Below are positions 1-64,000 of a stretch of DNA of 64,000 nt, piece by piece. Numbering within the stretch: position 1 is the first letter of the stretch; each line of letters opens with the position of its first letter. Below the pieces are notes generated by a model that worked only from the letters and a program-made list of their open reading frames with translations, was not told the DNA's origin and did not search any database. Location: positions 1 through 64,000 of IMG/VR virus record IMGVR_UViG_3300043496_000175; one strand, written 5' to 3'. Position numbers and translations under genes: made by a program. Origin of the DNA: a virus.

Positions 1-256
1 CCGGCCGGACAAGCTCGCCTGTCTCGGTCTCGATGACGTGGCCCGGGGCGTAGGCCAGGTTCGGCCAGGACGGGTGGGAGTTGGACGGGCGGAACGTCCA
101 GCCCAGGTACTCGGCCTCATTCCGGGTGAAGTACATGGCGTTGTGCGCTGAGTCGCCGTGAGACATCACGGACTCGGCGCAGGCCTCTTTCTCGGTCACG
201 CCGGGGAACTGGGCGCAGTCGCAGGTGATGCGGGCGGCGGAGAAGTTGAAGTACAT
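1..256 (-). CDS. Hypothetical early protein, 3' end outside window
   Basis: The reading frame stays open from an ATG at 256 to the left edge, giving at least 85 residues with no stop, so the gene is cut by the window. The start is set by the leader CCGAGCAAAGGA at 265-276, the same sequence that precedes several other leftward genes. The protein begins MYFNFSAARITCDC and has a CDC pair near residue 12. No known domain is recognised. The promoter at 292-321 lies directly upstream, making this the first gene of a leftward unit. Confidence 0.75.
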   Translation of the reverse strand, partial: MYFNFSAARITCDCAQFPGVTEKEACAESVMSHGDSAHNAMYFTRNEAEYLGWTFRPSNSHPSWPNLAYAPGHVIETETGELVRP

Positions 257-291
257 GGCGGGGGTCCTTTGCTCGGTGGGCTGTTGGATTG

Positions 292-321
292 ATTGTAGCG
301 GATAGTGCGGGAGAGTGTCTA
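292..321 (-). promoter_or_regulatory. Early leftward promoter, family member 1
   Basis: Read on the minus strand: -35 TAGACA (316-321), an 18-bp spacer starting CTCTCCCG, and -10 TACAAT (292-297). It overlaps the stop codon of the gene at 319-441 and points to the gene at 256. Confidence 0.7.
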
Positions 322-441
322 GTCCTCGTACTGGAAGCATTTGCAGATTCGGCGGCTCCACCAGAACCAGCGGCGCAGGCCGGTGTGGTTGGCGTGGCCG
401 CAGGCAAGGCAGGCGTTGGGGTGTGGGTAGTCGCCCTTCAC
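319..441 (-). CDS. Small Cys-rich (zinc-ribbon-like) protein, 40 aa
   Basis: A GTG start at 441 overlaps the TGA of the upstream gene (GTGA), so translation is probably coupled. The 40-residue product has C-x2-C (CLAC) and a later CKC, suggesting a small zinc-binding fold, and a Trp-rich basic centre. It is shorter than the usual ORF cutoff but fits the packed overlap pattern of this arm. Function is unknown. Confidence 0.6.
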   Translation of the reverse strand: MKGDYPHPNACLACGHANHTGLRRWFWWSRRICKCFQYED

Positions 442-647
442 GGCAGGATGACACCCTTGGCTATGGCGTCGGCAATCGCTGCCTCGTCTCTGTTGGTGCG
501 GCACTCACGGGACGCACAGTGGCCGGGCAACGGCAGGCGGGCTCCGCCTGCCTCTGAGCACACAATGGCGTAGCCGCCCGGGGTGAGGACGGTGCCGCAA
601 TGCGGGCACGTCGGGGAGACCTGGATGGGTGCGGGGCGGTTCGGCAT
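438..647 (-). CDS. Small zinc-ribbon-like protein
   Basis: A 69-residue protein starting at ATG 647 after a GAGAGGACC ribosome-binding site. It carries CPHC near the N-terminus and two later cysteines in CASREC, an arrangement typical of small phage zinc ribbons. It is second-last in an overlapping leftward string running 1405-319. Its role is unknown; nucleic-acid binding is only an inference from the Cys spacing. Confidence 0.7.
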   Translation of the reverse strand: MPNRPAPIQVSPTCPHCGTVLTPGGYAIVCSEAGGARLPLPGHCASRECRTNRDEAAIADAIAKGVILP

Positions 648-657
648 GGCGGTCCTC

Positions 658-873
658 TCAGCGGTTGCGGTGCGGGTCTTGGGGGTACGCCCAGTCCTTG
701 CAGTCCCGGCACACCGGGAAGCGGAGCGGGTCCGGAATACCCGGCAGCCACACCTGGGCGGTGGACGGGATGGCTTGCCCGCAGAGGGTGCGGGCGGTGT
801 TGGGGAAGGACAAGTGCATGGCGGTGGTCGGTGTGCCGGTGCGGGTGTACGCGGTGTAGCTGCGGCGGGGCAT
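658..873 (-). CDS. Hypothetical protein with CxxC
   Basis: A 71-residue protein whose ATG at 873 overlaps the stop of the upstream gene (ATGA), which chooses this start over a longer ORF to 942. It has a Thr-rich N-terminal half and a CRDC pair near residue 56. The upstream partner (873-1145) also has paired cysteines. No family is recognised. Confidence 0.65.
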   Translation of the reverse strand: MPRRSYTAYTRTGTPTTAMHLSFPNTARTLCGQAIPSTAQVWLPGIPDPLRFPVCRDCKDWAYPQDPHRNR

Positions 874-1145
874 CAGCGGGCCTGCTGTGCATAGCGCAGG
901 CGGCAGCCGTGCGGGTGTTTGCGGTTGGTGTTGGCGTTGCACTCAGCGCAGTAGCTCTGCCCGTCGCTGGTGTAGGTCAGCTCGGCCGGACGCGGGGTGG
1001 CGATGCTGCAGCGGTCACACAGGAGATCGGTCATCTTCCAGACCGTGAAGCGGTGGCCCAGCGGACCGCAGATCAACCGGCCGCGCAACCGGTCCGGCCA
1101 CAGGTCCCGCTCGGTCCAGAACAGTGTCCAGCGGAGGCGGGGCAT
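873..1145 (-). CDS. Cys-rich DNA-binding-like small protein
   Basis: A 90-residue basic protein with two Cys pairs (CDRC and CAEC) about 25 residues apart, as in a four-cysteine zinc finger. Its ATG at 1145 overlaps the preceding stop, and its stop overlaps the next start, so it is tightly coupled in the 1405-319 string. The N-terminus is Trp/Arg-rich. The Cys spacing resembles phage zinc fingers that bind nucleic acid, but no target is apparent. Confidence 0.7.
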   Translation of the reverse strand: MPRLRWTLFWTERDLWPDRLRGRLICGPLGHRFTVWKMTDLLCDRCSIATPRPAELTYTSDGQSYCAECNANTNRKHPHGCRLRYAQQAR

Positions 1146-1405
1146 CAGGGGCCTACCGGCACAACAACGTCCAGCGGCACCACAGACGGCACAGCGCCGT
1201 TGCCGGTGTAGATGATGGCCCGGTCCGGGTACTGGCTCAGGATGTGGTCGAGGTACCCGCCGGACGGGGACGCGGCGGTGGACACGGATTCAACCTCGGC
1301 GTACTCGGTCAGCCAGATTGGGGCGTTGGCGTCCTCGGCGTCGATGCCCTCCAGATCAACCGCCATGCCGGGGGTGAGCTGTTCTACGGGCAGTCCTGCG
1401 GACAT
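1145..1405 (-). CDS. Hypothetical early protein (86 aa)
   Basis: Begins MSAGLPVEQL at ATG 1405 behind the conserved leader CCGAGCAAAGGA (1413-1424) and is the first gene of a leftward operon driven by the promoter at 1446-1475. The protein is acidic, with a 'TPGMAVDLEGI' stretch and a hydrophobic C-terminus. No domain is recognised. Confidence 0.75.
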   Translation of the reverse strand: MSAGLPVEQLTPGMAVDLEGIDAEDANAPIWLTEYAEVESVSTAASPSGGYLDHILSQYPDRAIIYTGNGAVPSVVPLDVVVPVGP

Positions 1406-1445
1406 TGTGGGTTCCTTTGCTCGGGGTGGCGGGGTTGTTGTGTTG

Positions 1446-1475
1446 AGTGTAGCAGGTGCCCCGGTAGTCTGTCTA
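1446..1475 (-). promoter_or_regulatory. Early leftward promoter, family member 2
   Basis: On the minus strand: -35 TAGACA (1470-1475), an 18-bp spacer beginning GACTACCG and -10 TACACT (1446-1451). Nearly identical to the promoter at 1697-1726. Confidence 0.75.
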
Positions 1476-1491
1476 CTCCCGGGGCCCTTGC

Positions 1492-1662
1492 TCAGTGCCG
1501 GGCCAACTGGTGCGCGGCGTCCCAGTCATCAGCCTCACGGAACGCACGGGAGAAGTCCCCGTGATCTTCGAGCGTGGCCGTGTGGCTCGCACCGCAGGAG
1601 CACGTAGCGGTCACGGTGAAGTCGTCCCCGTGGCCGGAGTGGGTGGTTGTGGTCTCCGTCAT
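1492..1662 (-). CDS. Small CxC-containing protein
   Basis: A 56-residue product starting MTETTTTHSG at ATG 1662, chosen because the leader CCGAGCAAAGGA ends 6 bases upstream (1669-1680). It contains CSCGASH in the middle and an acidic, His-containing C-terminus. It has its own promoter at 1697-1726 and appears monocistronic. Function unknown. Confidence 0.7.
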   Translation of the reverse strand: MTETTTTHSGHGDDFTVTATCSCGASHTATLEDHGDFSRAFREADDWDAAHQLARH

Positions 1663-1696
1663 GGCGTTTCCTTTGCTCGGGGCGGGTGTTGTATTG

Positions 1697-1726
1697 AGTG
1701 TAGCAGACCGGGCGGTAGTCTGTCTA
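1697..1726 (-). promoter_or_regulatory. Early leftward promoter, family member 3
   Basis: On the minus strand: -35 TAGACA (1721-1726), an 18-bp spacer beginning GACTACCG and -10 TACACT (1697-1702). Followed by the CCGAGCAAAGGA leader. Confidence 0.75.
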
Positions 1727-2011
1727 CAGGTTGTGCAGGTACTCCGGTCCGGCGTACCGGGCGGCGTTGGTACGGACGCGGTCCAGGTCACGCAGTGCGT
1801 CCTTGTAGGTCTGCAGCGCGTCCTGGAGAGCCTTGGCGGCCCTCCGGACGGACAACTGCGCAGCCGGTACGTTGCTATCGTTCCACGGGGTGTGCAGCAG
1901 GGTGAGGTGTTCGTCCAGGCGCAGGGTCTGGTCCCGCCACAGCGCTACCTGCAACGGGTCCTCGTCGCGCGGGTAGTCGCGGACCTCCTGGAGTTCGGTG
2001 GTCGTGCTCAT
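1724..2011 (-). CDS. Hypothetical helical protein (95 aa)
   Basis: Starts MSTTTELQEV at ATG 2011, overlapping the upstream stop (ATGA). The sequence is predicted to be largely helical, with a repetitive Ala/Leu/Arg C-terminal half (LQDALQTYKDALRDL) that could form a short coiled coil. It is the second gene of a two-gene unit with 2008-2346. No family recognised. Confidence 0.7.
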   Translation of the reverse strand: MSTTTELQEVRDYPRDEDPLQVALWRDQTLRLDEHLTLLHTPWNDSNVPAAQLSVRRAAKALQDALQTYKDALRDLDRVRTNAARYAGPEYLHNL

Positions 2012-2346
2012 GCCGGGACCTCTTCGCCCTTGTGGAAGCGCTTGGTGGACTGGGCGGAGACGGTGTGGCCCGCCAGGATGTCGGAGAGCACCTTGCGGGC
2101 GAGCTGGTTCATCGCATCGGACTGCGGGTCCTCGGTGATGTGGAGGCGGTGGGAGCCGTTGCGCAGAACGGAGACAGCGGACGGCAGGATGTACCGCACG
2201 GAGTTGATGAAGTCGCCGTCCGGCGTGCGGGCCTCGGTGTACAGGTCCACCGCTCCCTCCCGGAGTTCTCCGGGCTCAAACGCCTGCACCGTGTAGGTGG
2301 CGTGGGCGGAGTCGGGGCCGGTGGTGGAGACGGTGATCTCGTGCAT
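2008..2346 (-). CDS. Hypothetical early protein (112 aa)
   Basis: Starts MHEITVSTTG at ATG 2346 behind a variant leader CCGAGCAAGGGA (2358-2369). The N-terminal half looks like alternating beta strands (HATYTVQAFEPGE), the C-terminal half helical. It is the first gene after tandem promoters at 2384-2412 and 2462-2491. Function unknown. Confidence 0.7.
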   Translation of the reverse strand: MHEITVSTTGPDSAHATYTVQAFEPGELREGAVDLYTEARTPDGDFINSVRYILPSAVSVLRNGSHRLHITEDPQSDAMNQLARKVLSDILAGHTVSAQSTKRFHKGEEVPA

Positions 2347-2383
2347 GGCGTGTGTGCTCCCTTGCTCGGTGGGTGTTAGAAGT

Positions 2384-2412
2384 ACAGTAGCAGGGGTGGC
2401 GGTAGAGTGCAA
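2384..2412 (-). promoter_or_regulatory. Early leftward promoter, family member 4
   Basis: On the minus strand: -35 TTGCAC (2407-2412), a 17-bp spacer beginning TCTACCGC and -10 TACTGT (2384-2389). Confidence 0.65.
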
Positions 2413-2461
2413 GTAGGTTGCGGCTAGAAACTTGTCGGAGATTCTTGGCCGTAGCTGTTGC

Positions 2462-2491
2462 GTAGTAGCGGAGGGTGCGGTAGAGTGATGG
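2462..2491 (-). promoter_or_regulatory. Early leftward promoter, family member 5 (tandem, weaker)
   Basis: On the minus strand: -35-like CCATCA (2486-2491), an 18-bp spacer beginning CTCTACCGC and -10 TACTAC (2462-2467). It shares the spacer signature with the others and sits upstream of the promoter at 2384-2412. Confidence 0.45.
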
Positions 2492-2510
2492 AAGAACAGA
2501 ACAGAGGGAA

Positions 2511-2564
2511 CGCCCGCAGGGTCTCTACGCCGGAGACTTGGCCCCTAAGCCGGGGGTGCGGGCG
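2511..2564 (-). terminator. Nested inverted repeats after the GIY-YIG gene
   Basis: An outer 8-bp stem CGCCCGCA (2511-2518) / TGCGGGCG (2557-2564) encloses an inner GTCTC/GAGAC stem. It lies just downstream of the leftward gene ending at 2576 and upstream of two tandem promoters, so a terminator or structured RNA is likely. No clear T run follows. Confidence 0.4.
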
Positions 2565-2575
2565 GTCCGTCTGGT

Positions 2576-3223
2576 TCACCAGCAGGGCGTGACGTAGTCC
2601 AGGTCGATGCCCTGGCGGTTGTAGAGCGGAGCCTCGGTCAAGATCGCTTCCTTCTCGGCAGCGGAGGCTGCTTCGCAGGAGTCGAACCATTCCGTGGTGG
2701 AACGGGTCGCCTCGGAGAACCACGCGGAGTGCTTGGCGTGCTCCTTGCGTCGGCCCTCCAGATCCTCGCGGGAGGTGAAGCCGACGTACAGCAGCAGCTT
2801 GTGGTTGAAGTACCGGTACACCGCTGCGCGGCCAGTGCGGCGCGCGGTCGGCAATCGGCGGCGCGGAGGCAGGTCGGGCGTCCACCGTGGCGCTGGTGGA
2901 GCGGGCGGGGCTTCCAGCACCAGGCGGGGCCCTGGTGGCGGCTCGGGCGGCAGTGGCTCCCTCATAGGACTGGAGCCTGGCCCTATCGGGCAGTAAGTCT
3001 CCCGGGGTGCCAGAGACGCGCGGTACTCGGCGTGCTCGGTGGTCACCTTCATCAGTCGCGGCAGGTCGTAACACACCTGGTGTTTGCCGTTCCGGTAAAT
3101 GTCGGCCCGCCAGGTGCCGGGCTGGTAACGGTTCCACCGCCACAATTCCCCGGTGACGTCGGAGAGCACCACGTAATCACCCCGGCGCAGCGCGCCTAGC
3201 CACGCTTCAAGCTCCGGCGGCAT
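2576..3223 (-). CDS. GIY-YIG-type nuclease domain protein
   Basis: A 215-residue protein from ATG 3223. The C-terminal part (from about residue 133) has the GIY-YIG pattern: VYRYF, then LLLYVGFTS, then a conserved Arg in EGRRKEHAKHS and a late Glu in EAASAAEKEAI, ending with the usual Leu-Tyr-Asn. The N-terminal ~70 residues hold a possible SH3-like fold (GDYVVLSDVTGELWRW), followed by a Pro-rich linker. GIY-YIG proteins cut DNA as mobile endonucleases or repair enzymes. It overlaps the upstream gene by 17 bp, and the shared operon 3949-2576 suggests an early function. The substrate is unknown. Confidence 0.7.
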   Translation of the reverse strand: MPPELEAWLGALRRGDYVVLSDVTGELWRWNRYQPGTWRADIYRNGKHQVCYDLPRLMKVTTEHAEYRASLAPRETYCPIGPGSSPMREPLPPEPPPGPRLVLEAPPAPPAPRWTPDLPPRRRLPTARRTGRAAVYRYFNHKLLLYVGFTSREDLEGRRKEHAKHSAWFSEATRSTTEWFDSCEAASAAEKEAILTEAPLYNRQGIDLDYVTPCW

Positions 3224-3488
3224 CGGTGGCGTCCTTCTTGCTGAGTTGATACCGGCGCGCGGACACGCTGGCAACGCTGCGGCCCGTGCGGCGGGCAATG
3301 CTGCGCGGGGAGTTCTTAGGGTTGCGTAACAGTTCCAGTTCCTCGGGCGTCCACCGTCTGCGGTCGGCAGCGGCCGGGATCGGTGGCTGCGCCAGTAGTT
3401 CGTCCAGCGTGTCCTCCAGACCCTGGCCGGTTGCGGCAGCGTGCTCGATCAGCCGTTGCTGCTGGGTGGGAGTGAGTTGGATGGTCAC
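3207..3488 (-). CDS. Small HTH/SANT-like DNA-binding protein
   Basis: A GTG start at 3488 overlaps the upstream TGA (GTGA), which gives a 93-residue protein rather than the long ORF to 3869. The C-terminal half (RRRWTPEELELLRNP through SIARRTGRSVASVSARRY) matches the three-helix Myb/SANT or sigma-region-4 type HTH pattern. The N-terminal half (TIQLTPTQQQRLIEHA) could be a dimerising helix. A role as an early DNA-binding regulator is inferred. Confidence 0.7.
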   Translation of the reverse strand: MTIQLTPTQQQRLIEHAAATGQGLEDTLDELLAQPPIPAAADRRRWTPEELELLRNPKNSPRSIARRTGRSVASVSARRYQLSKKDATDAAGA

Positions 3489-3949
3489 CACGATGCGTCC
3501 AGGTACCCGGCCTTGTGCATGTGCACGCAGGCGTCGTAGATGCTGGTGAACGTCTGCCGCATCGGGATCGCTCCCGGCAGGTAGAACCGGAACACTCTGC
3601 GGCCTCCTTCGTCGGTGGTGTTCATCTGGTACAGGTACGCAAACGCCGGGGTCTTCTGGGGATTCTCGACGCACACCCGCAGGGACGTCGCGGTGGTGCG
3701 TGGGACCTTCGGGGCGGACAGGCGCGGGGAGCGTCGGCGGGTGCCCTTGGGGTAGAGGGATTGGCGCTCGAAGTGCACCCGCTGGCGCTGTTCCTTGCGG
3801 ATCAGTTGCGCAGGTGTCAGCGGGACTTTGTTGAGGTTGTGCGTGGGCTCGGGCTCGTCGTCCTCCCATTCCCCGGTCTCGAAGTTGAGGACCTGGGGCG
3901 GTTTGTCCGGTTCGTCGTCGTCGGGCGTGGGCAGCGGGTCAGCGGTCAT
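3485..3949 (-). CDS. Hypothetical early protein (154 aa)
   Basis: Begins MTADPLPTPD at ATG 3949 with no ribosome-binding site. A -10 TAAACT lies 7 bases upstream, so a leaderless mRNA is likely. The N-terminal 40 residues are acidic and disordered; the rest is basic with a compact C-terminal domain (RVCVENPQKTPAFAYLYQMN). First gene of the operon with the HTH and GIY-YIG genes. No family recognised. Confidence 0.7.
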   Translation of the reverse strand: MTADPLPTPDDDEPDKPPQVLNFETGEWEDDEPEPTHNLNKVPLTPAQLIRKEQRQRVHFERQSLYPKGTRRRSPRLSAPKVPRTTATSLRVCVENPQKTPAFAYLYQMNTTDEGGRRVFRFYLPGAIPMRQTFTSIYDACVHMHKAGYLDASW

Positions 3950-3956
3950 GGTTGAT

Positions 3957-3985
3957 AGTTTACACAGTGTTGGTAGCTGGGTCTA
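3957..3985 (-). promoter_or_regulatory. Early leftward promoter, leaderless
   Basis: On the minus strand: -35 TAGACC (3980-3985), a 17-bp spacer containing CAGCTACC and -10 TAAACT (3957-3962), 7 bases before the ATG at 3949. Confidence 0.65.
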
Positions 3986-4435
3986 TGGTGCCTGACCTGG
4001 GGGAACGGGTAAGATATTGGGGCTGGACAACTGAACAGAGGATCGCGGACAAGGTCTGCGGAGCGCTATCGGAACCAACGTTTGCGCCGCAGATCAGCCG
4101 GACAGCTCTTGTGAGCGCTTCCGGACCCCCTGGGGTTGCGGTGCAGGTCGTGGCCGTAGCTTCACCGTTCGTGGGGGGACCCCGCCGGGTAGACAGGTTG
4201 AGGGATGAAACTATCGTTGGATGTGTATTGATAGATAGATAGTTAGAAACACATCTAGTAGAGAGAAATTGAGTCACACTGTCATCCGTGGAATATGCCG
4301 GAGGCTTGGCTGGTCGTGCAGGTGGTTCCGAGAACAGCACGGGGAGCTAGGTGCGTGACCTGCGGAAACGTGGAGATATTCAACGGACGTTCCTAGTAAG
4401 GGGCAGACACTCTTCGCGCCGGTTAGGCTGAACGG
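3986..4435. other. 450-bp non-coding, relatively AT-rich island
   Basis: No convincing gene: ORFs on both strands have poor composition. The segment separates a leftward operon from the rightward ORF at 4436. It contains a 7-bp inverted repeat GATGTGT (4220-4226) / ACACATC (4249-4255) flanking a GATA-repeat stretch, and a promoter-like CAGACACTCT at about 4404. It could hold an attachment site, an origin or operators. Confidence 0.5.
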
Positions 4436-4879
4436 GTGGTGTTGAGAGACCGCAGGACCGCTCAGATGGTCGCCCGGGACAGGGTCGGCCGGTTCCCCGG
4501 GCGCGGTGGGCGGGTGGCCGGTCGTGCTGCGGCTCTCGGATCACGGGACGGACAACACGCGCTGCAGGTCTGGGACTCTGAGCGGCTACGGGTCGCGGGT
4601 ATCGCCGGAAAGTTGGAGCGGGTAGCCGGGAGAGTGGGCCTGGCCGGGGCGGTGGATCTGGAGTTTCTCGTCGGCCTCGGGCGGCACGCGGTGCAGTGTC
4701 GGCGGGCAGACTGTGCCGGTTGGCTTGCCTGGGCGGTAGGCAGGCGGCCGGAGTTGGCGCAGGTCTTCGGCGCGCTGGGCGGAGAGTGGACCGGAGTTCC
4801 CCCGGGGTACGGCCAGGCGGTACGGCGGCTAGCGGCCCTGAGAGCCACGGAGAGCACCGCAGCCGGTCCCGGAGGGTAA
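4436..4879 (+). CDS. Possible hypothetical protein, lone rightward gene
   Basis: A 147-residue Arg/Gly/Ala-rich ORF beginning with tandem GTG codons at 4436. The sequence (for example VWDSERLRVAGIAGKLERVAGRVG) is more protein-like than the overlapping antisense ORF at 4462-4857. TAGGCT lies 6 bases before the GTG, like the other leaderless starts here. Its stop lies inside the hairpin at 4862-4889. It is the only rightward gene in the left arm, so a regulator is conceivable, but no HTH is evident. Coding status is moderately uncertain. Confidence 0.45.
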   Translation: MVLRDRRTAQMVARDRVGRFPGRGGRVAGRAAALGSRDGQHALQVWDSERLRVAGIAGKLERVAGRVGLAGAVDLEFLVGLGRHAVQCRRADCAGWLAWAVGRRPELAQVFGALGGEWTGVPPGYGQAVRRLAALRATESTAAGPGG

Positions 4880-4889
4880 CGGGACCGGC
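4862..4889. terminator. Bidirectional terminator-like hairpin
   Basis: A 9-bp perfect stem GCCGGTCCC (4862-4870) / GGGACCGGC (4881-4889) lies between the convergent genes 4436-4879 and 4897-5358. Confidence 0.55.
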
Positions 4890-4896
4890 CCGGGGC

Positions 4897-5358
4897 TTAC
4901 AGGGCGGCAGGCGCAGCCTGGGAGGCCGTAGCGGGCACCGTAGGAGCGGGGTCCCAGGCGGCACGGACACGGAACGTGTACCGGGCACCCGTCCAGGTGG
5001 CAGTGCTCACCGGGGTCACGTCCACCAGGCGGAGCAGGTGGGAATCGGTGGAGAGTTCAACGGCGGCAACCTCGGCGGCCTCGCCGGTAGCGTCCGGGGA
5101 CTGCGGCCCGAACAGGTAGACAACCGTGGCCGGGGATGTCAGCGGCCGGATGGTGGCGGAGTTGCGCAGGCGGGCGGCGACGAGCTCGTTGACCTCGGCC
5201 AGCAACGCGCGGATCTGCTCAGCGTCCACCGGGAGATTCAGCAGGACGTGGGCGCGGTTGGCCAGGTCCGCGCGGTCAAGGGTGCGGGCGGTGGCACGGA
5301 GCTGGGTCAGCGTGTTGTAGGCCTCGCGGTTGGACATGCGGCCGGTGTGGACGGACAT
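4897..5358 (-). CDS. Hypothetical early protein (153 aa)
   Basis: Starts MSVHTGRMSN at ATG 5358 behind an AAAGGA ribosome-binding site. The N-terminal half is helical (NREAYNTLTQLRATARTLDRADL), the C-terminal half beta-rich. The stretch LRNSATIRPL and the TGARYTFRVR tail resemble parts of the neighbouring protein at 6192-6506 (RVRNSATLHPT and AGRRYAARTA), so the two may be distant paralogues. Function unknown. Confidence 0.75.
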   Translation of the reverse strand: MSVHTGRMSNREAYNTLTQLRATARTLDRADLANRAHVLLNLPVDAEQIRALLAEVNELVAARLRNSATIRPLTSPATVVYLFGPQSPDATGEAAEVAAVELSTDSHLLRLVDVTPVSTATWTGARYTFRVRAAWDPAPTVPATASQAAPAAL

Positions 5359-5391
5359 GGCGGGGTTCCTTTGCGGTAGGGGACTGGGGGA

Positions 5392-5778
5392 TCAGCGCAG
5401 GCGCAGGCGGTCGGTGTTGCCGGTAATGCGGGCGGGGTCCACACCCTCTGCGGTGACTTTGGTGCCGGAATATGGGATGTGCAGATCCGTGGTGGCGCGG
5501 GCGTCCGGGTCAACCGTGAGGACGTTCCCCCAGTGCGAGGACAACTCAACCCTGACATTGCCGGACAAGACCCGCAGGGACGGGATACCGGACGTCACCT
5601 GGATGGTCAGGAGAGAGCCGGGGGAGGTCGGCCCGGTCACCGGGTATTCCCGGTCGGAGTGGTCCCGCTTGTGCACGGCAGAGGTCAGGGTCACCGTGCG
5701 CGTGGGCGCATCGGTCCGGGTCTGGCGCAACGCACGGACAGCGGTGGAGTAGTTCTGCGGGCATGGGTTGGCGGGCAT
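5392..5778 (-). CDS. Hypothetical early protein (128 aa)
   Basis: Starts MPANPCPQNY at ATG 5778 with AAAGGA upstream. The sequence is beta-rich and polar (TVTLTSAVHKRDHSDREYPV), with no transmembrane segment. It belongs to a run of similarly sized leftward genes, each with its own ribosome-binding site and an intergenic hairpin. No family recognised. Confidence 0.75.
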   Translation of the reverse strand: MPANPCPQNYSTAVRALRQTRTDAPTRTVTLTSAVHKRDHSDREYPVTGPTSPGSLLTIQVTSGIPSLRVLSGNVRVELSSHWGNVLTVDPDARATTDLHIPYSGTKVTAEGVDPARITGNTDRLRLR

Positions 5779-5858
5779 GGGAGGAATCCTTTGCTACGGG
5801 CCCTGAGCGGGCCGCTGGCGGGTGTTTGGCTGGGGGCGGGGGTGATGCCCTCACCGCG

Positions 5859-5891
5859 CGCCCTCAGAGGCTTAGGCGGGCTCTGAGGGCG
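5859..5891 (-). terminator. Hairpin downstream of 5913-6128
   Basis: An 11-bp perfect inverted repeat CGCCCTCAGAG (5859-5869) / CTCTGAGGGCG (5881-5891) with an 11-base loop, between two leftward genes; a likely terminator or processing hairpin. Confidence 0.55.
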
Positions 5892-5912
5892 GCGGAGATG
5901 GGGATCACCTCC

Positions 5913-6128
5913 CTAGACGGCGGCCTCGGCCGGGGTGGCGACCAGCAGCAGGTTCAGCGCCGTGATCGTGGCGTGCACCCCAGCCTGGACAGACGACACC
6001 ATCAGGTAGTGCGGGTCGTCGGTGAAGCTCCCGCCGTGCACGTCAGCGATGCGCATGGACTCGGCGTGCAAGGTGCTGGCCAGGGTGTACTGCTCGGACA
6101 GGATGGCGTGGATCTCGGCGGCGTTCAT
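5913..6128 (-). CDS. Hypothetical early protein (71 aa)
   Basis: Starts MNAAEIHAIL at ATG 6128 with AAAGGA upstream. It is predicted all-helical, with a hydrophobic, Ala/Leu-rich C-terminal helix (TITALNLLLVATPAEAAV) that could be membrane-associating. No family recognised. Confidence 0.7.
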   Translation of the reverse strand: MNAAEIHAILSEQYTLASTLHAESMRIADVHGGSFTDDPHYLMVSSVQAGVHATITALNLLLVATPAEAAV

Positions 6129-6158
6129 GTGGGTTCCTTTACGGCTGTGGTGCTGGGG

Positions 6159-6182
6159 CCCTCCCGGCGGGTGCCGGGAGGG
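6159..6182 (-). terminator. Hairpin downstream of 6192-6506
   Basis: A 9-bp inverted repeat CCCTCCCGG (6159-6167) / CCGGGAGGG (6174-6182) immediately after the stop of the leftward gene. Confidence 0.5.
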
Positions 6183-6191
6183 TAAAGCGGC

Positions 6192-6506
6192 CTAGACAGC
6201 AGGCGTTGGGACGGGGTCAGCGAGAGCGGCGGTACGGGCGGCGTAGCGGCGGCCCGCGACCAGCGTGTGGCCGGAGGAGACCCACACAAGGCTGGGCTGC
6301 GCGTCCGTGAGGATGCCTGCGGTGCGGATCAGGGCCTCCGCGTAGCCCTCGGCGCTCAGAGCGGTGGGGAAGTCCTTGGCCGGGACGGCGATCCGGGGGA
6401 ACGTGGGGTGCAGGGTCGCGGAGTTGCGGACCCGCACGGAGATCTGCGGGTTGCCGTCCTCGGCCACGGCGATCTGCGCTACGTAGGTGCTCAGCGGGTA
6501 GGACAT
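6192..6506 (-). CDS. Hypothetical early protein (104 aa)
   Basis: Starts MSYPLSTYVA at ATG 6506 with AAAGGA upstream. A beta-rich N-terminus is followed by helices. RVRNSATLHPT and the AGRRYAARTA segment echo the protein at 4897-5358. Function unknown. Confidence 0.7.
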   Translation of the reverse strand: MSYPLSTYVAQIAVAEDGNPQISVRVRNSATLHPTFPRIAVPAKDFPTALSAEGYAEALIRTAGILTDAQPSLVWVSSGHTLVAGRRYAARTAALADPVPTPAV

Positions 6507-6538
6507 GGTGCGCTCCTTTGGTGGGCGGTGCTGGTGGG

Positions 6539-6560
6539 CCCCGGGGCGGTTGCCCCGGGG
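6539..6560 (-). terminator. GC-only hairpin between two early genes
   Basis: CCCCGGGGC (6539-6547) and GCCCCGGGG (6552-6560) form a 9-bp stem with a 4-base loop, downstream of the leftward gene 6574-6759. Confidence 0.5.
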
Positions 6561-6573
6561 CGTGGGGCGGGGT

Positions 6574-6759
6574 TCAGACAGCGGCGAGGACGCCAGCAGC
6601 CACCAGGTTGCGGATGGCGGAACGGGTGGTCACCGCGTGCCGGGGCGGCCAGTCCGCTGCGCCGAACTCATAGCGGACGCGGTCCGCGTTGCCGGTGCTG
6701 ACCACGCGGCAGAGCCCCTGCGTCGGGTGGTTGAAACGGAACCCTGGTTCGATGTTCAT
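6574..6759 (-). CDS. Small hypothetical protein (61 aa)
   Basis: Starts MNIEPGFRFN at ATG 6759 behind the leader CCGAGCAAGGGA (6766-6777) and the promoter 6794-6823. The layout (FNHPTQGLCRVVSTGNADRVRYEF) resembles an SH3-like small barrel. No family recognised. Confidence 0.7.
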   Translation of the reverse strand: MNIEPGFRFNHPTQGLCRVVSTGNADRVRYEFGAADWPPRHAVTTRSAIRNLVAAGVLAAV

Positions 6760-6793
6760 TACTGCTCCCTTGCTCGGCGGGGTGTGTCTGATC

Positions 6794-6823
6794 AGTATGA
6801 CGGATGGCGCGGCAGAGTGTCAA
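6794..6823 (-). promoter_or_regulatory. Early leftward promoter, family member 6
   Basis: On the minus strand: -35 TTGACA (6818-6823), an 18-bp spacer beginning CTCTGCCG and -10 CATACT (6794-6799). The motif GGCAGAGTGTCAAG read on the plus strand resembles a repressor-type operator overlapping the -35. Confidence 0.7.
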
Positions 6824-6826
6824 GCG

Positions 6827-7006
6827 CTACCGGGAGAAACTTGCCAGGACATCCACGGCCGTGTCACCGGAGCAAATCGGCAGGTACCCGATACGGGTCC
6901 CGGCCTCGGTGCTGGTGACAATCGCCAGGGTGGCCCGGCGAGTGCAGTGGAAGCACTCCAGCTTGTGCGAGGGATGAGCAATCGGTTGCGTCCGGCGGGT
7001 GAGCAT
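6827..7006 (-). CDS. Small zinc-ribbon-like protein (59 aa)
   Basis: Starts MLTRRTQPIA at ATG 7006 with AAGGAT upstream. It has CFHC at residues 18-21 and a later Cys in YLPICSG, as in small ribbons. Just upstream of the promoter at 6794-6823. Function unknown. Confidence 0.65.
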   Translation of the reverse strand: MLTRRTQPIAHPSHKLECFHCTRRATLAIVTSTEAGTRIGYLPICSGDTAVDVLASFSR

Positions 7007-7049
7007 GGCGGGATCCTTTCTAGGGGCGTACAGGGCAACTGAGAGGGCA

Positions 7050-7256
7050 CTACGGGCGGGCGTCCAGCGTGACCAGGGACCGATGCGCGGCGTGGGTGGT
7101 GTTCCGGCTACCGCCGTTGCGGGTGGAGATCCGGTAGGTGACCAGGTACAGCCGGTCGTCCAACGGGTGCGGCAGCACCGACACGCGCCGGGCGGCCTTG
7201 CCCTTGAGCTTGAGCGTGCCGGTGGGGATCGGGGACGGGGATGCAGGTGCGTGCAT
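7050..7256 (-). CDS. Hypothetical early protein (68 aa)
   Basis: Starts MHAPASPSPI at ATG 7256 with AAAGGA upstream. It is a basic, beta-rich small protein (GTLKLKGKAARRVSVLPHP) with a YLVTYRIST strand. No family recognised. Confidence 0.7.
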   Translation of the reverse strand: MHAPASPSPIPTGTLKLKGKAARRVSVLPHPLDDRLYLVTYRISTRNGGSRNTTHAAHRSLVTLDARP

Positions 7257-7311
7257 GGCAGGAGTCCTTTCAGGGGCGGAGCGTGGACGTGGGAGGCCTT
7301 GCCGGGGGTGT

Positions 7312-7488
7312 CTAGTCCTCGCGGCCCGCGCGGAACGCCTGCGCCTCGCGGCGGCGCTGCGTGCGCCGGAGCTTGCGGGCGGAGGAGATGTGCGCGGCCC
7401 GGGTGCAGCAGGGGCACGCGCGGCCGGTGCCGGGGAGTGGGCGAACGTGCGCCTCGCGCAGCGCCTGGGTGTTCATCATGGCGGCCAT
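7312..7488 (-). CDS. Small basic CxxC protein (58 aa)
   Basis: Starts MAAMMNTQAL at ATG 7488 with AAAGGA upstream. The product is very basic at its C-terminus (KLRRTQRRREAQAFRAGRED) and has CPCC near residue 25. A single-stranded or double-stranded nucleic-acid-binding role is an inference from charge. First gene of the 7488-6827 group. Confidence 0.65.
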   Translation of the reverse strand: MAAMMNTQALREAHVRPLPGTGRACPCCTRAAHISSARKLRRTQRRREAQAFRAGRED

Positions 7489-7778
7489 GGGTGGCGGCTC
7501 CTTTGGTTGGGCCCCGGCGGGGCGTTGAGTGGATCTAGTTACATACTGCCGTACGGGGCGGCAGAGTGCAACACGTACGGGGAAGATTCCCAGATCAATT
7601 TTGCGGGCCCTAGCGCGGCCGTAGGCGGGCGTGGGAGCTCGGGAGGCAGGAACGGGCCCGGGAGCCGGTTACGGGCGGCAGAGAGGCGTACAGGCGGCGC
7701 TGCGGGCATCCTGCGCGCGGGGGCGGAACGCAAAACGCCCCCGCCGGGTGGGCGGGGGCGTTGCGGGGCGGGGGAGCG
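7489..7778. other. Non-coding interval with promoter and terminator
   Basis: About 290 bp without a credible gene. It holds a leftward -35 TTGCAC (7566-7571) followed by CTGCCG with a poor -10, and the terminator at 7734-7762. Confidence 0.55.
7734..7762 (-). terminator. Rho-independent terminator after the DUF6011-like gene
   Basis: A 12-bp perfect stem AACGCCCCCGCC (7734-7745) / GGCGGGGGCGTT (7751-7762). On the minus strand it is followed by TTTTG, fitting termination of the leftward gene 7779-8453. Confidence 0.8.
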
Positions 7779-8453
7779 TCAGAACTTGGAAGCGCAGACC
7801 GGACCGATACCCCGGGCGACGGACTCGTCATCCGTGAGATGCCGCATGCAGACGCAGCACGTGCCGGTCGCCTTGCCGAACTCAGCGGCATCCTCGCGGG
7901 ACATCAGCACAGCCCCGGCGGGCATCCGGGTAGCTGCGCCGTAGTACTCGAACGCATCGGCGTCGGCGTCCCACAGCTTGACGCACAACACGCCACGCTG
8001 GGTCCGGTAGGCGTGGAAGACTCGCCCGTCCGGGGTGCGGTACGTCTGGCCATCCTGTACGTCCAGCGTGCCCGTAGGGGCGGCTGAGTTGCGCTGTGCG
8101 GCCTTACGCTCGCACTCCTGAGTGCGGGTACGCAGCGCGCGGTCAGAGGCCAGCCACGCGTCGATGGTGGCCCGTACCGGGGCCCGTTCGTTCAATGCCT
8201 GCTGAATCGCGGCCACCGTCACGGCCGGATCAGACAGCCGTGCGATTTCCGCGTCAATGTCCGCGCGGGTGATCGTGCCGACCGGCTCAACCGTGCGCAA
8301 CATGCGGACCTGATACTCGTGGGAGCGGGCCACGATGGCGGCCACCATGTCACGCTGTTTGGCGGACATGCCCTTACCTACCGGGCCCGTGTGGGGACGG
8401 GGTGCGTAGCGCTGGGATGCGTAAGCGGTGGTGGCGGTCCTGTCGATGGCCAT
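7779..8453 (-). CDS. DUF6011-like zinc-binding protein
   Basis: A 224-residue protein beginning MAIDRTATTA at ATG 8453, chosen because GAGCAAGGGA lies at the correct distance. The C-terminal ~30 residues contain CCVCMRHLTD, then SVARGIGPVC, the signature I associate with DUF6011 small zinc-binding tails in actinobacterial and phage proteins. The middle has a strand-rich segment (GRVFHAYRTQRGVLCVKLWD). The first half is helical. Role unknown; single-gene transcription unit with promoter 8502-8531 and terminator 7734-7762. Confidence 0.7.
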   Translation of the reverse strand: MAIDRTATTAYASQRYAPRPHTGPVGKGMSAKQRDMVAAIVARSHEYQVRMLRTVEPVGTITRADIDAEIARLSDPAVTVAAIQQALNERAPVRATIDAWLASDRALRTRTQECERKAAQRNSAAPTGTLDVQDGQTYRTPDGRVFHAYRTQRGVLCVKLWDADADAFEYYGAATRMPAGAVLMSREDAAEFGKATGTCCVCMRHLTDDESVARGIGPVCASKF

Positions 8454-8501
8454 GGTGTGTTCTCCCTTGCTCGGGCCCCGGGGCGGGGCGGGTGTCCGTT
8501 C

Positions 8502-8531
8502 ATTGTGCCGCATCACGCGGCAGACTGTCTA
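8502..8531 (-). promoter_or_regulatory. Early leftward promoter, family member 7
   Basis: On the minus strand: -35 TAGACA (8526-8531), an 18-bp spacer beginning GTCTGCCG and -10 CACAAT (8502-8507). Confidence 0.7.
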
Positions 8532-8550
8532 TAGGCTTTCCCAGGGCTCA

Positions 8551-8627
8551 GCGGGCCCGTACGGGCCCGTGTGCCGGATCCGGTAGGAACGGGCCCGTGC
8601 CGGGTGTGCGTCCGGGAGCGGGCCCGT
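8551..8627. repeat. Four palindromic CGGGCCCGT repeats
   Basis: RCGGGCCCGT occurs at 8551-8560, 8561-8570, 8589-8598 and 8618-8627 within 77 bp, between the stop at 8636 and the promoter at 8502-8531. The core is self-complementary, consistent with dimeric protein sites or clustered hairpins. Confidence 0.7.
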
Positions 8628-8635
8628 GAGAGGCC

Positions 8636-8902
8636 TTACCGGCCGTATTTCTCGGCCGCCCGGTAGGCCTCCCGGGTGTAGCCGTAGTCAAGCGCCAGAC
8701 CGACGCGCGGATCGTCTTCCTCACCCAGACATAGCCTCTCCAGCGCGCTGCCCGTGTAGTCCTGAGTTGCGTGCACATGATGCGCGGCAAGCTGACACGC
8801 GGTGACGGATGCGCGGCCGGACAGTTCCGCCGGGTGCGTGGCCACCATGGCAACGCACGCGGCGATCGTGAGGGCGGCTGTGGTGATGATGGTTCGGTTC
8901 AC
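8636..8902 (-). CDS. Small secreted protein
   Basis: A GTG start at 8902 follows GAGAGGACAACCG and overlaps the upstream stop (GTGA), giving 88 residues. The N-terminus (NRTIITTAALTIAACVAMVA) is a likely Sec signal peptide, with an AxA-like exit after about residue 20. The mature part has two cysteines (TACQ and ERLCLG), possibly a disulphide. Function unknown; exported small proteins in this arm could act at the host envelope. Confidence 0.6.
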   Translation of the reverse strand: MNRTIITTAALTIAACVAMVATHPAELSGRASVTACQLAAHHVHATQDYTGSALERLCLGEEDDPRVGLALDYGYTREAYRAAEKYGR

Positions 8903-9030
8903 CGGTTGTCCTCTCGGGTCGCGGCGTAAGCATCGCCCGCGTGGGTAACAGGGTCGCGGTCTGCCACATCGAGCATTTCCAACACGCGGCGCGCGTGCTC
9001 CTGGCGTTCTAGGTCTTCTTGCGTCGGCAT
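8899..9030 (-). CDS. Very small acidic protein (43 aa)
   Basis: Starts MPTQEDLERQ at ATG 9030 and ends with the GTGA overlap into 8636-8902. It overlaps the 3' end of the HNH gene by 22 bp. Helical and charged. Coding is supported by the overlap architecture only. Confidence 0.5.
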   Translation of the reverse strand: MPTQEDLERQEHARRVLEMLDVADRDPVTHAGDAYAATREDNR

Positions 9031-9494
9031 TGTCTGCACTCCCTATAGGTTTGCCCCGGGCGATTGCTGCCCCGGGTACGGATGGCTGTGTTCTCTGGCG
9101 TGTACTCGTGCCCTTGCGGGCAGTGTGTGCGGCGGCTGTAACCGTTTCTGCCGCGCGTATCTCGGTCGTTAGAGTTATCCCTACGCGTGCCATCGATTAG
9201 GTGCTTAGGATTGACGCAGGGTGGGTTATCGCACGTGTGGCGGACGATGGTCGGCCAGTAGCCGTGTGTGAGACGGAAGACCACGCGCGACACCAGTAGT
9301 GACCGCTGGTCAACGCTAATGGTCCCGTACTCTCCGGCATTGCGTGATCCTGTCCATAGGTGACAATCGGGCGTGACCTGTGTTTGCCTGTTCAGCTTGT
9401 GCCGTAAGGACTCTCCTGTCCTCGTGCTGCCACGATCGCCAGCAATCCATACCCGTTCGGTGTCAGGGTTGAGTATCTGCCACGTGTCAGCCAT
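9009..9494 (-). CDS. HNH homing-type endonuclease
   Basis: A 161-residue protein from ATG 9494. The C-terminal half carries the HNH_3-like core: RHTCDNPPCVNPKHLIDGT with the conserved His, Asn and His, preceded by a strand segment (VSRVVFRLTHG). A C-terminal zinc-ribbon-like part (THCPQGHEYT and CRQCRRKKT) follows. Such free-standing HNH enzymes in phages usually nick or cut DNA and behave as mobile genes. Its composition is slightly less GC-biased than its neighbours, consistent with mobility. Confidence 0.8.
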   Translation of the reverse strand: MADTWQILNPDTERVWIAGDRGSTRTGESLRHKLNRQTQVTPDCHLWTGSRNAGEYGTISVDQRSLLVSRVVFRLTHGYWPTIVRHTCDNPPCVNPKHLIDGTRRDNSNDRDTRGRNGYSRRTHCPQGHEYTPENTAIRTRGSNRPGQTYRECRQCRRKKT

Positions 9495-9509
9495 GCATCC
9501 ATGGTAACC

Positions 9510-10100
9510 CTAGTTGGCGCGTCCCCGGACCTGAATCCAAGTAACTGCCTGCATCATGCTGGGGGAGGTACCCGCAATCTCAGCGGCGCGAATATAGGCG
9601 TTCTCGATTGCTTCATAACGCCTGCCAGAAGGCGCAACCTCAACGCCATTCGCGTCACGCTTGACGTTGGCACCCTCTGCCGCGCGTGCCGCCCAGACAT
9701 CGACGGTCGCGCATGACATGTCCCCCAAGATGTTCCGGTAGAAACGCGCGATCTTCGGTCCCTTAAGGGCATCGGCAGGAGTCTGCTCACCCGTCGCGAT
9801 TGCCCACGCAATACGACGCATGGTCGTTGTGTGCACCGCCGGGCATTCCTGCCCGTACCGTGCCGCGTGCACTACGGCATACGCCCAACGGACGTTAGTG
9901 ATCCACTGGCAGCGGGGTGACAGTGCAGCGATCACGCCCGCCGCGATGTCCGGCCGTTCTGGCCATATCGCGGCGGCGGCATCCTGTGCTGCCGCGTACC
10001 ACGTTGACCCTGCGGCAAGGGTGGCGGGTGACGCGGAGCGGTAATGCTTCAGGATGCGGCGAACCTGCTGAGTGTCTGCGGTGACCGGCTTACGTGCCAT
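9510..10100 (-). CDS. Conserved phage protein, helix-hairpin-helix-glycosylase-like pattern
   Basis: A 196-residue protein starting MARKPVTADT at ATG 10100. The pattern WYAAAQDAA, AALSPRCQW, LKGPKIARFYRNILGD, VDVWAARAA is recurrent in actinophage proteins I have seen annotated only as hypothetical. The GPKI-RFYRNI-G and invariant D-W region is reminiscent of HhH base-excision glycosylases (helix-hairpin-helix then catalytic Asp), but this is a pattern-level inference. First gene after the promoter 10143-10171. Confidence 0.6.
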   Translation of the reverse strand: MARKPVTADTQQVRRILKHYRSASPATLAAGSTWYAAAQDAAAAIWPERPDIAAGVIAALSPRCQWITNVRWAYAVVHAARYGQECPAVHTTTMRRIAWAIATGEQTPADALKGPKIARFYRNILGDMSCATVDVWAARAAEGANVKRDANGVEVAPSGRRYEAIENAYIRAAEIAGTSPSMMQAVTWIQVRGRAN

Positions 10101-10142
10101 GGTGGCGGCTCCCTTGCTAGTGGTGAACGGGTGACTAGGTCC

Positions 10143-10171
10143 AAGCTAACGCATGGTTCGGCAGTGTGCAA
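10143..10171 (-). promoter_or_regulatory. Early leftward promoter, family member 8
   Basis: On the minus strand: -35 TTGCAC (10166-10171), a 17-bp spacer beginning ACTGCCG and -10 TAGCTT (10143-10148). It faces left from the hairpin array. Confidence 0.6.
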
Positions 10172-10197
10172 GTCCTATCGTGCTGTGTGCCGCGCCA

Positions 10198-10323
10198 TGC
10201 GCGCGTTGCACGCGCGCACATGTGCGCGTGCACGGGCACCCGGGTGCACGCGCCCGGGTGCACCCGTGCGAGTGCGTGCCCGCTGGCGCGGGCACGCGCG
10301 AGCGAATGCGCGCACGCGCGCAT
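10198..10323. repeat. Array of five consecutive inverted repeats between divergent arms
   Basis: H1 10198-10218: TGCGCGCGT/ACGCGCGCA, loop 3. H2 10213-10228: 16-bp palindrome CGCGCACATGTGCGCG. H3 10230-10269: GCACGGG/CCCGTGC enclosing an 11-bp direct repeat CCCGGGTGCAC (10239, 10253). H4 10274-10297: 10-bp stem GCGTGCCCGC/GCGGGCACGC, loop 4. H5 10306-10323: ATGCGCG/CGCGCAT, loop 4. Mostly alternating purine-pyrimidine. No gene is credible here. Confidence 0.85.
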
Positions 10324-10353
10324 CCTTATTGCACCGCGTCCTGTCAGATACAC

Positions 10354-10438
10354 AGCCAAAATCCGTTTGACACACTACCCAAAAATCCGTCAGTTGATCT
10401 GCTTGCAATACACCCGCGCACCTGTCAGACTAGACAAC
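10354..10438 (+). promoter_or_regulatory. Rightward control region for the 10439-16715 operon
   Basis: TTGACA (10367-10372) followed by CACTACCC mirrors the leftward promoter family. A second set, TTGCAA (10403-10408), 17 bp, CAGACT (10426-10431), ends 7 bases before ATG 10439, suggesting a leaderless start. AAAATCCGT and CCTGTCAGA each occur twice between 10340 and 10430. Confidence 0.5.
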
Positions 10439-10798
10439 ATGTCCACACCCCAGGAAACAGACCCACTCACCGTCCAAGTCCAGGCGATCCGCAACCAGGC
10501 CCGTTACGAGCTGGAGGTAGCCCGCGACCAGTTGGCGCTGGCCCGCAGCTCGCTCGGCACGCCCACGCTCGCCGCCCAAACCCAGGAAGACCTCACCCGC
10601 GTTGCCCGCAACATCCACGCGGCCAAGGTCTTTACGGCCACCGAGATAGCCGAGATCCTGCACCTGTCCAGATCCCGCGTCTACCAGATCCTGGCTCCCG
10701 CAACCTTTACCGTGCGGGCCCCGGAGGACACATCACCGCCGCCGCCGCCGCCTGCTCCTTCTCCCGCCGAGACCCGCCTACCGGAAACGGACGTCTAA
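10439..10798 (+). CDS. Helix-turn-helix DNA-binding protein
   Basis: A 119-residue protein starting MSTPQETDPL at ATG 10439, the first rightward gene after the hairpin array. An N-terminal helical/coiled-coil stretch (to about residue 65) is followed by a clear HTH: FTATEIAEILHLSRSRVYQIL (residues about 63-83), then a Pro-rich tail. It is positioned like a regulator or origin-binding protein acting on the adjacent repeats. No catalytic domain, so it is not an integrase. Confidence 0.75.
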   Translation: MSTPQETDPLTVQVQAIRNQARYELEVARDQLALARSSLGTPTLAAQTQEDLTRVARNIHAAKVFTATEIAEILHLSRSRVYQILAPATFTVRAPEDTSPPPPPPAPSPAETRLPETDV

Positions 10799-10803
10799 CC
10801 CCT

Positions 10804-11019
10804 ATGACCGCTGTGCTGTGTTGCAATGCCGTTGTCTGGCCGCGCAACAACCGCTGCGAGGAGATCTTCCTCATCCTGCCCACCGAAACCCCCGCCGATG
10901 CCCGAGTCCGGGCGCATCAGAGGGGCTGGAGACAGCGGACCTCATCCGCGCAAACCCCACGTCTGCCGGTGCTGGACCGGTGCCCGCTCCACGCCGCCGC
11001 CCGTTTGAAGGAATCCTGA
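10804..11019 (+). CDS. Small Cys-containing protein (71 aa)
   Basis: Starts MTAVLCCNAV at ATG 10804 and ends in a TGATG overlap with the next gene. It has CC and NNRCEE near the N-terminus and a later RCPLHA, resembling a small ribbon. Function unknown. Confidence 0.65.
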   Translation: MTAVLCCNAVVWPRNNRCEEIFLILPTETPADARVRAHQRGWRQRTSSAQTPRLPVLDRCPLHAAARLKES

Positions 11020-11237
11020 TGCCGAACCCATTCCTGCCCGCCTACCCCGGAGACCCCTCCTACACCGCTCAGGACACGGCGGACGCGATCAGCGCGCTGG
11101 CCTACGCCCAGGAAACCGCCAACCTGATTTCTCTGCTGCAGCTTGCGACTAACACCCACTCCACGCATGCACTGCCCAAGGACCAGATCCTCGCGATCAC
11201 CAAGGCCATCTCCGCAAGAGCCGAGGTGCAGTTCTGA
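11019..11237 (+). CDS. Hypothetical helical protein (72 aa)
   Basis: Starts MPNPFLPAYP at ATG 11019 (TGATG overlap) and ends in another TGATG overlap. Helical, Ala/Thr-rich. No family recognised. Confidence 0.7.
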   Translation: MPNPFLPAYPGDPSYTAQDTADAISALAYAQETANLISLLQLATNTHSTHALPKDQILAITKAISARAEVQF

Positions 11238-11464
11238 TGCCCGCCTCCACCAACCCACACGCCGCCAAAGCCCAGCACTCAAACCGCAGCACCAGCAACC
11301 CCCAGGAAGCTCTGCTGCAGGCCGTCCTGGCCGTTGCTTACGAGCTGCGCACCCAGAACCTTCTGAAGGCGGAAGAGATATGGGCCCGCCAGTATCACCC
11401 CGCCCTTGCCGAAGGCTTCTTCGACTCCATCCGCAAGATCCAGCAAGAAAGGCTCTCCGACTAA
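11237..11464 (+). CDS. Hypothetical helical protein (75 aa)
   Basis: Starts MPASTNPHAA at ATG 11237. A disordered N-terminus precedes helices (LLQAVLAVAYELRTQNLLKA). It ends in a TAATG overlap with the next gene. No family recognised. Confidence 0.7.
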   Translation: MPASTNPHAAKAQHSNRSTSNPQEALLQAVLAVAYELRTQNLLKAEEIWARQYHPALAEGFFDSIRKIQQERLSD

Positions 11465-11904
11465 TGCCCACCATCTCCCAGACCCCGTACACCTCCCCCT
11501 ACCCGGCCACGATCATCCAGCTCTCCCACGCAGAGCGTTTCCCGGCCCCCGGGAAACTCAACCGGGGCAAGACAATCACGACGATCACCATCACCCCGCC
11601 GTACTGGTCCCCACCCAGCCCCATCGACCAGCACCAGGACATCATCGAGCCCGCGTCCTTCCGGCTGCAGGGACACACCGCATCCGGCAGGCATTACGAG
11701 GACCCCGACATGTACCTGCTAGGCGATATCCCGCACGCCCTGCCGCCCCAGCTCCAAGGGCTTGTCTCCCAGCAGCTTGTCCGGTACATAGCGGAGCCGC
11801 CGCCCCGGCTGTCCCCGCACGCAGCGCACGGTCTTACGCCGCCGCCGCGCTCCCAGACGCTGCTGCAGCGGCTGCTCCCCTCAAAGAAAGCCCGAGGTCT
11901 CTGA
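11464..11904 (+). CDS. Hypothetical protein (146 aa)
   Basis: Starts MPTISQTPYT at ATG 11464 (TAATG overlap), which selects this start over a longer in-frame extension. A strand-rich middle (KTITTITITPPYW) precedes a helical, Pro/Arg-rich C-terminus. No family recognised. Confidence 0.65.
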   Translation: MPTISQTPYTSPYPATIIQLSHAERFPAPGKLNRGKTITTITITPPYWSPPSPIDQHQDIIEPASFRLQGHTASGRHYEDPDMYLLGDIPHALPPQLQGLVSQQLVRYIAEPPPRLSPHAAHGLTPPPRSQTLLQRLLPSKKARGL

Positions 11905-11906
11905 CC

Positions 11907-12119
11907 ATGCCCACCGAAGCCGCCGACTACGGCCTGTACTTCCGGGACCTGACCGATCACTGGACGGGCAAACCCCTGTCCAAGGAGCGGCGGGAGGGGA
12001 TCCACTGGGGGTATTCCCTTACCGAAGCGTTGCAGCACGTCTCCGAGAGCCCGGACGTCCTGCTGTTCCGCAAGAGTCCCCAAGGACGGGTCTCACGGTC
12101 CTACCGGTGGCCGCGATGA
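11907..12119 (+). CDS. Hypothetical protein (70 aa)
   Basis: Starts MPTEAADYGL at ATG 11907, 2 bases after the preceding stop. Compact, charged; ends in an ATGA overlap with the next gene. No family recognised. Confidence 0.65.
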   Translation: MPTEAADYGLYFRDLTDHWTGKPLSKERREGIHWGYSLTEALQHVSESPDVLLFRKSPQGRVSRSYRWPR

Positions 12120-12400
12120 TCACGATCTCCGAAGCCATCCGCACGAGTCCCGATCAGCGGATGGAGACTATTGCTCCCGGACCTACCTGGTACCGGTGGG
12201 AGGGTTTCTACACCTTCCCGCCGGACGGGCAGGGAGCTATCTCCAGCACCGGGTTCATTGACCTTTCCGAGGCCGACGCGCAACTTGAACGCCTCCAGGA
12301 GGAGGAGCGTGCTGCACATCCTGACGTGGAGTTCCATTCCTGGACGTTGATCAAGTTGACGCCCGTGACGATCCTGACAATCGAAAGGCAGCAGCGGTGA
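12116..12400 (+). CDS. Hypothetical protein (94 aa)
   Basis: Starts MITISEAIRT at ATG 12116 (ATGA overlap). A beta-strand-rich segment (TWYRWEGFYTFPPDG) precedes a helix (EADAQLERLQEEERAA). Followed by a GTGA overlap. No family recognised. Confidence 0.7.
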   Translation: MITISEAIRTSPDQRMETIAPGPTWYRWEGFYTFPPDGQGAISSTGFIDLSEADAQLERLQEEERAAHPDVEFHSWTLIKLTPVTILTIERQQR

Positions 12401-12795
12401 CCGCCGCCGAGAACATCCGCGCCTACCTCACGGCCCGCCGCAACGGCGGGATAACGGCACCGGTTGTTGCGTTTGTGACCGATCCGGCCAGCCCTGAGGA
12501 GCATCTCCGGTTTGTGGAGTTGCGGGAGGTGGACCTGGAGGTGGTGCTGCAGATCCTGGATCTGCTCGCCGGGGTAGGCGTCCGCGAGACACCGGCCGAG
12601 ATCACCACTCATGAGCAGGTCTTCGACCTCCCGGAGTACACGGTGCTGCAGGACAGCACCGGGCAGGTCTGGCAGCGGTACTCCGCAGACCCTGCAGAGG
12701 GCGGTCCGTGGGAGACCATGAACGATTCCCGCACCTTCTCTCATCACGCCATCCAACTACCCGCCCGAGAGCTAGTCCCCAGGGAGAACACATGA
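12397..12795 (+). CDS. Hypothetical protein sharing an N-terminal motif with its neighbour
   Basis: A GTG start at 12397 (GTGA overlap) gives 132 residues. The first ~12 residues (VTAAENIRAYLTARR) match the start of the next protein (MKAAKRIRAYLDEMN), and both continue with a Gly-containing segment, so the two may share a small helical domain. The middle is helical with Leu/Val heptads. Ends in an ATGA overlap. Confidence 0.7.
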   Translation: MTAAENIRAYLTARRNGGITAPVVAFVTDPASPEEHLRFVELREVDLEVVLQILDLLAGVGVRETPAEITTHEQVFDLPEYTVLQDSTGQVWQRYSADPAEGGPWETMNDSRTFSHHAIQLPARELVPRENT

Positions 12796-14435
12796 AAGCC
12801 GCCAAGCGGATCCGCGCCTATCTAGACGAGATGAATGCTGCAGGTGTTCTTGCACAGAAAGTGTGCGGGTGGCAGAACCCGATTACCCGCGATGACCTGG
12901 AGGCCGTCCTCGCCCGCCTTGACGGCATCAAGGATCTCCGTCGCCAGGTGCAGAAGACTCAGACCATGCGGACCGAGCTTGCCGCCGCTCTCCGCCATAC
13001 AACTCCCGCCCCGTTCATCCCCCGCTGGCGGGACCTGCTCGCCGCTGTCCGGGGCCTGCATTCCCAGTCCGAGCAGCACCGGACGGACGCCCGCACGGCG
13101 AACCACCTGTTAGAGCAGGAGCAGGCGGAACGTGCCCGCCTTGCCAGCCAGCTTGCCGCCGTCGAGCAGAAGCTGCAGCAGGAAAAGGAAGCGCATATCC
13201 GGACGTTGCAGGAGAACGGGCGGCTGAACGCAGCGTATGACGCGCAGCGCAAGCACGACACCCTGCGCCAGGCCCTGCGGGAGGTCACCGAAGCCGTCCT
13301 GCCCGCGTACAAGGGCTGGGGCCCGGGGCAGCAGTTGTCTGCGTTGCAGAGTGCGGTAGAAGTTGAGCGCGAGCAGAACCGGACCTTTGCGCGGATGCTG
13401 GACAGCACCTTTGCCGCGATCAAGAATCTGTACAGCGACATCGGGGGCAACAACCCCGGCATCTTGCCGATCAACGACGGACCGGGGCAGGTGCAGTGGC
13501 TGCAGGCCCGCGTCCGGGAATACGCCAGCGAGCAGGTTGCGGGTGCAAACGCTCAGGTGCGGAGCAGTCTGCAGGAGCTGGAGGCGGGCATTCGGAGCGT
13601 CTTTAACCAGCAGTTCCCGAACGGAACCGCGATTCTCGAACCGCGCCAGCAGCTCGAAGAGATCCGGGGTGCGTTGGGACGTATCCGGCTCAGCGGGTAC
13701 AACGCTGAGCTGGAGAAGTTGCGGGACCTGCAGACCAGAATCCGCCAGGGGTACTACAGCTATTTCGGGTACCCCGAGGATCAACCGGCCGCCGGGATGA
13801 AGGCCGACAACTCTCTCGCCATGCTGCAGGTGCTCATTACGAATCTGCTGCAAGCAGCGGACGGGCACCGGCAGCTCGACGCCGAGCTGGCCGCGCAGAA
13901 GAACGAGACCGCCAGCGCCCGCGCGCTTGCGCAGCGGCAGATCCGCCGGGCGGAGCGTGCTGAAGCGGGGCGGAGTGAGCTGCGGGGCAGGATCGCCGGG
14001 ATCTGCCAGCAGCATGCGGGCAGGTACCCGGACGGTAATGCTGCGGAGCAGCTTGACCGGATACAAACCTGGCTCAAGGAAGCACCCGCCAGTAGCGACA
14101 GCCCCGGCGTCCAGGAGATTTCCACCGCGCGGGAGTACCAGATGACTCACCATCCGGAGACCGCTACCGGTCTCACGGAGCGCCGGGAGCGGCGGGAGAA
14201 GTTGCAGTCTGCAGCTCTTGCTTTGCTCACCGGCGGGTACAACTTGTACCCGTTCGGGACGAGTTCCTGGAACGGGATTCACCGTAACGGTGGACGCCGG
14301 GCGCAGCTCGCGCATGCCGGTGCGTGCATCGCGGCGTTGCTGGACCTGATGCCGTCCGGGGTTGCGCCGCTGGACACCGAGGGAGCGGTGTACGGGGACG
14401 GTCCGGAGTTGCCTGAGTACCGGGACATGCAGTGA
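12792..14435 (+). CDS. Large coiled-coil protein (547 aa)
   Basis: The longest protein of the rightward small-gene operon, starting MKAAKRIRAY at ATG 12792. Long heptad-rich helices cover roughly residues 40-180 (for example EQEQAERARLASQLAAVEQ) and 360-430, separated by globular segments. No P-loop, HTH or membrane span is visible. The C-terminal ~80 residues look globular (GGYNLYPFGTSSWNGIHRN). The N-terminal motif is shared with the preceding protein. It could be a structural scaffold or a nucleic-acid-organising protein, but no family is recognised. Confidence 0.75.
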   Translation: MKAAKRIRAYLDEMNAAGVLAQKVCGWQNPITRDDLEAVLARLDGIKDLRRQVQKTQTMRTELAAALRHTTPAPFIPRWRDLLAAVRGLHSQSEQHRTDARTANHLLEQEQAERARLASQLAAVEQKLQQEKEAHIRTLQENGRLNAAYDAQRKHDTLRQALREVTEAVLPAYKGWGPGQQLSALQSAVEVEREQNRTFARMLDSTFAAIKNLYSDIGGNNPGILPINDGPGQVQWLQARVREYASEQVAGANAQVRSSLQELEAGIRSVFNQQFPNGTAILEPRQQLEEIRGALGRIRLSGYNAELEKLRDLQTRIRQGYYSYFGYPEDQPAAGMKADNSLAMLQVLITNLLQAADGHRQLDAELAAQKNETASARALAQRQIRRAERAEAGRSELRGRIAGICQQHAGRYPDGNAAEQLDRIQTWLKEAPASSDSPGVQEISTAREYQMTHHPETATGLTERRERREKLQSAALALLTGGYNLYPFGTSSWNGIHRNGGRRAQLAHAGACIAALLDLMPSGVAPLDTEGAVYGDGPELPEYRDMQ

Positions 14436-14593
14436 GCAGCAAACCCCAGTGCCGGGCTAAGACCAGGTATCCGGACCGGGCTTCAGCGGAAGTAGCTGCG
14501 GCAGATACACGAGCCAAGGACCCCACCGTGACCGATGTTCAGGTGATCCAGTGCACCAAGTGCCCCCGGTTTCACTTGCGGGTGTCCCGGTGA
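14432..14593 (+). CDS. Small zinc-ribbon protein (53 aa)
   Basis: A GTG start at 14432 overlaps the previous TGA, and the stop overlaps the next GTG. The protein has an N-terminal Cys (KPQCRAK) and a C-terminal CTKC pair. Too short for usual ORF cutoffs, but well supported by both overlaps. Confidence 0.65.
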   Translation: MSSKPQCRAKTRYPDRASAEVAAADTRAKDPTVTDVQVIQCTKCPRFHLRVSR

Positions 14594-15084
14594 AGCGCGC
14601 TGCTCTGCTCCTGCTGCTAGCACTCACCGCGTGCGGTGCTCCGCTGGCGGAAGAACAACCCGCGCCCGCTACGCCTACCTCCGCCGCTCTGGCCGGGAAG
14701 TCCGCTCCGGTTTTGAACGTGCACGACGGCGATACGTTCACCATCCCCGAGGGGCCCGTCCGTGTTTTGGGGATCAACACCCCGGAGATCTCCGGCCCGG
14801 CGGAGTGCTACGGGCAGGAGGCGACCGCCGCTGCGCGGGACCTGCTTACTGACTCCATGGTGATCCTCACCCCGGATCCCGAGCAGGGAGACAAGGACCG
14901 CTACGGACGCCTGCTCCGCTACACAACCACGGACAGCGGCGAAGACCTCGCCGCATACTTGCTCAGATACGGGTACGCCCGGGTCTACGAGGAATACCCG
15001 GTAGCCCGGACCCCCGAGTACCGGGAGATTCAAGCAAAGGCCCGCGCGGAGATGCGCGGCGGATGGAAGGACTGCTCATGGTGA
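14590..15084 (+). CDS. Secreted thermonuclease-like (SNase) lipoprotein
   Basis: A 164-residue protein from GTG 14590 (GTGA overlap). Residues 1-15 form a lipoprotein signal with lipobox LTAC (Cys15). The SNase fold follows: VHDGDTFTI, VRVLGINTPE, then CYGQEATAAARDLL, DKDRYGRLLRY and LLRYGYARVYEE, which carry the Asp, Arg and Glu positions of staphylococcal-type nucleases. It would be anchored on the outer face of the membrane and cut nucleic acid there. Finding it inside a phage early operon is unusual; possible roles are destroying competing incoming DNA or recycling nucleotides. Function inferred from the family. Confidence 0.85.
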   Translation: MKRAALLLLLALTACGAPLAEEQPAPATPTSAALAGKSAPVLNVHDGDTFTIPEGPVRVLGINTPEISGPAECYGQEATAAARDLLTDSMVILTPDPEQGDKDRYGRLLRYTTTDSGEDLAAYLLRYGYARVYEEYPVARTPEYREIQAKARAEMRGGWKDCSW

Positions 15085-15374
15085 TCGCACTGCTGTTGCT
15101 GGCCGTTTACGTCGCGGTAGTTGTTGTCTCCGGGCGGTTGCACCGCATCCGTCTGGGGAAGGGCGGGTACATCCCGCTGATGCTCGCGCTCATGCTTGCG
15201 TCCTTTGTGTTGGGCGCGTTGAGCCCGCTGTTGTGGGCGGCGGCAAGCCTGGGTCTTCTTATCTTCGCGGGCATGGACCTGGCGGTGGAGTTGCGCCGCC
15301 GCAATGAGCAACTAGAGCGCGTGGGAGCACCCACGGGACCTAAGGGATGGAGGACGGATCATGCTGCTCCCTGA
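15078..15374 (+). CDS. Small membrane protein (98 aa)
   Basis: Starts MVIALLLLAV at ATG 15078, overlapping the nuclease stop. Two or three hydrophobic helices (VIALLLLAVYVAVVVVSG, then IPLMLALMLASFVLGAL and LWAAASLGLLIFAG) are followed by a charged tail. Coupling to the lipoprotein nuclease suggests a joint envelope function, such as its immunity or localisation factor; this is inference only. A holin-like role is also possible. Confidence 0.7.
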   Translation: MVIALLLLAVYVAVVVVSGRLHRIRLGKGGYIPLMLALMLASFVLGALSPLLWAAASLGLLIFAGMDLAVELRRRNEQLERVGAPTGPKGWRTDHAAP

Positions 15375-15612
15375 GTACCGGGACCTGTTGAACCGGGCCT
15401 TAGCTCTGCCCGCGCTGGAGGACGATCCGGAGACCGACGTCGTGCTTTTTACGACGGCGGCAGGCTACCCCGAGCAGGGATGGATCCGCTCTGATGTCCG
15501 CAGATTCCTCGGGGAACTGCGGTATCTGTGGGAGCTGGGAAGCGCCAAAGACCAGGAGCAGTTTGCGCGGTACGTCAGCAACATCGCGGCGGGCAGGCTC
15601 GCCGGTGATTGA
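15361..15612 (+). CDS. Hypothetical protein (83 aa)
   Basis: Starts MLLPEYRDLL at ATG 15361. It has the look of a small helical protein (SDVRRFLGELRYLWELG). Overlaps both neighbours. No family recognised. Confidence 0.7.
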   Translation: MLLPEYRDLLNRALALPALEDDPETDVVLFTTAAGYPEQGWIRSDVRRFLGELRYLWELGSAKDQEQFARYVSNIAAGRLAGD

Positions 15613-15739
15613 CGCCGAATGCCCCTGGTGCCGCGCCCAGGGACCGCACTCCGTGACCGATGACCACGAGACTTCCGTAGACGCGGTCTGCGATGACTGC
15701 GGGCAACCGTTCATTGTCCAGATAGGAGAAAGATGCTGA
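15605..15739 (+). CDS. Small zinc-ribbon protein (44 aa)
   Basis: A GTG start at 15605 gives 44 residues with CPWC and CDDC about 22 residues apart, a clear four-Cys ribbon. It overlaps both neighbours. Confidence 0.7.
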   Translation: MIDAECPWCRAQGPHSVTDDHETSVDAVCDDCGQPFIVQIGERC

Positions 15740-15960
15740 CGTCCCGAGAAGCCCAGACCATCCTGCCGGGGGACCTGCTGCCGTCCGTGCAGGACGCCCA
15801 GGACGTGCATTCCGGGCAGGTGCTCACCGCGCCGGAACGCACCAACAGCACTTACAACGAGGTCAGGTTCCTGCTGCGTTGCACCACGCACGCCGACGAC
15901 GAGGAGGAGGTGCGGGTGCCCGCGCACAAGCTGATAGCGGTGGAGCGGTTCATTGCCTAG
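15733..15960 (+). CDS. Hypothetical protein (75 aa)
   Basis: Starts MLTSREAQTI at ATG 15733 after GGAGAAAG. A strand-rich middle (VRFLLRCTTHADDEEEVRVP) follows a helical N-terminus. No family recognised. Confidence 0.7.
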   Translation: MLTSREAQTILPGDLLPSVQDAQDVHSGQVLTAPERTNSTYNEVRFLLRCTTHADDEEEVRVPAHKLIAVERFIA

Positions 15961-16135
15961 CCCGGTGCAACTGCTCAGCCGCCTAGCCAGTTTTGATCCG
16001 GAGGACGGCACCATGACCGTGCACTTCACGCTGCAGTGTGGCCCTGCTCTTGCACACCTGAGCATCCACCTTGACCCTGCGTTGCGGAGCGTTGAGTTCT
16101 GTCCGCCGATCTACTCCCTGGAGGACGAGCAGTGA
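15953..16135 (+). CDS. Hypothetical protein (60 aa)
   Basis: A TTG start at 15953 is assumed from the overlap with the previous gene; GTG at 15965 is an alternative. Strand-rich (GTMTVHFTLQCGPALAHLSI). Ends in a GTGA overlap. Confidence 0.55.
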   Translation: MPSPVQLLSRLASFDPEDGTMTVHFTLQCGPALAHLSIHLDPALRSVEFCPPIYSLEDEQ

Positions 16136-16497
16136 CGTATCAGAGCATGACCTCAAGCGACATCGATGAGGCCTGGCTTTGCAGCCAGGACGGTGTCCTG
16201 GTGTATGACCACGCACAGCACAGCGTGTGGCATGAATACCTGGAGAGCAGGTTGCAGGGCAAGCCTGCAGACCTGGAGGAGGACGTGGACATTGAGCGGG
16301 AGCTGGCCATCACGAGGCAAGAACTCTCCGATGCGGACGTCACCGCCCAGGGCGTCTCAGAGCGCGCAGCGGCGGCGGTCCGGTACGCGGAAGTGGCCAG
16401 AACCTACTTCAAGGACCTGGTTGTGTCCCCCGGGGAGCGGCAGGCGATGATGCTTGAACTCAAGGCAGCGTCCAGCTTGTGGGAGCGGGTTCGGTAG
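16132..16497 (+). CDS. Hypothetical protein (121 aa)
   Basis: A GTG start at 16132 (GTGA overlap). Acidic, mostly helical, with a possible coiled coil (LEEDVDIERELAITRQELSD). Ends in a TAGTG overlap with the last gene of the operon. No family recognised. Confidence 0.7.
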   Translation: MTYQSMTSSDIDEAWLCSQDGVLVYDHAQHSVWHEYLESRLQGKPADLEEDVDIERELAITRQELSDADVTAQGVSERAAAAVRYAEVARTYFKDLVVSPGERQAMMLELKAASSLWERVR

Positions 16498-16715
16498 TGG
16501 CGAGTAAGTACCTGTCCTACTTCCGGATGGTTGACCAGTACGGAGTGCTGCACCTGGCCCGAGCACAGGACTGGGCGGGCACGTATTTGTGCGGAGACAC
16601 ACCGGAAGGGAACCTCCCCACGGATGCAGCGGAACCGGTGTATGTGCCGGGGAAGTTGAACCCGGACTATGACCGGATCTGCCCTACCTGCAACCGGGTA
16701 GCGTTCCCGGAATAG
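16497..16715 (+). CDS. Small CxxC protein (72 aa), last gene of the operon
   Basis: A GTG start at 16497 (TAGTG overlap). The C-terminus has ICPTCNRVAFP, a zinc-knuckle-like pair with an earlier Cys (TYLCGD). It is followed immediately by a strong terminator. Confidence 0.7.
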   Translation: MASKYLSYFRMVDQYGVLHLARAQDWAGTYLCGDTPEGNLPTDAAEPVYVPGKLNPDYDRICPTCNRVAFPE

Positions 16716-16745
16716 CAAAGGCCCCGCCTACCGGCGGGGCCTTTT
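16715..16745 (+). terminator. Rho-independent terminator, end of rightward operon
   Basis: GCAAAGGCCCCGCC pairs with GGCGGGGCCTTTTGC around a TACC loop. A T run follows on the plus strand and an equivalent on the minus strand, so it can serve both converging units. Confidence 0.85.
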
Positions 16746-16764
16746 GCGTGCGGGAGGCGGCGAA

Positions 16765-16932
16765 CTACAGGCGCGTAGAACGGCCTCTCAGGATCTGCAG
16801 GCCCAGCAGGACAGCGGCGACCACGATGAGCACGATGCCCAACCACAGCAACCACGTAGCGGCGGTTCCGGCCACCCCGAAGGCGATCAGGATGATGGCA
16901 ACTACCGCGATGATCACGCCAAGAATTAGCAT
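16765..16932 (-). CDS. Small two-span membrane protein (55 aa)
   Basis: Found by reading: ATG at 16932, stop at 16765. The product is nearly all hydrophobic (LILGVIIAVVAIILIAFG and LWLGIVLIVVAAVLLGLQ), with a basic C-terminus (RGRSTRL). This is typical of small phage or conjugative-element membrane proteins, holin-like or exclusion-type. It lies at the 3' end of a three-gene leftward unit ending at the terminator. Function unknown. Confidence 0.65.
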   Translation of the reverse strand: MLILGVIIAVVAIILIAFGVAGTAATWLLWLGIVLIVVAAVLLGLQILRGRSTRL

Positions 16933-16941
16933 GCGCCGATT

Positions 16942-17106
16942 CTACGTCTGCGCCGGAACGCGGACCAGTCCGAGCGCTTCCAGCTCATCGAGCAGAGCGG
17001 CCACGGCCCAGTGTTCCGGTTCCGGCTCGCCCATCTGAGCGGCTTCCACGAGGGCCTTTGCCTGGGCCCGGACCAGGTAGGTGATGAGTGCGTCACGGTT
17101 CTTCAT
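16942..17106 (-). CDS. Small acidic helical protein (54 aa)
   Basis: Starts MKNRDALITY at ATG 17106, overlapping the upstream stop (ATGA). Helical (AQAKALVEAAQMGEPEPEHW). No family recognised. Confidence 0.6.
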   Translation of the reverse strand: MKNRDALITYLVRAQAKALVEAAQMGEPEPEHWAVAALLDELEALGLVRVPAQT

Positions 17107-17405
17107 CTTGCCCCCAGCCAACGGTAGGTAGCTTGCCGAAGGGTACCCCGGAACGTGCGAGCGAAGCGGTGCACAGCCAGGTGACAATCCGAGCACAAAC
17201 ACATCAGATCCGCGTCCGGTTCCCGGCCGTGGAACGCCTGCGCGTATGAGAGGTGATGCGCGTGGTTGCGGCGGTCCTGCTTGCCGCATCCTGCGCAGAT
17301 CCAACCCCGGGACTCCCGGAAAGCGCGGCTGCGGGCGGCCCAGGTCTTCGTCCGGGCGTAGCGGTGAATCTTGCGCTGATACTTGCTTTTCTTCCGCAAC
17401 ACCAT
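17103..17405 (-). CDS. HNH endonuclease
   Basis: A 100-residue basic protein from ATG 17405, preceded by CTGGAGGG. The HNH core has CAGCGKQDRRNHAHHLSYAQA with the conserved HH, and a second Cys pair MCLCSDCHLAVHR, giving a complete zinc-ringed ββα-metal nuclease. HNH proteins of this size occur near packaging or mobile genes. Here it lies divergently beside the relaxase region rather than next to the terminase. The leader contains an inverted repeat (17424-17449). Confidence 0.8.
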   Translation of the reverse strand: MVLRKKSKYQRKIHRYARTKTWAARSRAFRESRGWICAGCGKQDRRNHAHHLSYAQAFHGREPDADLMCLCSDCHLAVHRFARTFRGTLRQATYRWLGAR

Positions 17406-17423
17406 GCCCTCCAGAAACACCAC

Positions 17424-17449
17424 AACCCCCGGACGCCATTCCGGGGGTT
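17424..17449. repeat. Perfect 10-bp inverted repeat
   Basis: AACCCCCGGA (17424-17433) and TCCGGGGGTT (17440-17449) with a 6-base loop. It lies in the leader of the HNH gene and upstream of the mobilisation genes; an attenuator, or part of a transfer origin. Confidence 0.6.
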
Positions 17450-17457
17450 GCTTCCTG

Positions 17458-17499
17458 CCGCACGCGGCCAGGCCGAGGACCGAACCTCGGGGTGTGCGG
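17458..17499. other. Candidate transfer origin (oriT) inverted repeats
   Basis: Nested inverted repeats: outer CCGCAC (17458-17463) / GTGCGG (17494-17499), inner CCGAGG (17473-17478) / CCTCGG (17485-17490). They sit about 70 bp upstream of the accessory-protein/relaxase pair, the usual place for a MobP-type oriT. No nic site can be assigned by eye. Confidence 0.4.
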
Positions 17500-17568
17500 G
17501 CCAGGTTACTACGAGGGGGTACAGCTGCGATATACCGATTGTGATGACGAACCTCTATACTATTGCGA

Positions 17569-17856
17569 ATGGTCAACAACGATCCCAAGCGCCACCGCCG
17601 GAAGAACGACCCCGGCGGCCGGTCCATCCTGTATCAAATCCGGTTGTCCGAATCAGAGCAGAAGGCCCTTCAGGCCAAGGCCAAGGAGGCAGGGATCACG
17701 GTCGCCGCGCTGCTGGTGACCAGCGCTTTGAAGGACAACCACGCGGTGGAACAGCAGATCCTCAGCTATGAAGCTGAAGCCTTGAGAAGGCAGTTGCAGC
17801 AGGGTAAATGGGAAGACGAGCTGGTGCTCGCCTTGTCTCGAAAGTTGAACCCGTGA
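17569..17856 (+). CDS. MobC-like mobilisation accessory protein
   Basis: A 95-residue protein starting MVNNDPKRHR at ATG 17569. A -10 TATACT lies 7 bases upstream (17556-17561) with no ribosome-binding site, so it is probably leaderless. A basic N-terminus is followed by a strand-helix-helix pattern: ILYQIRLSESEQKALQAKAK, then GITVAALLVTSAL. This is typical of ribbon-helix-helix MobC proteins that bind oriT and help the relaxase. The stop overlaps the relaxase GTG, so the two are coupled. Confidence 0.75.
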   Translation: MVNNDPKRHRRKNDPGGRSILYQIRLSESEQKALQAKAKEAGITVAALLVTSALKDNHAVEQQILSYEAEALRRQLQQGKWEDELVLALSRKLNP

Positions 17857-19781
17857 TCATCAAGATCGGTGCTCGGAGTTCTGATCCAGGTGGCCTCATC
17901 CGGTACCTTGCGGACACCCAAGACAGCTCCAGGAAGCCGGGTCGGAACCAGCACACGGACCCTTATGTAGTGACCGGTTCGCTGGGTTACACCGGCCCGA
18001 TGGACCCCGGGATGGTGGCTACGTTGTCCGGCGATCTTCGGGTTCCGACGTTGAAGTTTCCTGACACCTTTCCGAAAGGAAATCAGATCTGGCATGCCGC
18101 GATCGTTTTGCAGCCGGAGGAAGGAAAACTTGACTCGGAGACATGGGAGCGGCTGGCTCAGGATTACATGACGGAGATGGGATTGAACGGTGGCGGGCAG
18201 GTTCCGTTGCGGTGGTTCGCAGTCAACCATGGGGTGAACTCAGCAGGATCCGATCACGTCCACATCGCTGCCAACTTGATCCGGGAGAACGGCATCCAGG
18301 CCAAGGTGTGGATGGACATGCCGCGTTCCCAGAAGGTGGCCATGCTGCTTGAAGAGCGGTATGACCTGAAGGTGGTGGCGTCCAGGTACATGGGTGTTTC
18401 CGCTCGTGGGTATGGCATGAATGATCTCAAACGGGCAGTGAATACCGGCGGGAAGGAGCCACGCCGGATTGAGCTGGAACGCAAGGTCCGGGTAGCTGCG
18501 GTGGGGTCCACTTCGGAAGAGTCGTTCGTGCAGAACTTGGAACAGCAAGGGCTGCGGTTCCGGGGCCGGAAGGACCACAACGGCACACTGACGGGTTATT
18601 CGGTAAACCTGCCTGAGACCACAACGGCGAAGGGGAATGAGCACTGGTGGGCGGGTGGCAAGTTGGCGAGGGATTTGTCTCTGCCACGCCTGCGTCTGGG
18701 ATGGGAGGACAAGACCAGCAACACCCCCAGCCACATCAAAGCGGTGGACGAGCTGGTCTCATTGCAGCGGAGCCTGCCGACCGCTTCCTTTGATCAGGTC
18801 GTTGACGCCTCACACCAGATGGCCGGTGCGCTGGCGGCGGTCTCCCAGGCAACCGAGGACCCTCCGGGCGAATTGGCGAGAGCTTCACACCACGCCGGAA
18901 AGTTCGCTCAGACCCGCACCTATGTGCAGAAACCAAAGCCTCCGGCACTATCCATTGGACTGCTGTTCCTGCAGTGCATGGACCCCGCAGGACCGGTAGG
19001 GAAAACTGTGATGCTGAAGCAGCTCATGGCCACCTACCGTGCACTACTCGATGCCCAGTACGCCCAACGCGGACTGGTAACTGCTAAGGGAGGGATCCCT
19101 GGAATGAGTGAAGCACCCGAAGAGGAACTGGTTCAGATCGGCGTCACCGCCGGTGTGACCGCTGGAGCCATGGTGATGGAACGCCATGCTCGGACCAAGG
19201 AGGCCCGTGCCAAGAATGAGAGAAAAGCTCTAGAGCCGTGGGACGCCAAGGCGATCCGGAAGATGCGGGTCGAGAACGAGTGGCTCCAGGCCACGCAGCG
19301 GGCTGCGCACCGGCCCATTCCGGGGCGGATGACCCAGGCTCAGGCTGACCGGATTCAGGCGCTGGCCGATGAGTTCGAGATGCCCGCGATGGTGGTCGGG
19401 ATTGACCGCTACACCGAGAAGGAGGCTGCTGCCTACATCGAATCCCTGGAGGCGCACAGCACCGGTTACGTGCCGGAAAAGGTGGCGCTGCCGCAGACGG
19501 CTCTGCAGGAATCTGACGCGGTGGAAGCCTTCATGGCTGACCTGGAGGCCAAGCACGGAGACAAGATTCCCGAGCAGGCACAGCCCAGTGAGCCGTCCAC
19601 GGTGGTGCAGCGCAAGTGGCTCACCTCCGTGGCCGGACTCAGCCCGGAGGACGCGGAGAAGATGACCAAGGAAGGTGCCGCCGCGTTCCGCACGCAGATG
19701 GAACAGCGGAACGCGCTGGCGGTTGGTTTGACGCCGGTCCAGACTGCTAAGAACGGTCCCGGGAAGGGGCGTAGCCTGTAA
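17853..19781 (+). CDS. MobP-type relaxase
   Basis: A 642-residue protein from GTG 17853 (GTGA overlap). The N-terminal ~200 residues are the relaxase domain: a Tyr in GLIRYLAD (Tyr18) as candidate motif I nucleophile, HAAIVLQPEE (from His81), and motif III with His126 and the HVH pair His135/His137 in NHGVNSAGSDHVHIAANLI, the metal-binding triad of MobP/VirD2-like enzymes. It would nick oriT and pilot the strand into a recipient. The C-terminal ~400 residues are helical, with no helicase or primase motif. Full length with no frameshift. It is followed by a bidirectional terminator and a convergent T4SS operon. Confidence 0.88.
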   Translation: MIIKIGARSSDPGGLIRYLADTQDSSRKPGRNQHTDPYVVTGSLGYTGPMDPGMVATLSGDLRVPTLKFPDTFPKGNQIWHAAIVLQPEEGKLDSETWERLAQDYMTEMGLNGGGQVPLRWFAVNHGVNSAGSDHVHIAANLIRENGIQAKVWMDMPRSQKVAMLLEERYDLKVVASRYMGVSARGYGMNDLKRAVNTGGKEPRRIELERKVRVAAVGSTSEESFVQNLEQQGLRFRGRKDHNGTLTGYSVNLPETTTAKGNEHWWAGGKLARDLSLPRLRLGWEDKTSNTPSHIKAVDELVSLQRSLPTASFDQVVDASHQMAGALAAVSQATEDPPGELARASHHAGKFAQTRTYVQKPKPPALSIGLLFLQCMDPAGPVGKTVMLKQLMATYRALLDAQYAQRGLVTAKGGIPGMSEAPEEELVQIGVTAGVTAGAMVMERHARTKEARAKNERKALEPWDAKAIRKMRVENEWLQATQRAAHRPIPGRMTQAQADRIQALADEFEMPAMVVGIDRYTEKEAAAYIESLEAHSTGYVPEKVALPQTALQESDAVEAFMADLEAKHGDKIPEQAQPSEPSTVVQRKWLTSVAGLSPEDAEKMTKEGAAAFRTQMEQRNALAVGLTPVQTAKNGPGKGRSL

Positions 19782-19794
19782 GTACGGGACATGG

Positions 19795-19823
19795 AAAAGC
19801 CCCCGCCTGCGGCGGGGGCTTTT
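19795..19823. terminator. Bidirectional terminator between relaxase and T4SS operon
   Basis: AAAAGCCCCCGCC and GGCGGGGGCTTTT form a 13-bp stem with a 3-base loop and T runs on both strands. Confidence 0.9.
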
Positions 19824-20183
19824 CTATGCCTGGAATCGGCCGAGAGGAATAACTCCGCCAGGGTCATGGTGCCCGGTTCGCCACTCACATCCGGCGAAGG
19901 TTCCGCCTTCCACACATAGCCGGTCGAACAGCAGCGGGTAGGCGAAGTCCCGTTTCCACACCACCAGATCATCTGGGGAATGCCGCATCGAAGCCAGCTC
20001 CCAGGTTTGCCACAACAGCTTCACCGTGTCAGCGGCTTCCTCATGTTCCTGCCATTTCACGCACCAGATGAGCCTGGTCGGCCTGGCGAACAGCGGAGCG
20101 AGCCGTAGATCGAAGAACTCCACCTCGTTGGAGTAGAGGGGTTCCGGATCCTGCTCCGGCGTGATGGCAAGAGGGCCGGTCAT
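19824..20183 (-). CDS. DUF4913 family protein
   Basis: A 119-residue protein whose ATG at 20183 overlaps the coupling-protein stop. The pattern WCVKWQEHEEAADTVKLLW, VVWKRDFAYPLLFDRL and GGTFAGCEW, with conserved Trp/His/Cys, is the DUF4913 signature known from actinobacterial plasmids and integrative elements. The function is unknown, but its regular position beside TraG-type genes suggests a transfer-related role. Last gene of the T4SS operon. Confidence 0.75.
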   Translation of the reverse strand: MTGPLAITPEQDPEPLYSNEVEFFDLRLAPLFARPTRLIWCVKWQEHEEAADTVKLLWQTWELASMRHSPDDLVVWKRDFAYPLLFDRLCVEGGTFAGCEWRTGHHDPGGVIPLGRFQA

Positions 20184-21892
20184 GCTGGCTCAAACTCTTC
20201 AATGGATGCAGCCACCAGGGGCTCCATCTCCGGGCGTTTGAACCATGGCACGGTGTTCGCCAGGAACGGTCGGCCGCCGGAGAAATGCACCAGGCACTCG
20301 CCCAGCTCGAACGCGGCGATGTCATCAGGTTCCAGCACCGATTCCAGCCGCTGGGAGCTGGACCGGGAGTACCCGTTCTTGCCCTTGCTGGAGGAGGTGC
20401 TGTACTCCGTGACGTAGTGGCGGCCCACCAGATCACTGATCGATTTGAGGAATGTGGGATCGGCTTGACCAGACCCCACGATGCGAATGTTGGAGGCATC
20501 CCACATCTGCTGCATCCCATCCCGGGACCACACCCGGCACCCCTGGGACCAGTTCTGCAGGATCGCCCACGGGCAGATACCACGCGAGCCGTAGTGGGAG
20601 TACAGGTCCGGCAGGTCCTTCAACCGGCACACGTTGGCGACCTCGTCCAGGATCGCCATCAGCGGGATCGGGAGACGTCCGTGGGGGTTCTCGTCCGCGA
20701 ACTCCTCCGCAGCGTCGAGCACCCAGATGGTGAGCGCCGCCGTGAGTGGGCCAGTGGATCCGATGCCCTCTTTGGACAGCGCGATCATCGTGTCCCGCTC
20801 CGAGCGCACGAACTGTTCCGGGGAGAAGCACGGACGCTTATCCAAGATGTCTCTGGGCTCCAGCCACTCCCGGACCCGGGAATTGTTCAGGAACGACACC
20901 ATCTCCGAAGCGGTCCCGAACACACCGGCCCTCTGCTCGTCCGGGGCGAAGTACACACCTTCCAGGGCAGCCGCTGGGAGGACGTACCCGGCCTCCTCCA
21001 GGATCTTGATCGGCCGCTTGTCCCGGGAGTTGGTGAGCCACCGGAACACCTGGGAGATCGGCTGGTCGGAGATGGAGCAGGCCAGCAGTAGACCGGCCAG
21101 CAGGTTCGGTCCGGCGCTGTCGAAGTAGGCGTCCCGTTTGGCGTCGGTAGGGCCGGAGGCGTCCATCCAGATTTTCGCCAGCTTGGTGGCTCGGACTTCG
21201 TCGGTGACGTAGTCGTTGAGATTCAGCCACCAGTCCGGCGTGTTCTTTCCGGTGATCCGCTGTGGGTCGAATACCCACCTCTTTCCGGGGCGGGCACCAC
21301 GGATAGCGTCCGGCAGATCCCGCTTGTTGGTAGTGGCGAACACCACTCCAGGAGCGTTCATGATCATGGGTATGGCGAAGCCTGTGGTCTTGCCTGATTC
21401 CGGTCCCATAATGATGGTGCCGGTCTTGCGGAAGTCGGTGTACCGGTCTTTCTTCCCGGTCATGGTGCGGACCAGCATCACGCCCTTGACATCACCAGTG
21501 GTGAGCCGAGATGCGTCGGACCGTTTGGTGACCGATTCCAGGCTCAGTTCCTCCCCCTTACCGAGGTGGCGGGCCGCCTTACCGGCGTCGGTGAGTTTCG
21601 GTTTGCGCTTCCACAGGTACAGCGCCAGGCCCAGCACCAGAATCGTGAGCGTTCCTACCAGGACGGCGGCGGTCAAGTGCTCCCCCGTCCAAGGGATCCG
21701 TCCCTGCACAACACCGAGGATCTCCCCAGTAGCGACCGTGGGAGGGAACCCTGGGACCCAGTTGCCGGTACGCAGGAACGACGTCAATTCCGTCCAGCCG
21801 TACAGCACCAGCACTGCGCCTACGGCGGCCCCGACCAGGTAGATGTTTCCCTGGCCGGGAGCCGCCGGACGGTTCCTTGTCTTGCCGTTCAT
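20180..21892 (-). CDS. VirD4/TraG-type coupling protein (T4CP)
   Basis: A 570-residue ATPase; start MNGKTRNRPA at ATG 21892, chosen by the ATGA overlap with the VirB4-like gene. Two N-terminal membrane helices (about residues 18-40 and 72-95), then a Walker A GPESGKTT (163-170). The Walker B LMAILDEVANV and a typical TraG sequence (VFATTNKRDLPDAIRG) follow. T4CPs bind the relaxosome and pump the DNA strand into the channel. The full set of motifs is intact. With the relaxase 70 bp past its 3' partner, this completes the DNA-processing side of a conjugation system. Confidence 0.9.
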   Translation of the reverse strand: MNGKTRNRPAAPGQGNIYLVGAAVGAVLVLYGWTELTSFLRTGNWVPGFPPTVATGEILGVVQGRIPWTGEHLTAAVLVGTLTILVLGLALYLWKRKPKLTDAGKAARHLGKGEELSLESVTKRSDASRLTTGDVKGVMLVRTMTGKKDRYTDFRKTGTIIMGPESGKTTGFAIPMIMNAPGVVFATTNKRDLPDAIRGARPGKRWVFDPQRITGKNTPDWWLNLNDYVTDEVRATKLAKIWMDASGPTDAKRDAYFDSAGPNLLAGLLLACSISDQPISQVFRWLTNSRDKRPIKILEEAGYVLPAAALEGVYFAPDEQRAGVFGTASEMVSFLNNSRVREWLEPRDILDKRPCFSPEQFVRSERDTMIALSKEGIGSTGPLTAALTIWVLDAAEEFADENPHGRLPIPLMAILDEVANVCRLKDLPDLYSHYGSRGICPWAILQNWSQGCRVWSRDGMQQMWDASNIRIVGSGQADPTFLKSISDLVGRHYVTEYSTSSSKGKNGYSRSSSQRLESVLEPDDIAAFELGECLVHFSGGRPFLANTVPWFKRPEMEPLVAASIEEFEPA

Positions 21893-23352
21893 GCCGCCCA
21901 CCGCTTACTGGTCAGGTTGTACTTCTTCTCCATGTCCACCAGCTCGATGTCCACCGCGATACCAGGATGGTTCGCGATCTTGATCAAGCACTTGCCCCGG
22001 CCGGGCGGTGGCCGTTTCTTCTTCGTCTTCTGCGACAAAGTTGGGGGTGTGGTCCAGGAGTTGAGGGTTTCCTTCTCCACGTTCGAGAGCTTCACCGCAC
22101 CGGACAGCCGGGGCATCTGGGAAGCCGGGAGACCGAACGCCACCACCATTCCGCAGCGCTCCACGATGCCGACCGCTTTGGCGCGGTCCTCCTCGGTGGG
22201 CAAAGCGTTCAGGTCTTCCATGGCGTGGCTGGCGTAGGTCACCGCAACGCCCTTGTCACGGTTCAGACGGGTCAGGCCGTCCGCACGGTCCACCAACCCC
22301 ATTCCGGCCCGCAGCGCCCGCCACAGCTCGTCCAGGATGACGTGCACGTTCTGCTGTGGCTCCAGACCGCAGTCCGCGAGGAAGTTGCCGATCGAGATCT
22401 GCCCGAAGCCGATCCCCCAGCACAACATCAGGGCAGCGGCCTGCAGCTTCTGATCGGTGTCATCGATGGAGGACACGTTGAACGCCACATGCTCACCACG
22501 CCGCATCTGCGTGGTGGTCTGCCGGGAGAAGATCTCCCCAATCCCATGCCCCTGGGACAGGGATTCCAGGTCCGCTTCCAGCGTCTCGGTGATCTCCTGA
22601 TAACGCTCCAGCGACCCCCGTGCCACCGCGACCTTCAGCATCTCCGGCGTCGGGTTCTTCACCACCTTCAACAGGTCAGCCAGGATAGGCATCCGGCGGG
22701 TGAAACGGGTGTCCAGGATCCGCAGCGCCTCCGACAGGATCGAGGATTCCCGGGAGGACGGGGCGATGGCCCGGTGAATGGTCAGCAACGTCTCCAGGGC
22801 CGATTGACGGCGGCCTTTGGCTTCTGCCAGCAACTGTTCAGCATCTGGAAGAAACCCGGCGCTGCGCAACCGGGCGCAGGCCTCGTACACGTCGCCCATG
22901 TCCAGGACGTTGATGTACCCACGGCCACGGCCGACCATGATCACCTGCCCGCCGAGTGCCTTGATCAGCTCGGTGTACTCACCCTTGAGGTCCCCCAGGA
23001 CCAGTGACTTCACCCCGAACAGGTCCAGACCCATGATCCAGCGCTTGATCAGGGTGCTCTTGCCCAGAGCGGGCAGACCCAGGATGAATGCGGACGGCTG
23101 GGAGATCAGTTGAGCCCGCTCGAACCAGGACACCGGATCACAGCAGATGACAGCGCCCTTGGACTGCTTGCGTTTCACCCGCCCGATCGGGACACCGATG
23201 GTGGGGGCACTGGAGCCCAGCACGAACGGGAACAGCCCAGCGACCTCATTGCTGGTGCCCCGGTGAAACACCGGGTTCTGCAGGTACTTCCACGCACCGC
23301 CACCGGGCCCGCGCGCTCCCCGGCTGCTGCTCTTACTGCGCGGCCGGAACAT
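21889..23352 (-). CDS. VirB4/TraC-like conjugation ATPase
   Basis: A 487-residue protein from ATG 23352. Walker A is GLPALGKST (92-100), followed by LVLGDLKGEYTELI as in VirB4 and HerA-like ATPases, and Walker B NVHVILDELWRAL. It lacks the long N-terminal domain of classical VirB4. In actinobacterial systems that part is supplied by the separate SCO6880-like protein encoded two genes upstream. It is expected at the cytoplasmic base of the channel to energise assembly. Confidence 0.88.
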   Translation of the reverse strand: MFRPRSKSSSRGARGPGGGAWKYLQNPVFHRGTSNEVAGLFPFVLGSSAPTIGVPIGRVKRKQSKGAVICCDPVSWFERAQLISQPSAFILGLPALGKSTLIKRWIMGLDLFGVKSLVLGDLKGEYTELIKALGGQVIMVGRGRGYINVLDMGDVYEACARLRSAGFLPDAEQLLAEAKGRRQSALETLLTIHRAIAPSSRESSILSEALRILDTRFTRRMPILADLLKVVKNPTPEMLKVAVARGSLERYQEITETLEADLESLSQGHGIGEIFSRQTTTQMRRGEHVAFNVSSIDDTDQKLQAAALMLCWGIGFGQISIGNFLADCGLEPQQNVHVILDELWRALRAGMGLVDRADGLTRLNRDKGVAVTYASHAMEDLNALPTEEDRAKAVGIVERCGMVVAFGLPASQMPRLSGAVKLSNVEKETLNSWTTPPTLSQKTKKKRPPPGRGKCLIKIANHPGIAVDIELVDMEKKYNLTSKRWAA

Positions 23353-23569
23353 TGCGGGCCTTCCGGGCCGGGCTCGAATCCTTGTGCATCGGGCAGAGGA
23401 ACTCCTTGCCGTTCGGGGTGCGGCTCCAGCCGTTCTGCAGGGCGGTGGCGATGACCGCGTCCAGCTCCCCGAAGTCGGCGTCCGACGTCTGAGCGCAGGT
23501 CGGCTGGAACAGGTTGTTGGTCTTCGCGGAGCAAGAGATCCAGTGGTACTGAGCGGTGTGCGTGGGCAT
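23333..23569 (-). CDS. Small Cys-containing T4SS-operon protein (78 aa)
   Basis: Starts MPTHTAQYHW at ATG 23569, 1 base past the SCO6880-like stop, and overlaps the ATPase start. It carries three Cys (ISCSAK, TCAQ, FLCPMH) and a basic C-terminus, suggesting a small metal-binding fold. No family recognised; conserved position in the operon argues for a transfer role. Confidence 0.65.
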   Translation of the reverse strand: MPTHTAQYHWISCSAKTNNLFQPTCAQTSDADFGELDAVIATALQNGWSRTPNGKEFLCPMHKDSSPARKARNVPAAQ

Positions 23570-23570
23570 G

Positions 23571-25103
23571 TCAGATTCCTTCGGAGAGAGCGGTCGGGAT
23601 GTTGAGGTGCTGGCTGGTAACAAGACCCAGAGGACCAATCCCCTGAGCGAACGCCGAATCCTGAGACCCGTTCATCGGGCGCAGGATCAGCCGGGCCGCC
23701 GGGCCCTGGTGTTCCACCACCGCACGGGCTTTGGCGATGTTCTCCTTGCCCTTCACGGTGGCGGTGAGCAGGATCGCGAAGTTCACCAGCGCGGCACCAT
23801 GAGCCTCGTGGTGCCGGGCGGAATCCGCTTCGGTGACCTGCCGGTCCTGCCGGGCGGTGGGTTTCTTCGAGTTCCGCATCCGGCTTTCAGCCGTCCGGTG
23901 GTCATGCTCAGCAATGGTGCCCGCCGCTGCAGGGTCGATCGGCTTGTACAGGAACGTCAGCCGGGACACCGCGACATCCGGAGATGGTTCCAGCACCGGA
24001 CGCAGCACCTTGGAGATCACCCGGCTGGAGATGAACCCCACCACCTCCCAGGTCATGGAAATGGCATCCGAGTGCTGGTAGTAGTCCCAGAACGCTTGCC
24101 CGCCAGAAGGACCGACGCTGTCCCACAAGGTCACCGGTGGTGGTTCACCCTTGGACGCCAGTTCGTCATAGGCCTTGCGGTCCTCCGGGTTGTAGGCGCA
24201 GCGCACGGCTTCGATGACGTCATCGGTGGACATCGGGACCACGGTGCCCGCACCGGTTTCCGGGAGGGTGTCCATCAACTGGGGCAGGCGGTCAGCGATC
24301 AGACGGCCGATGACCTGAGCAGGGTCCTGTCCTTTGATCTTCTTGCCGTGCTCATCGGTCTCCGGTTTCGGGGCCCGGAACGACAAAGTGACGTAAGCAC
24401 GGACAGCAGTGGAGCCCTGCGGGTAGTTCTCCATCACCTCGGCCGCCCATTCCTTGCTCAGGGAGGACGCCTTGGGAGAGGTGTTGTTGGTCAATTCCAG
24501 GGTCAGGCCGGGACCGGAGTCCTGGGTGGTCTCGATCGTCACCGCCGCCTGCATCAGGTACACGGACTCGAACGCCAAGTCCGCCAACCATTCTCCGTAC
24601 TTGGCTACCTGCGCCTCCAAGTCTTCCGGGTCCACCAGGGTGGATCCGTCGGGGTCGGCGGAGATGTTCACCACGAACAGCCGTTCCTTCGGGTATTGCA
24701 GAATCGTGAACGGCTGTCCGTTCTTGTCTTCCCAGGCCTCCAGCGTGGACTCGGACAGAACCCCGGGGAGCTTGTGGCTGCCGAAATGCGTGAGGGTGCC
24801 GGAGAAAAACAGATTCGACCCTTCCCGGCGGGATGCGGCGAAGCCCATCCGGGCACCGACCTTGTCCAGGATCGATTGCTGATTGCGGTCCTTCAGGACC
24901 AGCAGAATCAGCACGCCAGCACCGACCACCGCCACGATCATCGCAGTGACGATGCCTGCGGAGGGGACCAGCAGGATCACGATGAAGGACAGGATCACCG
25001 CCAGGATGGTCCCGACCGGGCCGAAGATCCAGAACCCCCAGCCTTTGGGTTGGTGATAGCCGCCATAGGTTTTGACTTTGGATTCGGCAACAGCAGAAGA
25101 CAT
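23571..25103 (-). CDS. SCO6880-family conjugation protein
   Basis: A 510-residue protein; start at ATG 25103 behind CCGAGCAAGGAG. Two membrane helices near the N-terminus (about 24-45 and 48-68: GTILAVILSFIVILLVPSAG, VTAMIVAVVGAGVLILLVL), as in PrgI-type proteins, precede a cytoplasmic domain with the VirB4 N-terminal character (LLRYPKERLFVVNISADPDG-like strand). This is the arrangement described for SCO6880 and related Gram-positive T4SS proteins. It probably forms a split VirB3-VirB4-like unit with the ATPase at 21889-23352. Confidence 0.82.
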   Translation of the reverse strand: MSSAVAESKVKTYGGYHQPKGWGFWIFGPVGTILAVILSFIVILLVPSAGIVTAMIVAVVGAGVLILLVLKDRNQQSILDKVGARMGFAASRREGSNLFFSGTLTHFGSHKLPGVLSESTLEAWEDKNGQPFTILQYPKERLFVVNISADPDGSTLVDPEDLEAQVAKYGEWLADLAFESVYLMQAAVTIETTQDSGPGLTLELTNNTSPKASSLSKEWAAEVMENYPQGSTAVRAYVTLSFRAPKPETDEHGKKIKGQDPAQVIGRLIADRLPQLMDTLPETGAGTVVPMSTDDVIEAVRCAYNPEDRKAYDELASKGEPPPVTLWDSVGPSGGQAFWDYYQHSDAISMTWEVVGFISSRVISKVLRPVLEPSPDVAVSRLTFLYKPIDPAAAGTIAEHDHRTAESRMRNSKKPTARQDRQVTEADSARHHEAHGAALVNFAILLTATVKGKENIAKARAVVEHQGPAARLILRPMNGSQDSAFAQGIGPLGLVTSQHLNIPTALSEGI

Positions 25104-25126
25104 CGGTACTCCTTGCTCGGAACGGG

Positions 25127-26098
25127 TTACTTACGGATTCCGGCCATGACGACCATCGGAGCGGCGCTGGTGACCATGCCGCCAGGCCCGCTGCCTCCGG
25201 AGGCGGGAGCGGTGGCCGGTGCGGTGAGACGCATGGTGGCGGGCAGCGCCAGTACAGCCATCGCGAGGATGGTGATCCCGTAAATGATCTGCAGCAGGCC
25301 ATTGCCAGCGGCGGAGGTGTCGGTCCCGAGGAACCGGAACCCCACGCCGTAGATGGCGGCGGCGATCATCTTGTAGAGGATCAGACCTGCGATCCAGCCA
25401 ATTTGCGTCTTGAACGCCTGTTTGCCACTTTCGGTGCCGGAGGATGCTGCGCCGAACACCAGCAGACCAGTGATGATGAACAGCGCGCCGCTGCGGCCCA
25501 TCATGAGGACCACCTGGAAACAGGCGACCAGCATCCCGATGAACAGCAGTATGAAGATCAAGATCCCGGAGGTGATTCCGGCGGCGTTGTCGAACAGGGA
25601 GAAGAAGTTGTCAGCGAAACTCGTTCCCTCCGTGCTCTTCTCCAGGATGGTGTTGGCGATGTAGTTGGTGACCAGCAGCCCGAACGCGATGGTCGGGACA
25701 GCCAGGGCCACGGTTGCCATGTAGGTGAAGACCATGGACGCGACCAGTTTGACCGGGCCGTTGTTCATTTCGATCATCATGCGGATGACCTGGATCGCCA
25801 TGATGAAGCACATCACCACCGCGCCGATCCAGAGGAGCTGGTTCTGCAGGAACGTGATGACGTCCGCTGTGACACCGTTCTGGTCTACGACAGCAGGATC
25901 AGGAACGTCCTGCCAGAAGGTGAACATCGTCTTGGTGGAGTCAGCGACGCCTCGTTTGGCGTCCTGCACCCATGGTTCGATGACCGAGTTCTCGATGACC
26001 TGCGTGGCGATGCTGTCCGGTTCTTCGCAGCCGGGCATCGTCCACGACGAGAACCAGCCGGTGTCTTCCCCACAGTTGATGGAATCTCCGGGAGCCAT
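25127..26098 (-). CDS. VirB6/TrbL-like polytopic channel protein
   Basis: A 323-residue protein from ATG 26098 (ATGA overlap with the upstream gene, preferred over ATG 26116). The N-terminus is extracellular-looking with two Cys (INCGEDTG, MPGCEEPD). Six or so membrane helices follow from about residue 85 to the end, including LLWIGAVVMCFIMAIQVIRM and ASMVFTYMATVALAVPTIAF. The topology and operon place match the VirB6/TrbL inner-membrane channel component. No signal peptidase site is evident. Confidence 0.82.
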   Translation of the reverse strand: MAPGDSINCGEDTGWFSSWTMPGCEEPDSIATQVIENSVIEPWVQDAKRGVADSTKTMFTFWQDVPDPAVVDQNGVTADVITFLQNQLLWIGAVVMCFIMAIQVIRMMIEMNNGPVKLVASMVFTYMATVALAVPTIAFGLLVTNYIANTILEKSTEGTSFADNFFSLFDNAAGITSGILIFILLFIGMLVACFQVVLMMGRSGALFIITGLLVFGAASSGTESGKQAFKTQIGWIAGLILYKMIAAAIYGVGFRFLGTDTSAAGNGLLQIIYGITILAMAVLALPATMRLTAPATAPASGGSGPGGMVTSAAPMVVMAGIRK

Positions 26099-26919
26099 CA
26101 GGCTGCCCCTCCCCATGGAATGTATGTGCGGTCAGTTGAGTTGTTGACCACCTGATCGGACTTGCTCGGGATCACCATGCGCCAGTCGTTGTCCTCCCAG
26201 GACACGGTGTAGGTCAGGGCGGTGTTGCGTCCGGCGTCCGCCCCGGTGACCAAGGTGTACTGCATCTCGATGCTGGCCAGGGATGCCGAGTAGGAGTTCC
26301 AGCGGTAACCGGAGATCCTGACGGTGGGACGGTTTTCGACCGTCACACCGGTGGCTTCCATCAGGAAGGCGTCGTAGTTGCCTGTGTGCGAGGCGCGGGC
26401 GGTGATGAAGTCCGTTGCCTGCCCGGCGGCGGTGGCTGTCAGGATGCCAGTAGCAAAAGATGCTGTGGCATAGAGCGCACCTTCTGGTGTCCTGGAAAAG
26501 CAAGCCGGGTAAGGGGTTTCAAGGTCCGGACCGGCGGTGGCAGACGTCGGCCGGACCATGTCCCCATCCCTGACCCACACCGTCTCATAGGTGGCGTTGA
26601 CCACCTGTTCTGGTGTGACCTCTTCGGCCTTTTGTTCCTTGCACAGGGAAGGTTCTGCTGCTTCCGGAGCTGCAGAAGTCCCGAGAGTGGCGGACGCCGA
26701 GGGTTTTGCTGCAGCCGGAACCGCTGTGGGTTCCGGTGCAGACGGCGACAGGAAGTACATCGCCAGCAGCGCGATCAGCAGGACACCGATGAAGGTGGCC
26801 GAGATGACTTTGCTCTTCTGACTGACACCCTGCGGTGCCAGCCACCAGCGTGCGGTTCTGGTAGCTCTGTTGTTCTGTGCCACCGCGTTGTAATCAGTGA
26901 CACGGCGGCCCTTGCCCAT
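26098..26919 (-). CDS. VirB8/TcpC-like membrane-anchored protein
   Basis: A 273-residue protein; start MGKGRRVTDY at ATG 26919 (ATGA overlap), much shorter than the apparent ORF to 27261. One transmembrane helix near residue 38 (VISATFIGVLLIALLAMYFL), a Pro/Ala/Ser-rich linker, then an external alpha+beta domain of about 160 residues ending in a strand-rich part (NDWRMVIPSKSDQVVNNS). This layout fits VirB8/TcpC/TrbF-type core proteins of Gram-positive T4SS. Assigned from topology and context rather than a clear signature. Confidence 0.7.
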   Translation of the reverse strand: MGKGRRVTDYNAVAQNNRATRTARWWLAPQGVSQKSKVISATFIGVLLIALLAMYFLSPSAPEPTAVPAAAKPSASATLGTSAAPEAAEPSLCKEQKAEEVTPEQVVNATYETVWVRDGDMVRPTSATAGPDLETPYPACFSRTPEGALYATASFATGILTATAAGQATDFITARASHTGNYDAFLMEATGVTVENRPTVRISGYRWNSYSASLASIEMQYTLVTGADAGRNTALTYTVSWEDNDWRMVIPSKSDQVVNNSTDRTYIPWGGAA

Positions 26920-27209
26920 CAGGTACCGGTGACGGTTCCGACGAACCCGACGATGACGCCGAAGCCGAGGATCGCGCCGATGATCTTGGCGGCGTGGCCG
27001 ACCGCTTCGTTGCTGCCTCCGGAGCGTTCGTTCTTGAACGCCAGGAAGACGCAGCCTGCGAGCGCGAAGCAGGCAACCGCCGCGACGATCCAGCCGACGT
27101 TGCCCCAGATGGCACCTGTGGTGGTTTTGATCCCTTCGCTGGGGGCGGTCGGGTTGCCCGGGTCGAAAGGAACCGCCGCGAGGCTGTCGTAGTAGAGCTT
27201 GGTGAGCAT
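26919..27209 (-). CDS. VirB2/TrbC-like pilin or small channel protein
   Basis: A 96-residue protein starting MLTKLYYDSL at ATG 27209, after CCGAGTAGGAGA. Two hydrophobic helices (WIVAAVACFALAGCVFLAF and IIGAILGFGVIVGFVGTVTG) flank a short polar loop, the VirB2/TrbC topology. First gene of the operon with ATGA overlap to the next. No obvious signal-peptide cleavage site, so it may insert unprocessed. Assignment is from topology and position. Confidence 0.7.
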   Translation of the reverse strand: MLTKLYYDSLAAVPFDPGNPTAPSEGIKTTTGAIWGNVGWIVAAVACFALAGCVFLAFKNERSGGSNEAVGHAAKIIGAILGFGVIVGFVGTVTGT

Positions 27210-27250
27210 GGTGTCTCCTACTCGGTGGGTGGAACTTGTTGACGGAGCGA

Positions 27251-27280
27251 AGCATAGCCACATTGGCCAGATGGGTGCAA
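27251..27280 (-). promoter_or_regulatory. Promoter of the leftward T4SS operon
   Basis: On the minus strand: -35 TTGCAC (27275-27280), an 18-bp spacer and -10 TATGCT (27251-27256). It overlaps the divergent HTH gene promoter region and precedes the CCGAGTAGGAGA leader. Confidence 0.7.
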
Positions 27281-27298
27281 GTAGTGCATCATTTACCA

Positions 27299-27499
27299 AT
27301 GCACCCTGATGAACTCCTGCGGGATTGCCCGCCCAAACTCAGCATTGTTGATCTTGCTGCGCTGTTGGGCGTCCGCCGAAGAACGGTCAATAACTGGCTC
27401 AAGCGGAAGGAGAACCCGTTGCCCGGCATCAAGTTTCCCGGTGGATGGGTGATAGACACCGAAGAACTGAGGGCCTGGCTGCTCTCGCTCCACAACTAG
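27299..27499 (+). CDS. Excisionase/MerR-like HTH protein (66 aa)
   Basis: Starts MHPDELLRDC at ATG 27299; CATCAT 6 bases upstream suggests a leaderless start. The HTH is clear: LSIVDLAALLGVRRRTVNNWLKRK, then a wing FPGGWVIDTEELRAWL, the winged-helix pattern of Xis/MerR-type proteins. Divergent from the T4SS promoter (27251-27280), so it may control transfer genes; an excision role would need an integrase not seen here. In operon order before the NlpC/P60 gene. Confidence 0.8.
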   Translation: MHPDELLRDCPPKLSIVDLAALLGVRRRTVNNWLKRKENPLPGIKFPGGWVIDTEELRAWLLSLHN

Positions 27500-27521
27500 C
27501 CTCACCGAGCAGGGGGAACCA

Positions 27522-28634
27522 ATGAGAATCGTCCGAGCACTGTGCGCTGTCCTTGTGCTGCTACTGGCCGGGTGCACTCTCGTGCCCACCGACTCTGGCA
27601 CAACTGGAGGGTCCGGTCCGGCGACGTGCACCGGTGCTCCCACCGGTCTGCGTCCCGAGCAGTTGCAGACCGCTCAAGCGATTGTCAGCGCCGCCTACGA
27701 AGTCGGATTATCCGAGACCGACGCCAAGAAGGCCGCACAGATCGCTATCACCGTCGCTATCACGGAGAGCACCCTGGGTGCGGGTATGCCCTTCGGTCAG
27801 TTCAACAAAGGTGACGTCTCCTCCAACGGTGTCCCCACCACGTCACGGGGGCCTTTCCAGCAGAAACAGGAGTGGGGGCCGATAGTCGATCGGCTCGATC
27901 CCAACAAGAGCGCCAAGATGTTCTTCACTGGTGGGCAAGCTGGGCAGAAGGGTCTGCTGGACGTAGCCGGATGGCAGAACATGGCACCAGAGATGGCCGC
28001 CGAGGCCGTGCAGGGCTCCCGGCAGGGCGGGGCGAACTTCGCCAGGAACCTTGCGCAAGGGACAGCGGTCGCGGACTCCATCACCTGCGTAGCTGGCGCT
28101 GCAGGCAGCGTGGTGGCCAACGGCGTCAGCGTGACCCTGCCGAACAATCAGTTCGTCGCTGAAGCCGTCAGAGGCAAGACCGTCACCGCACCGAACGCCG
28201 GGATAGCCAAAGGCTTGGCCGCTGGACTGAGTCACCTCGGCAAGCCGTATGTCTGGGGCGGGGGTGGGGACGGAGAAGGACCGAACAACGGCTGCGCGCG
28301 GGGTGGTGGGCAGCTCAACTCCTGTGGCTCCGAGATCGGGTTCGACTGCTCCGGTCTCACTGCCTACGTTCTCGTGCAAGGTGGATTTCCTAGTCCCGGA
28401 GGAAACTCCGGTGCTCAACGCGGTGGGGGTACCAGCGTCGCCTATGCTGCAGGCCTGGCGGGTGACATCGTTGGATTCCCAGGCCATGTGGCCTTGTTCC
28501 TCGGGGTTATCGACGGCACGCAGTACATCCTGGAGGCATCCACCGTCGGTGTCCCTGTGCATGTGGTTGCATTGACGAGATCCGATCGAGACCCCATGTT
28601 GCATCGTTACTGGTCCCAGGGAGCTGTTTCATGA
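27522..28634 (+). CDS. NlpC/P60 lipoprotein, VirB1-like wall hydrolase
   Basis: A 370-residue protein from ATG 27522 after CCGAGCAGGGGG. Lipobox LAGC puts the lipidated Cys at residue 18. Residues about 45-190 look like a lysozyme/transglycosylase-type helical domain (QIAITVAITESTLGAG). An NlpC/P60 domain follows with FDCSGL (Cys276) and GHVALFLG (His322), the Cys/His of the papain-like dyad. Such two-domain hydrolases open the cell wall for Gram-positive T4SS (VirB1/TcpG-like). The position beside the T4SS operon rather than the lysis genes fits that role. The stop overlaps the next start. Confidence 0.85.
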   Translation: MRIVRALCAVLVLLLAGCTLVPTDSGTTGGSGPATCTGAPTGLRPEQLQTAQAIVSAAYEVGLSETDAKKAAQIAITVAITESTLGAGMPFGQFNKGDVSSNGVPTTSRGPFQQKQEWGPIVDRLDPNKSAKMFFTGGQAGQKGLLDVAGWQNMAPEMAAEAVQGSRQGGANFARNLAQGTAVADSITCVAGAAGSVVANGVSVTLPNNQFVAEAVRGKTVTAPNAGIAKGLAAGLSHLGKPYVWGGGGDGEGPNNGCARGGGQLNSCGSEIGFDCSGLTAYVLVQGGFPSPGGNSGAQRGGGTSVAYAAGLAGDIVGFPGHVALFLGVIDGTQYILEASTVGVPVHVVALTRSDRDPMLHRYWSQGAVS

Positions 28635-28852
28635 GTGCTGCCACCCGCAGGCCCTACCTCGGGGAGACCGTGCACGTACAAGGTGAGTCCGCGCAGCGAG
28701 GTAGGCAGTGCCGCCCCGCGTTCGTGACAGCTATGAAGGATGACTCGATCGAGCTGTGGGTGCTCGCTCGGCCGCAGCCTCGGTACGTCGATGACGCACC
28801 TCATGATGAGGCAGAGCGCATCAAAGGATCCTGGCACTTCGCCAGTCACTGA
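28631..28852 (+). CDS. Hypothetical small protein (73 aa)
   Basis: Starts MSAATRRPYL at ATG 28631 (ATGA overlap with the hydrolase). Small beta-rich, basic. No family recognised. Confidence 0.65.
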   Translation: MSAATRRPYLGETVHVQGESAQRGRQCRPAFVTAMKDDSIELWVLARPQPRYVDDAPHDEAERIKGSWHFASH

Positions 28853-28867
28853 CCGTATCCTTGCGCC

Positions 28868-29239
28868 ATGACGTCCCTGGAGCGCAAGAACTCCCCCGTG
28901 GAGAACATCCAGGCTGCCTGGAAGATTCTGGCCAACGGTGCCACCGTCGCCGCCAACACGCTGGTCGAGATCTCTCGGGACGGGGAAAGCGAAGCCGCCC
29001 GCAACCAGGCCTCCATGGCGATCCTGGACCGCGTAGGAATCTCTGCGAAGCCGGAGGTCACCGTGCGGGTGGTGCCTTCCGAGTACTCCGGAGAAGGTCT
29101 GGCTGAGGGCGGCATGACGCAGGGCGAAATCGTCCGTAAACGCCTGCTCGAACTGGCGGCGGCTACCGCTGCTGAAGCTGAACGTCAGCAGCAAGAAGCT
29201 GAGACCATCTACGACGCCGTGATCGTGGAGGAGAGTTAG
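28868..29239 (+). CDS. Probable terminase small subunit
   Basis: A 123-residue helical protein starting MTSLERKNSP at ATG 28868 with TATCCT six bases upstream, consistent with a leaderless start. Residues 37-60 (ARNQASMAILDRVGISAKPE) match the 'AAEAILDRAG' helix common in actinophage small terminases. The C-terminus is a coiled coil (AAATAAEAERQQQEAET). It would recognise phage DNA and deliver it to the large subunit encoded 1.3 kb downstream. Unusually, four genes separate it from the large subunit. Confidence 0.65.
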   Translation: MTSLERKNSPVENIQAAWKILANGATVAANTLVEISRDGESEAARNQASMAILDRVGISAKPEVTVRVVPSEYSGEGLAEGGMTQGEIVRKRLLELAAATAAEAERQQQEAETIYDAVIVEES

Positions 29240-29532
29240 ACCTCCGGTGCGGCGTGTGCTCCCGGCTCATCGACCACCTGGACAGACTGTTCGAGCTGGT
29301 TCGGCCGCAGCAGCGCGATGATCGGGCTGCCAATCGCGGACAGCACGAAGGCACCGATGACGAAATAGCTCTTCACCTGCGTATCCAGGTCCGGGATCAG
29401 TGCCGGGATGCCCGCCAGAGCCGCCAGGATGCCGTTGTAGATCGCGACCGCGAGGGCCTTGCTGGTGGTGGTGGGAGGCGTGTCCGAACCGGCCGGGAGG
29501 ACGGTTCCGACAGCAAGAGGGGTGCCAGCCAT
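29236..29532 (-). CDS. Holin-like small membrane protein (98 aa)
   Basis: Starts MAGTPLAVGT at ATG 29532; two membrane helices (AVAIYNGILAALAGIPALIP and YFVIGAFVLSAIGSPIIALL) and a polar C-terminus. Its stop overlaps the stop of the convergent terminase-small gene. The size and topology fit a class II holin or an envelope-protecting small protein. It is far from the endolysin, so lysis is only one option. Confidence 0.55.
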   Translation of the reverse strand: MAGTPLAVGTVLPAGSDTPPTTTSKALAVAIYNGILAALAGIPALIPDLDTQVKSYFVIGAFVLSAIGSPIIALLRPNQLEQSVQVVDEPGAHAAPEV

Positions 29533-29563
29533 GAGGGTCTCCTTCGTAGAAGTTGCCCGCAGC

Positions 29564-29779
29564 TTACTTCTTGAACAGCGGATTCCCCGAAGCCCGGAAC
29601 CGTTTGATGTGGTAAGCGAACCAGGCGTCCATCTCCAGGAAGGATCCCTTGGGGGAGTCTGTGATGTCCAGACGCTCCAGGTAAGTGGTGAACTGGTTCA
29701 TCTCGGTCCTGTCCAACCCGCTGACCTTCATCGCCGCGTACATCGCGAGGGCAGGGATTGGGATTTCAACGCCGGTCAT
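29564..29779 (-). CDS. Hypothetical protein (71 aa)
   Basis: Starts MTGVEIPIPA at ATG 29779, overlapping the upstream stop. Helical; the C-terminal part is basic/aromatic (MDAWFAYHIKRFRASG). No family recognised. Confidence 0.6.
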   Translation of the reverse strand: MTGVEIPIPALAMYAAMKVSGLDRTEMNQFTTYLERLDITDSPKGSFLEMDAWFAYHIKRFRASGNPLFKK

Positions 29780-29937
29780 GTGTTCCGTTCTGGTAGGGCG
29801 CGCAGGCGCTGGACTTCTTCAAGCAGCCGGTGCCGATCATGGAAGACATCCGGATCGGGGGTGATGATGCCATCGGCGCTACGCAGATCACGCTCTATCA
29901 TCTGCTGTAGTTCACTATCGGTGAGCGACTCCGGCAT
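29776..29937 (-). CDS. Small hypothetical protein (53 aa)
   Basis: Starts MPESLTDSEL at ATG 29937, set by a leaderless promoter-like CTATACTC 5 bases upstream. Acidic, with an Arg/Leu-rich C-terminal helix. Under the same promoter motif as 32677 and 52383. No family recognised. Confidence 0.6.
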   Translation of the reverse strand: MPESLTDSELQQMIERDLRSADGIITPDPDVFHDRHRLLEEVQRLRALPERNT

Positions 29938-29966
29938 GGCGCGAGTATAGCCAGATCGGTCAACGA
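29938..29966 (-). promoter_or_regulatory. Leaderless-type promoter GTTGACCG-N6-CTATACTC
   Basis: On the minus strand GTTGACCG, six bases and CTATACTC end 5 bases before ATG 29937. Same architecture as at 32648-32670 and 52355-52377. Confidence 0.6.
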
Positions 29967-29979
29967 GAGGATGATGGAG

Positions 29980-30552
29980 ATGGCAACAGAAGCACGGTAC
30001 GGCTGGGAGCTTCCCGATCTCGCGGATGTGGCGGACGGTCCCGATGCGTTCCTGCAGTTCGCGAACGATGTCTCCGACACCATCTCCAACACCACCGTCC
30101 AGACTTACACCCCAAGCTGGACCAGCCTCACCAGTGGCGGAAACCCTTTCGGTGTAGCAACCCGCTCCGGGCATTACCGAATGCTGAACAAGGTTGTGGA
30201 CTTCGTTGCCCGGCTGACTTTCGGGTCCGGGACCAGTGGTGGACTCGGGGAGCTGATGGTGGGACTCCCTGTCCCGGCGAACTCCTCCACGCAATACGTT
30301 GTGAACTGCATTCTGTGGACCCCCTCATCCGGCGGAACCTGGCTGGGGTATGGGGCGATCGACCAGCAGTCCGGGTTCACCAATATGCGTCCCCAGTTTC
30401 CCATCAACAATGCCCGCTCTGACATGTCCGGCTGGGCATCTACCGGCGGAATCCTCGGTTTGAGCATTCCAACCGTGCCGAGTAACCCTGGTGGGTACTC
30501 CGTCATGAACGGTGGGTACTTCACTGCTCATGGGCGGTACTTCGCAGCGTGA
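29980..30552 (+). CDS. Minor tail / fibre-like protein
   Basis: Start MATEARYGWE at ATG 29980, chosen because GAGAGG lies 9 bases upstream; 190 residues. The opening 'MATEARYGWELPDLADVADG' and the following 'DAFLQFANDV' match the recurrent start of actinophage minor tail/fibre proteins (typically ..DLVKDGA..IR). The rest is beta-rich with Gly/Ser/Asn (SGGNPFGVATRSGHYRM), resembling a host-recognition jelly-roll. It stands apart from the tail genes, directly upstream of the large terminase with a GTGA overlap. Confidence 0.6.
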   Translation: MATEARYGWELPDLADVADGPDAFLQFANDVSDTISNTTVQTYTPSWTSLTSGGNPFGVATRSGHYRMLNKVVDFVARLTFGSGTSGGLGELMVGLPVPANSSTQYVVNCILWTPSSGGTWLGYGAIDQQSGFTNMRPQFPINNARSDMSGWASTGGILGLSIPTVPSNPGGYSVMNGGYFTAHGRYFAA

Positions 30553-32018
30553 CCGCTGATCTGTCCCTGGAGCATCAGGTTGCGCTACTTCCCAAGGATC
30601 AGCAGGAAGCCATCCTGGCTGACCTGGACATGGAAGCGCTCCCATATGACTGGACCTGGGGCGGGAGACCTAGTCAGCTCCTGCCGGTAGAGCCGGATGC
30701 TAGTTGGACGGTGGCGCTCGCTCTGGCCGGTCGTGGATTCGGTAAGACCCTGATGGGGTCTCAGTGGATCCGCATGCTCGATCAGCAATGGTCACACTTG
30801 CGGTGGGATACCGCACACATGCGGTTCGCGCTACTCGGGCGTACCGCCGCCGACGTCCGTGACGTCATGCTGGAAGGCCCCTCCGGGCTGCTTAACATCT
30901 ACCCGCCCTCATTGCAGGACCAGGTGATCTGGACTCCTACCCGCCGCAGAATTGAACTCCCCGGTGGTGCGGTAGGGTTAGTGAACTCAGCGGAAGAGCC
31001 AGATCAGTTGCGTGGCCCCGCTTTTCACATCGGGTGGTCAGATGAGACCGCCAGCTACAAACAAGTCCGGTCCATGGCTGAAGGCAACCTGACCGCCTGG
31101 GAGAACCTCCGGATCGCGGTCCGGCTCGGAACCCACCCGCAGATCCTGGCCACCACCACCCCCAAGCGGATCCCGCTACTCAAAGCGTTGCTGGCCGAAG
31201 CTCACGATCAGCCGGAAAAGTTCATTCTCCGACGGGGCAAGACCACCGACAACGTCAAGCTCTCCTCCGGCTACCTGGATACCCTGTTCGGCCTGTACGG
31301 CGGCACCCAGCTCGGTAAGCAGGAGCTGGAAGGGGAGATGCTGGATGACGTCGTCGGAGCCATGACGTCGGAAGCCATCATCGAGCAGTACCGCGTCACC
31401 GGCCTGCCGATCGGGATCCCTTGGATCAAGATCGTCGGAGTGGACCCCTCAGTCGCTGAAAAGCCGCACGATGAGTGCGGCATCGTGGTGGTCTACATCT
31501 CCAACACCTACCCCGTGCTCAAGCGACACGCCTTCATCGTGGAGGACCTGTCCCTGCGAGCCAGCCCCACCGTCTGGGGTGATGTGGTAGTCCGAGCAGC
31601 GCACGAACACGGTGCAACAGTGGTGGCCGAAACCAACCAGGGAGCCAACCTGGTCAAGCAGATGGTGCGGCAATCCGCTGCCGCAGCCAACCTGCAGAAC
31701 CCACAGATCCGGGAAGTCTGGTCCTCCAAGAGCAAGTCGGTCCGGTCCGAACCTGTCGGCGGTGCCTACGCCCGTGGACGCATCCACCACGTTAATTTCC
31801 TGCCCGAACTTGAAGACCAGATCGGGACCTGGGTCCCGGGAGAAAGTGGCTACTCCCCGGACCGGATGGACGCACTCGTGCATGCCTGCGCTGCCGGTAT
31901 GTTCCCCGAGGCATTGATCAACGGTGCACCGGGAAGTACTACCTTGCACTCGGTGGCCAATCAGCGGATCCCCCTGACTCACCAGGTGGCCTTGCCTGCA
32001 CGAAGAGGTGCGATGTGA
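30549..32018 (+). CDS. terL: Terminase large subunit
   Basis: A 489-residue protein from GTG 30549 (GTGA overlap). Walker A LAGRGFGKT (59-67), Walker-B-like VSSIDE-type segment (HIGWSDETASY), then the nuclease region with VGVDPSVAEKPHDECGIVV and DRMDALVHACAA carrying the acidic residues of the RNase-H-like fold. It pumps DNA into the procapsid and cuts it. Full length. Confidence 0.92.
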   Translation: MTADLSLEHQVALLPKDQQEAILADLDMEALPYDWTWGGRPSQLLPVEPDASWTVALALAGRGFGKTLMGSQWIRMLDQQWSHLRWDTAHMRFALLGRTAADVRDVMLEGPSGLLNIYPPSLQDQVIWTPTRRRIELPGGAVGLVNSAEEPDQLRGPAFHIGWSDETASYKQVRSMAEGNLTAWENLRIAVRLGTHPQILATTTPKRIPLLKALLAEAHDQPEKFILRRGKTTDNVKLSSGYLDTLFGLYGGTQLGKQELEGEMLDDVVGAMTSEAIIEQYRVTGLPIGIPWIKIVGVDPSVAEKPHDECGIVVVYISNTYPVLKRHAFIVEDLSLRASPTVWGDVVVRAAHEHGATVVAETNQGANLVKQMVRQSAAAANLQNPQIREVWSSKSKSVRSEPVGGAYARGRIHHVNFLPELEDQIGTWVPGESGYSPDRMDALVHACAAGMFPEALINGAPGSTTLHSVANQRIPLTHQVALPARRGAM

Positions 32019-32653
32019 GTACTCCACAAGAGGAAGACGCGGGCAGCCTGATCCCGGCACTGCTGGCGATCTACACCAACTACCTGGCATTCCGCGCCGC
32101 GCAGGGCAATGTATCCACAGCGTGGACAACTGTTGTGGATCAAATCGGTCTGCAGGCGTTCATTGGAGACCAGTTGGCGATGATCGCGGCCCGCGCCCTG
32201 GCCCGCCAACGTGAAGGATTGGGTGCGGGAGCTGATGAGTTGTGGACCGCTGTTCCACAGGGTGTAGCGGCCGGAGTGAACGCCGGTTTACAGACTGTGG
32301 CCGAGGCGCTTATCTGGACCGACGAGCACGAGGATGTGCCTACCAAGGACGAGGATGGACTGATTCCCACACAGTCGGATCCGCCCGAGGAACTTGCCAT
32401 GGTCACCGCCCAAGCCGTTGCTTCAGCGGCGCAGGAAGCTACTGCGGAAGCTGCGGGATGGAGGTACAAGACGTGGGAAAGCATCGGAGACCGGCAGGTG
32501 AGGGAGACGCATCGGGCGCTGGCGGGGCAGAAGATCCGGCTCGCGGAAGCATTCACAACGATCGATGGAGACTCGCTGAGATACCCGGGGGATCCATTGG
32601 CCGAGGTCTCAAATCGCATCGGGTGCAGATGTACGCTGCGGACCTCTCGTTGA
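32015..32653 (+). CDS. MuF-like head morphogenesis protein
   Basis: A 212-residue protein from the GTG at 32015 (GTGA overlap). The C-terminal 60 residues are the MuF/SPP1-gp7 core: WESIGDRQVRETHRALAGQK, then GDSLRYPGDP and NRIGCRCTLR, with the paired cysteines. The N-terminal half is helical. MuF-type proteins attach to the portal inside the procapsid. It is separated from the portal by three small genes. Confidence 0.82.
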   Translation: MSTPQEEDAGSLIPALLAIYTNYLAFRAAQGNVSTAWTTVVDQIGLQAFIGDQLAMIAARALARQREGLGAGADELWTAVPQGVAAGVNAGLQTVAEALIWTDEHEDVPTKDEDGLIPTQSDPPEELAMVTAQAVASAAQEATAEAAGWRYKTWESIGDRQVRETHRALAGQKIRLAEAFTTIDGDSLRYPGDPLAEVSNRIGCRCTLRTSR

Positions 32654-32670
32654 TCGTTGTGTCTATACTC
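32648..32670 (+). promoter_or_regulatory. Leaderless-type promoter GTTGATCG-N6-CTATACTC
   Basis: GTTGATCG, TTGTGT and CTATACTC end 6 bases before the GTG at 32677, without a ribosome-binding site. Shares CTCTCGTTGAYCG with the copy at 29938-29966. Confidence 0.6.
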
Positions 32671-32676
32671 CAGAGC

Positions 32677-32898
32677 GTGAGTTTCATCCGCCGAGTCCGC
32701 TGGCTGCCGGTCCTGGTGCTGGGCATGAACCTCGCTGTGATCCTGCTGGCCATCCTCAATCCTGACCGCATCGGAACCTGCATCGCGCTGGCCATCTGTG
32801 CGCTCTCCCTGGCTGTCCTTGAAGGAGTCCGCCTTGTCGAATCCCGTGGTCCTGGCCCTGGCAACCCAGCGCCTGACACAGTTGGTCGTAGAGGATGA
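32677..32898 (+). CDS. Small two-span membrane protein (73 aa)
   Basis: A GTG start at 32677 follows the leaderless promoter. Two hydrophobic helices (WLPVLVLGMNLAVILLAILN and IALAICALSLAVLEGVRL) precede a disordered tail. It overlaps the DUF1360-like gene. Possibly a head/membrane accessory or superinfection protein; unknown. Confidence 0.65.
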   Translation: MSFIRRVRWLPVLVLGMNLAVILLAILNPDRIGTCIALAICALSLAVLEGVRLVESRGPGPGNPAPDTVGRRG

Positions 32899-33133
32899 CA
32901 TCACTCGGCCGGTACGTGAGGCAGTCAGTAGATGGGCCGCAGGTCATGAGGAGTACAGCTTCCGGGAGCGTGTGGATTTCGCTCTCAACTGCGGAGCTTG
33001 CGCCAGTGTCTACGCCGGTGCAGCCATCCTGCTGGCAGATCGAGTACCGCCCGGAAGAGTCCTCATTCGTGTGCTCGCAGCCAGCGCCGCAGCGTTAGGC
33101 ATCAAAGCCGTTCTGGAAAAACTGGAGGACTGA
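32834..33133 (+). CDS. DUF1360-like membrane-associated protein
   Basis: A TTG start at 32834 is supported by GAAGGAG 7 bases upstream and gives 99 residues. The pattern ALATQRLTQLVVEDDITRPV, then FALNCGACASVYAGAAILL is that of DUF1360 proteins, frequent in actinophage head gene clusters. Function unknown. Ends in a TGATG overlap. Confidence 0.72.
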   Translation: MSNPVVLALATQRLTQLVVEDDITRPVREAVSRWAAGHEEYSFRERVDFALNCGACASVYAGAAILLADRVPPGRVLIRVLAASAAALGIKAVLEKLED

Positions 33134-33552
33134 TGACCGAGCCGATCTACTACAAGGGCGATGTAGTCGAGCTGCACGCCGACCTGTTCCCTGGGTTCGT
33201 CAAGCCACTGCCTGCGGGCGTACCTTCCAACGTCGCCAAGAAGCGCGTCGTGGTCACCGAACGATGCCTCACCATCGCTTGGTCCATCGCCGGAGTAGTG
33301 CAGCGCATCGACATCCCGATGACCAAAGAAGAGACCGCTGAGGTCACTTTCCGGGGCGGTCAGGTCGGGGAATACGAGGTCGGTCGGGACAGTGGATGCT
33401 CCACCTGCGGAGCCGGAGCGATCAAGAATTGGCGGCCCTGGCCGGGTGTCACGATGAAGCAGACACCCCGCCTGGACGTCGCCGCAGCCGCCGTCAAAGA
33501 CGATGCGAACTTCGGTCTGCCATCCGGGAGATACTCGCGCTCTCGCCCGTAA
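33133..33552 (+). CDS. Hypothetical protein (139 aa)
   Basis: Starts MTEPIYYKGD at ATG 33133 (TGATG overlap). Beta-rich, with CSTCGAGAIKNW in the second half, a possible metal site. Sits just upstream of the portal gene. No family recognised. Confidence 0.7.
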   Translation: MTEPIYYKGDVVELHADLFPGFVKPLPAGVPSNVAKKRVVVTERCLTIAWSIAGVVQRIDIPMTKEETAEVTFRGGQVGEYEVGRDSGCSTCGAGAIKNWRPWPGVTMKQTPRLDVAAAAVKDDANFGLPSGRYSRSRP

Positions 33553-33579
33553 GGGTTACTGCCAGCTACGCTCTTGCCC

Positions 33580-35166
33580 ATGGGTCTGTTCACGCGCGAG
33601 GTTTCACCGGCAGAAGTGCCCCCGGTTGCCGGTCGCCGCGCTCGCAGCGCGAGCTGGGGACAGCACCGCGCGATCACCGCTTCAGCGGAAAAGATCAACC
33701 TCAAAAACCCGCTGATGCTGCAGGTTACGCAGAATCAGGCCGAGTGGCAGACCGCAGCCTGGACCGGCTACAACCGCGTCGGGGAAATCCACTACGGCTT
33801 CGGTTTGCTGGCCAACCTGCTCTCCCGCGTCCGCATCTACGCCGCCGTGGTGAACGAGTCCAACGAGGCCCCCAGCGACCTGTCCCAGCTCGAAGACGAC
33901 GATCGCATCTCGGAGAATCTAGCCGAAGCAGCCACTGCCGCGATTGCCGAATTGACCCTCAAAGACTTCGCCAGTTTCGTCCGCAAGTTCAGCCTCAACA
34001 TGTCAGTACCGGGAGAGTGCTACCTGGTGCACATGCCGCCGGTCGAGGGCGGCGAGAAGGCCTGGATCGTCTGTTCCAAGTCCGAGCTGGTGATCCGGAC
34101 GGACAGCATCCAATACCTCCCACTTCGGGGCGGGCAACGCCGGGAACTCCCCAAGGACACCTACGTCGCCCGCATGTGGCGGCAGTCCCCGGAGTACACC
34201 ATGGAGGCAGACTCCTCCATGATCGGTGTGCAGGACAGCGTCGAAGAGCTGCTCCTCTGCCAGCGACTGACACGCGGAGCCGCCCGCTCCCGGATGAACG
34301 CCGGTGTGTTGTTCATCCCGGATGGCATCACCACCGCCCGGACCGGGGCCACTGCTGAAGCCGTCATCGAAGAACCCGACGACGACATCTCCGGTCTCAC
34401 AGCCATGGCTCAGCAGGACCCTCGCGGGGACATGGTCAACCAGTTGATGGACGCCATGGTCACCCCGATCGGTGATGAAGGCAGCGCCGCCGGTGTCGTG
34501 CCCCTGGTGCTGGTCGGGCCCACGGACCAGGGCATGGGAATCCGGCATGTGTCCTTCGAGCGGAACACCGACGAGTGGTTGGTGAAGCGCGGGGAGATCG
34601 CGCTCGACCGGATCCTGCAAGGCATCGACATCCCCAAGGAAGTCGTCACCGGCATGCAGGCGGTGAAGTACTCCAACGCAGTGGTGATTTCTGAGGATCT
34701 GTACAAGGCCAACGTCGAGCCCCTCGCACTGGTGCTTGCGGATTCCCTGACCACGGTCTATCTCCGGCCAGTGCTTAAAGCCGCTGGCTTTACCGATGAG
34801 CAGCTCAAAGAGATCGTGGTCTGGTACGACCCCAGTGAGATTGTCACCCGCCCGAACAGCTCCGAATCCGCCACTCAGGGCGTGGATCGGAATCTGCTTT
34901 CCCATAAGGCCTGGCGGCGGGAACATGGCTACGCCGAATCCGATGCGCCATCATTGGAGGAGATCGCCCTCTCCAAGCTGGCGGAGCTACCGGAGGCTGT
35001 GCAGCTTCAGGTGCTGGCCAAAGTGTTCAAGGGCTTTGTTGATGTTGATGAGGATCCGGAGCCCGCTCCGCAGGAGAGGGCTACCGCGCGTCCCTTGGCT
35101 GCGGTCAAGGACGACACCGAGAAAGACCCCCAACGAGTCGCGATTCAACAGGTAGGGATCAAGTAA
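33580..35166 (+). CDS. Portal protein
   Basis: A 528-residue protein from ATG 33580 (TACGCT lies 7 bases upstream, a possible leaderless start). Actinophage portal features: an N-terminal ITASAEKINLKNPLML segment, the crown/wing region and a helical stem LLLCQRLTRGAARSRMNAG-VLFIPDG. Next come the 'DRILQGIDIPKEVVTGMQAV' segment and the 'SNAVVISEDLYKANVEPLAL' helix typical of the portal fold. It forms the dodecameric DNA gate at one capsid vertex. C-terminus acidic and variable. Confidence 0.88.
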   Translation: MGLFTREVSPAEVPPVAGRRARSASWGQHRAITASAEKINLKNPLMLQVTQNQAEWQTAAWTGYNRVGEIHYGFGLLANLLSRVRIYAAVVNESNEAPSDLSQLEDDDRISENLAEAATAAIAELTLKDFASFVRKFSLNMSVPGECYLVHMPPVEGGEKAWIVCSKSELVIRTDSIQYLPLRGGQRRELPKDTYVARMWRQSPEYTMEADSSMIGVQDSVEELLLCQRLTRGAARSRMNAGVLFIPDGITTARTGATAEAVIEEPDDDISGLTAMAQQDPRGDMVNQLMDAMVTPIGDEGSAAGVVPLVLVGPTDQGMGIRHVSFERNTDEWLVKRGEIALDRILQGIDIPKEVVTGMQAVKYSNAVVISEDLYKANVEPLALVLADSLTTVYLRPVLKAAGFTDEQLKEIVVWYDPSEIVTRPNSSESATQGVDRNLLSHKAWRREHGYAESDAPSLEEIALSKLAELPEAVQLQVLAKVFKGFVDVDEDPEPAPQERATARPLAAVKDDTEKDPQRVAIQQVGIK

Positions 35167-35170
35167 GCAG

Positions 35171-35797
35171 ATGCCGAACACAGGCGCACTGTTTGTGGCA
35201 ACACCTGCTGCTGACGACCCCTTCCACCAGTTGTCCGAAGAAGATTCCGCTCACTGCACCATGACCTACTTCGGTGAAGCTGAGGATCTACCGGAAGATC
35301 TGGTAGATGAACTGCACAGTGTGCTGGCTCAGGTGTCTCAGACAGTTGGGCCGTTCAGTGCGGACGTTGCCGGAACCGCTGTACTCGGACCGGACAAGGC
35401 CGCCGTCGTGCTGGTGGAATCCTTCGAGTTGGTGGAACTACGGAACGCCATGCTCGCGTCTCCCGCCGTGCAGGAAGCACAGGGTTTGGCAGAGCGGCAA
35501 TTCCCATCTTGGTTGCCTCATCTCACGGTTTCTTACACCGGCAAGGAGTTCGAGCCGCCAGAAAGCATCCAGATTGATGCTGTGGGGTTCTGGATCGCAG
35601 GGGAAAAGGAATCCGTACCGCTACGCAAGATGCCGGTACTGGATCTCACTGCCGCCCTGTCCATCCCGGTGATCTCCTGTGCGTCGGACCTGGCGCTTGG
35701 GTTCCGGTACGGAGAAGCCGTACCTGACTCCCGCTGGTACGTCGCCAAGCGCGCCCGTGCGCTGGGTGTTTCTGTTCCTGCTGGTTGGGGTGTGTGA
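35171..35797 (+). CDS. 2H phosphoesterase / RNA-ligase-like protein
   Basis: A 208-residue protein from ATG 35171. It has two H-x-T motifs: HCTMTYFG (His28) and HLTVSYTG (His117), the catalytic pair of 2H cyclic-phosphodiesterases/LigT-like enzymes. The family hydrolyses 2',3'-cyclic ends or oligoadenylates, and some phage members blunt nucleotide-signalling defence (for example CBASS). Position between portal and protease is common in actinophages. Ends in a TGATGA overlap with the protease. Specificity unknown. Confidence 0.82.
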   Translation: MPNTGALFVATPAADDPFHQLSEEDSAHCTMTYFGEAEDLPEDLVDELHSVLAQVSQTVGPFSADVAGTAVLGPDKAAVVLVESFELVELRNAMLASPAVQEAQGLAERQFPSWLPHLTVSYTGKEFEPPESIQIDAVGFWIAGEKESVPLRKMPVLDLTAALSIPVISCASDLALGFRYGEAVPDSRWYVAKRARALGVSVPAGWGV

Positions 35798-38067
35798 TGA
35801 CCGAACTACTGATGAGCGGACACGACCGCACCTACCAGCCGCCCCGCAGTCTTCGTCGCAAGGCGTCCGAAGTCGAGGACTCCGACCTACTCACCTCACG
35901 GGTGGCGGCCGGGCGTTGTGATGCCTGGGACCTGATGAAGCTCCAGGACCGTGAAGACACTGCTGACTGGGCGGCCACCACGTTGAACAGTGTGCTGGCC
36001 TCCATCGAAGCCGAAGCACAGGACGTCCTCGGCTGCACCGATTGTGAAGACACCGGGTTCTACGGGTTGCTGGCCGACGGCAATGAGGACATGGTGGTGG
36101 GACTGCTTCGGCGGGTAGGGGATGGGGAATACGAATCCCTGCAGGCCGACGGCATTTGGCAACCATGGGAGGCATCCAATGACGGAGCCGAGCTACTCAC
36201 TCTTGAGCTTGCTGAAGATGTGGCTGCTGCAATCACTGCAGGTGCTGTGGGACTCATTCGCAAATACAGTCAGCCCCTGGCGTTCCTTCCACCTGCAGAA
36301 TCTCTAGTCGCCAGCCCACTCGCGGATCACACCGAGACGGGCCTTTTCGCGGTTGTCGATGACGATGATCCCGGTGCGGTGATGCAGCTTGTCCGCGCCG
36401 GTGAAGAGTCGATGACCGAATGGATCGATGGGCAGTGGGAGCCGTGGGAAACGCCGGACTCTGACCTGCTGACGATCCCTCTGGATCAGGACACTTTCGA
36501 CTCCATCATCGCCACCGGCCTGGTCGCCTACACCAGCCCCGACCCCCGCGCCGAGAAGCTCCGGCGGTACTGGTCCACCGGACGTGGCGGAGCCAAGATT
36601 CGGTGGACCGCGCCCGGCAGTGGAGACTTCTACCGGTGCGTCAAGCATCTCCGGAAGTATCTAGGTCTGCGAGCTAAGGGGTACTGCGCCAACCTCCACA
36701 AGAGGAACACCGGTGTCTGGCCAGGGGATCGGCGCAATATCGGGCGTCGAGGCAGTGCTTCTCTCGAAGAGAATCTTGTAGCGTCACTGAAATCCGGATC
36801 ATGGTCCGGTGAACCGGAAAGGAACTCCGACATGCCCGAACTCACGGATGGGGTCTACTGCGAGGTGGACGATCACGACGCAGGACTGCTCCGGACGTTG
36901 GTGGCCGGGGGTTTCCCTGTCGCACCGCCGGATGACTGGTACACCAATCCTGCCTTCGAGGGCCCGACCCCGATGCAGGTCGATGACGACGGCCGGGTAC
37001 GCGGCCACATCGCCACCTGGGACGTCACCCACATCGGCATGGCCGGATCGGTGCACGCCCCAAAGAGCAAGTCCGGCTACGCCTACTTCCAGACTGGCCA
37101 GCTCAAGACCGCGTCCGGGAAGACGGTCAACGTCGGGCAGCTCACCCTGGCGGGTGGGCACGCCCCGATCCACGCCTCCGCCAAGGACGCCGTCAAGCAC
37201 TACGACGACACCAACAGCGCCGTAGCCGATGTCACGGTAGGGGAAGACGCATATGGCATCTGGGCAGCCGGATCCCTCCGCCCGAACATCACCCCGGAAC
37301 AGATCCGAACCTTCCGGGCGAGTCCTCTGTCAGGGGACTGGCGACCCATCGGCGGAAACCTCGAACTCGTTGCCGCATGCGCAGTTAACGTGCCGGGCTT
37401 CCCTATCGCCCAGGCACTGGCCGCAGGTGGGGCCATCGTCGCTCTCGTGGCAGCGGGGGCCCGGCCGTTGGCCCAACGACAGGCCGCTCTGACAGCGGAC
37501 GCCATCATCCTGGAGCGGTTGGATGCACTGGAGTCCCGGATTCCTGTGGCGGCAGAGCCGGAGCCGGTTGTAACGGAAACCGTTCCGGAGGTAACGCCGG
37601 AAGTTGTTCCGGAGACTGTCATCCCGGTGGATCCGGAACCGGTGGCTGAGCCGGAAGCTGTTGTGGTGGAAGAGCCGGAGCCGGTTGCGGCCAGCACCGC
37701 TGTTGCGGAAGCACCTGTTCTCGAAGAGCAGGTGGAGGAAGCTGTCGCAGCGGCGGAACAGAACACGCCAGAGGAAGTGCAGCCGGAGCCCACCGACAAA
37801 CTGGATCCGGATGAGGTGGCGCAGGCCCGCAAGGATGCCGCTGCTATCCGCCGGGATTGGATCCGCCGAGAAGTGCATGGAGAGGATGGCGTCACCGCAG
37901 CGCTGCCTCCGCAGTTCCTGGCCAAGGCCAAAGAGAAGGAAGCGTCCATCAAGGACGAGGCCAGTCTCAAGGCAGCGATCAAGTCCGCCAAGCCTTTTGA
38001 CCGGTCGCGCATCAAAGCGGCAGCGGCCAAGCTCAAGCTCTCGAACCTGATCCCCAAGGATTGGTGA
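35797..38067 (+). CDS. Capsid maturation protease with scaffold-like tail
   Basis: A 756-residue protein from ATG 35797. A cysteine-containing N-terminal part (GCTDCEDTG) leads into a repeated 'DG.W.PWE.' module (residues ~110-230). The protease domain (about 370-560) has GHIATWDVTHIGMAG, GYAYFQTG, VGQLTLAGGHAP and ADVTVGEDAYGIW, as in actinophage capsid proteases. SGDWRPIGGNLELVAACAVNVPGFPI is the conserved C-terminal segment. A Glu/Pro/Val-rich coiled tail follows, probably the scaffold. It matures the procapsid and may be cut itself. Ends at a GTGA overlap. Confidence 0.87.
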   Translation: MTELLMSGHDRTYQPPRSLRRKASEVEDSDLLTSRVAAGRCDAWDLMKLQDREDTADWAATTLNSVLASIEAEAQDVLGCTDCEDTGFYGLLADGNEDMVVGLLRRVGDGEYESLQADGIWQPWEASNDGAELLTLELAEDVAAAITAGAVGLIRKYSQPLAFLPPAESLVASPLADHTETGLFAVVDDDDPGAVMQLVRAGEESMTEWIDGQWEPWETPDSDLLTIPLDQDTFDSIIATGLVAYTSPDPRAEKLRRYWSTGRGGAKIRWTAPGSGDFYRCVKHLRKYLGLRAKGYCANLHKRNTGVWPGDRRNIGRRGSASLEENLVASLKSGSWSGEPERNSDMPELTDGVYCEVDDHDAGLLRTLVAGGFPVAPPDDWYTNPAFEGPTPMQVDDDGRVRGHIATWDVTHIGMAGSVHAPKSKSGYAYFQTGQLKTASGKTVNVGQLTLAGGHAPIHASAKDAVKHYDDTNSAVADVTVGEDAYGIWAAGSLRPNITPEQIRTFRASPLSGDWRPIGGNLELVAACAVNVPGFPIAQALAAGGAIVALVAAGARPLAQRQAALTADAIILERLDALESRIPVAAEPEPVVTETVPEVTPEVVPETVIPVDPEPVAEPEAVVVEEPEPVAASTAVAEAPVLEEQVEEAVAAAEQNTPEEVQPEPTDKLDPDEVAQARKDAAAIRRDWIRREVHGEDGVTAALPPQFLAKAKEKEASIKDEASLKAAIKSAKPFDRSRIKAAAAKLKLSNLIPKDW

Positions 38068-38378
38068 TCGTGGCGCGTGAATGCGGCCCCGGCCGGTGGG
38101 TGGATTTCGAGCGCACCGACCGGGACTACGTGAAGTGGGGCAGCTCCGGACTCACCGGAGCTGCCACCGCGACCGTGGAGTTGGAAAGCAACGGTACGTT
38201 CCACAACCTGGCTATTGATACCGAAACCGGTGATCTCACAGCTCTTTTCGCCGGGCCTGACGTTGTTTCACCAGGGGGAGCGATCGTGGTGCCTGAAACT
38301 TCTCACATTGAGGTACACATCGTTGATGGCGTGATCACCCGCACTCTGGACGGCGGGTTCATCCGGCTGGTACCTTGA
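38064..38378 (+). CDS. Hypothetical protein (104 aa)
   Basis: A GTG start at 38064 (GTGA overlap). Beta-rich (GAATATVELESNGTFHNLAI), like a small decoration or cement protein, which would fit its place between protease and capsid. No family recognised. Followed by a terminator. Confidence 0.6.
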   Translation: MIVARECGPGRWVDFERTDRDYVKWGSSGLTGAATATVELESNGTFHNLAIDTETGDLTALFAGPDVVSPGGAIVVPETSHIEVHIVDGVITRTLDGGFIRLVP

Positions 38379-38400
38379 CCGGGTCCTGCTCGGACGGGTG

Positions 38401-38428
38401 AAGGCGGTCTCCTCGCGGAGGCCGCCTT
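38401..38428 (+). terminator. Terminator after the protease operon
   Basis: AAGGCGGTCTCC and GGAGGCCGCCTT form a 12-bp stem (one G-U) with a 4-base loop, followed by CCTTTATTT. It separates the capsid gene from the upstream unit. Confidence 0.8.
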
Positions 38429-38491
38429 CCTTTATTTCTGGCATTGGTGTACTTTCGCGTTCGAGCGCTCGACACTCTCTGTGACCACACC

Positions 38492-38521
38492 AGATGAGGC
38501 CGGTACCTCTGGAAGGCAATG
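38492..38521 (+). promoter_or_regulatory. Possible promoter/operator for the capsid gene
   Basis: TCGACACTCTCTG resembles the early -35/operator signature TTGACACTCTGCCG but has no convincing -10. The capsid gene has its own strong ribosome-binding site TGGAGGACCC. Confidence 0.3.
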
Positions 38522-38543
38522 TTCCACTGTCTCTGGAGGACCC

Positions 38544-40160
38544 ATGACCCCCGAAGAACTCGCAGCCCTGACCAACTCGGAGCTGCACACGCTCGAAGAG
38601 AAGTTGATCTCTGACTTCGATGTCGCTGACAAGGCCGACGCCGACGCCGACATCATCCGCATCGCCAAGGAACTCAAGGCCGTCCGCGCCGACGTTTCCC
38701 GCCGCATCGCAGAGGCCCCCGTCCCGGAAGAGACCGAGACCGAGCAGCCCGCAGCGGACGAGGAGGCCGTCGTTGAGGCAGAAGCTCCCGCAGAACCAGC
38801 AGAGGTTGCCCCGGTCGCGGAGGCTGCCGAAACCACCACCGTCACTGCACAGGAAGGAACCCCAGTGGCCGCAAGCGCAACTGTCGCCGTCCCCCGTGGC
38901 TCCGAGCCCGTCGTGGCTTCGGCTGCTGCCTCTCGGGTCTACGCCGGAGCTGACCTCTCCGGCATCCACGTAGGAGCTGAGTTCTCCGACAAGCAGCAGC
39001 TTGCGGAAGCCTTCTCCAAGCGGATCCACGCGCTGAGCCGGGTCCACGGCGGCGACGGCGAGCAGGTGCTGGTTGCCAGCATCAAGCTCGATGACGTCGC
39101 CCCGGAGCGGACCTTGTCCCGGGATGACCCGTACGCCAACATGGACAAGATCGAGGCCGTCACCGACCCCGACGCCATCACCGCCGCCGGTGGCTGCTGC
39201 GCCCCGCTGGTCACCCGATATGACCTGTTCGACTGCGGCGGCGACACCTCCCGCCCGGTCCGGGACTCCCTGGCTTCCTTCCGCGCCGACCGTGGCGGGA
39301 TCCGGTTCTACCGTGGACCGGCCCTGGCCGACCTGCAGGGCGCGCTCGGGTTCTGGACCTGCCAGGACGACACCGACGCCGACATCGACACCCCGTCCAC
39401 CTGGAAGGTGTGCGCGCGGATCGAATGCCCGCCGGAGGAAACCGCCGAACTGCAGGCCATCACGATGTGTCTGACGTTCGGCGTACTGCAGTCCCGGATC
39501 TTCCCGGAGACCGTCACCGCCAACAACAAGCTGGCCCTGGTCGCCCAGGCCCGCTTGGCTGATTCCGCTCTGCTCGCACAGATCAAGGCCGGTTCGCTGG
39601 CCATCGCGGACTCTGGCTCCCCGCTCGGAGCGGTCCGTGACCTGCTCGACACCATCGGCCGCGCCGCGATCTACTTCCGCGACCGGTACCGGATCAAGAA
39701 TGTCCCGCTCCGCGCGATCATCCCTTCCTGGGTGGTCGAGGTGCTGCGCGGCGATCTGGTCAAGGGCGAGTTCGCCGGGCGGACCCCGTCGGAGTTCTTC
39801 GGAATCTCCGAGGACGAGGTCAAGTCCTTCTTCAGCCAGCGGAATATCAACGTCACCTGGGCCCTGGACTCCAGCGCCCCGGCCGCCCTGGGTGGCGGCT
39901 TCTACACCGCAGCCACCACGGCCATTCCGGCCTGGCCGACGTCGGTGCAGTGGGCGCTGTTCCCGGAAGGTACCTGGCTGCATCTGGACGGTGGCTCGCT
40001 GGATCTCGGCATCGTCCGGGATTCTTCGCTGATCCGGGTCAACGACTACATGCAGTTCAGCGAGACCTTCGAGTCGGTGGTCAACATCGGCTGCGAGTCC
40101 ATGTGGATCACGTCCACGATCGACGTCTCGGGCAAGTCCCAGGGCCCGATCGCAGGCTGA
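38544..40160 (+). CDS. Major capsid protein with N-terminal scaffold-like segment
   Basis: A 538-residue protein from ATG 38544. The first ~110 residues are acidic and repetitive (TETEQPAADEEAVVEAEAPAE), acting as a fused scaffold/delta domain. The HK97-like capsid follows from about residue 120: YAGADLSGIHVGAEFSDKQQ, the FYRGPALADLQGALGFWTCQDD E-loop region, then P-domain helices (AELQAITMCLTFGVLQSRIF), and 'SWVVEVLRGDLVKGEF'. It is the most abundant virion protein. Terminators on either side suggest separate high-level expression. Confidence 0.88.
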   Translation: MTPEELAALTNSELHTLEEKLISDFDVADKADADADIIRIAKELKAVRADVSRRIAEAPVPEETETEQPAADEEAVVEAEAPAEPAEVAPVAEAAETTTVTAQEGTPVAASATVAVPRGSEPVVASAAASRVYAGADLSGIHVGAEFSDKQQLAEAFSKRIHALSRVHGGDGEQVLVASIKLDDVAPERTLSRDDPYANMDKIEAVTDPDAITAAGGCCAPLVTRYDLFDCGGDTSRPVRDSLASFRADRGGIRFYRGPALADLQGALGFWTCQDDTDADIDTPSTWKVCARIECPPEETAELQAITMCLTFGVLQSRIFPETVTANNKLALVAQARLADSALLAQIKAGSLAIADSGSPLGAVRDLLDTIGRAAIYFRDRYRIKNVPLRAIIPSWVVEVLRGDLVKGEFAGRTPSEFFGISEDEVKSFFSQRNINVTWALDSSAPAALGGGFYTAATTAIPAWPTSVQWALFPEGTWLHLDGGSLDLGIVRDSSLIRVNDYMQFSETFESVVNIGCESMWITSTIDVSGKSQGPIAG

Positions 40161-40202
40161 CCGATTCCTTTACAAACTGACCAGTAGGAAAGGAATCGGA
40201 TC

Positions 40203-41351
40203 ATGGCTTACATTCAGGACAACGCCGCATCGGTCCGAGGTGTCGCGCTTCGCGCTACGCGCCTCGGGGCGGACGGTGCTCCTGTGGTCGGCACCGAGTG
40301 TGACGTCTACCTTTCCGGTGGGTTCATCAACTTCAGCTTCACCCCTGAGTACTCCGAGGGTGATGAGGTCGAGGTCAAGAACGCCGCCGGTGAGGTCTGC
40401 GTCTACTACAAGCTGCCGGACACGCTCAAGAACGTCACCACCAACCTGGAGATCTGTGATCCAGACCCGATTCTGACCCAGATGCTGGTCGGCGGTGCGG
40501 TGCTGGAGTCAGAGTTCAACTCCCCGCTGGCCCCGATCGGTGCCGAGTCCGGGGACACCGTGGCCTCCGGCTACGCCGCTGAGTTCATCGGCGTGGAAGC
40601 CAACCCCTACGGTGTGGCGATCGAAATCTGGGCGCAGGCGGTCGTCGGCGGCAAGGCGGCCAACACCGCCCCGTACTGGCACTACGTCTTCCCGTTCATG
40701 AAGTTCCGTCTCGACGGCGACCGTGTCGTGGAGAACGGTGCGCTGGCAACGGTGTTCGCCGGAACCGGCGGCGGCAACGCCGCCTTCGGTCGCGGTCCGA
40801 ACATGGACCTGGCCGACGTCTCCCCGGCTCCGGCCGACGGAGCGTTCGACTGGGGCTTCCCGTCCTACACCGAGCGTCCGTACCTGTACGCGCGGGCGAT
40901 GACCGGCCCGATCGGGCTGCGGGGCTGCTTCACCAACCTCGGTATCCCGGTCACCGCGATCACCGCTGGCTCCCCGGCCACCTACACCCCGGTGGACGCC
41001 ACTCGACCGGCCACGCTGGGAGCGCTCACCGATCTGGGGGCATTGGGCAACACCACGGCGTGGACCACGGGACAGTACGTTGTTCTTGCAGACGGCAGTG
41101 AGAGCTATTGGGATGGGAACTCGTGGGAATATGGGCGCAAGCCTGGCACCACGATTACCGCTACCAGTGCGGTGGCTGGCGATCCCGGCCATTACCTGCC
41201 CAGCGGTGCGGCGAACCCGGCGAACCTCGCGGGTCTGTCCAGCGTTACGGCTTCCCCGAGCACTGCGTGGACGACGGGGCAGTTCGTCAACGTGGCGGAC
41301 GGTACCAAGGCGCACTGGACTTCCAGCGCGTGGGCCGCAGGCGAAGCCTGA
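40203..41351 (+). CDS. Probable major tail tube protein with C-terminal duplicated modules
   Basis: A 382-residue protein from ATG 40203 after AGGAAAGGAATC. Residues 1-250 are a beta-rich fold (GFINFSFTPEYSEGDEVEVK), like tail tube proteins. Two tandem C-terminal modules of ~58 residues follow; each has AWTTGQ-(Y/F)V and ADG with a later W..W (positions about 41058 and 41265). Such repeats decorate actinophage tail tubes. The gene's position between capsid and connectors also allows a capsid-decoration protein, so identity is moderate. Confidence 0.6.
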   Translation: MAYIQDNAASVRGVALRATRLGADGAPVVGTECDVYLSGGFINFSFTPEYSEGDEVEVKNAAGEVCVYYKLPDTLKNVTTNLEICDPDPILTQMLVGGAVLESEFNSPLAPIGAESGDTVASGYAAEFIGVEANPYGVAIEIWAQAVVGGKAANTAPYWHYVFPFMKFRLDGDRVVENGALATVFAGTGGGNAAFGRGPNMDLADVSPAPADGAFDWGFPSYTERPYLYARAMTGPIGLRGCFTNLGIPVTAITAGSPATYTPVDATRPATLGALTDLGALGNTTAWTTGQYVVLADGSESYWDGNSWEYGRKPGTTITATSAVAGDPGHYLPSGAANPANLAGLSSVTASPSTAWTTGQFVNVADGTKAHWTSSAWAAGEA

Positions 41352-41368
41352 TAGTGCACGACTGGCTG

Positions 41369-41400
41369 AGCGCCCTCCCCTCTCTGGAGGGGAGGGCGCT
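41369..41400 (+). terminator. Terminator after tail-tube gene
   Basis: AGCGCCCTCCCC (41369-41380) and GGGGAGGGCGCT (41389-41400) form a perfect 12-bp stem followed by TTGCTTT. Confidence 0.85.
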
Positions 41401-41429
41401 TTGCTTTCTGCGATGGAGAGGTGCGCGGC

Positions 41430-42185
41430 ATGATTTGGCTCAACCCGCTGGATCCGGCAGTTCGGTCCGCTGTTGTCTCAGGAGGGTGGGGGAAGGCCCC
41501 TCACAGTGAAGATGGCCATCCTTTAGCCACCGAAGACGGCATGGACCTGATCACTGTCGCGCTGCAGGTGGCCAGTGAGCTGCTCACCCCTCTGGCTGCC
41601 TACACCGTGCATCCGGCCGGTATCGCCACCGAAGACTTCACCGCCACTCCTGTTCCACACCGGCTCTCGGTCAACTACACCCCGGTTCGCAGGGTGATCA
41701 GCATCGAGCGGGTGCTGGAGGATGAGCTGGTCGAACTGGACACCGTTTGGACTCTGACAGGCAATGACATCCGGTTCCCCCGAACCCGCAGCGTCATCGG
41801 GCTGCTTTGCGAGCCGAGCCGTTACGGTGAAACCCTTCGCGTGACCTACCAGTTCGGCTCCACTATCACCTACTCCGCACGCCGCGCCGTGATCACCCTG
41901 GCGCACCAGATCTGGCTGGAAGCCGCTGGCTGCGATGAATGCGGCGAGTGTGAGCTTCCGGGCCGCACCACCTCCGTGCAGCGTGAAGGCATCTCCTACA
42001 CAATTCTGGACCCCCAGGACTACCTCCGGGACGGCAAGACCGGACTGCCGTCAGTAGACCTTTGGATTTCCACAGCCAATCCCCGTCGGGCTCTTCGGCC
42101 TTCTGCCGTCTACACGCCTGACAGCCCTCCGCCGAGCAACGTCAGCGTCCAAACGGTCCGTCCGGTATGGGTAGCTGGTGTTTAG
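41430..42185 (+). CDS. Head-tail connector/adaptor-like protein
   Basis: A 251-residue protein, start MIWLNPLDPA at ATG 41430 set by GGAGAGG. The LDPAVRSAVVSGGWGKAPHS opening and 'RRVISIERVLEDELVELDTV' with a C-x-E-C-E-L-P cysteine cluster (ECGECELPGRTTS) resemble actinophage head-to-tail adaptors of the HK97 gp6 type. It joins the portal to the tail in the completed head. Confidence 0.65.
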   Translation: MIWLNPLDPAVRSAVVSGGWGKAPHSEDGHPLATEDGMDLITVALQVASELLTPLAAYTVHPAGIATEDFTATPVPHRLSVNYTPVRRVISIERVLEDELVELDTVWTLTGNDIRFPRTRSVIGLLCEPSRYGETLRVTYQFGSTITYSARRAVITLAHQIWLEAAGCDECGECELPGRTTSVQREGISYTILDPQDYLRDGKTGLPSVDLWISTANPRRALRPSAVYTPDSPPPSNVSVQTVRPVWVAGV

Positions 42186-42278
42186 GATCAAGAACGGCCG
42201 GTCCTTATGTCGAGGCCCGGCTGGGCCCGGTGAGCACGACGGTGGGAGCCGGGCCACCTACGGTACGGAGGGACGATC

Positions 42279-42797
42279 ATGACTGAGGTCGTCTACTCCC
42301 GGGGCATCACGCCGGACTACACCATGTCCCTGGCTCCCTCACCTGAGATCACGCTCTACCAAATGGCGGAGCTGCTGCTGAATCGCACCCGCCAGGCGTT
42401 CGAGGAACGAGGCGTGCTGCTGCCGGGACGGCAGATCATCTACATGCCCCCAGCGGTAGTGGACTGTGAGCAGCTCGCGGTGCTAATCGGTGGCTACGCC
42501 CCGACCCCTCCGTGGGAAGAAACGATGACGTGTTCCTCCATCCGGTGGATGGGGAACTTCGACGTGGCGATCTCCAGGGCCACACCAGCCATGCCGAAGC
42601 GGGACAAGGCTCCGACACCCATCGAGATGGGAAAGGCCGCTCAGATCGCCTCAGACGATCTGGAGGGCCTGCTGCGCGTGGTGCAGGGTCTGGGTGAGAT
42701 CGGGCCGGAGTTCCAGCTCGACTCTGGAGCCCCCAACGGCGGCTTCCAGACCACCGTCCTGCATATCCAGCTTCCGTCCTTCGGCGGCCTGGACTGA
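42279..42797 (+). CDS. Tail terminator-like protein
   Basis: A 172-residue protein from ATG 42279 (GGAGGGACGATC). The N-terminal helix-strand pattern and 'RWMGNFDVAISRATPAMPKR' strand are typical of neck/tail-terminator proteins. Conserved order adaptor, terminator, tail completion supports this. About 90 bp upstream is non-coding. Confidence 0.6.
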   Translation: MTEVVYSRGITPDYTMSLAPSPEITLYQMAELLLNRTRQAFEERGVLLPGRQIIYMPPAVVDCEQLAVLIGGYAPTPPWEETMTCSSIRWMGNFDVAISRATPAMPKRDKAPTPIEMGKAAQIASDDLEGLLRVVQGLGEIGPEFQLDSGAPNGGFQTTVLHIQLPSFGGLD

Positions 42798-42800
42798 CTC

Positions 42801-43244
42801 GTGGCCACCTACCGAGTGATCATCTACCGGCCGGTGGTGAACCAGTTCCGAGGATGGACCGGGCCCGTGGGTCAGAGCACGCTGCGGCTTGCGCGGATGG
42901 CTCGGAATCGGCAGGTCGCGCTGGTGGGCAAGAAGTCCGGCCGCCTGGCCGACTCGATCAGCGTCGGGGCCCGGACCTACTGGTCCCGAGGCATCCAGAC
43001 CACCGTGGGAGCCAACGCTGGGCAGCGCACCAGAGGCGGGTACGGCGGCTACGCGGTGATGAATGAGGAAGGCACCCTGCCGCACCGCATCACGCCGAAG
43101 AAGCCCGGTGGCCAGTTGATCTTCTACTGGGCCAAGGTCGGCCGAGTTGTACACCTGAACGGGGTGAATCATCCCGGGAACAGGGCATACCATTGGGCCA
43201 CGCGAGGCATGGCCGCAGCTATGGCCACATGGCGGCGGAGTTGA
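42801..43244 (+). CDS. HK97 gp10-like tail completion protein
   Basis: A 147-residue protein from GTG 42801. TWSRGIQTTVGANAGQRTRGGYGGYA and 'YAVMNEEGTLPHRITPKKPGG' match the gp10-like tail completion family, which contains an 'ayavenGtrph.I.pk' pattern. It caps or seals the head-tail joint. Confidence 0.8.
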   Translation: MATYRVIIYRPVVNQFRGWTGPVGQSTLRLARMARNRQVALVGKKSGRLADSISVGARTYWSRGIQTTVGANAGQRTRGGYGGYAVMNEEGTLPHRITPKKPGGQLIFYWAKVGRVVHLNGVNHPGNRAYHWATRGMAAAMATWRRS

Positions 43245-43264
43245 TGAGATGAGATGGAGATCAG

Positions 43265-43726
43265 ATGGCGAGTAAGACGTTCCGCGTCGCAGTGCAGACG
43301 GAGAGAATCAGCTTCACGCTGGAGTACCTGCAGGGCGGCAAGCCCGCCAGCAAGGTGTTCAACTGCCGCCCCACCGTTCCGGTCGGGCTGATCCTGCAGT
43401 TCGCGGACATCGGCAGCATGAAGGACGAAGACGAATCGTCCGGTGCTGTGGCGATCGACATGATCAAGCAGCTCTACCAGGCCGCGATCGTGCCGGAAGA
43501 GTTCCCGGCGTTCGAGGCACTTCTCGATGATCCCGACGCGGGCATCACCGTAGACATGTACTCCGAGATCGCTGGGTGGTTGGCCGGTGAGTACACGGCC
43601 CGCCCTACTGGAGAGAACTCGGAAAGTTCGCGACCAGCTTCCTCGTCTGGGACCGACTCGACGGTTGGTGCCTCTCCCGTGGTATTGAGCTACTCGAAGT
43701 CGGTGCCAGTAGAGGCTTCGGCCTGA
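43265..43726 (+). CDS. Tail assembly chaperone, short product (G-like)
   Basis: A 153-residue protein from ATG 43265. Position between tail completion and tape measure and the acidic helical C-terminus are typical of the gpG-type chaperone. The reading frame near 43591-43627 overlaps the T-like extension, as in other siphoviruses. Confidence 0.8.
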   Translation: MASKTFRVAVQTERISFTLEYLQGGKPASKVFNCRPTVPVGLILQFADIGSMKDEDESSGAVAIDMIKQLYQAAIVPEEFPAFEALLDDPDAGITVDMYSEIAGWLAGEYTARPTGENSESSRPASSSGTDSTVGASPVVLSYSKSVPVEASA

Positions 43727-43893
43727 TCGAATACTGGATGGAAGACACCGGTGCGATCAGCAAGGAAGAGCACGAAGCCAGGGAGAACTTCCGTACTTCT
43801 CTGGTGAGATTGGGTAAGCAGGTCACCGACCAGCAAGAGGGCAGGGGTCCAGACCTTTCGATGGTCCCACCGCATTTGGTGGGGAAGCGATAG
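43591..43893 (+). CDS. Tail assembly chaperone extension (T-like), by frameshift
   Basis: Frame -1 relative to 43265-43726 is open from 43591 to a stop at 43893 and encodes a conserved-looking segment (GKFATSFLVWDRLDGWCLSR, then GFGLIEYWMED). No start codon and ribosome-binding site precede it, so it is likely made as a G-T fusion. The likely slip region is about 43610-43627, near CTCGGAAAG, but no canonical heptamer is present in the right phase. The longer fusion would be about 209 residues. Confidence 0.65.
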   Translation, partial: VHGPPYWRELGKFATSFLVWDRLDGWCLSRGIELLEVGASRGFGLIEYWMEDTGAISKEEHEARENFRTSLVRLGKQVTDQQEGRGPDLSMVPPHLVGKR

Positions 43894-43908
43894 ATCGGAG
43901 GCACTGCC

Positions 43909-46900
43909 ATGGTGGTCGTCGGAGAAGCGGTAGTTCGCCTTCGGGTGATCAGTGACCGCCTTGCCTCTGACATCCGCGAGGCCGTCAAAAAGGGCCTCTC
44001 CGACGCCAACGCCGACATCGATGCCGAAGGTGAAAAGGCCGGTGACTCCTTCGGTGAAGGCGTCAAGAAGGGCATCCGCAAGCAGACCAAGAAAATCGGC
44101 AAGGAGATCGAGCTTACGGCTCGACGCTTCACGGCCGACGCCAGCGGTGTCATCGATGATGAGGGTGACCGGCTGGGCCGCCAGTTCACCACCTCCATCA
44201 GCAAGGGCCTGTCTGATAGCGGTGGCTGGGCGGAAGTAGTTCGAGTCACCCAGGAGAACTTCGAGCGGGTCTCCGAGAATGTCCGGACCGTCGGGGAAGA
44301 CGCCGGGAAGTCCTACACCGACGGCGTCCGACGGCAGCTCACCGCCGGGATGAAGGAGATCGGTCCCGGCATTCAGGACGATGTTCGCCGCGCGTTCCAC
44401 ATGCGCCCCGGGGACATCGATGACGACGGCGAGATAGCCGCACAAGGCTTCGGGGACGGGATCGACAAGGGTCTCCGAAGCCGGTTCGCCAAGGTTCGGC
44501 AGTCCGTGGATGACATGGCCAATGACATGGCCTCGCGTCTCGGCAATAACTACAGGTCCTTCCAGGACTTCGGTTCAAAAGCTGCCACCAATGTCAGGGA
44601 CTCCTTCAGGAATCAAATGAAGGAAGTCCGGCAGTCCATCAAGGACGAGTTCACCGGCATTACTCGTAACCTCCGGTTGGGGCTTCCAGACTTCGATCGA
44701 GTTGGACGGGAAGCAGGGGAAGCAACTACCCGGGGTGTCCGCCGGGGCTTGCTGAGAGACCGCGCCACCATGTTCAAGGCCTTCTCCGGTCTTGGTGGCG
44801 ACTTCATGCGGCACTTCAACTTGGGTATCGGCGCGGCCCGTATGGGTCCGGCCATCATCTCCCTGGTCGCCCTCGCTGCCCCCTCGGTGCTGTCCGCCGC
44901 TGCCGGTCTGGCCACCGCGCTCGGTGCCCAGCTCGTCTCTGGTATCGCTGCTCTTGGTCCGGCAGTAGCAGGAGCCGGAGGTGTAGCGGCAGCAGGATTG
45001 GCCACTCTGGCATTGAACGTCGGCTTGGTGATGGCTGCATTCAAGGCCGGGAACCCTGAGATCGATGCGGCCACAGAGAAACTCAAAGGTCTTGGAAAAG
45101 TCCTGGGGACTCCGATCGCCAACGGCATGGCGAAGGGATTCACCTCCTTTGTCGATGATCTCGGATCCGTTCTTCCACAGATCAACGACCTGCTGGCCGA
45201 GACTGGCGCGGCGTTCGGCAGAGTCTTCACCAAACTCGGTGAGACGATCAAGAGCGGTGACAACCTGGATCGGATCAGAGGGATCCTGGCCACCAACAAC
45301 TCGTTCATCGACAAGTTCGGTGACGGTCTGGCTGGTCTCACCACTTCCTTCCTGATTCTGTGGGACGCGGCGAAGCCGTTTATCGATGCCATCGGCAACG
45401 CCATTGCACAGTTCGGGACCTGGGCTCAGGCCACGTTAGAGGCAAAGGAAGCCAACGGGGAACTGGCCTCCTTCATGGAGACCACCCTGGCCCGCTTCAA
45501 GGAGGTTGCCAGCTCCATCGGAGACGTGCTCGTCGGTCTCTACAACATCGGCAAAGCCGCTGAGCCGTTCGGCCGGTCCATGGGGGATCTCAGCGAAAAG
45601 TTCCGCGCCTGGACGGAGAGTGATACCGGTCAAGAGAAGATGACCAAGTTCTTCGAGAAGGCACACATCCTGGCCGGTGGCCTGGCAGACATGTTCTCCG
45701 GCATCGGCAGTGCATTCGCCAACGCCTTCATCAACATTGATCCCGGGCCGATCCTTGAAGTCTTCCGCATCATCGGGGACAAGATGGCCCCAGCACTGGC
45801 GGAGCTGTGGAACCAGGTGCAGTCCGGGGCTGGTCAGAACTTGGTCAAGATCTTCGATAACCTCGCCACCGCGCTGCAAAAGATCGCTGACAACGGCAGT
45901 TTCGAGATCATCGCCAAGTTCATCTCGGACATGCTGGTCAAGATCAGCGAGTTCATTGCCTCCGACTTTGGAGCCACCATCGCTGGCTGGCTGATCCCAC
46001 TGACGCTGTTTGGCGGGCTGTTCACCAGCCTCATCGGACCGATCACCACCGTGCTCGGACTGTTGTCTGGTCCGGCCTTGGCGGTGGCTGCCGTCATCGC
46101 TGCCATTGCCGGGTTCTTCGTGTTGGTGTGGACGCAGTCCGAAGCCTTCCGGACCTCGATCGAAGGACTGGTCACCACCCTCGGTGGCACCTTCTCCAGC
46201 ATCTGGGACGAGATATGGCCCAAGGTGCAGCGGCTGTGGGAAGTGGTTGTCAAGCTGGCGCAGGCGGTGGGTGATCGGCTCGGTCCAGTGATCGAGTTCC
46301 TGACCCCGATCATCGCTGCTGCGTTCGAGACCCTTGGCACCATCTTCGGTTTCATCATCGACCACGTCACCGAAGTGATCGACTTCGTCGCCAACATCCT
46401 CAATGGGGATTGGGCAGCAGCTTGGGACAACGTCGTCGCGATCGTGCAGAACGTCTGGGACCTGCTGGTGGACCTGTTCGGTGACATCATCGCCGGGATC
46501 GGTGAATGGTTCGGCAAGATCCCAGAGGTTCTCGGCGGGGTTTGGGAGCGGATCGAGGACGGGGCGGTCAAGGCTTGGGAAGACTTGTTGACTTGGCTTG
46601 AGGGGATCTGGAACGACATCGTTGCAGCAGCAACACAGATCTGGAGTAATATCACTGGCTTCTTCTCAGGCATCTGGAACGACATTGTTGTTGCAGCAGA
46701 ACAAGTTTGGACCAACATCACTGACTCCTTCTCCAAGGGCTGGGAAGGATTGAAGTCGTTCTTCTCCACTTTGGGGGGAGAGTTGCGGAAGATCTGGGAT
46801 GTGATCTGGGCATTCGCTGTATTGCCGTTGGAGATCACCTGGAACCTGATCATGCTGATCTGGAACGGGATCAAGGACGGCCTGTTCGAGGCGTGGAACT

Positions 46901-48243
46901 GGATCAAGACCAAGGCCGAAGAGATCTGGAACGGGATCAAGGACTTCTTCGGCGGCATCTGGAACGGTGTCTCTGAAGCAGCCACTGAGGCCTGGGACAT
47001 CATCACCACTGAGCTGTCCGAGAAGTGGGAGGGTGTCAAGACCAAGGCGTCGGAGATCTGGAATGGGATCACCGAGTTCTTCTCTGGTATCTGGGATGGC
47101 ATTGCCACCAAGGCATCTGAGGTGTGGGAGACCGTCTCCACCTTCCTGTCGGAGAAGTGGGAGAGTATCCGTCTCGCGGCCGAGACAGCCTGGAACACCA
47201 TCACCACGTTCTTCGCCGGTATCTGGGACGGTATCTCTGCCAAGGCCAGTGAGGTGTGGGACACGATCACCACCTTCCTCAGTGAGAAGTGGGAAGGGAT
47301 CAGGGTTGCCGCTGAAACGGTCTGGAACACTGTCTCAACCTTCTTCACCACCAAGTGGAACGAGATCTCAGCTACCTTCCATTCGATCGTTGATCCCCTG
47401 GTTGATTGGCTTGGGCAGCGGTGGAACGACATCAAGGCTGCAGCGGAGACAGTCTGGAACAACATTTCGTCGTTCTTCTCGACCAAGTGGACTGAGATCA
47501 CCAACATCTTCCACACTGCAGTGGAAGCGGTGAAACAATGGCTCTCTGATCGCTGGGAAGACATCAAGAGCGCTGCGCAGACGGCGTGGGACACTCTTTC
47601 TGGTCTTGCACGTACAGCCTGGGAGAACGTCAGTAAGGCCATTCATGAGGTTGTGGATCCGATTCTCGGATGGCTGTCCGAGCGTTGGGAAGACATCAAG
47701 AGCGCCGTCACCACAGCGTTCGATGCTCTTGCTGGCCCGGTACGTGCTGCGTGGGACGCGGTTTACAGTGCCATCGTGGAGCCAGTTGTCAACGCTTTCA
47801 CTACTTTGAACGGGTGGATCACTAGCATCAAGGAACTGATCCAAGGAGCTTGGGACTTCGTCACCGGCAAGGTGGACGACATCAACGCCAAGATCGGTGA
47901 GGCTGCCACAGCGCAAGCTGAGTTCAACGCTGCGCACCCCGGAGGAGACGCTGGTATCTTCGCACCAGCCGCTGCCGAAGGCGGCATCCTCCGCCCAACG
48001 CCGGGTGGACAGATGGTGCGCGTGGCGGAGGCCGGGCAGGCCGAACGTATCGAGCCACTGGATGCCACCGGCCTGTCGCAGCGTGACCACGCCATCATCG
48101 AGAAACTCAGCGGAGCTGTCGGCGGCGGCAACACCATCATCGTCAAGATCGGGGAGACCGAGCTGACTCAGATCGTTGACACCCGCGTCGTCCGAAACAA
48201 TGAGCGCACGGGCAGAAGCCTGCGGAACGGAGTGCGGGTCTGA
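43909..48243 (+). CDS. Tape measure protein (1444 aa)
   Basis: The longest gene of the window, ATG 43909 after GGAGGCACTGCC. N-terminal ~260 residues are helical and charged. Hydrophobic spans lie around residues 310-360 and 690-745. From about residue 890 to 1290 there are many imperfect W-x(2-3)-I repeats (for example SEKWEGVKTKASEIWNGI), followed by a C-terminal domain. It sets tail length and probably crosses the membrane with the DNA. At roughly 1.5 angstrom per residue the tail would be near 200 nm; this is a rule-of-thumb estimate. Confidence 0.92.
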   Translation: MVVVGEAVVRLRVISDRLASDIREAVKKGLSDANADIDAEGEKAGDSFGEGVKKGIRKQTKKIGKEIELTARRFTADASGVIDDEGDRLGRQFTTSISKGLSDSGGWAEVVRVTQENFERVSENVRTVGEDAGKSYTDGVRRQLTAGMKEIGPGIQDDVRRAFHMRPGDIDDDGEIAAQGFGDGIDKGLRSRFAKVRQSVDDMANDMASRLGNNYRSFQDFGSKAATNVRDSFRNQMKEVRQSIKDEFTGITRNLRLGLPDFDRVGREAGEATTRGVRRGLLRDRATMFKAFSGLGGDFMRHFNLGIGAARMGPAIISLVALAAPSVLSAAAGLATALGAQLVSGIAALGPAVAGAGGVAAAGLATLALNVGLVMAAFKAGNPEIDAATEKLKGLGKVLGTPIANGMAKGFTSFVDDLGSVLPQINDLLAETGAAFGRVFTKLGETIKSGDNLDRIRGILATNNSFIDKFGDGLAGLTTSFLILWDAAKPFIDAIGNAIAQFGTWAQATLEAKEANGELASFMETTLARFKEVASSIGDVLVGLYNIGKAAEPFGRSMGDLSEKFRAWTESDTGQEKMTKFFEKAHILAGGLADMFSGIGSAFANAFINIDPGPILEVFRIIGDKMAPALAELWNQVQSGAGQNLVKIFDNLATALQKIADNGSFEIIAKFISDMLVKISEFIASDFGATIAGWLIPLTLFGGLFTSLIGPITTVLGLLSGPALAVAAVIAAIAGFFVLVWTQSEAFRTSIEGLVTTLGGTFSSIWDEIWPKVQRLWEVVVKLAQAVGDRLGPVIEFLTPIIAAAFETLGTIFGFIIDHVTEVIDFVANILNGDWAAAWDNVVAIVQNVWDLLVDLFGDIIAGIGEWFGKIPEVLGGVWERIEDGAVKAWEDLLTWLEGIWNDIVAAATQIWSNITGFFSGIWNDIVVAAEQVWTNITDSFSKGWEGLKSFFSTLGGELRKIWDVIWAFAVLPLEITWNLIMLIWNGIKDGLFEAWNWIKTKAEEIWNGIKDFFGGIWNGVSEAATEAWDIITTELSEKWEGVKTKASEIWNGITEFFSGIWDGIATKASEVWETVSTFLSEKWESIRLAAETAWNTITTFFAGIWDGISAKASEVWDTITTFLSEKWEGIRVAAETVWNTVSTFFTTKWNEISATFHSIVDPLVDWLGQRWNDIKAAAETVWNNISSFFSTKWTEITNIFHTAVEAVKQWLSDRWEDIKSAAQTAWDTLSGLARTAWENVSKAIHEVVDPILGWLSERWEDIKSAVTTAFDALAGPVRAAWDAVYSAIVEPVVNAFTTLNGWITSIKELIQGAWDFVTGKVDDINAKIGEAATAQAEFNAAHPGGDAGIFAPAAAEGGILRPTPGGQMVRVAEAGQAERIEPLDATGLSQRDHAIIEKLSGAVGGGNTIIVKIGETELTQIVDTRVVRNNERTGRSLRNGVRV

Positions 48244-49793
48244 TGCTAAGGATTGACAAGACCGAGATCAGGGGTCTGGTACGGGTATCAGGCATCGTCC
48301 CCAACGGAACACTGCGCGTGGAACGTTCAGTTCCGGGATCGGCACCGTTCGTGCTGCGGAACGCCGGTTCGATCATCGTGACTGACCAGGGGTTCTCCCT
48401 GGAAGACAGTGAGGCACCCATAGGGGTGCCGGTCACCTACACAGCGTTTGACCGGCCCGGGGTGTGGCCAGGAGAGCACCTCGATGAGCGTCTGGTGCAA
48501 CGGAACTACGTTCTCACTCCGACGCTGTCTCATGGTCAGCAGAGCTGGACACCGGGAGCGGCCAGAACCTTCAGCATCAGTGGAGCCAACGGATTAATCG
48601 GAGCCAACGCCAGCGGCACCGGTATCAGTGGCCGGACAATCGCGGAAGTCGGTGTCGCGCAACTGAAATCAAACACCACTTACTTGGTAACCGGGTTGGT
48701 GAAGTTCAAGACACCTGATGTTTGGACCTGGCAGGACGTGAAGAGTTTCGGAACTTGGGCTGCGGTAAAAGCTGCCAAAGCCAACTGGCAGGCTGTCATG
48801 TCTTCGGTTCCCAGTGGCACATCCGGGACGGACCTGGCTCAGATGTCGATCAGCCTGTCCAACGGGACCACGGATTATGTGACTCCTGTTGTGGCGTACA
48901 CGATCCCCCTGTCCCGTAGTAACGAGTTTGTGCATGTTTCGATCATGTTCACCACCCCGTTCACCATCCCACCGAGTGCCCGGCTGCGGCTGCTCCATGG
49001 GACCAGCACCCGTGAGAAGTCGATGACGTGGGAGGTCACCCAGTTTTCCATCATGACCGCCGCTGATGCTGCCAAGGAGTGGCGTCTGGCATACATGGAC
49101 GGGGACACCCCGGTCCCGCCGCGAGCAGCGGATTACATCGTGCAGAACAATGATTGGGAAGACCGGAGCGGAGACGCTTACATCGTCTGGGATGGGGTGC
49201 CTGGTAACTCCGGTTCCAGATTCATGGGTCCGTCGTACATCTCAACTTCTGCTACTACGACGCTTTACCCTCCGACTGGTACCCCGTGCTCTCCGGTGCT
49301 GCTATCGGATCCGGTTAACAGTGCGCTGGCACTGTGGTTTGGGCTGGCCGCGATCGATGACCTCAACTATGCCGCCAGAGCTGCCATCTTGTCGGTGATC
49401 AATCGGCCGGACTACATCAACTCTTCCTCGGTGCGGCAGACCGCTGATGGCGGGATCCAGTTGTTCACCAACACGCTGAAGGAACGGAGCGTGGCGCTGA
49501 CCCTGTTCCGTCCTGGCCGAGTACTGCTGCTGCGGAACCCTGATCCGGCTTACCCCGAGAACATGTGGTACCTGGGGATCGGCAATGTCACCGAGAGCCG
49601 CACCATCGGTGATGATGCCCGGCGGCCAGAACGGACCTGGGACGTGCCATTCGCCGTGGTGGAACGGCCAACCGGTCTGATTGAAGCCAGTTCCGGAACT
49701 ACCTGGCAGCAGATCAAGAACTCGGGCAAGACCTGGGCAGATCTGCGAGTTGATCACGCTGACTGGCTGGCTGTTACTTTGGACGCTCCATGA
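48243..49793 (+). CDS. Distal tail / minor tail protein
   Basis: A 516-residue protein from ATG 48243 (TGATG overlap). Beta-rich, with a duplicated 'WTWQDVKSFGTWAAVKAAKANW' / 'TWQQIKNSGKTWADLRVDHADW' element in the middle and C-terminus, resembling the small tandem domains of siphovirus minor tail proteins. Position directly after the tape measure fits a Dit-like tail-tip protein. Confidence 0.65.
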   Translation: MLRIDKTEIRGLVRVSGIVPNGTLRVERSVPGSAPFVLRNAGSIIVTDQGFSLEDSEAPIGVPVTYTAFDRPGVWPGEHLDERLVQRNYVLTPTLSHGQQSWTPGAARTFSISGANGLIGANASGTGISGRTIAEVGVAQLKSNTTYLVTGLVKFKTPDVWTWQDVKSFGTWAAVKAAKANWQAVMSSVPSGTSGTDLAQMSISLSNGTTDYVTPVVAYTIPLSRSNEFVHVSIMFTTPFTIPPSARLRLLHGTSTREKSMTWEVTQFSIMTAADAAKEWRLAYMDGDTPVPPRAADYIVQNNDWEDRSGDAYIVWDGVPGNSGSRFMGPSYISTSATTTLYPPTGTPCSPVLLSDPVNSALALWFGLAAIDDLNYAARAAILSVINRPDYINSSSVRQTADGGIQLFTNTLKERSVALTLFRPGRVLLLRNPDPAYPENMWYLGIGNVTESRTIGDDARRPERTWDVPFAVVERPTGLIEASSGTTWQQIKNSGKTWADLRVDHADWLAVTLDAP

Positions 49794-50896
49794 TCAAATG
49801 TTCTCAGCTTTTGAGAGACTCCGCTGCCTACTCGCAGACCACCAAGCTCGTGGTGGACATTCTGCAAGGCAACACGGTGGTGTTCCCGGACGTCCCGGTA
49901 CTACCTGGATCCTGCAAGATCTCCCAGGACCGAGGGTCCAAGACCAGGATGACGTGTGACGTCTCAGTGATCCTGGCCAACCGTCCAGATCTGAACATCA
50001 CCAACACTTCTCACCGATTCTCAGTGCGGCGGGGGTTCCAGAGCCTGGGAGTGGCGGAGACGATCAAGCACGGGATCTTCCGGATCGATGACATCAATTA
50101 CAACGACGACGGCACCATCGACATCGCCGGATCCGGCCTTGAGGCCTACGTTATCGATGCCCGATTCCCGACTCCACGCACTCCTCCCTACGGGCTGTCA
50201 ACGATCGAGTACATCAAGACGTTGATCACCGAAGTGCTTCCAGGGCAGATGATCTCGGTGGAATGCTCTAAAGACAAAATCATTCAAGCGCGGGCTCCTT
50301 GGAAGTTGGAGCGGTGGGACGCGATCGAATCCTTGGCGCAGAGCATCGAAGCTGAAGTCTTCGCTGACTACCGGGGTCTCTTCGTTATCCGGGACATTCC
50401 CACGGTTGCCCCTGATCGCCCAGCGGTCTACACCATCAGAGAAGGTGTAGGCGGCACGCTGATGGGACGGAAACGGAAGGTAAGCCGGGACAAGGTCTAC
50501 AACGCCATGGTGTGTTCCGGGCAGTCCTCGGATCAAAAGGTCCCGCCGGTGTGGGCGATGGCGATCGACAACGACCCCACCAGCCCAACCTATTACTACG
50601 GCCCGTTCGGTCAGGTGCCAAAGTTTTTCTCTTCACAGTTTTTCACTACCTACGACCAGTGCCTGGCATCAGCCAAGCGGCAACTGGTGGAAGCGCTCGG
50701 AGCTAACGAGCAGCTGTCAGTACAAGCGCTTCCGCTGACGTTCCTCGAACCGGGAGACCTGATCAACGTTGAAGTCACCAAAGGCGTGATGCTTCGCCGG
50801 ATCTTGGAGAAAATCTCGTTCGTGGCGGACTATGACGCAGCCGTGGACATCGACACGCTGTCACCCAAAGATCTCTCAGAGGTGGAGGAAGGATGA
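49790..50896 (+). CDS. Tail-tip hub (Tal/gp27-like) protein
   Basis: A 368-residue protein from ATG 49790 (overlap). Strand-rich N-terminus (SCKISQDRGSKTRMTCDVSV) and a long central segment (YIKTLITEVLPGQMISVECS) are the general layout of baseplate hub proteins with N-terminal double beta domains. It joins distal tail to receptor proteins. Assigned from position and layout. Confidence 0.6.
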   Translation: MIKCSQLLRDSAAYSQTTKLVVDILQGNTVVFPDVPVLPGSCKISQDRGSKTRMTCDVSVILANRPDLNITNTSHRFSVRRGFQSLGVAETIKHGIFRIDDINYNDDGTIDIAGSGLEAYVIDARFPTPRTPPYGLSTIEYIKTLITEVLPGQMISVECSKDKIIQARAPWKLERWDAIESLAQSIEAEVFADYRGLFVIRDIPTVAPDRPAVYTIREGVGGTLMGRKRKVSRDKVYNAMVCSGQSSDQKVPPVWAMAIDNDPTSPTYYYGPFGQVPKFFSSQFFTTYDQCLASAKRQLVEALGANEQLSVQALPLTFLEPGDLINVEVTKGVMLRRILEKISFVADYDAAVDIDTLSPKDLSEVEEG

Positions 50897-51588
50897 GTCT
50901 TTACCTCACCCAACTCGCCGCCATGGGCGGTCCGAAGCTGGAATGGATCCAGGCCCGGGTCTTCTCCATCATCGGCGGGGACATCACGTTGACCTACGGC
51001 AACGGGCAAATTCGGTTCGCTGCTTGTCTGGCGTCCTACACGCCCGTGGCGGGTGACTACGTGCACTGCTTGAGTTTGGAAGGCCAAGGCGTACTGATCT
51101 TGGGGAAGGCCAGTGCTACCGGGTCCACGCCGCCGCCGGAAATTGCCCAGGCACCGGTGGTCTACACACCAGTGAGTCTGGCTACCTGGGATGCCACCTT
51201 CAATACGTGGGTACCCGATACGTTGCTGCAGGGACCCACCACCACGGGCATCTGGTTCTACTCCCCCACCACATTTGCCTCCATGGCAGGCAAGACCATT
51301 CAGAAGGCCGAACTGGAAGTCACGAGGACCTCCGGCGGTCCGTTGGAGATCACCCCACACCTGATCAGCAACACTACTGGCGGTCTTGTGCTGTCAGACG
51401 ATCCACCGATTCTGCCCACGGACCCTGCTGCCAACGTGGCCACCTGGGTCCCGATCCCCTTGGGCTGGGCAACTGACCTGGTCAATGGCACCATCAAGGG
51501 ATTCGCCATCACCGCTAGCTACGAACAGACCGGTGTTTACTCCGGCGGTGGCAGGGTGCGTTTGACGCCGCTATCTGTGACGATATGA
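50893..51588 (+). CDS. Minor tail protein, beta-sandwich (host-binding-like)
   Basis: A 231-residue protein from ATG 50893. N-terminal OB-like barrel (ARVFSIIGGDITLTYGNGQI) precedes a C-terminal jelly-roll-like part (KTIQKAELEVTRTSGGPLEI), similar to carbohydrate-binding modules. Likely a tail-tip adhesin. Confidence 0.55.
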   Translation: MSLYLTQLAAMGGPKLEWIQARVFSIIGGDITLTYGNGQIRFAACLASYTPVAGDYVHCLSLEGQGVLILGKASATGSTPPPEIAQAPVVYTPVSLATWDATFNTWVPDTLLQGPTTTGIWFYSPTTFASMAGKTIQKAELEVTRTSGGPLEITPHLISNTTGGLVLSDDPPILPTDPAANVATWVPIPLGWATDLVNGTIKGFAITASYEQTGVYSGGGRVRLTPLSVTI

Positions 51589-51609
51589 GTATTGACGGAA
51601 GGAACCACC

Positions 51610-52353
51610 ATGAAGCTGCTTGAGGCCGCGCAGGTCAACCAGGGGTCCGAGCGTTGGACCAGTGGGTACAACTCCACGGCGCGGGAGTGTGGTGTCAACC
51701 TGCGGCTCACCGATGCCTGCGAAGAGACCAGCGTTGACCTGGTGGGCACCGATGCATCCGAAGCCAGCGCGTACCACGTCAATCCGTTCTCCATCGAGGC
51801 CCAGCTCAACCGCAGCGTGCTGTGTGAGCGGCCGGATGACCAGGCATGGGTGGAGAAGGCACTGGAAGCCAACCTCGAATACCCGCTGAGTCGGGCCCTG
51901 GTGATCCAGCCGATCGCTGAGACGGATTCCTGGCTCAACCACGCCGACGTCCAAGAGGTTGCTCTGGCTGGGAACACCGCAGACAACTACCGGACAGCCG
52001 TGGTGGCCGCCCGCAAGCTCTGGTACGAATCAGTCCTGAGCCTGGAGGGCCAGCCGATCTTCCACGTCCCGCCGAGCATCGCGCCGATCCTGGTCACCGC
52101 CGGTGTCCTGCAGATCGACGGCGGAGGCAAGGCCGTCACCATCTGGGGTGAACCGGTGGTGATCTCCAACGGCTATGAGATGAGCACACCACGGGCGTTC
52201 TTCACCGGGCCGATCAAGATCGAGTACACCTCGGTGCAGAGCAACGACATCCTGCGGCACGCCCGGATGAACAATTCCTCCATCGTGGCCAACGTCCTGG
52301 CCATCGTGGACACACCGCCGTGCGCCATCGTCCGAATTGGTGACTACGCCTAA
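51610..52353 (+). CDS. Structural protein with capsid-like C-terminal pattern
   Basis: A 247-residue protein from ATG 51610 (GGAAGGAACCACC). The segment FHVPPSIAPILVTAGVLQID followed by GEPVVISNGYEM resembles the end of HK97-fold capsid proteins (peptide 'hvpp..p.L...g.l' then 'G.PVv'). The N-terminal half is polar and helical. It may be a second capsid-like or tail-associated structural protein. Inference from pattern only. Confidence 0.45.
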   Translation: MKLLEAAQVNQGSERWTSGYNSTARECGVNLRLTDACEETSVDLVGTDASEASAYHVNPFSIEAQLNRSVLCERPDDQAWVEKALEANLEYPLSRALVIQPIAETDSWLNHADVQEVALAGNTADNYRTAVVAARKLWYESVLSLEGQPIFHVPPSIAPILVTAGVLQIDGGGKAVTIWGEPVVISNGYEMSTPRAFFTGPIKIEYTSVQSNDILRHARMNNSSIVANVLAIVDTPPCAIVRIGDYA

Positions 52354-52354
52354 C

Positions 52355-52377
52355 TGTTGATCGAAACCGCTATACTC
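52355..52377 (+). promoter_or_regulatory. Leaderless-type promoter GTTGATCG-N6-CTATACTC
   Basis: GTTGATCG, AAACCG and CTATACTC end 5 bases before ATG 52383, with no ribosome-binding site. Third copy of this motif. Confidence 0.6.
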
Positions 52378-52382
52378 CGAAC

Positions 52383-52640
52383 ATGTTGAAGGCCATCGCC
52401 CCTCGTGAGAAGCCCTTCAACAAGGGACCCAGGACGCCGGTGGATCACATGATCATCCAGGTGCTGACCGAGAACGGCCCATCCGAACCGCGCACCATCC
52501 GGGATCTGATTCCGGATTCGGACCTGCAGTACATCCATGCACGGTTACGGCGGATGGTCAGTCGCGGGGCGATCCAGCAGGTCAAGACTCCTGGTGGCCC
52601 GCGCCGGGGCCCGGGATCCAGTCTCTACCAGCTGCCATGA
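52383..52640 (+). CDS. Winged-helix DNA-binding protein (85 aa)
   Basis: Starts MLKAIAPREK at ATG 52383. The segment RTIRDLIPDSDLQYIHARLR followed by RMVSRGAIQQVKT forms a winged-helix layout (second and recognition helices, then wing). It is placed inside the structural region under its own leaderless promoter, so it could regulate late or lysogeny genes. No catalytic domain. Confidence 0.65.
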   Translation: MLKAIAPREKPFNKGPRTPVDHMIIQVLTENGPSEPRTIRDLIPDSDLQYIHARLRRMVSRGAIQQVKTPGGPRRGPGSSLYQLP

Positions 52641-53110
52641 TCCGCACCGTCAGGGACGGGGAGCGGATCCTGCGATTCGAGGCTGACGTTATCGCCACCG
52701 CCAGCTCACATCGGCCAGGTGCACCGCGCTGGAGTGAGCTGGTGGTGTACCGGCTGCCGAGCCAGCAGTACGTCATCTCGAAGATAGGCCGATCGGTACT
52801 CGCGCACCGGCCGGACTGTGTCCGTGTCACCGGAGAGATGCCTACCTGGCTGGAAGCCGGGGAAGAGGCTCGCGTGCATCGCGAGCCCTGCCTTGAGTGC
52901 ATGCCGGACGTCGGGGACGCCATGGACCCACAAACCGTGCTGGAAGCCACCAGGTCCAAAGTTCTTCAAGCCAGGGACCCAGAACACCTGTATCGCGCCC
53001 TGATGAACAACAGAACCGGACGCCCTGCTCCAATCGTGTCATCAGTCCTACGGCAGCTCCGTGATCATGACTCTGCGTTCGCAGATTGGTCCGCTGTAAC
53101 AAGCGTGTAG
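52637..53110 (+). CDS. Hypothetical protein (157 aa) with HxC/CLEC
   Basis: Starts MIRTVRDGER at ATG 52637 (ATGA overlap with the winged-helix gene). AHRPDC, then REPCLECMPD provide a possible metal site. Mixed alpha/beta. No family recognised; paired with the regulator in one unit. Confidence 0.7.
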   Translation: MIRTVRDGERILRFEADVIATASSHRPGAPRWSELVVYRLPSQQYVISKIGRSVLAHRPDCVRVTGEMPTWLEAGEEARVHREPCLECMPDVGDAMDPQTVLEATRSKVLQARDPEHLYRALMNNRTGRPAPIVSSVLRQLRDHDSAFADWSAVTSV

Positions 53111-53168
53111 CTGCCAGTAATCAGGGATACTTCGGCTGAAGACTTGTTTCAATGTCGAAGGAGCGCCA

Positions 53169-53762
53169 ATGGGCCGCATACGACGCTTCATTTTCGGCCA
53201 GCCGGGGTGGTCCGACTACCTCTTCCAGATACCTCCTAAGCAACCGGACGCCAGAGCCGTTTACCTCGCCGGGACTGGTTTGATCACCGCGATCCGGGGT
53301 GCGCAGACGGTGTGGGGCCAACCACCGCAAGCCTGGCTGTTTGTAGAACTTGGCTCGGTGTTCGTGCTGTTCTGGGGATGGGTCTGGATTGCGGTAGGTG
53401 TCATCACTCTTTTGGTGGCTGCCACGGGGCACCGACACCCCGACTGGGATCGACTCAGTGCATTCAGCATGCTGATGCTCTGGTTCGTCTGGGGTCTGAT
53501 CTACCTAGTTAGCGCATGGTTGGCTCCAACGAGTGACCGAAGGCTCATTGACCTGTATGCCGGTCTCGGGTTAATTTTCACGGGAATCATTCTGTCAGCC
53601 GGTGTTATCCAGGGCCTACGGAAGACTCACGAGATCTACCTGCGAGAGCAGTCCGAGAAGGCCCGGCGGGATCTTGAAGTCACTCTCATCGAGGTGACCA
53701 AGGAGAACGAGAGGCTCCGCTTGGACTGTGAGCACCTACGCAGGCCGGAGGTCGAGCTGTGA
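53169..53762 (+). CDS. Four-span membrane protein, lysis-region (197 aa)
   Basis: Starts MGRIRRFIFG at ATG 53169 after GAAGGAG. Four hydrophobic helices (for example VFVLFWGWVWIAVGVITLLV and LIYLVSAWLAP) and a C-terminal coiled coil. It is followed by a one-span coiled-coil gene and the endolysin, so it is a holin or antiholin candidate, although longer than most holins. Confidence 0.65.
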   Translation: MGRIRRFIFGQPGWSDYLFQIPPKQPDARAVYLAGTGLITAIRGAQTVWGQPPQAWLFVELGSVFVLFWGWVWIAVGVITLLVAATGHRHPDWDRLSAFSMLMLWFVWGLIYLVSAWLAPTSDRRLIDLYAGLGLIFTGIILSAGVIQGLRKTHEIYLREQSEKARRDLEVTLIEVTKENERLRLDCEHLRRPEVEL

Positions 53763-54232
53763 CCTTTGAACAGGCAATCGCGATCATCGTCGTCGCCATC
53801 ATCACGGCGGCGGGGAGTATCTACGCAGCACGGAAGTCAGCGAAAAACGACCAGAACCGGATCAACCAGGCCATGGTCACGGTGCTCGGGGTGGAGCGCG
53901 AAAAGATCGCGGCGGAACTGGATCGGGCAACCATCCGGACCAACGCTACGAATGAGCAGTTGGAAAAGGTGGGGACCGACTTGAGAGCTGCGAAAGAAGA
54001 GTTGACCGAAGTCAGGATCACTCACAGGGAAGCCATAGCCGAGAAGGACGCCACGATCAGGGAACGTGACGCTACGATCCGGGAGGTACAGGCTCGTACC
54101 ATCGAGCTGGAAGCCATGTTGAACGCCTGCCGAACCGAGCTGGGACAGGTGCGTGCAGAGCTGCAGAACGCCTTGACGTTGATCCACCAGCAGGCGCAGC
54201 AGCTTCAAACGCAAAGGAACGGCCAGTCCTAG
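53759..54232 (+). CDS. One-span coiled-coil lysis-cassette protein (157 aa)
   Basis: A GTG start at 53759 (GTGA overlap). An N-terminal transmembrane helix (AIAIIVVAIITAAGSIYAAR) is followed by ~120 residues of coiled coil (EREKIAAELDRATIRTNAT). Topology and position next to the endolysin suggest a holin/spanin-type accessory protein. Not a canonical family. Confidence 0.65.
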   Translation: MTFEQAIAIIVVAIITAAGSIYAARKSAKNDQNRINQAMVTVLGVEREKIAAELDRATIRTNATNEQLEKVGTDLRAAKEELTEVRITHREAIAEKDATIRERDATIREVQARTIELEAMLNACRTELGQVRAELQNALTLIHQQAQQLQTQRNGQS

Positions 54233-54247
54233 CCAGGAGGCTCCGTA

Positions 54248-55378
54248 GTGTCTCTCGACCAGTGGCCAGCAGCGTTCAAAGCTGCTGGCCTTTCCGTACA
54301 GCTACACAACGGGTTCCCCAACACATCCAAACCGCAGGGCTCACTGAACAGCCCGCTGATGTCCTTGTATGTCCACCATGACGCCACCCCGGCTGGGCCG
54401 ACGCCCGGCGCGTTGAACTGGATCATTGACTCCTACAATTCCGGTTCTCCCAGCGCCCAGCTTTGGCTGGACACCTCGGGTGTCTGGCACTTCTGCGGAG
54501 CTGGAGTGGCCTCCCACGCCGGGGTGGTCCGGGGTGGGCTCACCAACCGGAACTCGGTGGGTGTGGAGACGGATCACACCGTCAACGAGTTGTACCCAGC
54601 ACCCATGATGTCCAGCCTACTCAAAGGCTGTGCAGTGGCTTGCAAGGTGGAGAAGCGGCAGGCGGATTTCATCACCTTCCACAAGATCGAAGCGTCTCCG
54701 CGAGGCCGCAAGCAGGACCCATGGCTCACCCAGGCCAGCAACACCCAAGCCAACTGGGACAAGGAGCTGGCCGATTTCCGCGCCAAGGTTCAGATCCTGA
54801 TCAGTACCGGCGGCAACATAGACATTCCCACTGGCCCCAACATCCCATCTGAAGGAGATTGGTTCGACATGGCAACGGAAGCGGATCTGGAACGGGTCGT
54901 TGACAAAAAGCTCCAGCAGTATGCTGCGCACTACGGTCGTGAGTCAGTCAAGGCACTGATCAATCAGCAGACGAACGCTACTGGACAGCCGGATTACTAC
55001 CCCTACGGTGACACCGCGAAGACGCAGATCGCTGACACAGTGTGGAACAAGGGCATTAAGTCTTCCGTGGACGGACAGACCTATTCGGCGGCCGGATACC
55101 TGGCGTCGAGTGATTGGCGCATCCAGGATATTCAGTCGCGGATGAGCACATTGTCCCGGGCTGAGTTGAATGAGGTTGCTCGGTGGATCGTTGCAGAACT
55201 TGATGGCGATGCTTCCACCACTACCACTGCGACGTACACCGTCAAGTCCGGCGACACCTTCACCAGCATCGCCACAGCTCACGGCATCAGCGTGGACCAG
55301 CTCAAGGAGCTGAATCCGAAGGTCACCGACATCAACAACATCAACCCTGGGGATGTTTTGAACGTCCCAAAAGCGTAG
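54248..55378 (+). CDS. Endolysin: PGRP/amidase plus LysM, with slippery end
   Basis: A 376-residue protein from GTG 54248 after GGAGG. The amidase_2/PGRP domain (~40-170) has zinc ligands in VHHDATP (His43/44), ASHAGVV (His90) and FHKIEAS (His145). A linker leads to a C-terminal LysM (KSGDTFTSIATAHGISVDQL). It cuts peptidoglycan to release virions. The final codons carry a perfect -1 slippery heptamer CCCAAAA (55366-55372) in the zero frame, two codons before the stop, with a short hairpin 8 bases later. So a longer bifunctional product is likely (see the next entry). Confidence 0.9.
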   Translation: MSLDQWPAAFKAAGLSVQLHNGFPNTSKPQGSLNSPLMSLYVHHDATPAGPTPGALNWIIDSYNSGSPSAQLWLDTSGVWHFCGAGVASHAGVVRGGLTNRNSVGVETDHTVNELYPAPMMSSLLKGCAVACKVEKRQADFITFHKIEASPRGRKQDPWLTQASNTQANWDKELADFRAKVQILISTGGNIDIPTGPNIPSEGDWFDMATEADLERVVDKKLQQYAAHYGRESVKALINQQTNATGQPDYYPYGDTAKTQIADTVWNKGIKSSVDGQTYSAAGYLASSDWRIQDIQSRMSTLSRAELNEVARWIVAELDGDASTTTTATYTVKSGDTFTSIATAHGISVDQLKELNPKVTDINNINPGDVLNVPKA

Positions 55379-55896
55379 AGCCCGCGATCGACAAGCGGGA
55401 CAAGTACCGGGCGCAAGTTGATCAAGCAGTCGAGGACTTCGGAAACCTGCGTCCCACCAAGTGGGGACCTTTGCCCAGGGCCCGCGCCAAGCGGATCTCC
55501 TACCGCACGATCTTCGCAGAGACTGACTGGCGGAACCTGGCGAACGCATCGGTGCCGGAGAGTTTGAACTACCCCAACGATGGGCAAGGCAAGGACAAGG
55601 ACTCAGTCGGGCTCTACCAGCAGCGTGCTCGCTGGTGGGGGACCACGATGGGTTCGATGGATCCGTACATCGCCACCACGCGGTTCCTGGACCGGATGCT
55701 GCAGAACGCGCCGAGCTGGTTCACCACCGATGAAGCGGAGGTAGCTCAGATGGTGCAGGGCTCGCAGTACGACGGCGTTACGATTGATCCCGTCACCCGA
55801 AAGCCTTACCCTTTTGCTCAGAATTACCGCGATCGGGATGCTCAGACGGCGGCGATGGAGCGGGACCTGAGCTACTACGGAAACGGGGGCAAGTAG
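55366..55896 (+). CDS. Second endolysin domain (SLT/lysozyme-like), reached by -1 frameshift
   Basis: Frame -1 is open through the endolysin stop. After slipping, translation continues AGC GTA GAG... to 55896, giving a fused product of about 549 residues. The added part (SVPESLNYPNDG, SVGLYQQRARWWG, 'FAQNYRDRD') is like actinobacterial transglycosylase/lysozyme domains. No ATG/GTG start with a ribosome-binding site is present in this frame before 55471 (a TTG). Slippery CCCAAAA plus a CCCGC/GCGGG hairpin (55381-55398) fits the distance rule. Alternative: internal TTG start at 55471. Confidence 0.75.
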   Translation, partial: PKSVEPAIDKRDKYRAQVDQAVEDFGNLRPTKWGPLPRARAKRISYRTIFAETDWRNLANASVPESLNYPNDGQGKDKDSVGLYQQRARWWGTTMGSMDPYIATTRFLDRMLQNAPSWFTTDEAEVAQMVQGSQYDGVTIDPVTRKPYPFAQNYRDRDAQTAAMERDLSYYGNGGK

Positions 55897-56337
55897 GTGC
55901 CCGAGGAAGTACACATCCACGTTCACGTCCACACCGGTGGCACGAGCGAAGAACACACCCAGATCCTGGACGCCGTCCAGGAACTAACAGAAGGAGTCGC
56001 CAGCATGGCAGCAGATCTCTCCGGCCTCACCAATGAGGTATCGGAACAGGAAACCACCGTCGCCGGTGCGGTTGCACTGATCAACGGTTTCGGCGCTCAG
56101 CTCGATGAGCTGCTCCAGCAGGCGGAAGAGGGCCGCGTTGACGTGGCCGCCATCTCCGCTCTCAAGGACCGGCTCGACGCCTCCACCAACTCCCTGGCCG
56201 AGGCCGTTACGGCCAACACCCCGGAGTCCCCGGAGGAGCCGCCGGTTGAGGAACCGCCGGTGGAAGAGCCGCCCGTCGAGGAGCCTCCGGTTGACGAAGA
56301 GCCCGCGCCGCCGGTGGAGGGCAACGTCAACCCGTGA
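55897..56337 (+). CDS. Coiled-coil protein with PVEEP repeats
   Basis: A GTG start at 55897. HIHVHVHTGG at the N-terminus, then a long helical region (QELTEGVASMAADLSGLTNE) and a C-terminal EEPPVEEPPV repeat (4 copies). Proteins of this type occur at the end of actinophage structural/lysis blocks, sometimes on the virion. Repeat DNA (56228-56310) is coding, not CRISPR. Last rightward gene before the leftward block. Confidence 0.7.
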   Translation: MPEEVHIHVHVHTGGTSEEHTQILDAVQELTEGVASMAADLSGLTNEVSEQETTVAGAVALINGFGAQLDELLQQAEEGRVDVAAISALKDRLDASTNSLAEAVTANTPESPEEPPVEEPPVEEPPVEEPPVDEEPAPPVEGNVNP

Positions 56338-56574
56338 TCACAGCTTGGTGACTTCGGACGGCCGGTAGTAGTAGACCCGGCCACCAATCTCCACGCCGAC
56401 TTCGCCCATATTGTGATTGTCAACAACCCCCGTGCGGCCATTGAAGTGGCCGCCGGGGGTTGTCCCTATTTTGACCCTGGCACCCACCGGCAGCCCGGTG
56501 ATCCGTTCGTACGTCCGAACGTTCTCTTCCTTGGTGATCTTCGCCTTGGCGGCGGATTCCTTCGTTCCTACCAT
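56338..56574 (-). CDS. Small KOW/SH3-like protein (78 aa)
   Basis: Starts MVGTKESAAK at ATG 56574. The second half (VKIGTTPGGHFNGRTGVVD, then VEIGGRVYYYRPSEVTKL) is a KOW/SH3-like barrel. Its stop directly abuts the stop of the convergent gene at 56337. Function unknown. Confidence 0.7.
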   Translation of the reverse strand: MVGTKESAAKAKITKEENVRTYERITGLPVGARVKIGTTPGGHFNGRTGVVDNHNMGEVGVEIGGRVYYYRPSEVTKL

Positions 56575-56599
56575 CGGTCGTCCACGTCCTTCTCAGTTG

Positions 56600-57589
56600 T
56601 CATGCGCGCTGGCGTGAGCGAATCGCTCGCACCGTCTGGTTGCTTTGGGATGGACGCAAGCGCGGAATGTCCTGGTCCTTGGTGTTCAAGCTGGCGATCC
56701 TGCTCCGCACCTCGTGCTGTACCGCCGTCGTCACATCCGGCGTCGTCCCCTCCGGGGATTCGTGGGCAGACTGTAGTGAATGGGCTCCCCATTGGTACGC
56801 CTCCTGCGTCTTGGTGGCGACCCACTGGTTGTGGATCTCATCCCGGAAGCTGTGAGCCATCACGGTAGGGCTGGCCGTGGCTTCCAGGTGCTGGAGACCG
56901 TACTGCGTGCGATCTACGTTTCCAAGCGGTAGAGAGGAATCCCACTCCGTTGACCTGGCAATACGGGAGATCGGTAGCTGTCCGTGGAGGATTCCGGTCC
57001 GGGACTTGACCATCCCGGGGATGTTCTGGTCTTCGCCGCGCATGTAGGTCTCCACAGCGACAGCACTCGCACGGACCCCGTAACTCTCCAGGTGACCGAT
57101 CGCCTTGGCGATGTGCTGGTTCAGCGGCTGCTGGAACTCTTCGGGGTCCAGTGTCCTGAGCACCTCAGCGCCCTTCTGGCTGAACAAAGCAGTGGCGATG
57201 AGGGCTTTCTCGGCGGTGGGGTTCCCGATAGGCGTACCAGGCATTGAGGGTGCCAATGCTTGCCACTGGGCAGCACGAGCATCTTCTGCAGCACTCTGAA
57301 GTTCCTGAGCTGCAATCACCCGCTGGCGGTCTGCCACGATAGCTGCGTTACGGCGAGCCATCTCTTCCTTGCTCAGTTCCATTTCGGGTGCCTTCTCTCG
57401 GTGGAGCATCCTGTCCTTGAGCAGCGGCCCTGGGTTTTCCTTCTCCCAGTCGCGGGTCTCTTCTGCGTACCCGAGGCCGCCGTTGTCACGCTTGACTTCC
57501 CACGCAGCTCGATCAGCGCGGTGCTCCTGCACCCACAGACGGTGGGCGCAGGAGCTGGCGCAGGCTCTCATGCCTGGTGAGCAGGGCAT
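56600..57589 (-). CDS. DnaB N-terminal-domain-like protein without helicase core
   Basis: A 329-residue protein; start MPCSPGMRAC at ATG 57589 (ATGA overlap) rather than 57634. Residues about 118-175 (NPTAEKALIATALFSQKGAE, then LDPEEFQQPLNQHIAKAI) match the DnaB N-terminal helical domain. No Walker A/B or RecA core follows. The C-terminal half is basic and disordered. The N-terminus has cysteines (CSPGMRACASSC). It could load or modulate a helicase, or act as a decoy. Leftward from a region whose rightward neighbour holds the replication genes. Confidence 0.65.
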   Translation of the reverse strand: MPCSPGMRACASSCAHRLWVQEHRADRAAWEVKRDNGGLGYAEETRDWEKENPGPLLKDRMLHREKAPEMELSKEEMARRNAAIVADRQRVIAAQELQSAAEDARAAQWQALAPSMPGTPIGNPTAEKALIATALFSQKGAEVLRTLDPEEFQQPLNQHIAKAIGHLESYGVRASAVAVETYMRGEDQNIPGMVKSRTGILHGQLPISRIARSTEWDSSLPLGNVDRTQYGLQHLEATASPTVMAHSFRDEIHNQWVATKTQEAYQWGAHSLQSAHESPEGTTPDVTTAVQHEVRSRIASLNTKDQDIPRLRPSQSNQTVRAIRSRQRA

Positions 57590-58068
57590 CAGGCCTCCAG
57601 TAGTTCTCTCAGGTTGAACTTCTTCCCGAGACAATCCTGGATGGTGACGTGAGCCCCTGAGAACCCGCGAAAGTGGTTGTCGTACAGCAGGCAGTGACTA
57701 GGCATGGTCACCTGTTGTCGGATGAACATCTCACCCTCCTTAGTCACTCTCCACCACCCAGCGCGTCCACCGTCTTCACGCTTCTCCTCGGCTTCTTCCA
57801 CCAAGCCCCAGTAGCGGAGTTTGCCCTCTTCACGGGTTCCGCCGAGACAGACCTTGGTGACATCCACGAACCATGTGGTGCCTCCCGCCTTGTACATCTG
57901 AATCAGTGAACGAGCCATCCCTGAGTTCAGTTTTCGGCGGTACTGCTTGGCGAGCTGGGTGCAGCAGGGGCATTTGGCTCCCTGTGCGTTGATGACCTGG
58001 TCACGGATCCAGGAGCGTGCTTCTCCCAGGGTGGCGTTCATGCCTCCGGGGAAGTCTGGGAGGTCCAT
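57589..58068 (-). CDS. Hypothetical protein, zinc/winged-helix-like (159 aa)
   Basis: Starts MDLPDFPGGM at ATG 58068. Early CPCCTQ, then a winged-helix-like middle (RREDGGRAGWWRVTKEGEMFI-type pattern), and a C-terminal HVTIQDCLGKKFNLRELLEA. Coupled to the DnaB-N-like gene by ATGA. Probably DNA-binding. Confidence 0.65.
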   Translation of the reverse strand: MDLPDFPGGMNATLGEARSWIRDQVINAQGAKCPCCTQLAKQYRRKLNSGMARSLIQMYKAGGTTWFVDVTKVCLGGTREEGKLRYWGLVEEAEEKREDGGRAGWWRVTKEGEMFIRQQVTMPSHCLLYDNHFRGFSGAHVTIQDCLGKKFNLRELLEA

Positions 58069-58086
58069 TGCTCGGACGGGCCTTTC

Positions 58087-58881
58087 CTAGTTATGTGACG
58101 CGGCGGGACGCCGACGCCGGTGCGCTGCGTACAGGAGCAGTCCGCCAAGAGCGACAGTGGCGATCCCGATGTACAGCAACTGAACGGTGTTGAGCCCGGT
58201 GTAGGCCAACGACTCAACACTACCGGATGCTCCGGTATCAAGCAATACCGGGGCCGCCGCTACTGTTGAGGTGAGGTAGCTAGTGGTCGGTGCGCCGTTG
58301 ACGTAGTTCACGATCGGCTGGATCACGCGCTCCTGGACCTGCAGCACGGTTTCGTTGTCACCCTGCACGGTCTCGGTGGCGATGACCGTCTTGGTGACTT
58401 CATGCGTCACGTCGTTGACCGAGATGACTGTCTTCTCCGCCGTTACCGTAGCCGTGGAAACATCGATCGCCGTGGTGATCGCGGTTTCCGTGGCCGTTTC
58501 GGTGGCGGTCGTGGTGATGGTTCCCACCGTGACGGTGCTGGTGACAGTAGCACCGGTTTCGGTCACCGTTGTGGTACCGCCCGGTGCGGTAACTGTCGCC
58601 GTCTCGGTGACCGTGTCCCCTGGAAGCTGCTCAGTGACCGTTGCCGTCTGGTGATCGGTGACCGTGGTGTAGACGTCCTCGTAGACGGTCGTCGGGACCT
58701 CTTCGTAGACGGTGGTGGGGACGTCCACGTAGCAGGTAACCGTCACGGTGACGGTTGTCGGGGGTGGTGTGCACCCGTACTGGCAGCCACCGTGGTCACC
58801 GGTAGCGAGTGCGGCGGTTGCCGATAGCAGCATCAGACCGGCGGAGAGTCCACCGACTGTGAGAACGGAACGGAGGTTCAT
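58087..58881 (-). CDS. Sortase-anchored Thr-rich surface protein (LAYTG)
   Basis: A 264-residue protein from ATG 58881, with AAAGGA-type site upstream. Sec signal peptide (LRSVLTVGGLSAGLMLLSAT) with AxA exit. The mature part is ~170 residues of Thr/Val repeats (TTVTVTVTCYVDVP, TATETATETAIT). A C-terminal sorting signal follows: LAYTG (225-229), a hydrophobic span and RRRR, as in class E sortase substrates (LAXTG) of high-GC Gram-positives. It would coat the host wall; possible roles are superinfection exclusion or a mating/adhesion function. Highly unusual for a phage replication-side locus. Confidence 0.85.
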   Translation of the reverse strand: MNLRSVLTVGGLSAGLMLLSATAALATGDHGGCQYGCTPPPTTVTVTVTCYVDVPTTVYEEVPTTVYEDVYTTVTDHQTATVTEQLPGDTVTETATVTAPGGTTTVTETGATVTSTVTVGTITTTATETATETAITTAIDVSTATVTAEKTVISVNDVTHEVTKTVIATETVQGDNETVLQVQERVIQPIVNYVNGAPTTSYLTSTVAAAPVLLDTGASGSVESLAYTGLNTVQLLYIGIATVALGGLLLYAAHRRRRPAASHN

Positions 58882-58897
58882 GGGTGTCCTTTCAGGA

Positions 58898-59095
58898 CTA
58901 AGAGAGATCTCCAGGAGCGGCCGATGCCTGCTCCTGTGCCAGCACGAAGGCCGAGAGCTGATCCGGGTCTTCTACGTGCTGGTTGAACGTGGGCTCGGGC
59001 GGCGGATCAAGGAGATCGGCCGCCTCTCGTAGTTCGCGCGCGAGTGTTCCGCGTACATCGAACTTGAGCTTGACTTCGGCTTCGCCTAGATCCAT
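58898..59095 (-). CDS. Hypothetical helical protein (65 aa)
   Basis: Starts MDLGEAEVKL at ATG 59095. Acidic and helical with ARELREAADLLDPP. First gene of the leftward block. Upstream lies an AT-rich divergent control region (59096-59195). No family recognised. Confidence 0.65.
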   Translation of the reverse strand: MDLGEAEVKLKFDVRGTLARELREAADLLDPPPEPTFNQHVEDPDQLSAFVLAQEQASAAPGDLS

Positions 59096-59195
59096 CTGGT
59101 GCCTCTCGTTCGTGAAGTTGTCGCTCCGTCATCATGAGAATAGCATGAGTATTGTCAACCTTGTCAACAAGTTATCGGCGTGCTTCACTGGTCGG
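59096..59195. promoter_or_regulatory. Divergent control region of the replication genes
   Basis: About 100 bp AT-rich, with repeated TTGTCAAC (59153, 59161). Rightward: TTGTCA (59160-59165), 17 bp, TTCACT (59183-59188), then ATG 59196 seven bases later (leaderless). Leftward: TTGACA boxes facing the gene at 59095. Confidence 0.55.
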
Positions 59196-60179
59196 ATGCC
59201 GCTAGAACAGGTCTCTTACTCGTCCCTCAAACAGTGGTCAACGTGCCCCCGCCTCGGGTACTTCGGCCAATACCTCGGATTGGAGAAAAAGGAGCAGAAC
59301 CGCACGGGCGCAATGCCTTTCGGGTCACGGATCCACACCGCCCTGGAACTCTGGGGGCGCAGCGGATGGACCATCCCAGCCGCCACCATCTGGCAGAAGC
59401 TGATGGACCGGGAGTGGGAGATCGCAGAAGAGATGGCGTTCCCGCCAGAGGACCTGGACAAGGAATCCAAGATGGGCCAGATCATGCTCGAAGGCTTCGA
59501 GCAATGGCTGGAAGAGCAAGGTGTCTACGGCCACTGGAAGGTGGTGGGGATCGAAGTCAAGCTCTCCACCGTGCTGACCATCGAACTGGAGAGCGGGCAG
59601 CAGATCGACGTCTTGCTCAGAGGCAAGCTCGACGTCCTATCCCAGGACCAGCTCAGCGGTGATCTCTACGTGGAGGACTACAAGACGACGTCGTCCCTGA
59701 CCGAGGAGTCCAAGCTGGCGCTGCTCAACGAGAGCCAGGGTCCGATGTACGTGATCCTGGAGCGCCGCCAGGCCGGGCAGACCCAGCGGGTCTCCGGGTT
59801 CATCCTCACAATGCTCCGCAAGGTGATGCGCGGGCCGTCCAGCAAGCCGCCCTACTACAAGCGGTTGGTGGAGCCCTACACCGAGGACCGGCTCGCCGCC
59901 GCCGAGCAGAACGTCATCGCTCAGGTGGACCGGGTAGCCTCGATCGTCGGCAAGTTGGACGCCGGGGCAGACCATCGCAAGGTCGCGCCCTTCCAGACCA
60001 GTTGGCAGTGCAAGACCTGCCCTTACAAGCTCCCCTGCTACGAGATGCAGCAAGGTAACTTCTCCGGTGGAGAGCGAATGCTGCTGGACCTGTACGTCAA
60101 GGGAAACCCGTTGCAGCGCTACGAGGAAGACCCCGCCAACACCCTCACCGGACTTGGATTTCTTGACAAGGAGGTGTAG
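59196..60179 (+). CDS. Cas4/AddB-like Fe-S PD-(D/E)XK exonuclease
   Basis: A 327-residue protein; ATG 59196 is chosen because of the leaderless promoter, discarding upstream in-frame ATG 59145. Conserved features: SYSSLKQWSTCPRLGYF (first Cys), GSRIHTALELWG, then GKLDVLSQ-x-EDYKTTSS (the D...E-x-K nuclease core), and CKTCPYKLPCYEM (the remaining three Cys of a 4Fe-4S cluster). This is the RecB/Cas4-type nuclease used by phages for recombination-coupled end resection. Next to Sak4-like and ssDNA-binding genes. Confidence 0.85.
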   Translation: MPLEQVSYSSLKQWSTCPRLGYFGQYLGLEKKEQNRTGAMPFGSRIHTALELWGRSGWTIPAATIWQKLMDREWEIAEEMAFPPEDLDKESKMGQIMLEGFEQWLEEQGVYGHWKVVGIEVKLSTVLTIELESGQQIDVLLRGKLDVLSQDQLSGDLYVEDYKTTSSLTEESKLALLNESQGPMYVILERRQAGQTQRVSGFILTMLRKVMRGPSSKPPYYKRLVEPYTEDRLAAAEQNVIAQVDRVASIVGKLDAGADHRKVAPFQTSWQCKTCPYKLPCYEMQQGNFSGGERMLLDLYVKGNPLQRYEEDPANTLTGLGFLDKEV

Positions 60180-60255
60180 TATTGCAGAGCTATCAACAAG
60201 CGGTGAGGAGGGAAGAGCAGCAGTCCGCAGTCACTGTCAGTGAAAGGATCGTCCT

Positions 60256-61116
60256 GTGGCCTCAGAGCCGCGCAAGCTCAATCACTCCCTTTCCGTACTG
60301 GTGTACGGAGAGAGCAAGGCGGGCAAAAGTCTGCTCGCCATCAGCGGCATGGCACCGCGCCTGTTGCTGGACTGCGAATCGGCGGCGCAGTTCCTCCCGA
60401 TCAACGCCATCGTCTGGGATCCCATCGGCCCGCCACCGGTGCACGATGGCACCTGGGACACCGCTGTCGTTCAGGTGACCAAGTTCGACCAGGCTGCCAA
60501 GGCCATCGACTGGCTACACCGGCAGCCACATCCCTTCAAGTCCATCTCCGTGGATTCCATCTCCGAGCTGCAGTACAAGTTCGTGGAGGCCAAGGGCGCA
60601 AAGATGGACTGGGATGGCTGGGGAGAGATCCTCCGGCTGCTCCGCAGCTTCTGCAACCGGCTGCGGGACATGACCCAGCACCCCACGTTCCCGGTGAACT
60701 CCGTGGTCGTCACCTCCATGGCCCGCAAGGACGCCAAGGACGGTATCTGGCGGCCATGGCTGCAGGGACAGATGGGCAACGTCCTTCCCTACCTGTTCGA
60801 CATCAACGGCTTCCTGGAGAAGAAGCAGATCGTCCAGGGCAACAACGCAGTACTGGTCAGGCACCTGCACACCGAAGAGACCTATCCCAAGACCTTCGTG
60901 GCAGGCGGCCGGATCTCCGGCCGGATCGCTTCACCGTTCGAGCTGAAAGTCGTGACCGGTGAGTCCATCGCGGAGATCAGCAAGAACAACACCACCGTGC
61001 GGCAGATGATCCACGCCGCATTCGCTATGAGGCTGGACACCATGTCCAAGCCTGTACCCGTCCCCGTCGCCGTCGGTGCGCCGGAGATTCAACCCGAGAA
61101 GGAGAGCACCAAATGA
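60256..61116 (+). CDS. Sak4-like AAA/RecA-type ATPase (recombinase)
   Basis: A 286-residue protein from GTG 60256 after AAAGGA. Walker A GESKAGKS (18-25), Walker-B-like SISVDSISEL, in a RecA-type core without a long C-terminus. This matches Sak4-type annealase-ATPases that work with an SSB and a nuclease, exactly the neighbours here. Probably performs strand annealing/recombination during replication. C-terminus overlaps the next gene (ATGA). Confidence 0.82.
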   Translation: MASEPRKLNHSLSVLVYGESKAGKSLLAISGMAPRLLLDCESAAQFLPINAIVWDPIGPPPVHDGTWDTAVVQVTKFDQAAKAIDWLHRQPHPFKSISVDSISELQYKFVEAKGAKMDWDGWGEILRLLRSFCNRLRDMTQHPTFPVNSVVVTSMARKDAKDGIWRPWLQGQMGNVLPYLFDINGFLEKKQIVQGNNAVLVRHLHTEETYPKTFVAGGRISGRIASPFELKVVTGESIAEISKNNTTVRQMIHAAFAMRLDTMSKPVPVPVAVGAPEIQPEKESTK

Positions 61117-61703
61117 GCTACGACGACGAAGAGGACTTCGACCTCGCTGACGAACTGGCTGGGATGGACGACATCGCCACCGGCAGCAAGCTGCTGCCTG
61201 AGGAGGAGTACGTCTGGTCCGTGGTCGATGCCAAGTACAAGAAGGCGAAGACCGGGACCCAGGGCATCAACGTCACCCTGGAGATCGCGGATGGCCCGTA
61301 CCGGGGCTCGCGGGTCTTCGATGACATCTGGTACTCGGAGAAGGCCGTCACCATGTTCTGGGGCCGGATGAAGAAGTTCGGCATCACCAGCGAGTGGGCA
61401 CGGGAAACCGGCAACACCAAGCTCTCTCGCATGGCAGAGCTGATCAAGGGCACCACGATCGTGGCCTCGATCAAGCACGACGACTACAACGGCGATGAGC
61501 GGGCGAAGATCAACCGTTACATCAAGCTGATCGGTGAGAATCAGAACCTGGCCGGTGCTGCTTCCGGAGCGGTCACCGGCGTAGTCGCGCCTCCGGCCGC
61601 TGCCACCCTCCCGGACCTCCCCGAGGAACCGGCTGAGCAGATTCCGGTCGCGGCCGGTGCGATCTCCACGGACGATCCGTGGGGCGCAGCGGACGATTCC
61701 TGA
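61113..61703 (+). CDS. ssDNA-binding protein (DUF669-like)
   Basis: A 196-residue protein from ATG 61113. An OB-fold-like part (YVWSVVDAKYKKAKTGTQGI, RGSRVFDDIWYSEKAVTMFW) and an acidic/aromatic C-terminus (TDDPWGAADDS), like SSB tails. DUF669 family members in phages act as ssDNA-binding proteins and lie beside Sak-type recombinases. Confidence 0.8.
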   Translation: MSYDDEEDFDLADELAGMDDIATGSKLLPEEEYVWSVVDAKYKKAKTGTQGINVTLEIADGPYRGSRVFDDIWYSEKAVTMFWGRMKKFGITSEWARETGNTKLSRMAELIKGTTIVASIKHDDYNGDERAKINRYIKLIGENQNLAGAASGAVTGVVAPPAAATLPDLPEEPAEQIPVAAGAISTDDPWGAADDS

Positions 61704-61768
61704 TCCACCTCTGATGCCGGGTTCGGGTCTTCCCGGGCCCGGCATCGCTGTACCTACCAAAGGACACC

Positions 61769-63571
61769 ATGAACGCACCCACAGGTAAGGCCCGCGTCCT
61801 TACCAACCCGAGCAAGGTCGCTGACTTCTGGGACTGGCTCACACACCGCCCCCAAGGTTATGTCGCCTGCGACATCGAGTCGGGTTCCGATCCGGCAGGA
61901 TCTGAGCTGGACATCTTCAAGCCTGGGTTCCACGTCCGGATGATGCAGTTCGGTGATGCTGACGGCGGCTGGGCCATCCCGTTCCAGGAGTGGAAGGGCC
62001 TGGTCCGGGGTGCGTTCGACTGGATCTCGGAATCCCGCACTCAGCACGTCTGGCACAACGGCTTCGGGTTCGACGCTCAGGCGCTCCGCCAAGAGGGCAT
62101 CATCATTGATCCCTCGATCATGCAGGACACCCAGATCTGGGCCGGTCTGGGTGGATTCGCCGGTGAGAGCCGTGGCCTGAAGCAGTTGGCGCGCAAGGAA
62201 CTTGGCGACTTCGGAGCCAAGACCGCCATCGGTGCGGACAGGCTGCACAACGGCATGAAGCAAGCCGGGTGGACGTGGACCACTGTCCCCATGGGGTGGA
62301 AGCCCTACCCGCTGTACGGCGTCATGGACACCATGGCCACCGCCCGGCTGTATGAGAAGTGGGAGCCCTGGCGCAAGCAGTTCGCCTACCACCACGACAT
62401 GGAGATCGCCGTTTCGGTGATCACCAACCAGATGGCCCGGACCGGGATGGTGGTGGATGGTGAGTACATCGCCATCAAGGTCGATGAGCTGATGGAGGAG
62501 GAAGCCGAACTCGAAGCACAGTGCAACGCCGCTGGCTGGGGCAATCCCTCCAACCGGGCGGACGCGCTGCGGGTCCTCAAGGCTGCCGGGGTGCTGGACG
62601 AGACCAGACTGACTGATGGCGGCCAGGTCTCGATCGACAAGAAGCAGCTCCGCAACGTGGACCATCCGCTGGCTCGGCTCCGGCTGCAGTACATGAAGGT
62701 TCAACGGATGCGGAAGGACTACCTGGAAAAGCTCCTGCACATGATCGGCGGGGAGATGTCACCGCAGGTGATCCACCCCTCGATCTGGAGCATGGCCGCC
62801 AAGACCGGCCGCATGTCGGTGTCGAACCCGCCACTGCAGCAGCTCCCGGCTGGGGACACCACCGCACGGCGAGCGTTCCTTCCGGACAATCCGGATCATG
62901 TTCTCATCGGAGCAGATTTCGGACAAATAGAGATGAGGGCGTGGGCCATCCTCAACAATGACCCCATCCTCAAGCAGATGTTCAACCAGGCTGACGAGAC
63001 CGGGGATGACTTCTTCGTCCTGATGGGGCGAGACCTCTACGGGGAACCTGACTTTCAGAAGTCCGACCCACGCCGTTCCCCGATCAAGAACACCTCCTAC
63101 GCCACCATCTTCGCCGGGGGTATCAAGACCATCTCGGAGACCGCGAACCTACCGGAGTCTCAGGTGGAGCCGGTGCTGAACGCCCTCAAGAAGCGGTACC
63201 CCAGCTTCAAGGATCAGGGCGCTTCCATGGTGCACAAGAAGGACGGTGCCTATGAGATCTGGACGCCGAACGGACGTCGGTTCAAAGTGCGTGATCCCAA
63301 GGATGCTCGTGTGCTGCCGAACTGGGCCACGCAGGGTTGGGCCGCAACGATTCTCAAGGAGTCCGCATTGGGTTGCAAGGCAGCAGGACTAGGGGACAAC
63401 CTCCGTCTGGCCGTACACGACGAGCTGATCCTGTCTGTGCCACGCAGAGAGGCCAAGGACGCAGCGCACGAGATGGAAGAGATCATGAACGCGCAGATCG
63501 ATCCCGAGGAACACGGGGTCAGGATCTACGCCAAGGCCAACATCGGATCTAGCTGGGCGGAGCTGAAGTGA
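61769..63571 (+). CDS. Family A DNA polymerase
   Basis: A 600-residue protein from ATG 61769 after AAAGGA. N-terminal DEDD 3'-5' exonuclease (VACDIESGS with Asp35/Glu37). Polymerase motif A DHVLIGADFGQIEMRAW, motif B RSPIKNTSYATIFAGG and motif C VHDELIL are intact. No 5'-3' exonuclease domain. The phage thus replicates with its own polymerase. Ends in a GTGA overlap. Confidence 0.93.
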   Translation: MNAPTGKARVLTNPSKVADFWDWLTHRPQGYVACDIESGSDPAGSELDIFKPGFHVRMMQFGDADGGWAIPFQEWKGLVRGAFDWISESRTQHVWHNGFGFDAQALRQEGIIIDPSIMQDTQIWAGLGGFAGESRGLKQLARKELGDFGAKTAIGADRLHNGMKQAGWTWTTVPMGWKPYPLYGVMDTMATARLYEKWEPWRKQFAYHHDMEIAVSVITNQMARTGMVVDGEYIAIKVDELMEEEAELEAQCNAAGWGNPSNRADALRVLKAAGVLDETRLTDGGQVSIDKKQLRNVDHPLARLRLQYMKVQRMRKDYLEKLLHMIGGEMSPQVIHPSIWSMAAKTGRMSVSNPPLQQLPAGDTTARRAFLPDNPDHVLIGADFGQIEMRAWAILNNDPILKQMFNQADETGDDFFVLMGRDLYGEPDFQKSDPRRSPIKNTSYATIFAGGIKTISETANLPESQVEPVLNALKKRYPSFKDQGASMVHKKDGAYEIWTPNGRRFKVRDPKDARVLPNWATQGWAATILKESALGCKAAGLGDNLRLAVHDELILSVPRREAKDAAHEMEEIMNAQIDPEEHGVRIYAKANIGSSWAELK

Positions 63572-64000
63572 GCAAGTTGATAGCTGTTACCGGGTACAAG
63601 AACTCGGGCAAGAACGCGGTGTGTGATGTCCTCCGGGACACCTACGGGTTCGAGGTCACTGGCATGGCTGATGCACTCAAGGAGCGATTTCCAGAGATCC
63701 GGCGGCTCCTGCAGAAGGCTGGCACCGAGGGCGGGCGTGACATCTTCGGTCAGGAGATCTGGCCCAAGACCTGGTACAAAAGCGCAAAGGTCTTGCTGGA
63801 GCAGGGCTATGACGTCTGCGTCTCCGACCTCCGGTTCCTGAACGAGGCTGCGTTTGTGCGAGAACTCGGTGGAGAGGTGTGGCGGGTGTACCGGCCAGGC
63901 ACCGACGTCGGAGACAAGCACAAGAGCGAGACCGAGTTGGATTCCATCACGCCAGACCGGGTGATCCAGAACAACGGAAGTCTGGCTGATCTGCACGGAC
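63568..64000 (+). CDS. Deoxynucleoside monophosphate kinase-like, cut by right edge
   Basis: GTG start at 63568 (GTGA overlap). P-loop GYKNSGKNAV (9-18), then DALKERFPEIRRLLQKAGTE and VCVSDLRFLNEAA, as in phage dNMP kinases that raise dNTP supply. The frame is open to the window edge at 64000 (144 residues seen), so the 3' end is missing. Confidence 0.8.
   Translation, partial: MSKLIAVTGYKNSGKNAVCDVLRDTYGFEVTGMADALKERFPEIRRLLQKAGTEGGRDIFGQEIWPKTWYKSAKVLLEQGYDVCVSDLRFLNEAAFVRELGGEVWRVYRPGTDVGDKHKSETELDSITPDRVIQNNGSLADLHG

What the first reader, a model, noticed from the sequence alone, without database searches (positions are those of the whole stretch)
17424..28634. A complete-looking conjugative T4SS locus embedded in a siphovirus genome
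Seen directly: relaxase with HxxxxxxHxH metal triad, MobC-like partner, TraG/VirD4 coupling protein, VirB4-like ATPase, SCO6880-like protein, VirB6/TrbL-like, VirB8-like and VirB2-like membrane proteins, DUF4913 and an NlpC/P60 lipoprotein. All are intact and coupled by ATGA overlaps, sitting 300 bp from phage packaging genes. Established: each family belongs to Gram-positive conjugation. Inference: one replicon can spread both as virion and by mating, or uses the T4SS for another task such as DNA or effector delivery to cells. I am not aware of this combination being a standard phage feature.
Basis: partly seen in the sequence, partly recalled or inferred. Interest (0 to 1): 0.97.

Follow-up and report, generated by a model that had tools for sequence, protein, structure and literature searches.

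The report
Phages carrying their own conjugation machine
This virus of soil-type bacteria carries, besides a full set of genes for making virus particles, a complete and long-conserved set of genes for passing DNA directly from cell to cell by bacterial mating, so one element may be able to spread in two different ways.

Summary
Window 17.4-28.6 kb encodes an intact conjugation module: NikA-like protein, MOBP relaxase, DUF4913, TraG/VirD4, VirB4-type ATPase, SCO6880-family, VirB6-, VirB8- and VirB2-like proteins, and an NlpC/P60 lipoprotein. Gene order matches actinobacterial conjugative plasmids. The rest of the 107-kb virus record is a tailed phage: terminase, portal, capsid, tail, lysis, PolA. 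It is neither chimeric nor a recent insertion. A second phage (TerL 63%) carries the same module beside its terminase at only 33-53% protein identity, and the paired T4SS proteins are sisters in trees. A separate sample reassembled that junction at 99.995% identity. A distinct lineage (two phages, MCP 27-31% to the window) carries a full module beside its capsid gene; there the best genome-wide match to the plasmid oriT lies upstream of nikA. Close relatives with the same backbones lack the module. Best explanation: a tailed phage that can also move its genome by conjugation. The parts and their conservation are shown; DNA transfer is inferred; no oriT was found in the window's phage. No integrase, ParA or ParB was found there (the second lineage has ParA). 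My literature searches found no such phage lineage; the known precedent is prophage-ICE composites.

The parts
17406..17568 (+). intergenic region upstream of nikA, where oriT would be expected; contains hairpins 17423-17450 and 17458-17499; no match to the plasmid oriT core
   Evidence: candidate by position only
17569..17856 (+). NikA/MobC-like relaxosome accessory protein (95 aa)
   Evidence: PF21983 3e-8; homologue in G002, G068, G069
17853..19781 (+). MOBP relaxase (642 aa); Y18 and H126/H135/H137 conserved in phage G002 and in a plasmid relaxase
   Evidence: PF03432, alignment A4, plasmids 31-33%
19824..20183 (-). DUF4913 protein, a standard neighbour of TraG in actinobacterial T4SS loci
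   Evidence: PF16259 1e-13; same position in pA44BH1 and the Rothia plasmid
20180..21892 (-). TraG/VirD4 coupling protein (570 aa), Walker A GPESGKT
   Evidence: PF12696 5e-32; plasmids up to 46%; TrwB
21889..23352 (-). VirB4-type ATPase (487 aa), motor part
   Evidence: 50-54% to T4SS ATPases of Actinomycetota; model matches VirB4 4ag6, TM 0.78
23333..23569 (-). small Cys-rich protein (78 aa) between ATPase and SCO6880 gene, also in G002
   Evidence: 39%, E 7e-9
23571..25103 (-). SCO6880-family T4SS protein (510 aa)
   Evidence: NCBIfam NF042935 E 2e-105
25127..26098 (-). VirB6/SCO6881-like polytopic membrane protein (323 aa)
   Evidence: 41% to G002, 28% to plasmids; tree; SCO6881_fam weak
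26098..26919 (-). VirB8-like bitopic membrane protein (273 aa), NTF2-like C-terminal fold in model
   Evidence: fold support weak
26919..27209 (-). VirB2/TrbC-like pilin candidate (96 aa)
   Evidence: position as in plasmids; weak pilin-like hit
27522..28634 (+). NlpC/P60 cell-wall hydrolase with lipobox LAGC (VirB1-like role)
   Evidence: PF00877, ORF, 53% to G002, 66-74% in L006/L013
28868..29239 (+). small conserved phage protein (g54), present also in T4SS-less relatives
30549..32018 (+). terminase large subunit
   Evidence: PF03237/PF17289
33580..35166 (+). portal protein
   Evidence: phrog_776 2e-92
38544..40160 (+). major capsid protein
   Evidence: phrog_777 2e-81
40203..41351 (+). major tail protein
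   Evidence: phrog_792
43909..48243 (+). tail tape measure protein
   Evidence: phrog_58 3e-85
53169..55378 (+). lysis cassette: membrane/holin candidates and LysM endolysin
   Evidence: LysM 2e-14; amidase part and holins judged from sequence
61769..63571 (+). family A DNA polymerase
   Evidence: PF00476 2e-44

Best explanation
The window is part of a tailed (siphovirus-type) actinobacterial phage whose genome permanently includes an actinobacterial conjugation module. Proposed mechanism: in an infected or carrier-state cell the NikA-relaxase complex nicks a phage oriT, TraG hands the relaxase-bound strand to the envelope channel (VirB4/SCO6880/VirB6/VirB8, VirB2-like pilin), the NlpC/P60 lipoprotein opens the cell wall locally, and a copy of the phage genome passes into a touching cell. 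The same genome is also packaged by terminase and released by lysis. Shown: the genes, their intactness, their old association with the phage backbone and its recurrence in a second lineage, and a plasmid-type oriT core upstream of nikA in that second lineage. Inferred: that the channel is assembled, that the cargo is the phage's own DNA, and when in the cycle this happens.
For: Module composition and order match the Rothia and Arthrobacter plasmids. Full virion, lysis and replication genes on the same record. A second phage, G002, carries the module at the same place beside terminase at 33-53% aa identity with an inverted core block; G067, from another sample, reassembles that junction at 99.995% over 21 kb. 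L006 and L013 carry the NlpC-to-TerL junction of the window's own sublineage. Phage T4SS proteins are sisters: VirB6 100, relaxase 99, ATPase 98 SH-aLRT. A separate lineage, G068/G069, has the whole module beside its capsid gene. In those two genomes the best match to the plasmid oriT core lies upstream of nikA in the same orientation. Relaxase and NikA are kept in all four phages, which points to DNA as cargo. T4SS codon usage matches the phage core.
Against: No oriT recognised in the window's phage or in G002. The oriT scores of G068 (16.3) and G069 (5.9) are within the range of shuffled maxima; the position and, for G069, the exact 12-mer carry that claim. No integrase, ParA or ParB in G000 or G002, so a stable carrier state that would allow mating is not evident there. 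VirB8 and VirB2 assignments are weak. All records are uncultured metagenome contigs without end repeats; host and completeness are unknown. T4SS-bearing records are very rare in IMG/VR.
Confidence: 0.68

Rival explanations
1. Assembly chimera: a conjugative plasmid or ICE contig joined to a phage contig.
For: Metagenomic record; the parts come from two kinds of element.
Against: Junctions recur in relatives at 63-78% TerL identity, in a second sample at 99.995% identity and in another lineage at another locus. T4SS codon usage fits the phage core.
Confidence: 0.02
2. Recent or dead-end insertion of a conjugative element into a phage, as in prophage-ICE composites.
For: Such composites exist: Streptococcus phi-SgaBSJ31_rum holds a Tn5252-like ICE with its own integrases and resistance genes.
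Against: No integrase in the record, no resistance or plasmid replication genes found, all genes intact, sister relationship and deep divergence between phages, codon usage equal to the phage core.
Confidence: 0.06
3. The T4SS is kept but its main cargo is not the phage genome: it delivers proteins (killing, anti-competitor or defence effectors) or moves host plasmids, satellites or other DNA to neighbours.
For: T4SSs are often repurposed for protein export; no oriT found in the window's lineage.
Against: Relaxase plus NikA retained in all four phages with conserved catalytic residues in those aligned; a plasmid-type oriT in G068/G069. No effector gene is recognisable inside the block.
Confidence: 0.2
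4. The element is basically a conjugative plasmid that recruited virion genes and no longer makes infectious particles.
For: G069 carries ParA and G068 a ParA-like and ParB-like genes.
Against: Complete packaging, head, tail, lysis and polymerase genes; nearest relatives with the same backbone (G003, G004, G060) are ordinary phages without T4SS. No plasmid replication gene seen in G000.
Confidence: 0.04

Closest known systems
Actinobacterial conjugative plasmid T4SS loci (Arthrobacter pA44BH1, Rothia mucilaginosa plasmid NZ_CP023509, Klenkia marina contig), SCO6880 type
   Same: Same genes in the same order; TraG 41-46%, ATPase 50-54%, MOBP relaxase about 33%
   Different: Those replicons carry no virion genes near the locus; the Klenkia genome has no terminase match. 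The window's module sits beside terminase and lacks plasmid replication and partition genes.
Phage-plasmids (P1, N15 types)
   Same: One replicon with virion genes plus plasmid functions
   Different: P1-like phage-plasmids almost never carry even a relaxase or oriT; those that gained them are mostly plasmids that lost phage genes (PMC10879196, PMC12977533). None with a full T4SS was found.
Prophage-ICE composites such as Streptococcus phi-SgaBSJ31_rum
   Same: Phage genes and a conjugation block in one 106-kb record
   Different: Carries integrase and site-specific recombinase genes, resistance genes and a Tn5252-like ICE block; here no integrase, and the T4SS is old within the phage clade.
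Large actinobacteriophages (DSL-LC01, Gordonia GodonK/GMA2, Microbacterium Pumpernickel)
   Same: TerL 42-46%; TerL and portal shared with DSL-LC01
   Different: No T4SS coupling protein or ATPase found in any annotated actinophage of the collection.

Membership tests
Tailed phage (Caudoviricetes, siphovirus type) | terminase, portal, major capsid protein, major tail protein, tape measure | tested here: met
Tailed phage (Caudoviricetes, siphovirus type) | produces infectious virions | not testable with these tools
   uncultured record
Actinobacterial conjugative T4SS (MPF of monoderms, SCO6880 type) | relaxase plus coupling protein plus VirB4 ATPase, all intact | tested here: met
Actinobacterial conjugative T4SS (MPF of monoderms, SCO6880 type) | SCO6880, VirB6 and cell-wall hydrolase in the conserved order | tested here: met
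Actinobacterial conjugative T4SS (MPF of monoderms, SCO6880 type) | VirB8 and VirB2 pilin | tested here: inconclusive
   sequence homology and position good, fold and profile support weak
Actinobacterial conjugative T4SS (MPF of monoderms, SCO6880 type) | cognate oriT | tested here: inconclusive
   found upstream of nikA in G068/G069, not in the window or G002
Actinobacterial conjugative T4SS (MPF of monoderms, SCO6880 type) | transfers DNA between cells | not testable with these tools
   needs mating assay
Phage-plasmid | extrachromosomal maintenance genes (ParA/ParB, rep) | tested here: not met
   no ParA (PF13614) or ParB (PF02195) in G000/G002; ParA in G069, weaker matches in G068; rep genes not tested
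ICE or prophage-ICE composite | integrase/recombinase | tested here: not met
   no tyrosine or large serine integrase match in G000, G002, G068, G069

The most novel reading that the evidence does not exclude
Conjugative phages are a real, stable class of mobile element: tailed viruses of Actinomycetota that at least twice took over a plasmid conjugation system, keep it under long-term selection, and spread both as virions and by mating, so that they can pass between touching cells without a receptor, perhaps in filaments or soil aggregates.
Probability: 0.5. Interest if true: 0.96.

Novelty: new variant of a known kind. Interest (0 to 1): 0.92.

Why it matters
Phages and conjugative elements are treated as two separate transmission strategies, and surveys of phage-plasmids find relaxases or oriT to be rare. 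A phage clade that has kept relaxase, coupling protein and channel while their sequences diverged to 33-40% identity suggests that selection can hold both strategies in one genome. It would change how host range, superinfection immunity and gene flow of phages are modelled, and it makes a testable prediction: phage DNA transfer that is relaxase-dependent, DNase-resistant and insensitive to neutralising antiserum. Annotation pipelines that remove T4SS genes as plasmid contamination would miss such elements.

Tried and rejected
Close-relative scan of viral contigs with the window's coupling protein alone found nothing; profile scans were needed. Major-tail-protein scan of bacterial genomes found no prophage of this clade, so the host is not identified by integration. 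Relaxase and TraG against annotated phages gave only fecal fragments and the Streptococcus composite. Whether the four phage T4SSs come from one or two acquisitions could not be decided: AU test does not reject one clade (VirB6 p 0.42, relaxase p 0.26). ATPase tree placement has very long branches and loses support when G068/G069 are added. A full-length profile of the oriT region gave no hits in phages; only the short ungapped core did, and not in the window. VirB8 fold search gave NTF2-like hits but no significant VirB8 hit. VirB4-type AAA_10 profile PF12846 missed g46. A paper that looked like a precedent (PMC13230959) describes ordinary conjugative plasmids. In some searches I treated g67 as a capsid protein; one search shows g67 is the major tail protein and g66 the capsid.

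Full report
What the record is. The window is bases 1-64,000 of a 107,206-base IMG/VR virus record with no end repeats. I read the rest in stretches and called 162 genes with a hexamer-based caller. The record is a tailed phage: terminase large subunit 30549-32018, Mu-F-like protein, portal, capsid, major tail protein, tape measure, tail proteins, LysM endolysin, family A polymerase, SNF2-type helicase and Prim-Pol. Its TerL is 40-46% identical to those of large actinobacteriophages.

The conjugation module. Between 17.4 and 28.6 kb lie, in order: NikA-like (PF21983) and MOBP relaxase (PF03432) on the plus strand; DUF4913, TraG/VirD4 (PF12696, 5e-32), ATPase, a small Cys-rich protein, SCO6880-family (2e-105), VirB6-like, VirB8-like and VirB2-like on the minus strand; NlpC/P60 lipoprotein on the plus strand. 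The Rothia plasmid NZ_CP023509 carries TrbC, a protein at the VirB8 position, one at the VirB6 position, SCO6880, ATPase, TraG and DUF4913 in this same order; Arthrobacter pA44BH1 matches from the VirB6 position on and carries MobC plus a MOBP relaxase. The ATPase shows no VirB4 match in Pfam, but its AlphaFold model (pTM 0.83) finds Thermoanaerobacter VirB4 first (TM 0.78 on the target, E 1e-12), then TrwB, HerA and TrwK. Walker A GKS and the DE pair are invariant in phage and bacterial rows; relaxase Y18 and H126/H135/H137 are invariant in the three-row alignment. VirB8 and VirB2 rest mainly on position and weak similarity.

Chimera excluded. L006 and L013, fragments of related phages (TerL 78%), carry the homologous NlpC gene and the small genes up to terminase in the same order. 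G002 (65 kb, TerL 63%, capsid 65%, major tail protein 73%) carries NikA, relaxase, DUF4913, TraG, VirB8, VirB6, SCO6880, the Cys-rich protein, ATPase and NlpC directly upstream of terminase, at 33-53% identity and with the core block inverted. G067, from a different metagenome sample, is 99.995% identical to G002 over 21 kb across this junction.

Old within the phage. In trees with up to 80 bacterial loci (mostly Actinomycetota) the window and G002 proteins are sisters: VirB6 100, relaxase 99, ATPase 98 (SH-aLRT). The ATPase result has very long branches and was not recovered with support after adding two more phages. The bacterial set was chosen by likeness to the window ATPase, a sampling bias. 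Codon usage of the module is as close to the phage core as core groups are to each other, or nearly so. Relatives with the same backbone, G003, G004 and G060 (83-90 kb), form a supported clade in the TerL tree and have no TraG and no relaxase, so the module is a clade-specific trait gained or lost as a unit.

A second lineage. Scanning 2.9 million viral contigs with the ATPase profile gave four records, all phages: G002, G067, and two new ones, G068 (94.6 kb) and G069 (87.2 kb). Their capsid proteins are 27-31% identical to those of the window and G002 and 59% to each other. Both have terminase (PF03237/PF17289 in G068, 69% identical homologue in G069), portal, protease, tail genes, and a full module (NikA, relaxase, DUF4913, TraG, ATPase, SCO6880, VirB6, VirB8, VirB2-like, cell-wall hydrolase) next to the capsid gene. 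Their nearest T4SS relatives are largely bacterial (Klenkia marina contig, 44-61%), and that genome has no terminase match. T4SS-less relatives of G068 (L287, L288) have protease and capsid genes a few kb apart where G068 has 46 kb including the module. One or two acquisitions cannot be decided. A TraG scan gave the same four records plus one distant fragment.

oriT. Twenty-five bacterial loci share a core GGAGCAAGCTATACACTTAG-loop-CTAAGT 120-187 bp upstream of nikA. A position matrix of this core has its genome-wide best match in G068 at 40805(+) (score 16.3; shuffles mean 5.5, highest 17.4) and in G069 at 48909(-) (5.9; shuffles mean 4.8, highest 12.0); both lie upstream of nikA in the right orientation, 2 kb and 0.3 kb away, and G069 has the exact 12-mer CGGAGCAAGCTA. 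The scores alone are not outside shuffles; the positions make the case. In the window and G002 no such site was found; their relaxases have diverged, so a diverged nick site is expected but not shown.

Life style. No tyrosine or large serine integrase in any of the four T4SS phages; G069 has a ParA (7e-41), G068 a ParA-like and a ParB-like gene, the window and G002 neither. The second lineage therefore looks like phage-plasmids; the window's lineage may be lytic or carrier-state.

Interpretation. Relaxase and NikA conserved with the channel point to DNA transfer. The simplest cargo is the phage genome. This last step, and activity itself, are inference. Protein or third-party DNA delivery remains the main rival.

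Known context. Phage-plasmid surveys report relaxase or oriT as nearly absent from P1-like phage-plasmids and gained when phage genes are lost (PMC10879196, PMC12977533). Prophage-ICE composites exist but are a different kind of object. I found no report of a phage lineage with its own complete T4SS; the library is open-access only, so absence there is not proof.

Noticed in passing
record 83590-86274 (L002:3590-6274) and 70424-73970 (L001): The phage right arm encodes a GH81 endo-beta-1,3-glucanase and GH16 glucanase-like proteins, unusual enzymes for an actinophage.
   Followed up: no
record 88036-89682 (L002:8036-9682): TROVE-domain (Ro60-like) protein encoded by the phage.
   Followed up: no
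window 35171-35797: 2'-5' RNA ligase-like protein between portal and the protease/structural gene, conserved across the phage clade.
   Followed up: no
G003 gene 20 (10241-) and G004 gene 127 (72377-): T4SS-less relatives have a roughly 3000-aa protein right after the portal, related in part to window gene 63.
   Followed up: no
G068 32206-33231 and 41440-42246: TET-associated glycosyltransferase and RlaP nucleotidyltransferase genes, hinting at modified DNA and RNA repair in the second lineage.
   Followed up: no
G054 32778-34263: TerL homologue appears split into two frames in this contig: frameshift, intron or assembly error.
   Followed up: no
25 bacterial loci upstream of nikA (L151-L213, L008): Strongly conserved oriT core CGGAGCAAGCTATA plus hairpin in actinobacterial MOBP elements; useful for oriT annotation.
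   Followed up: partly
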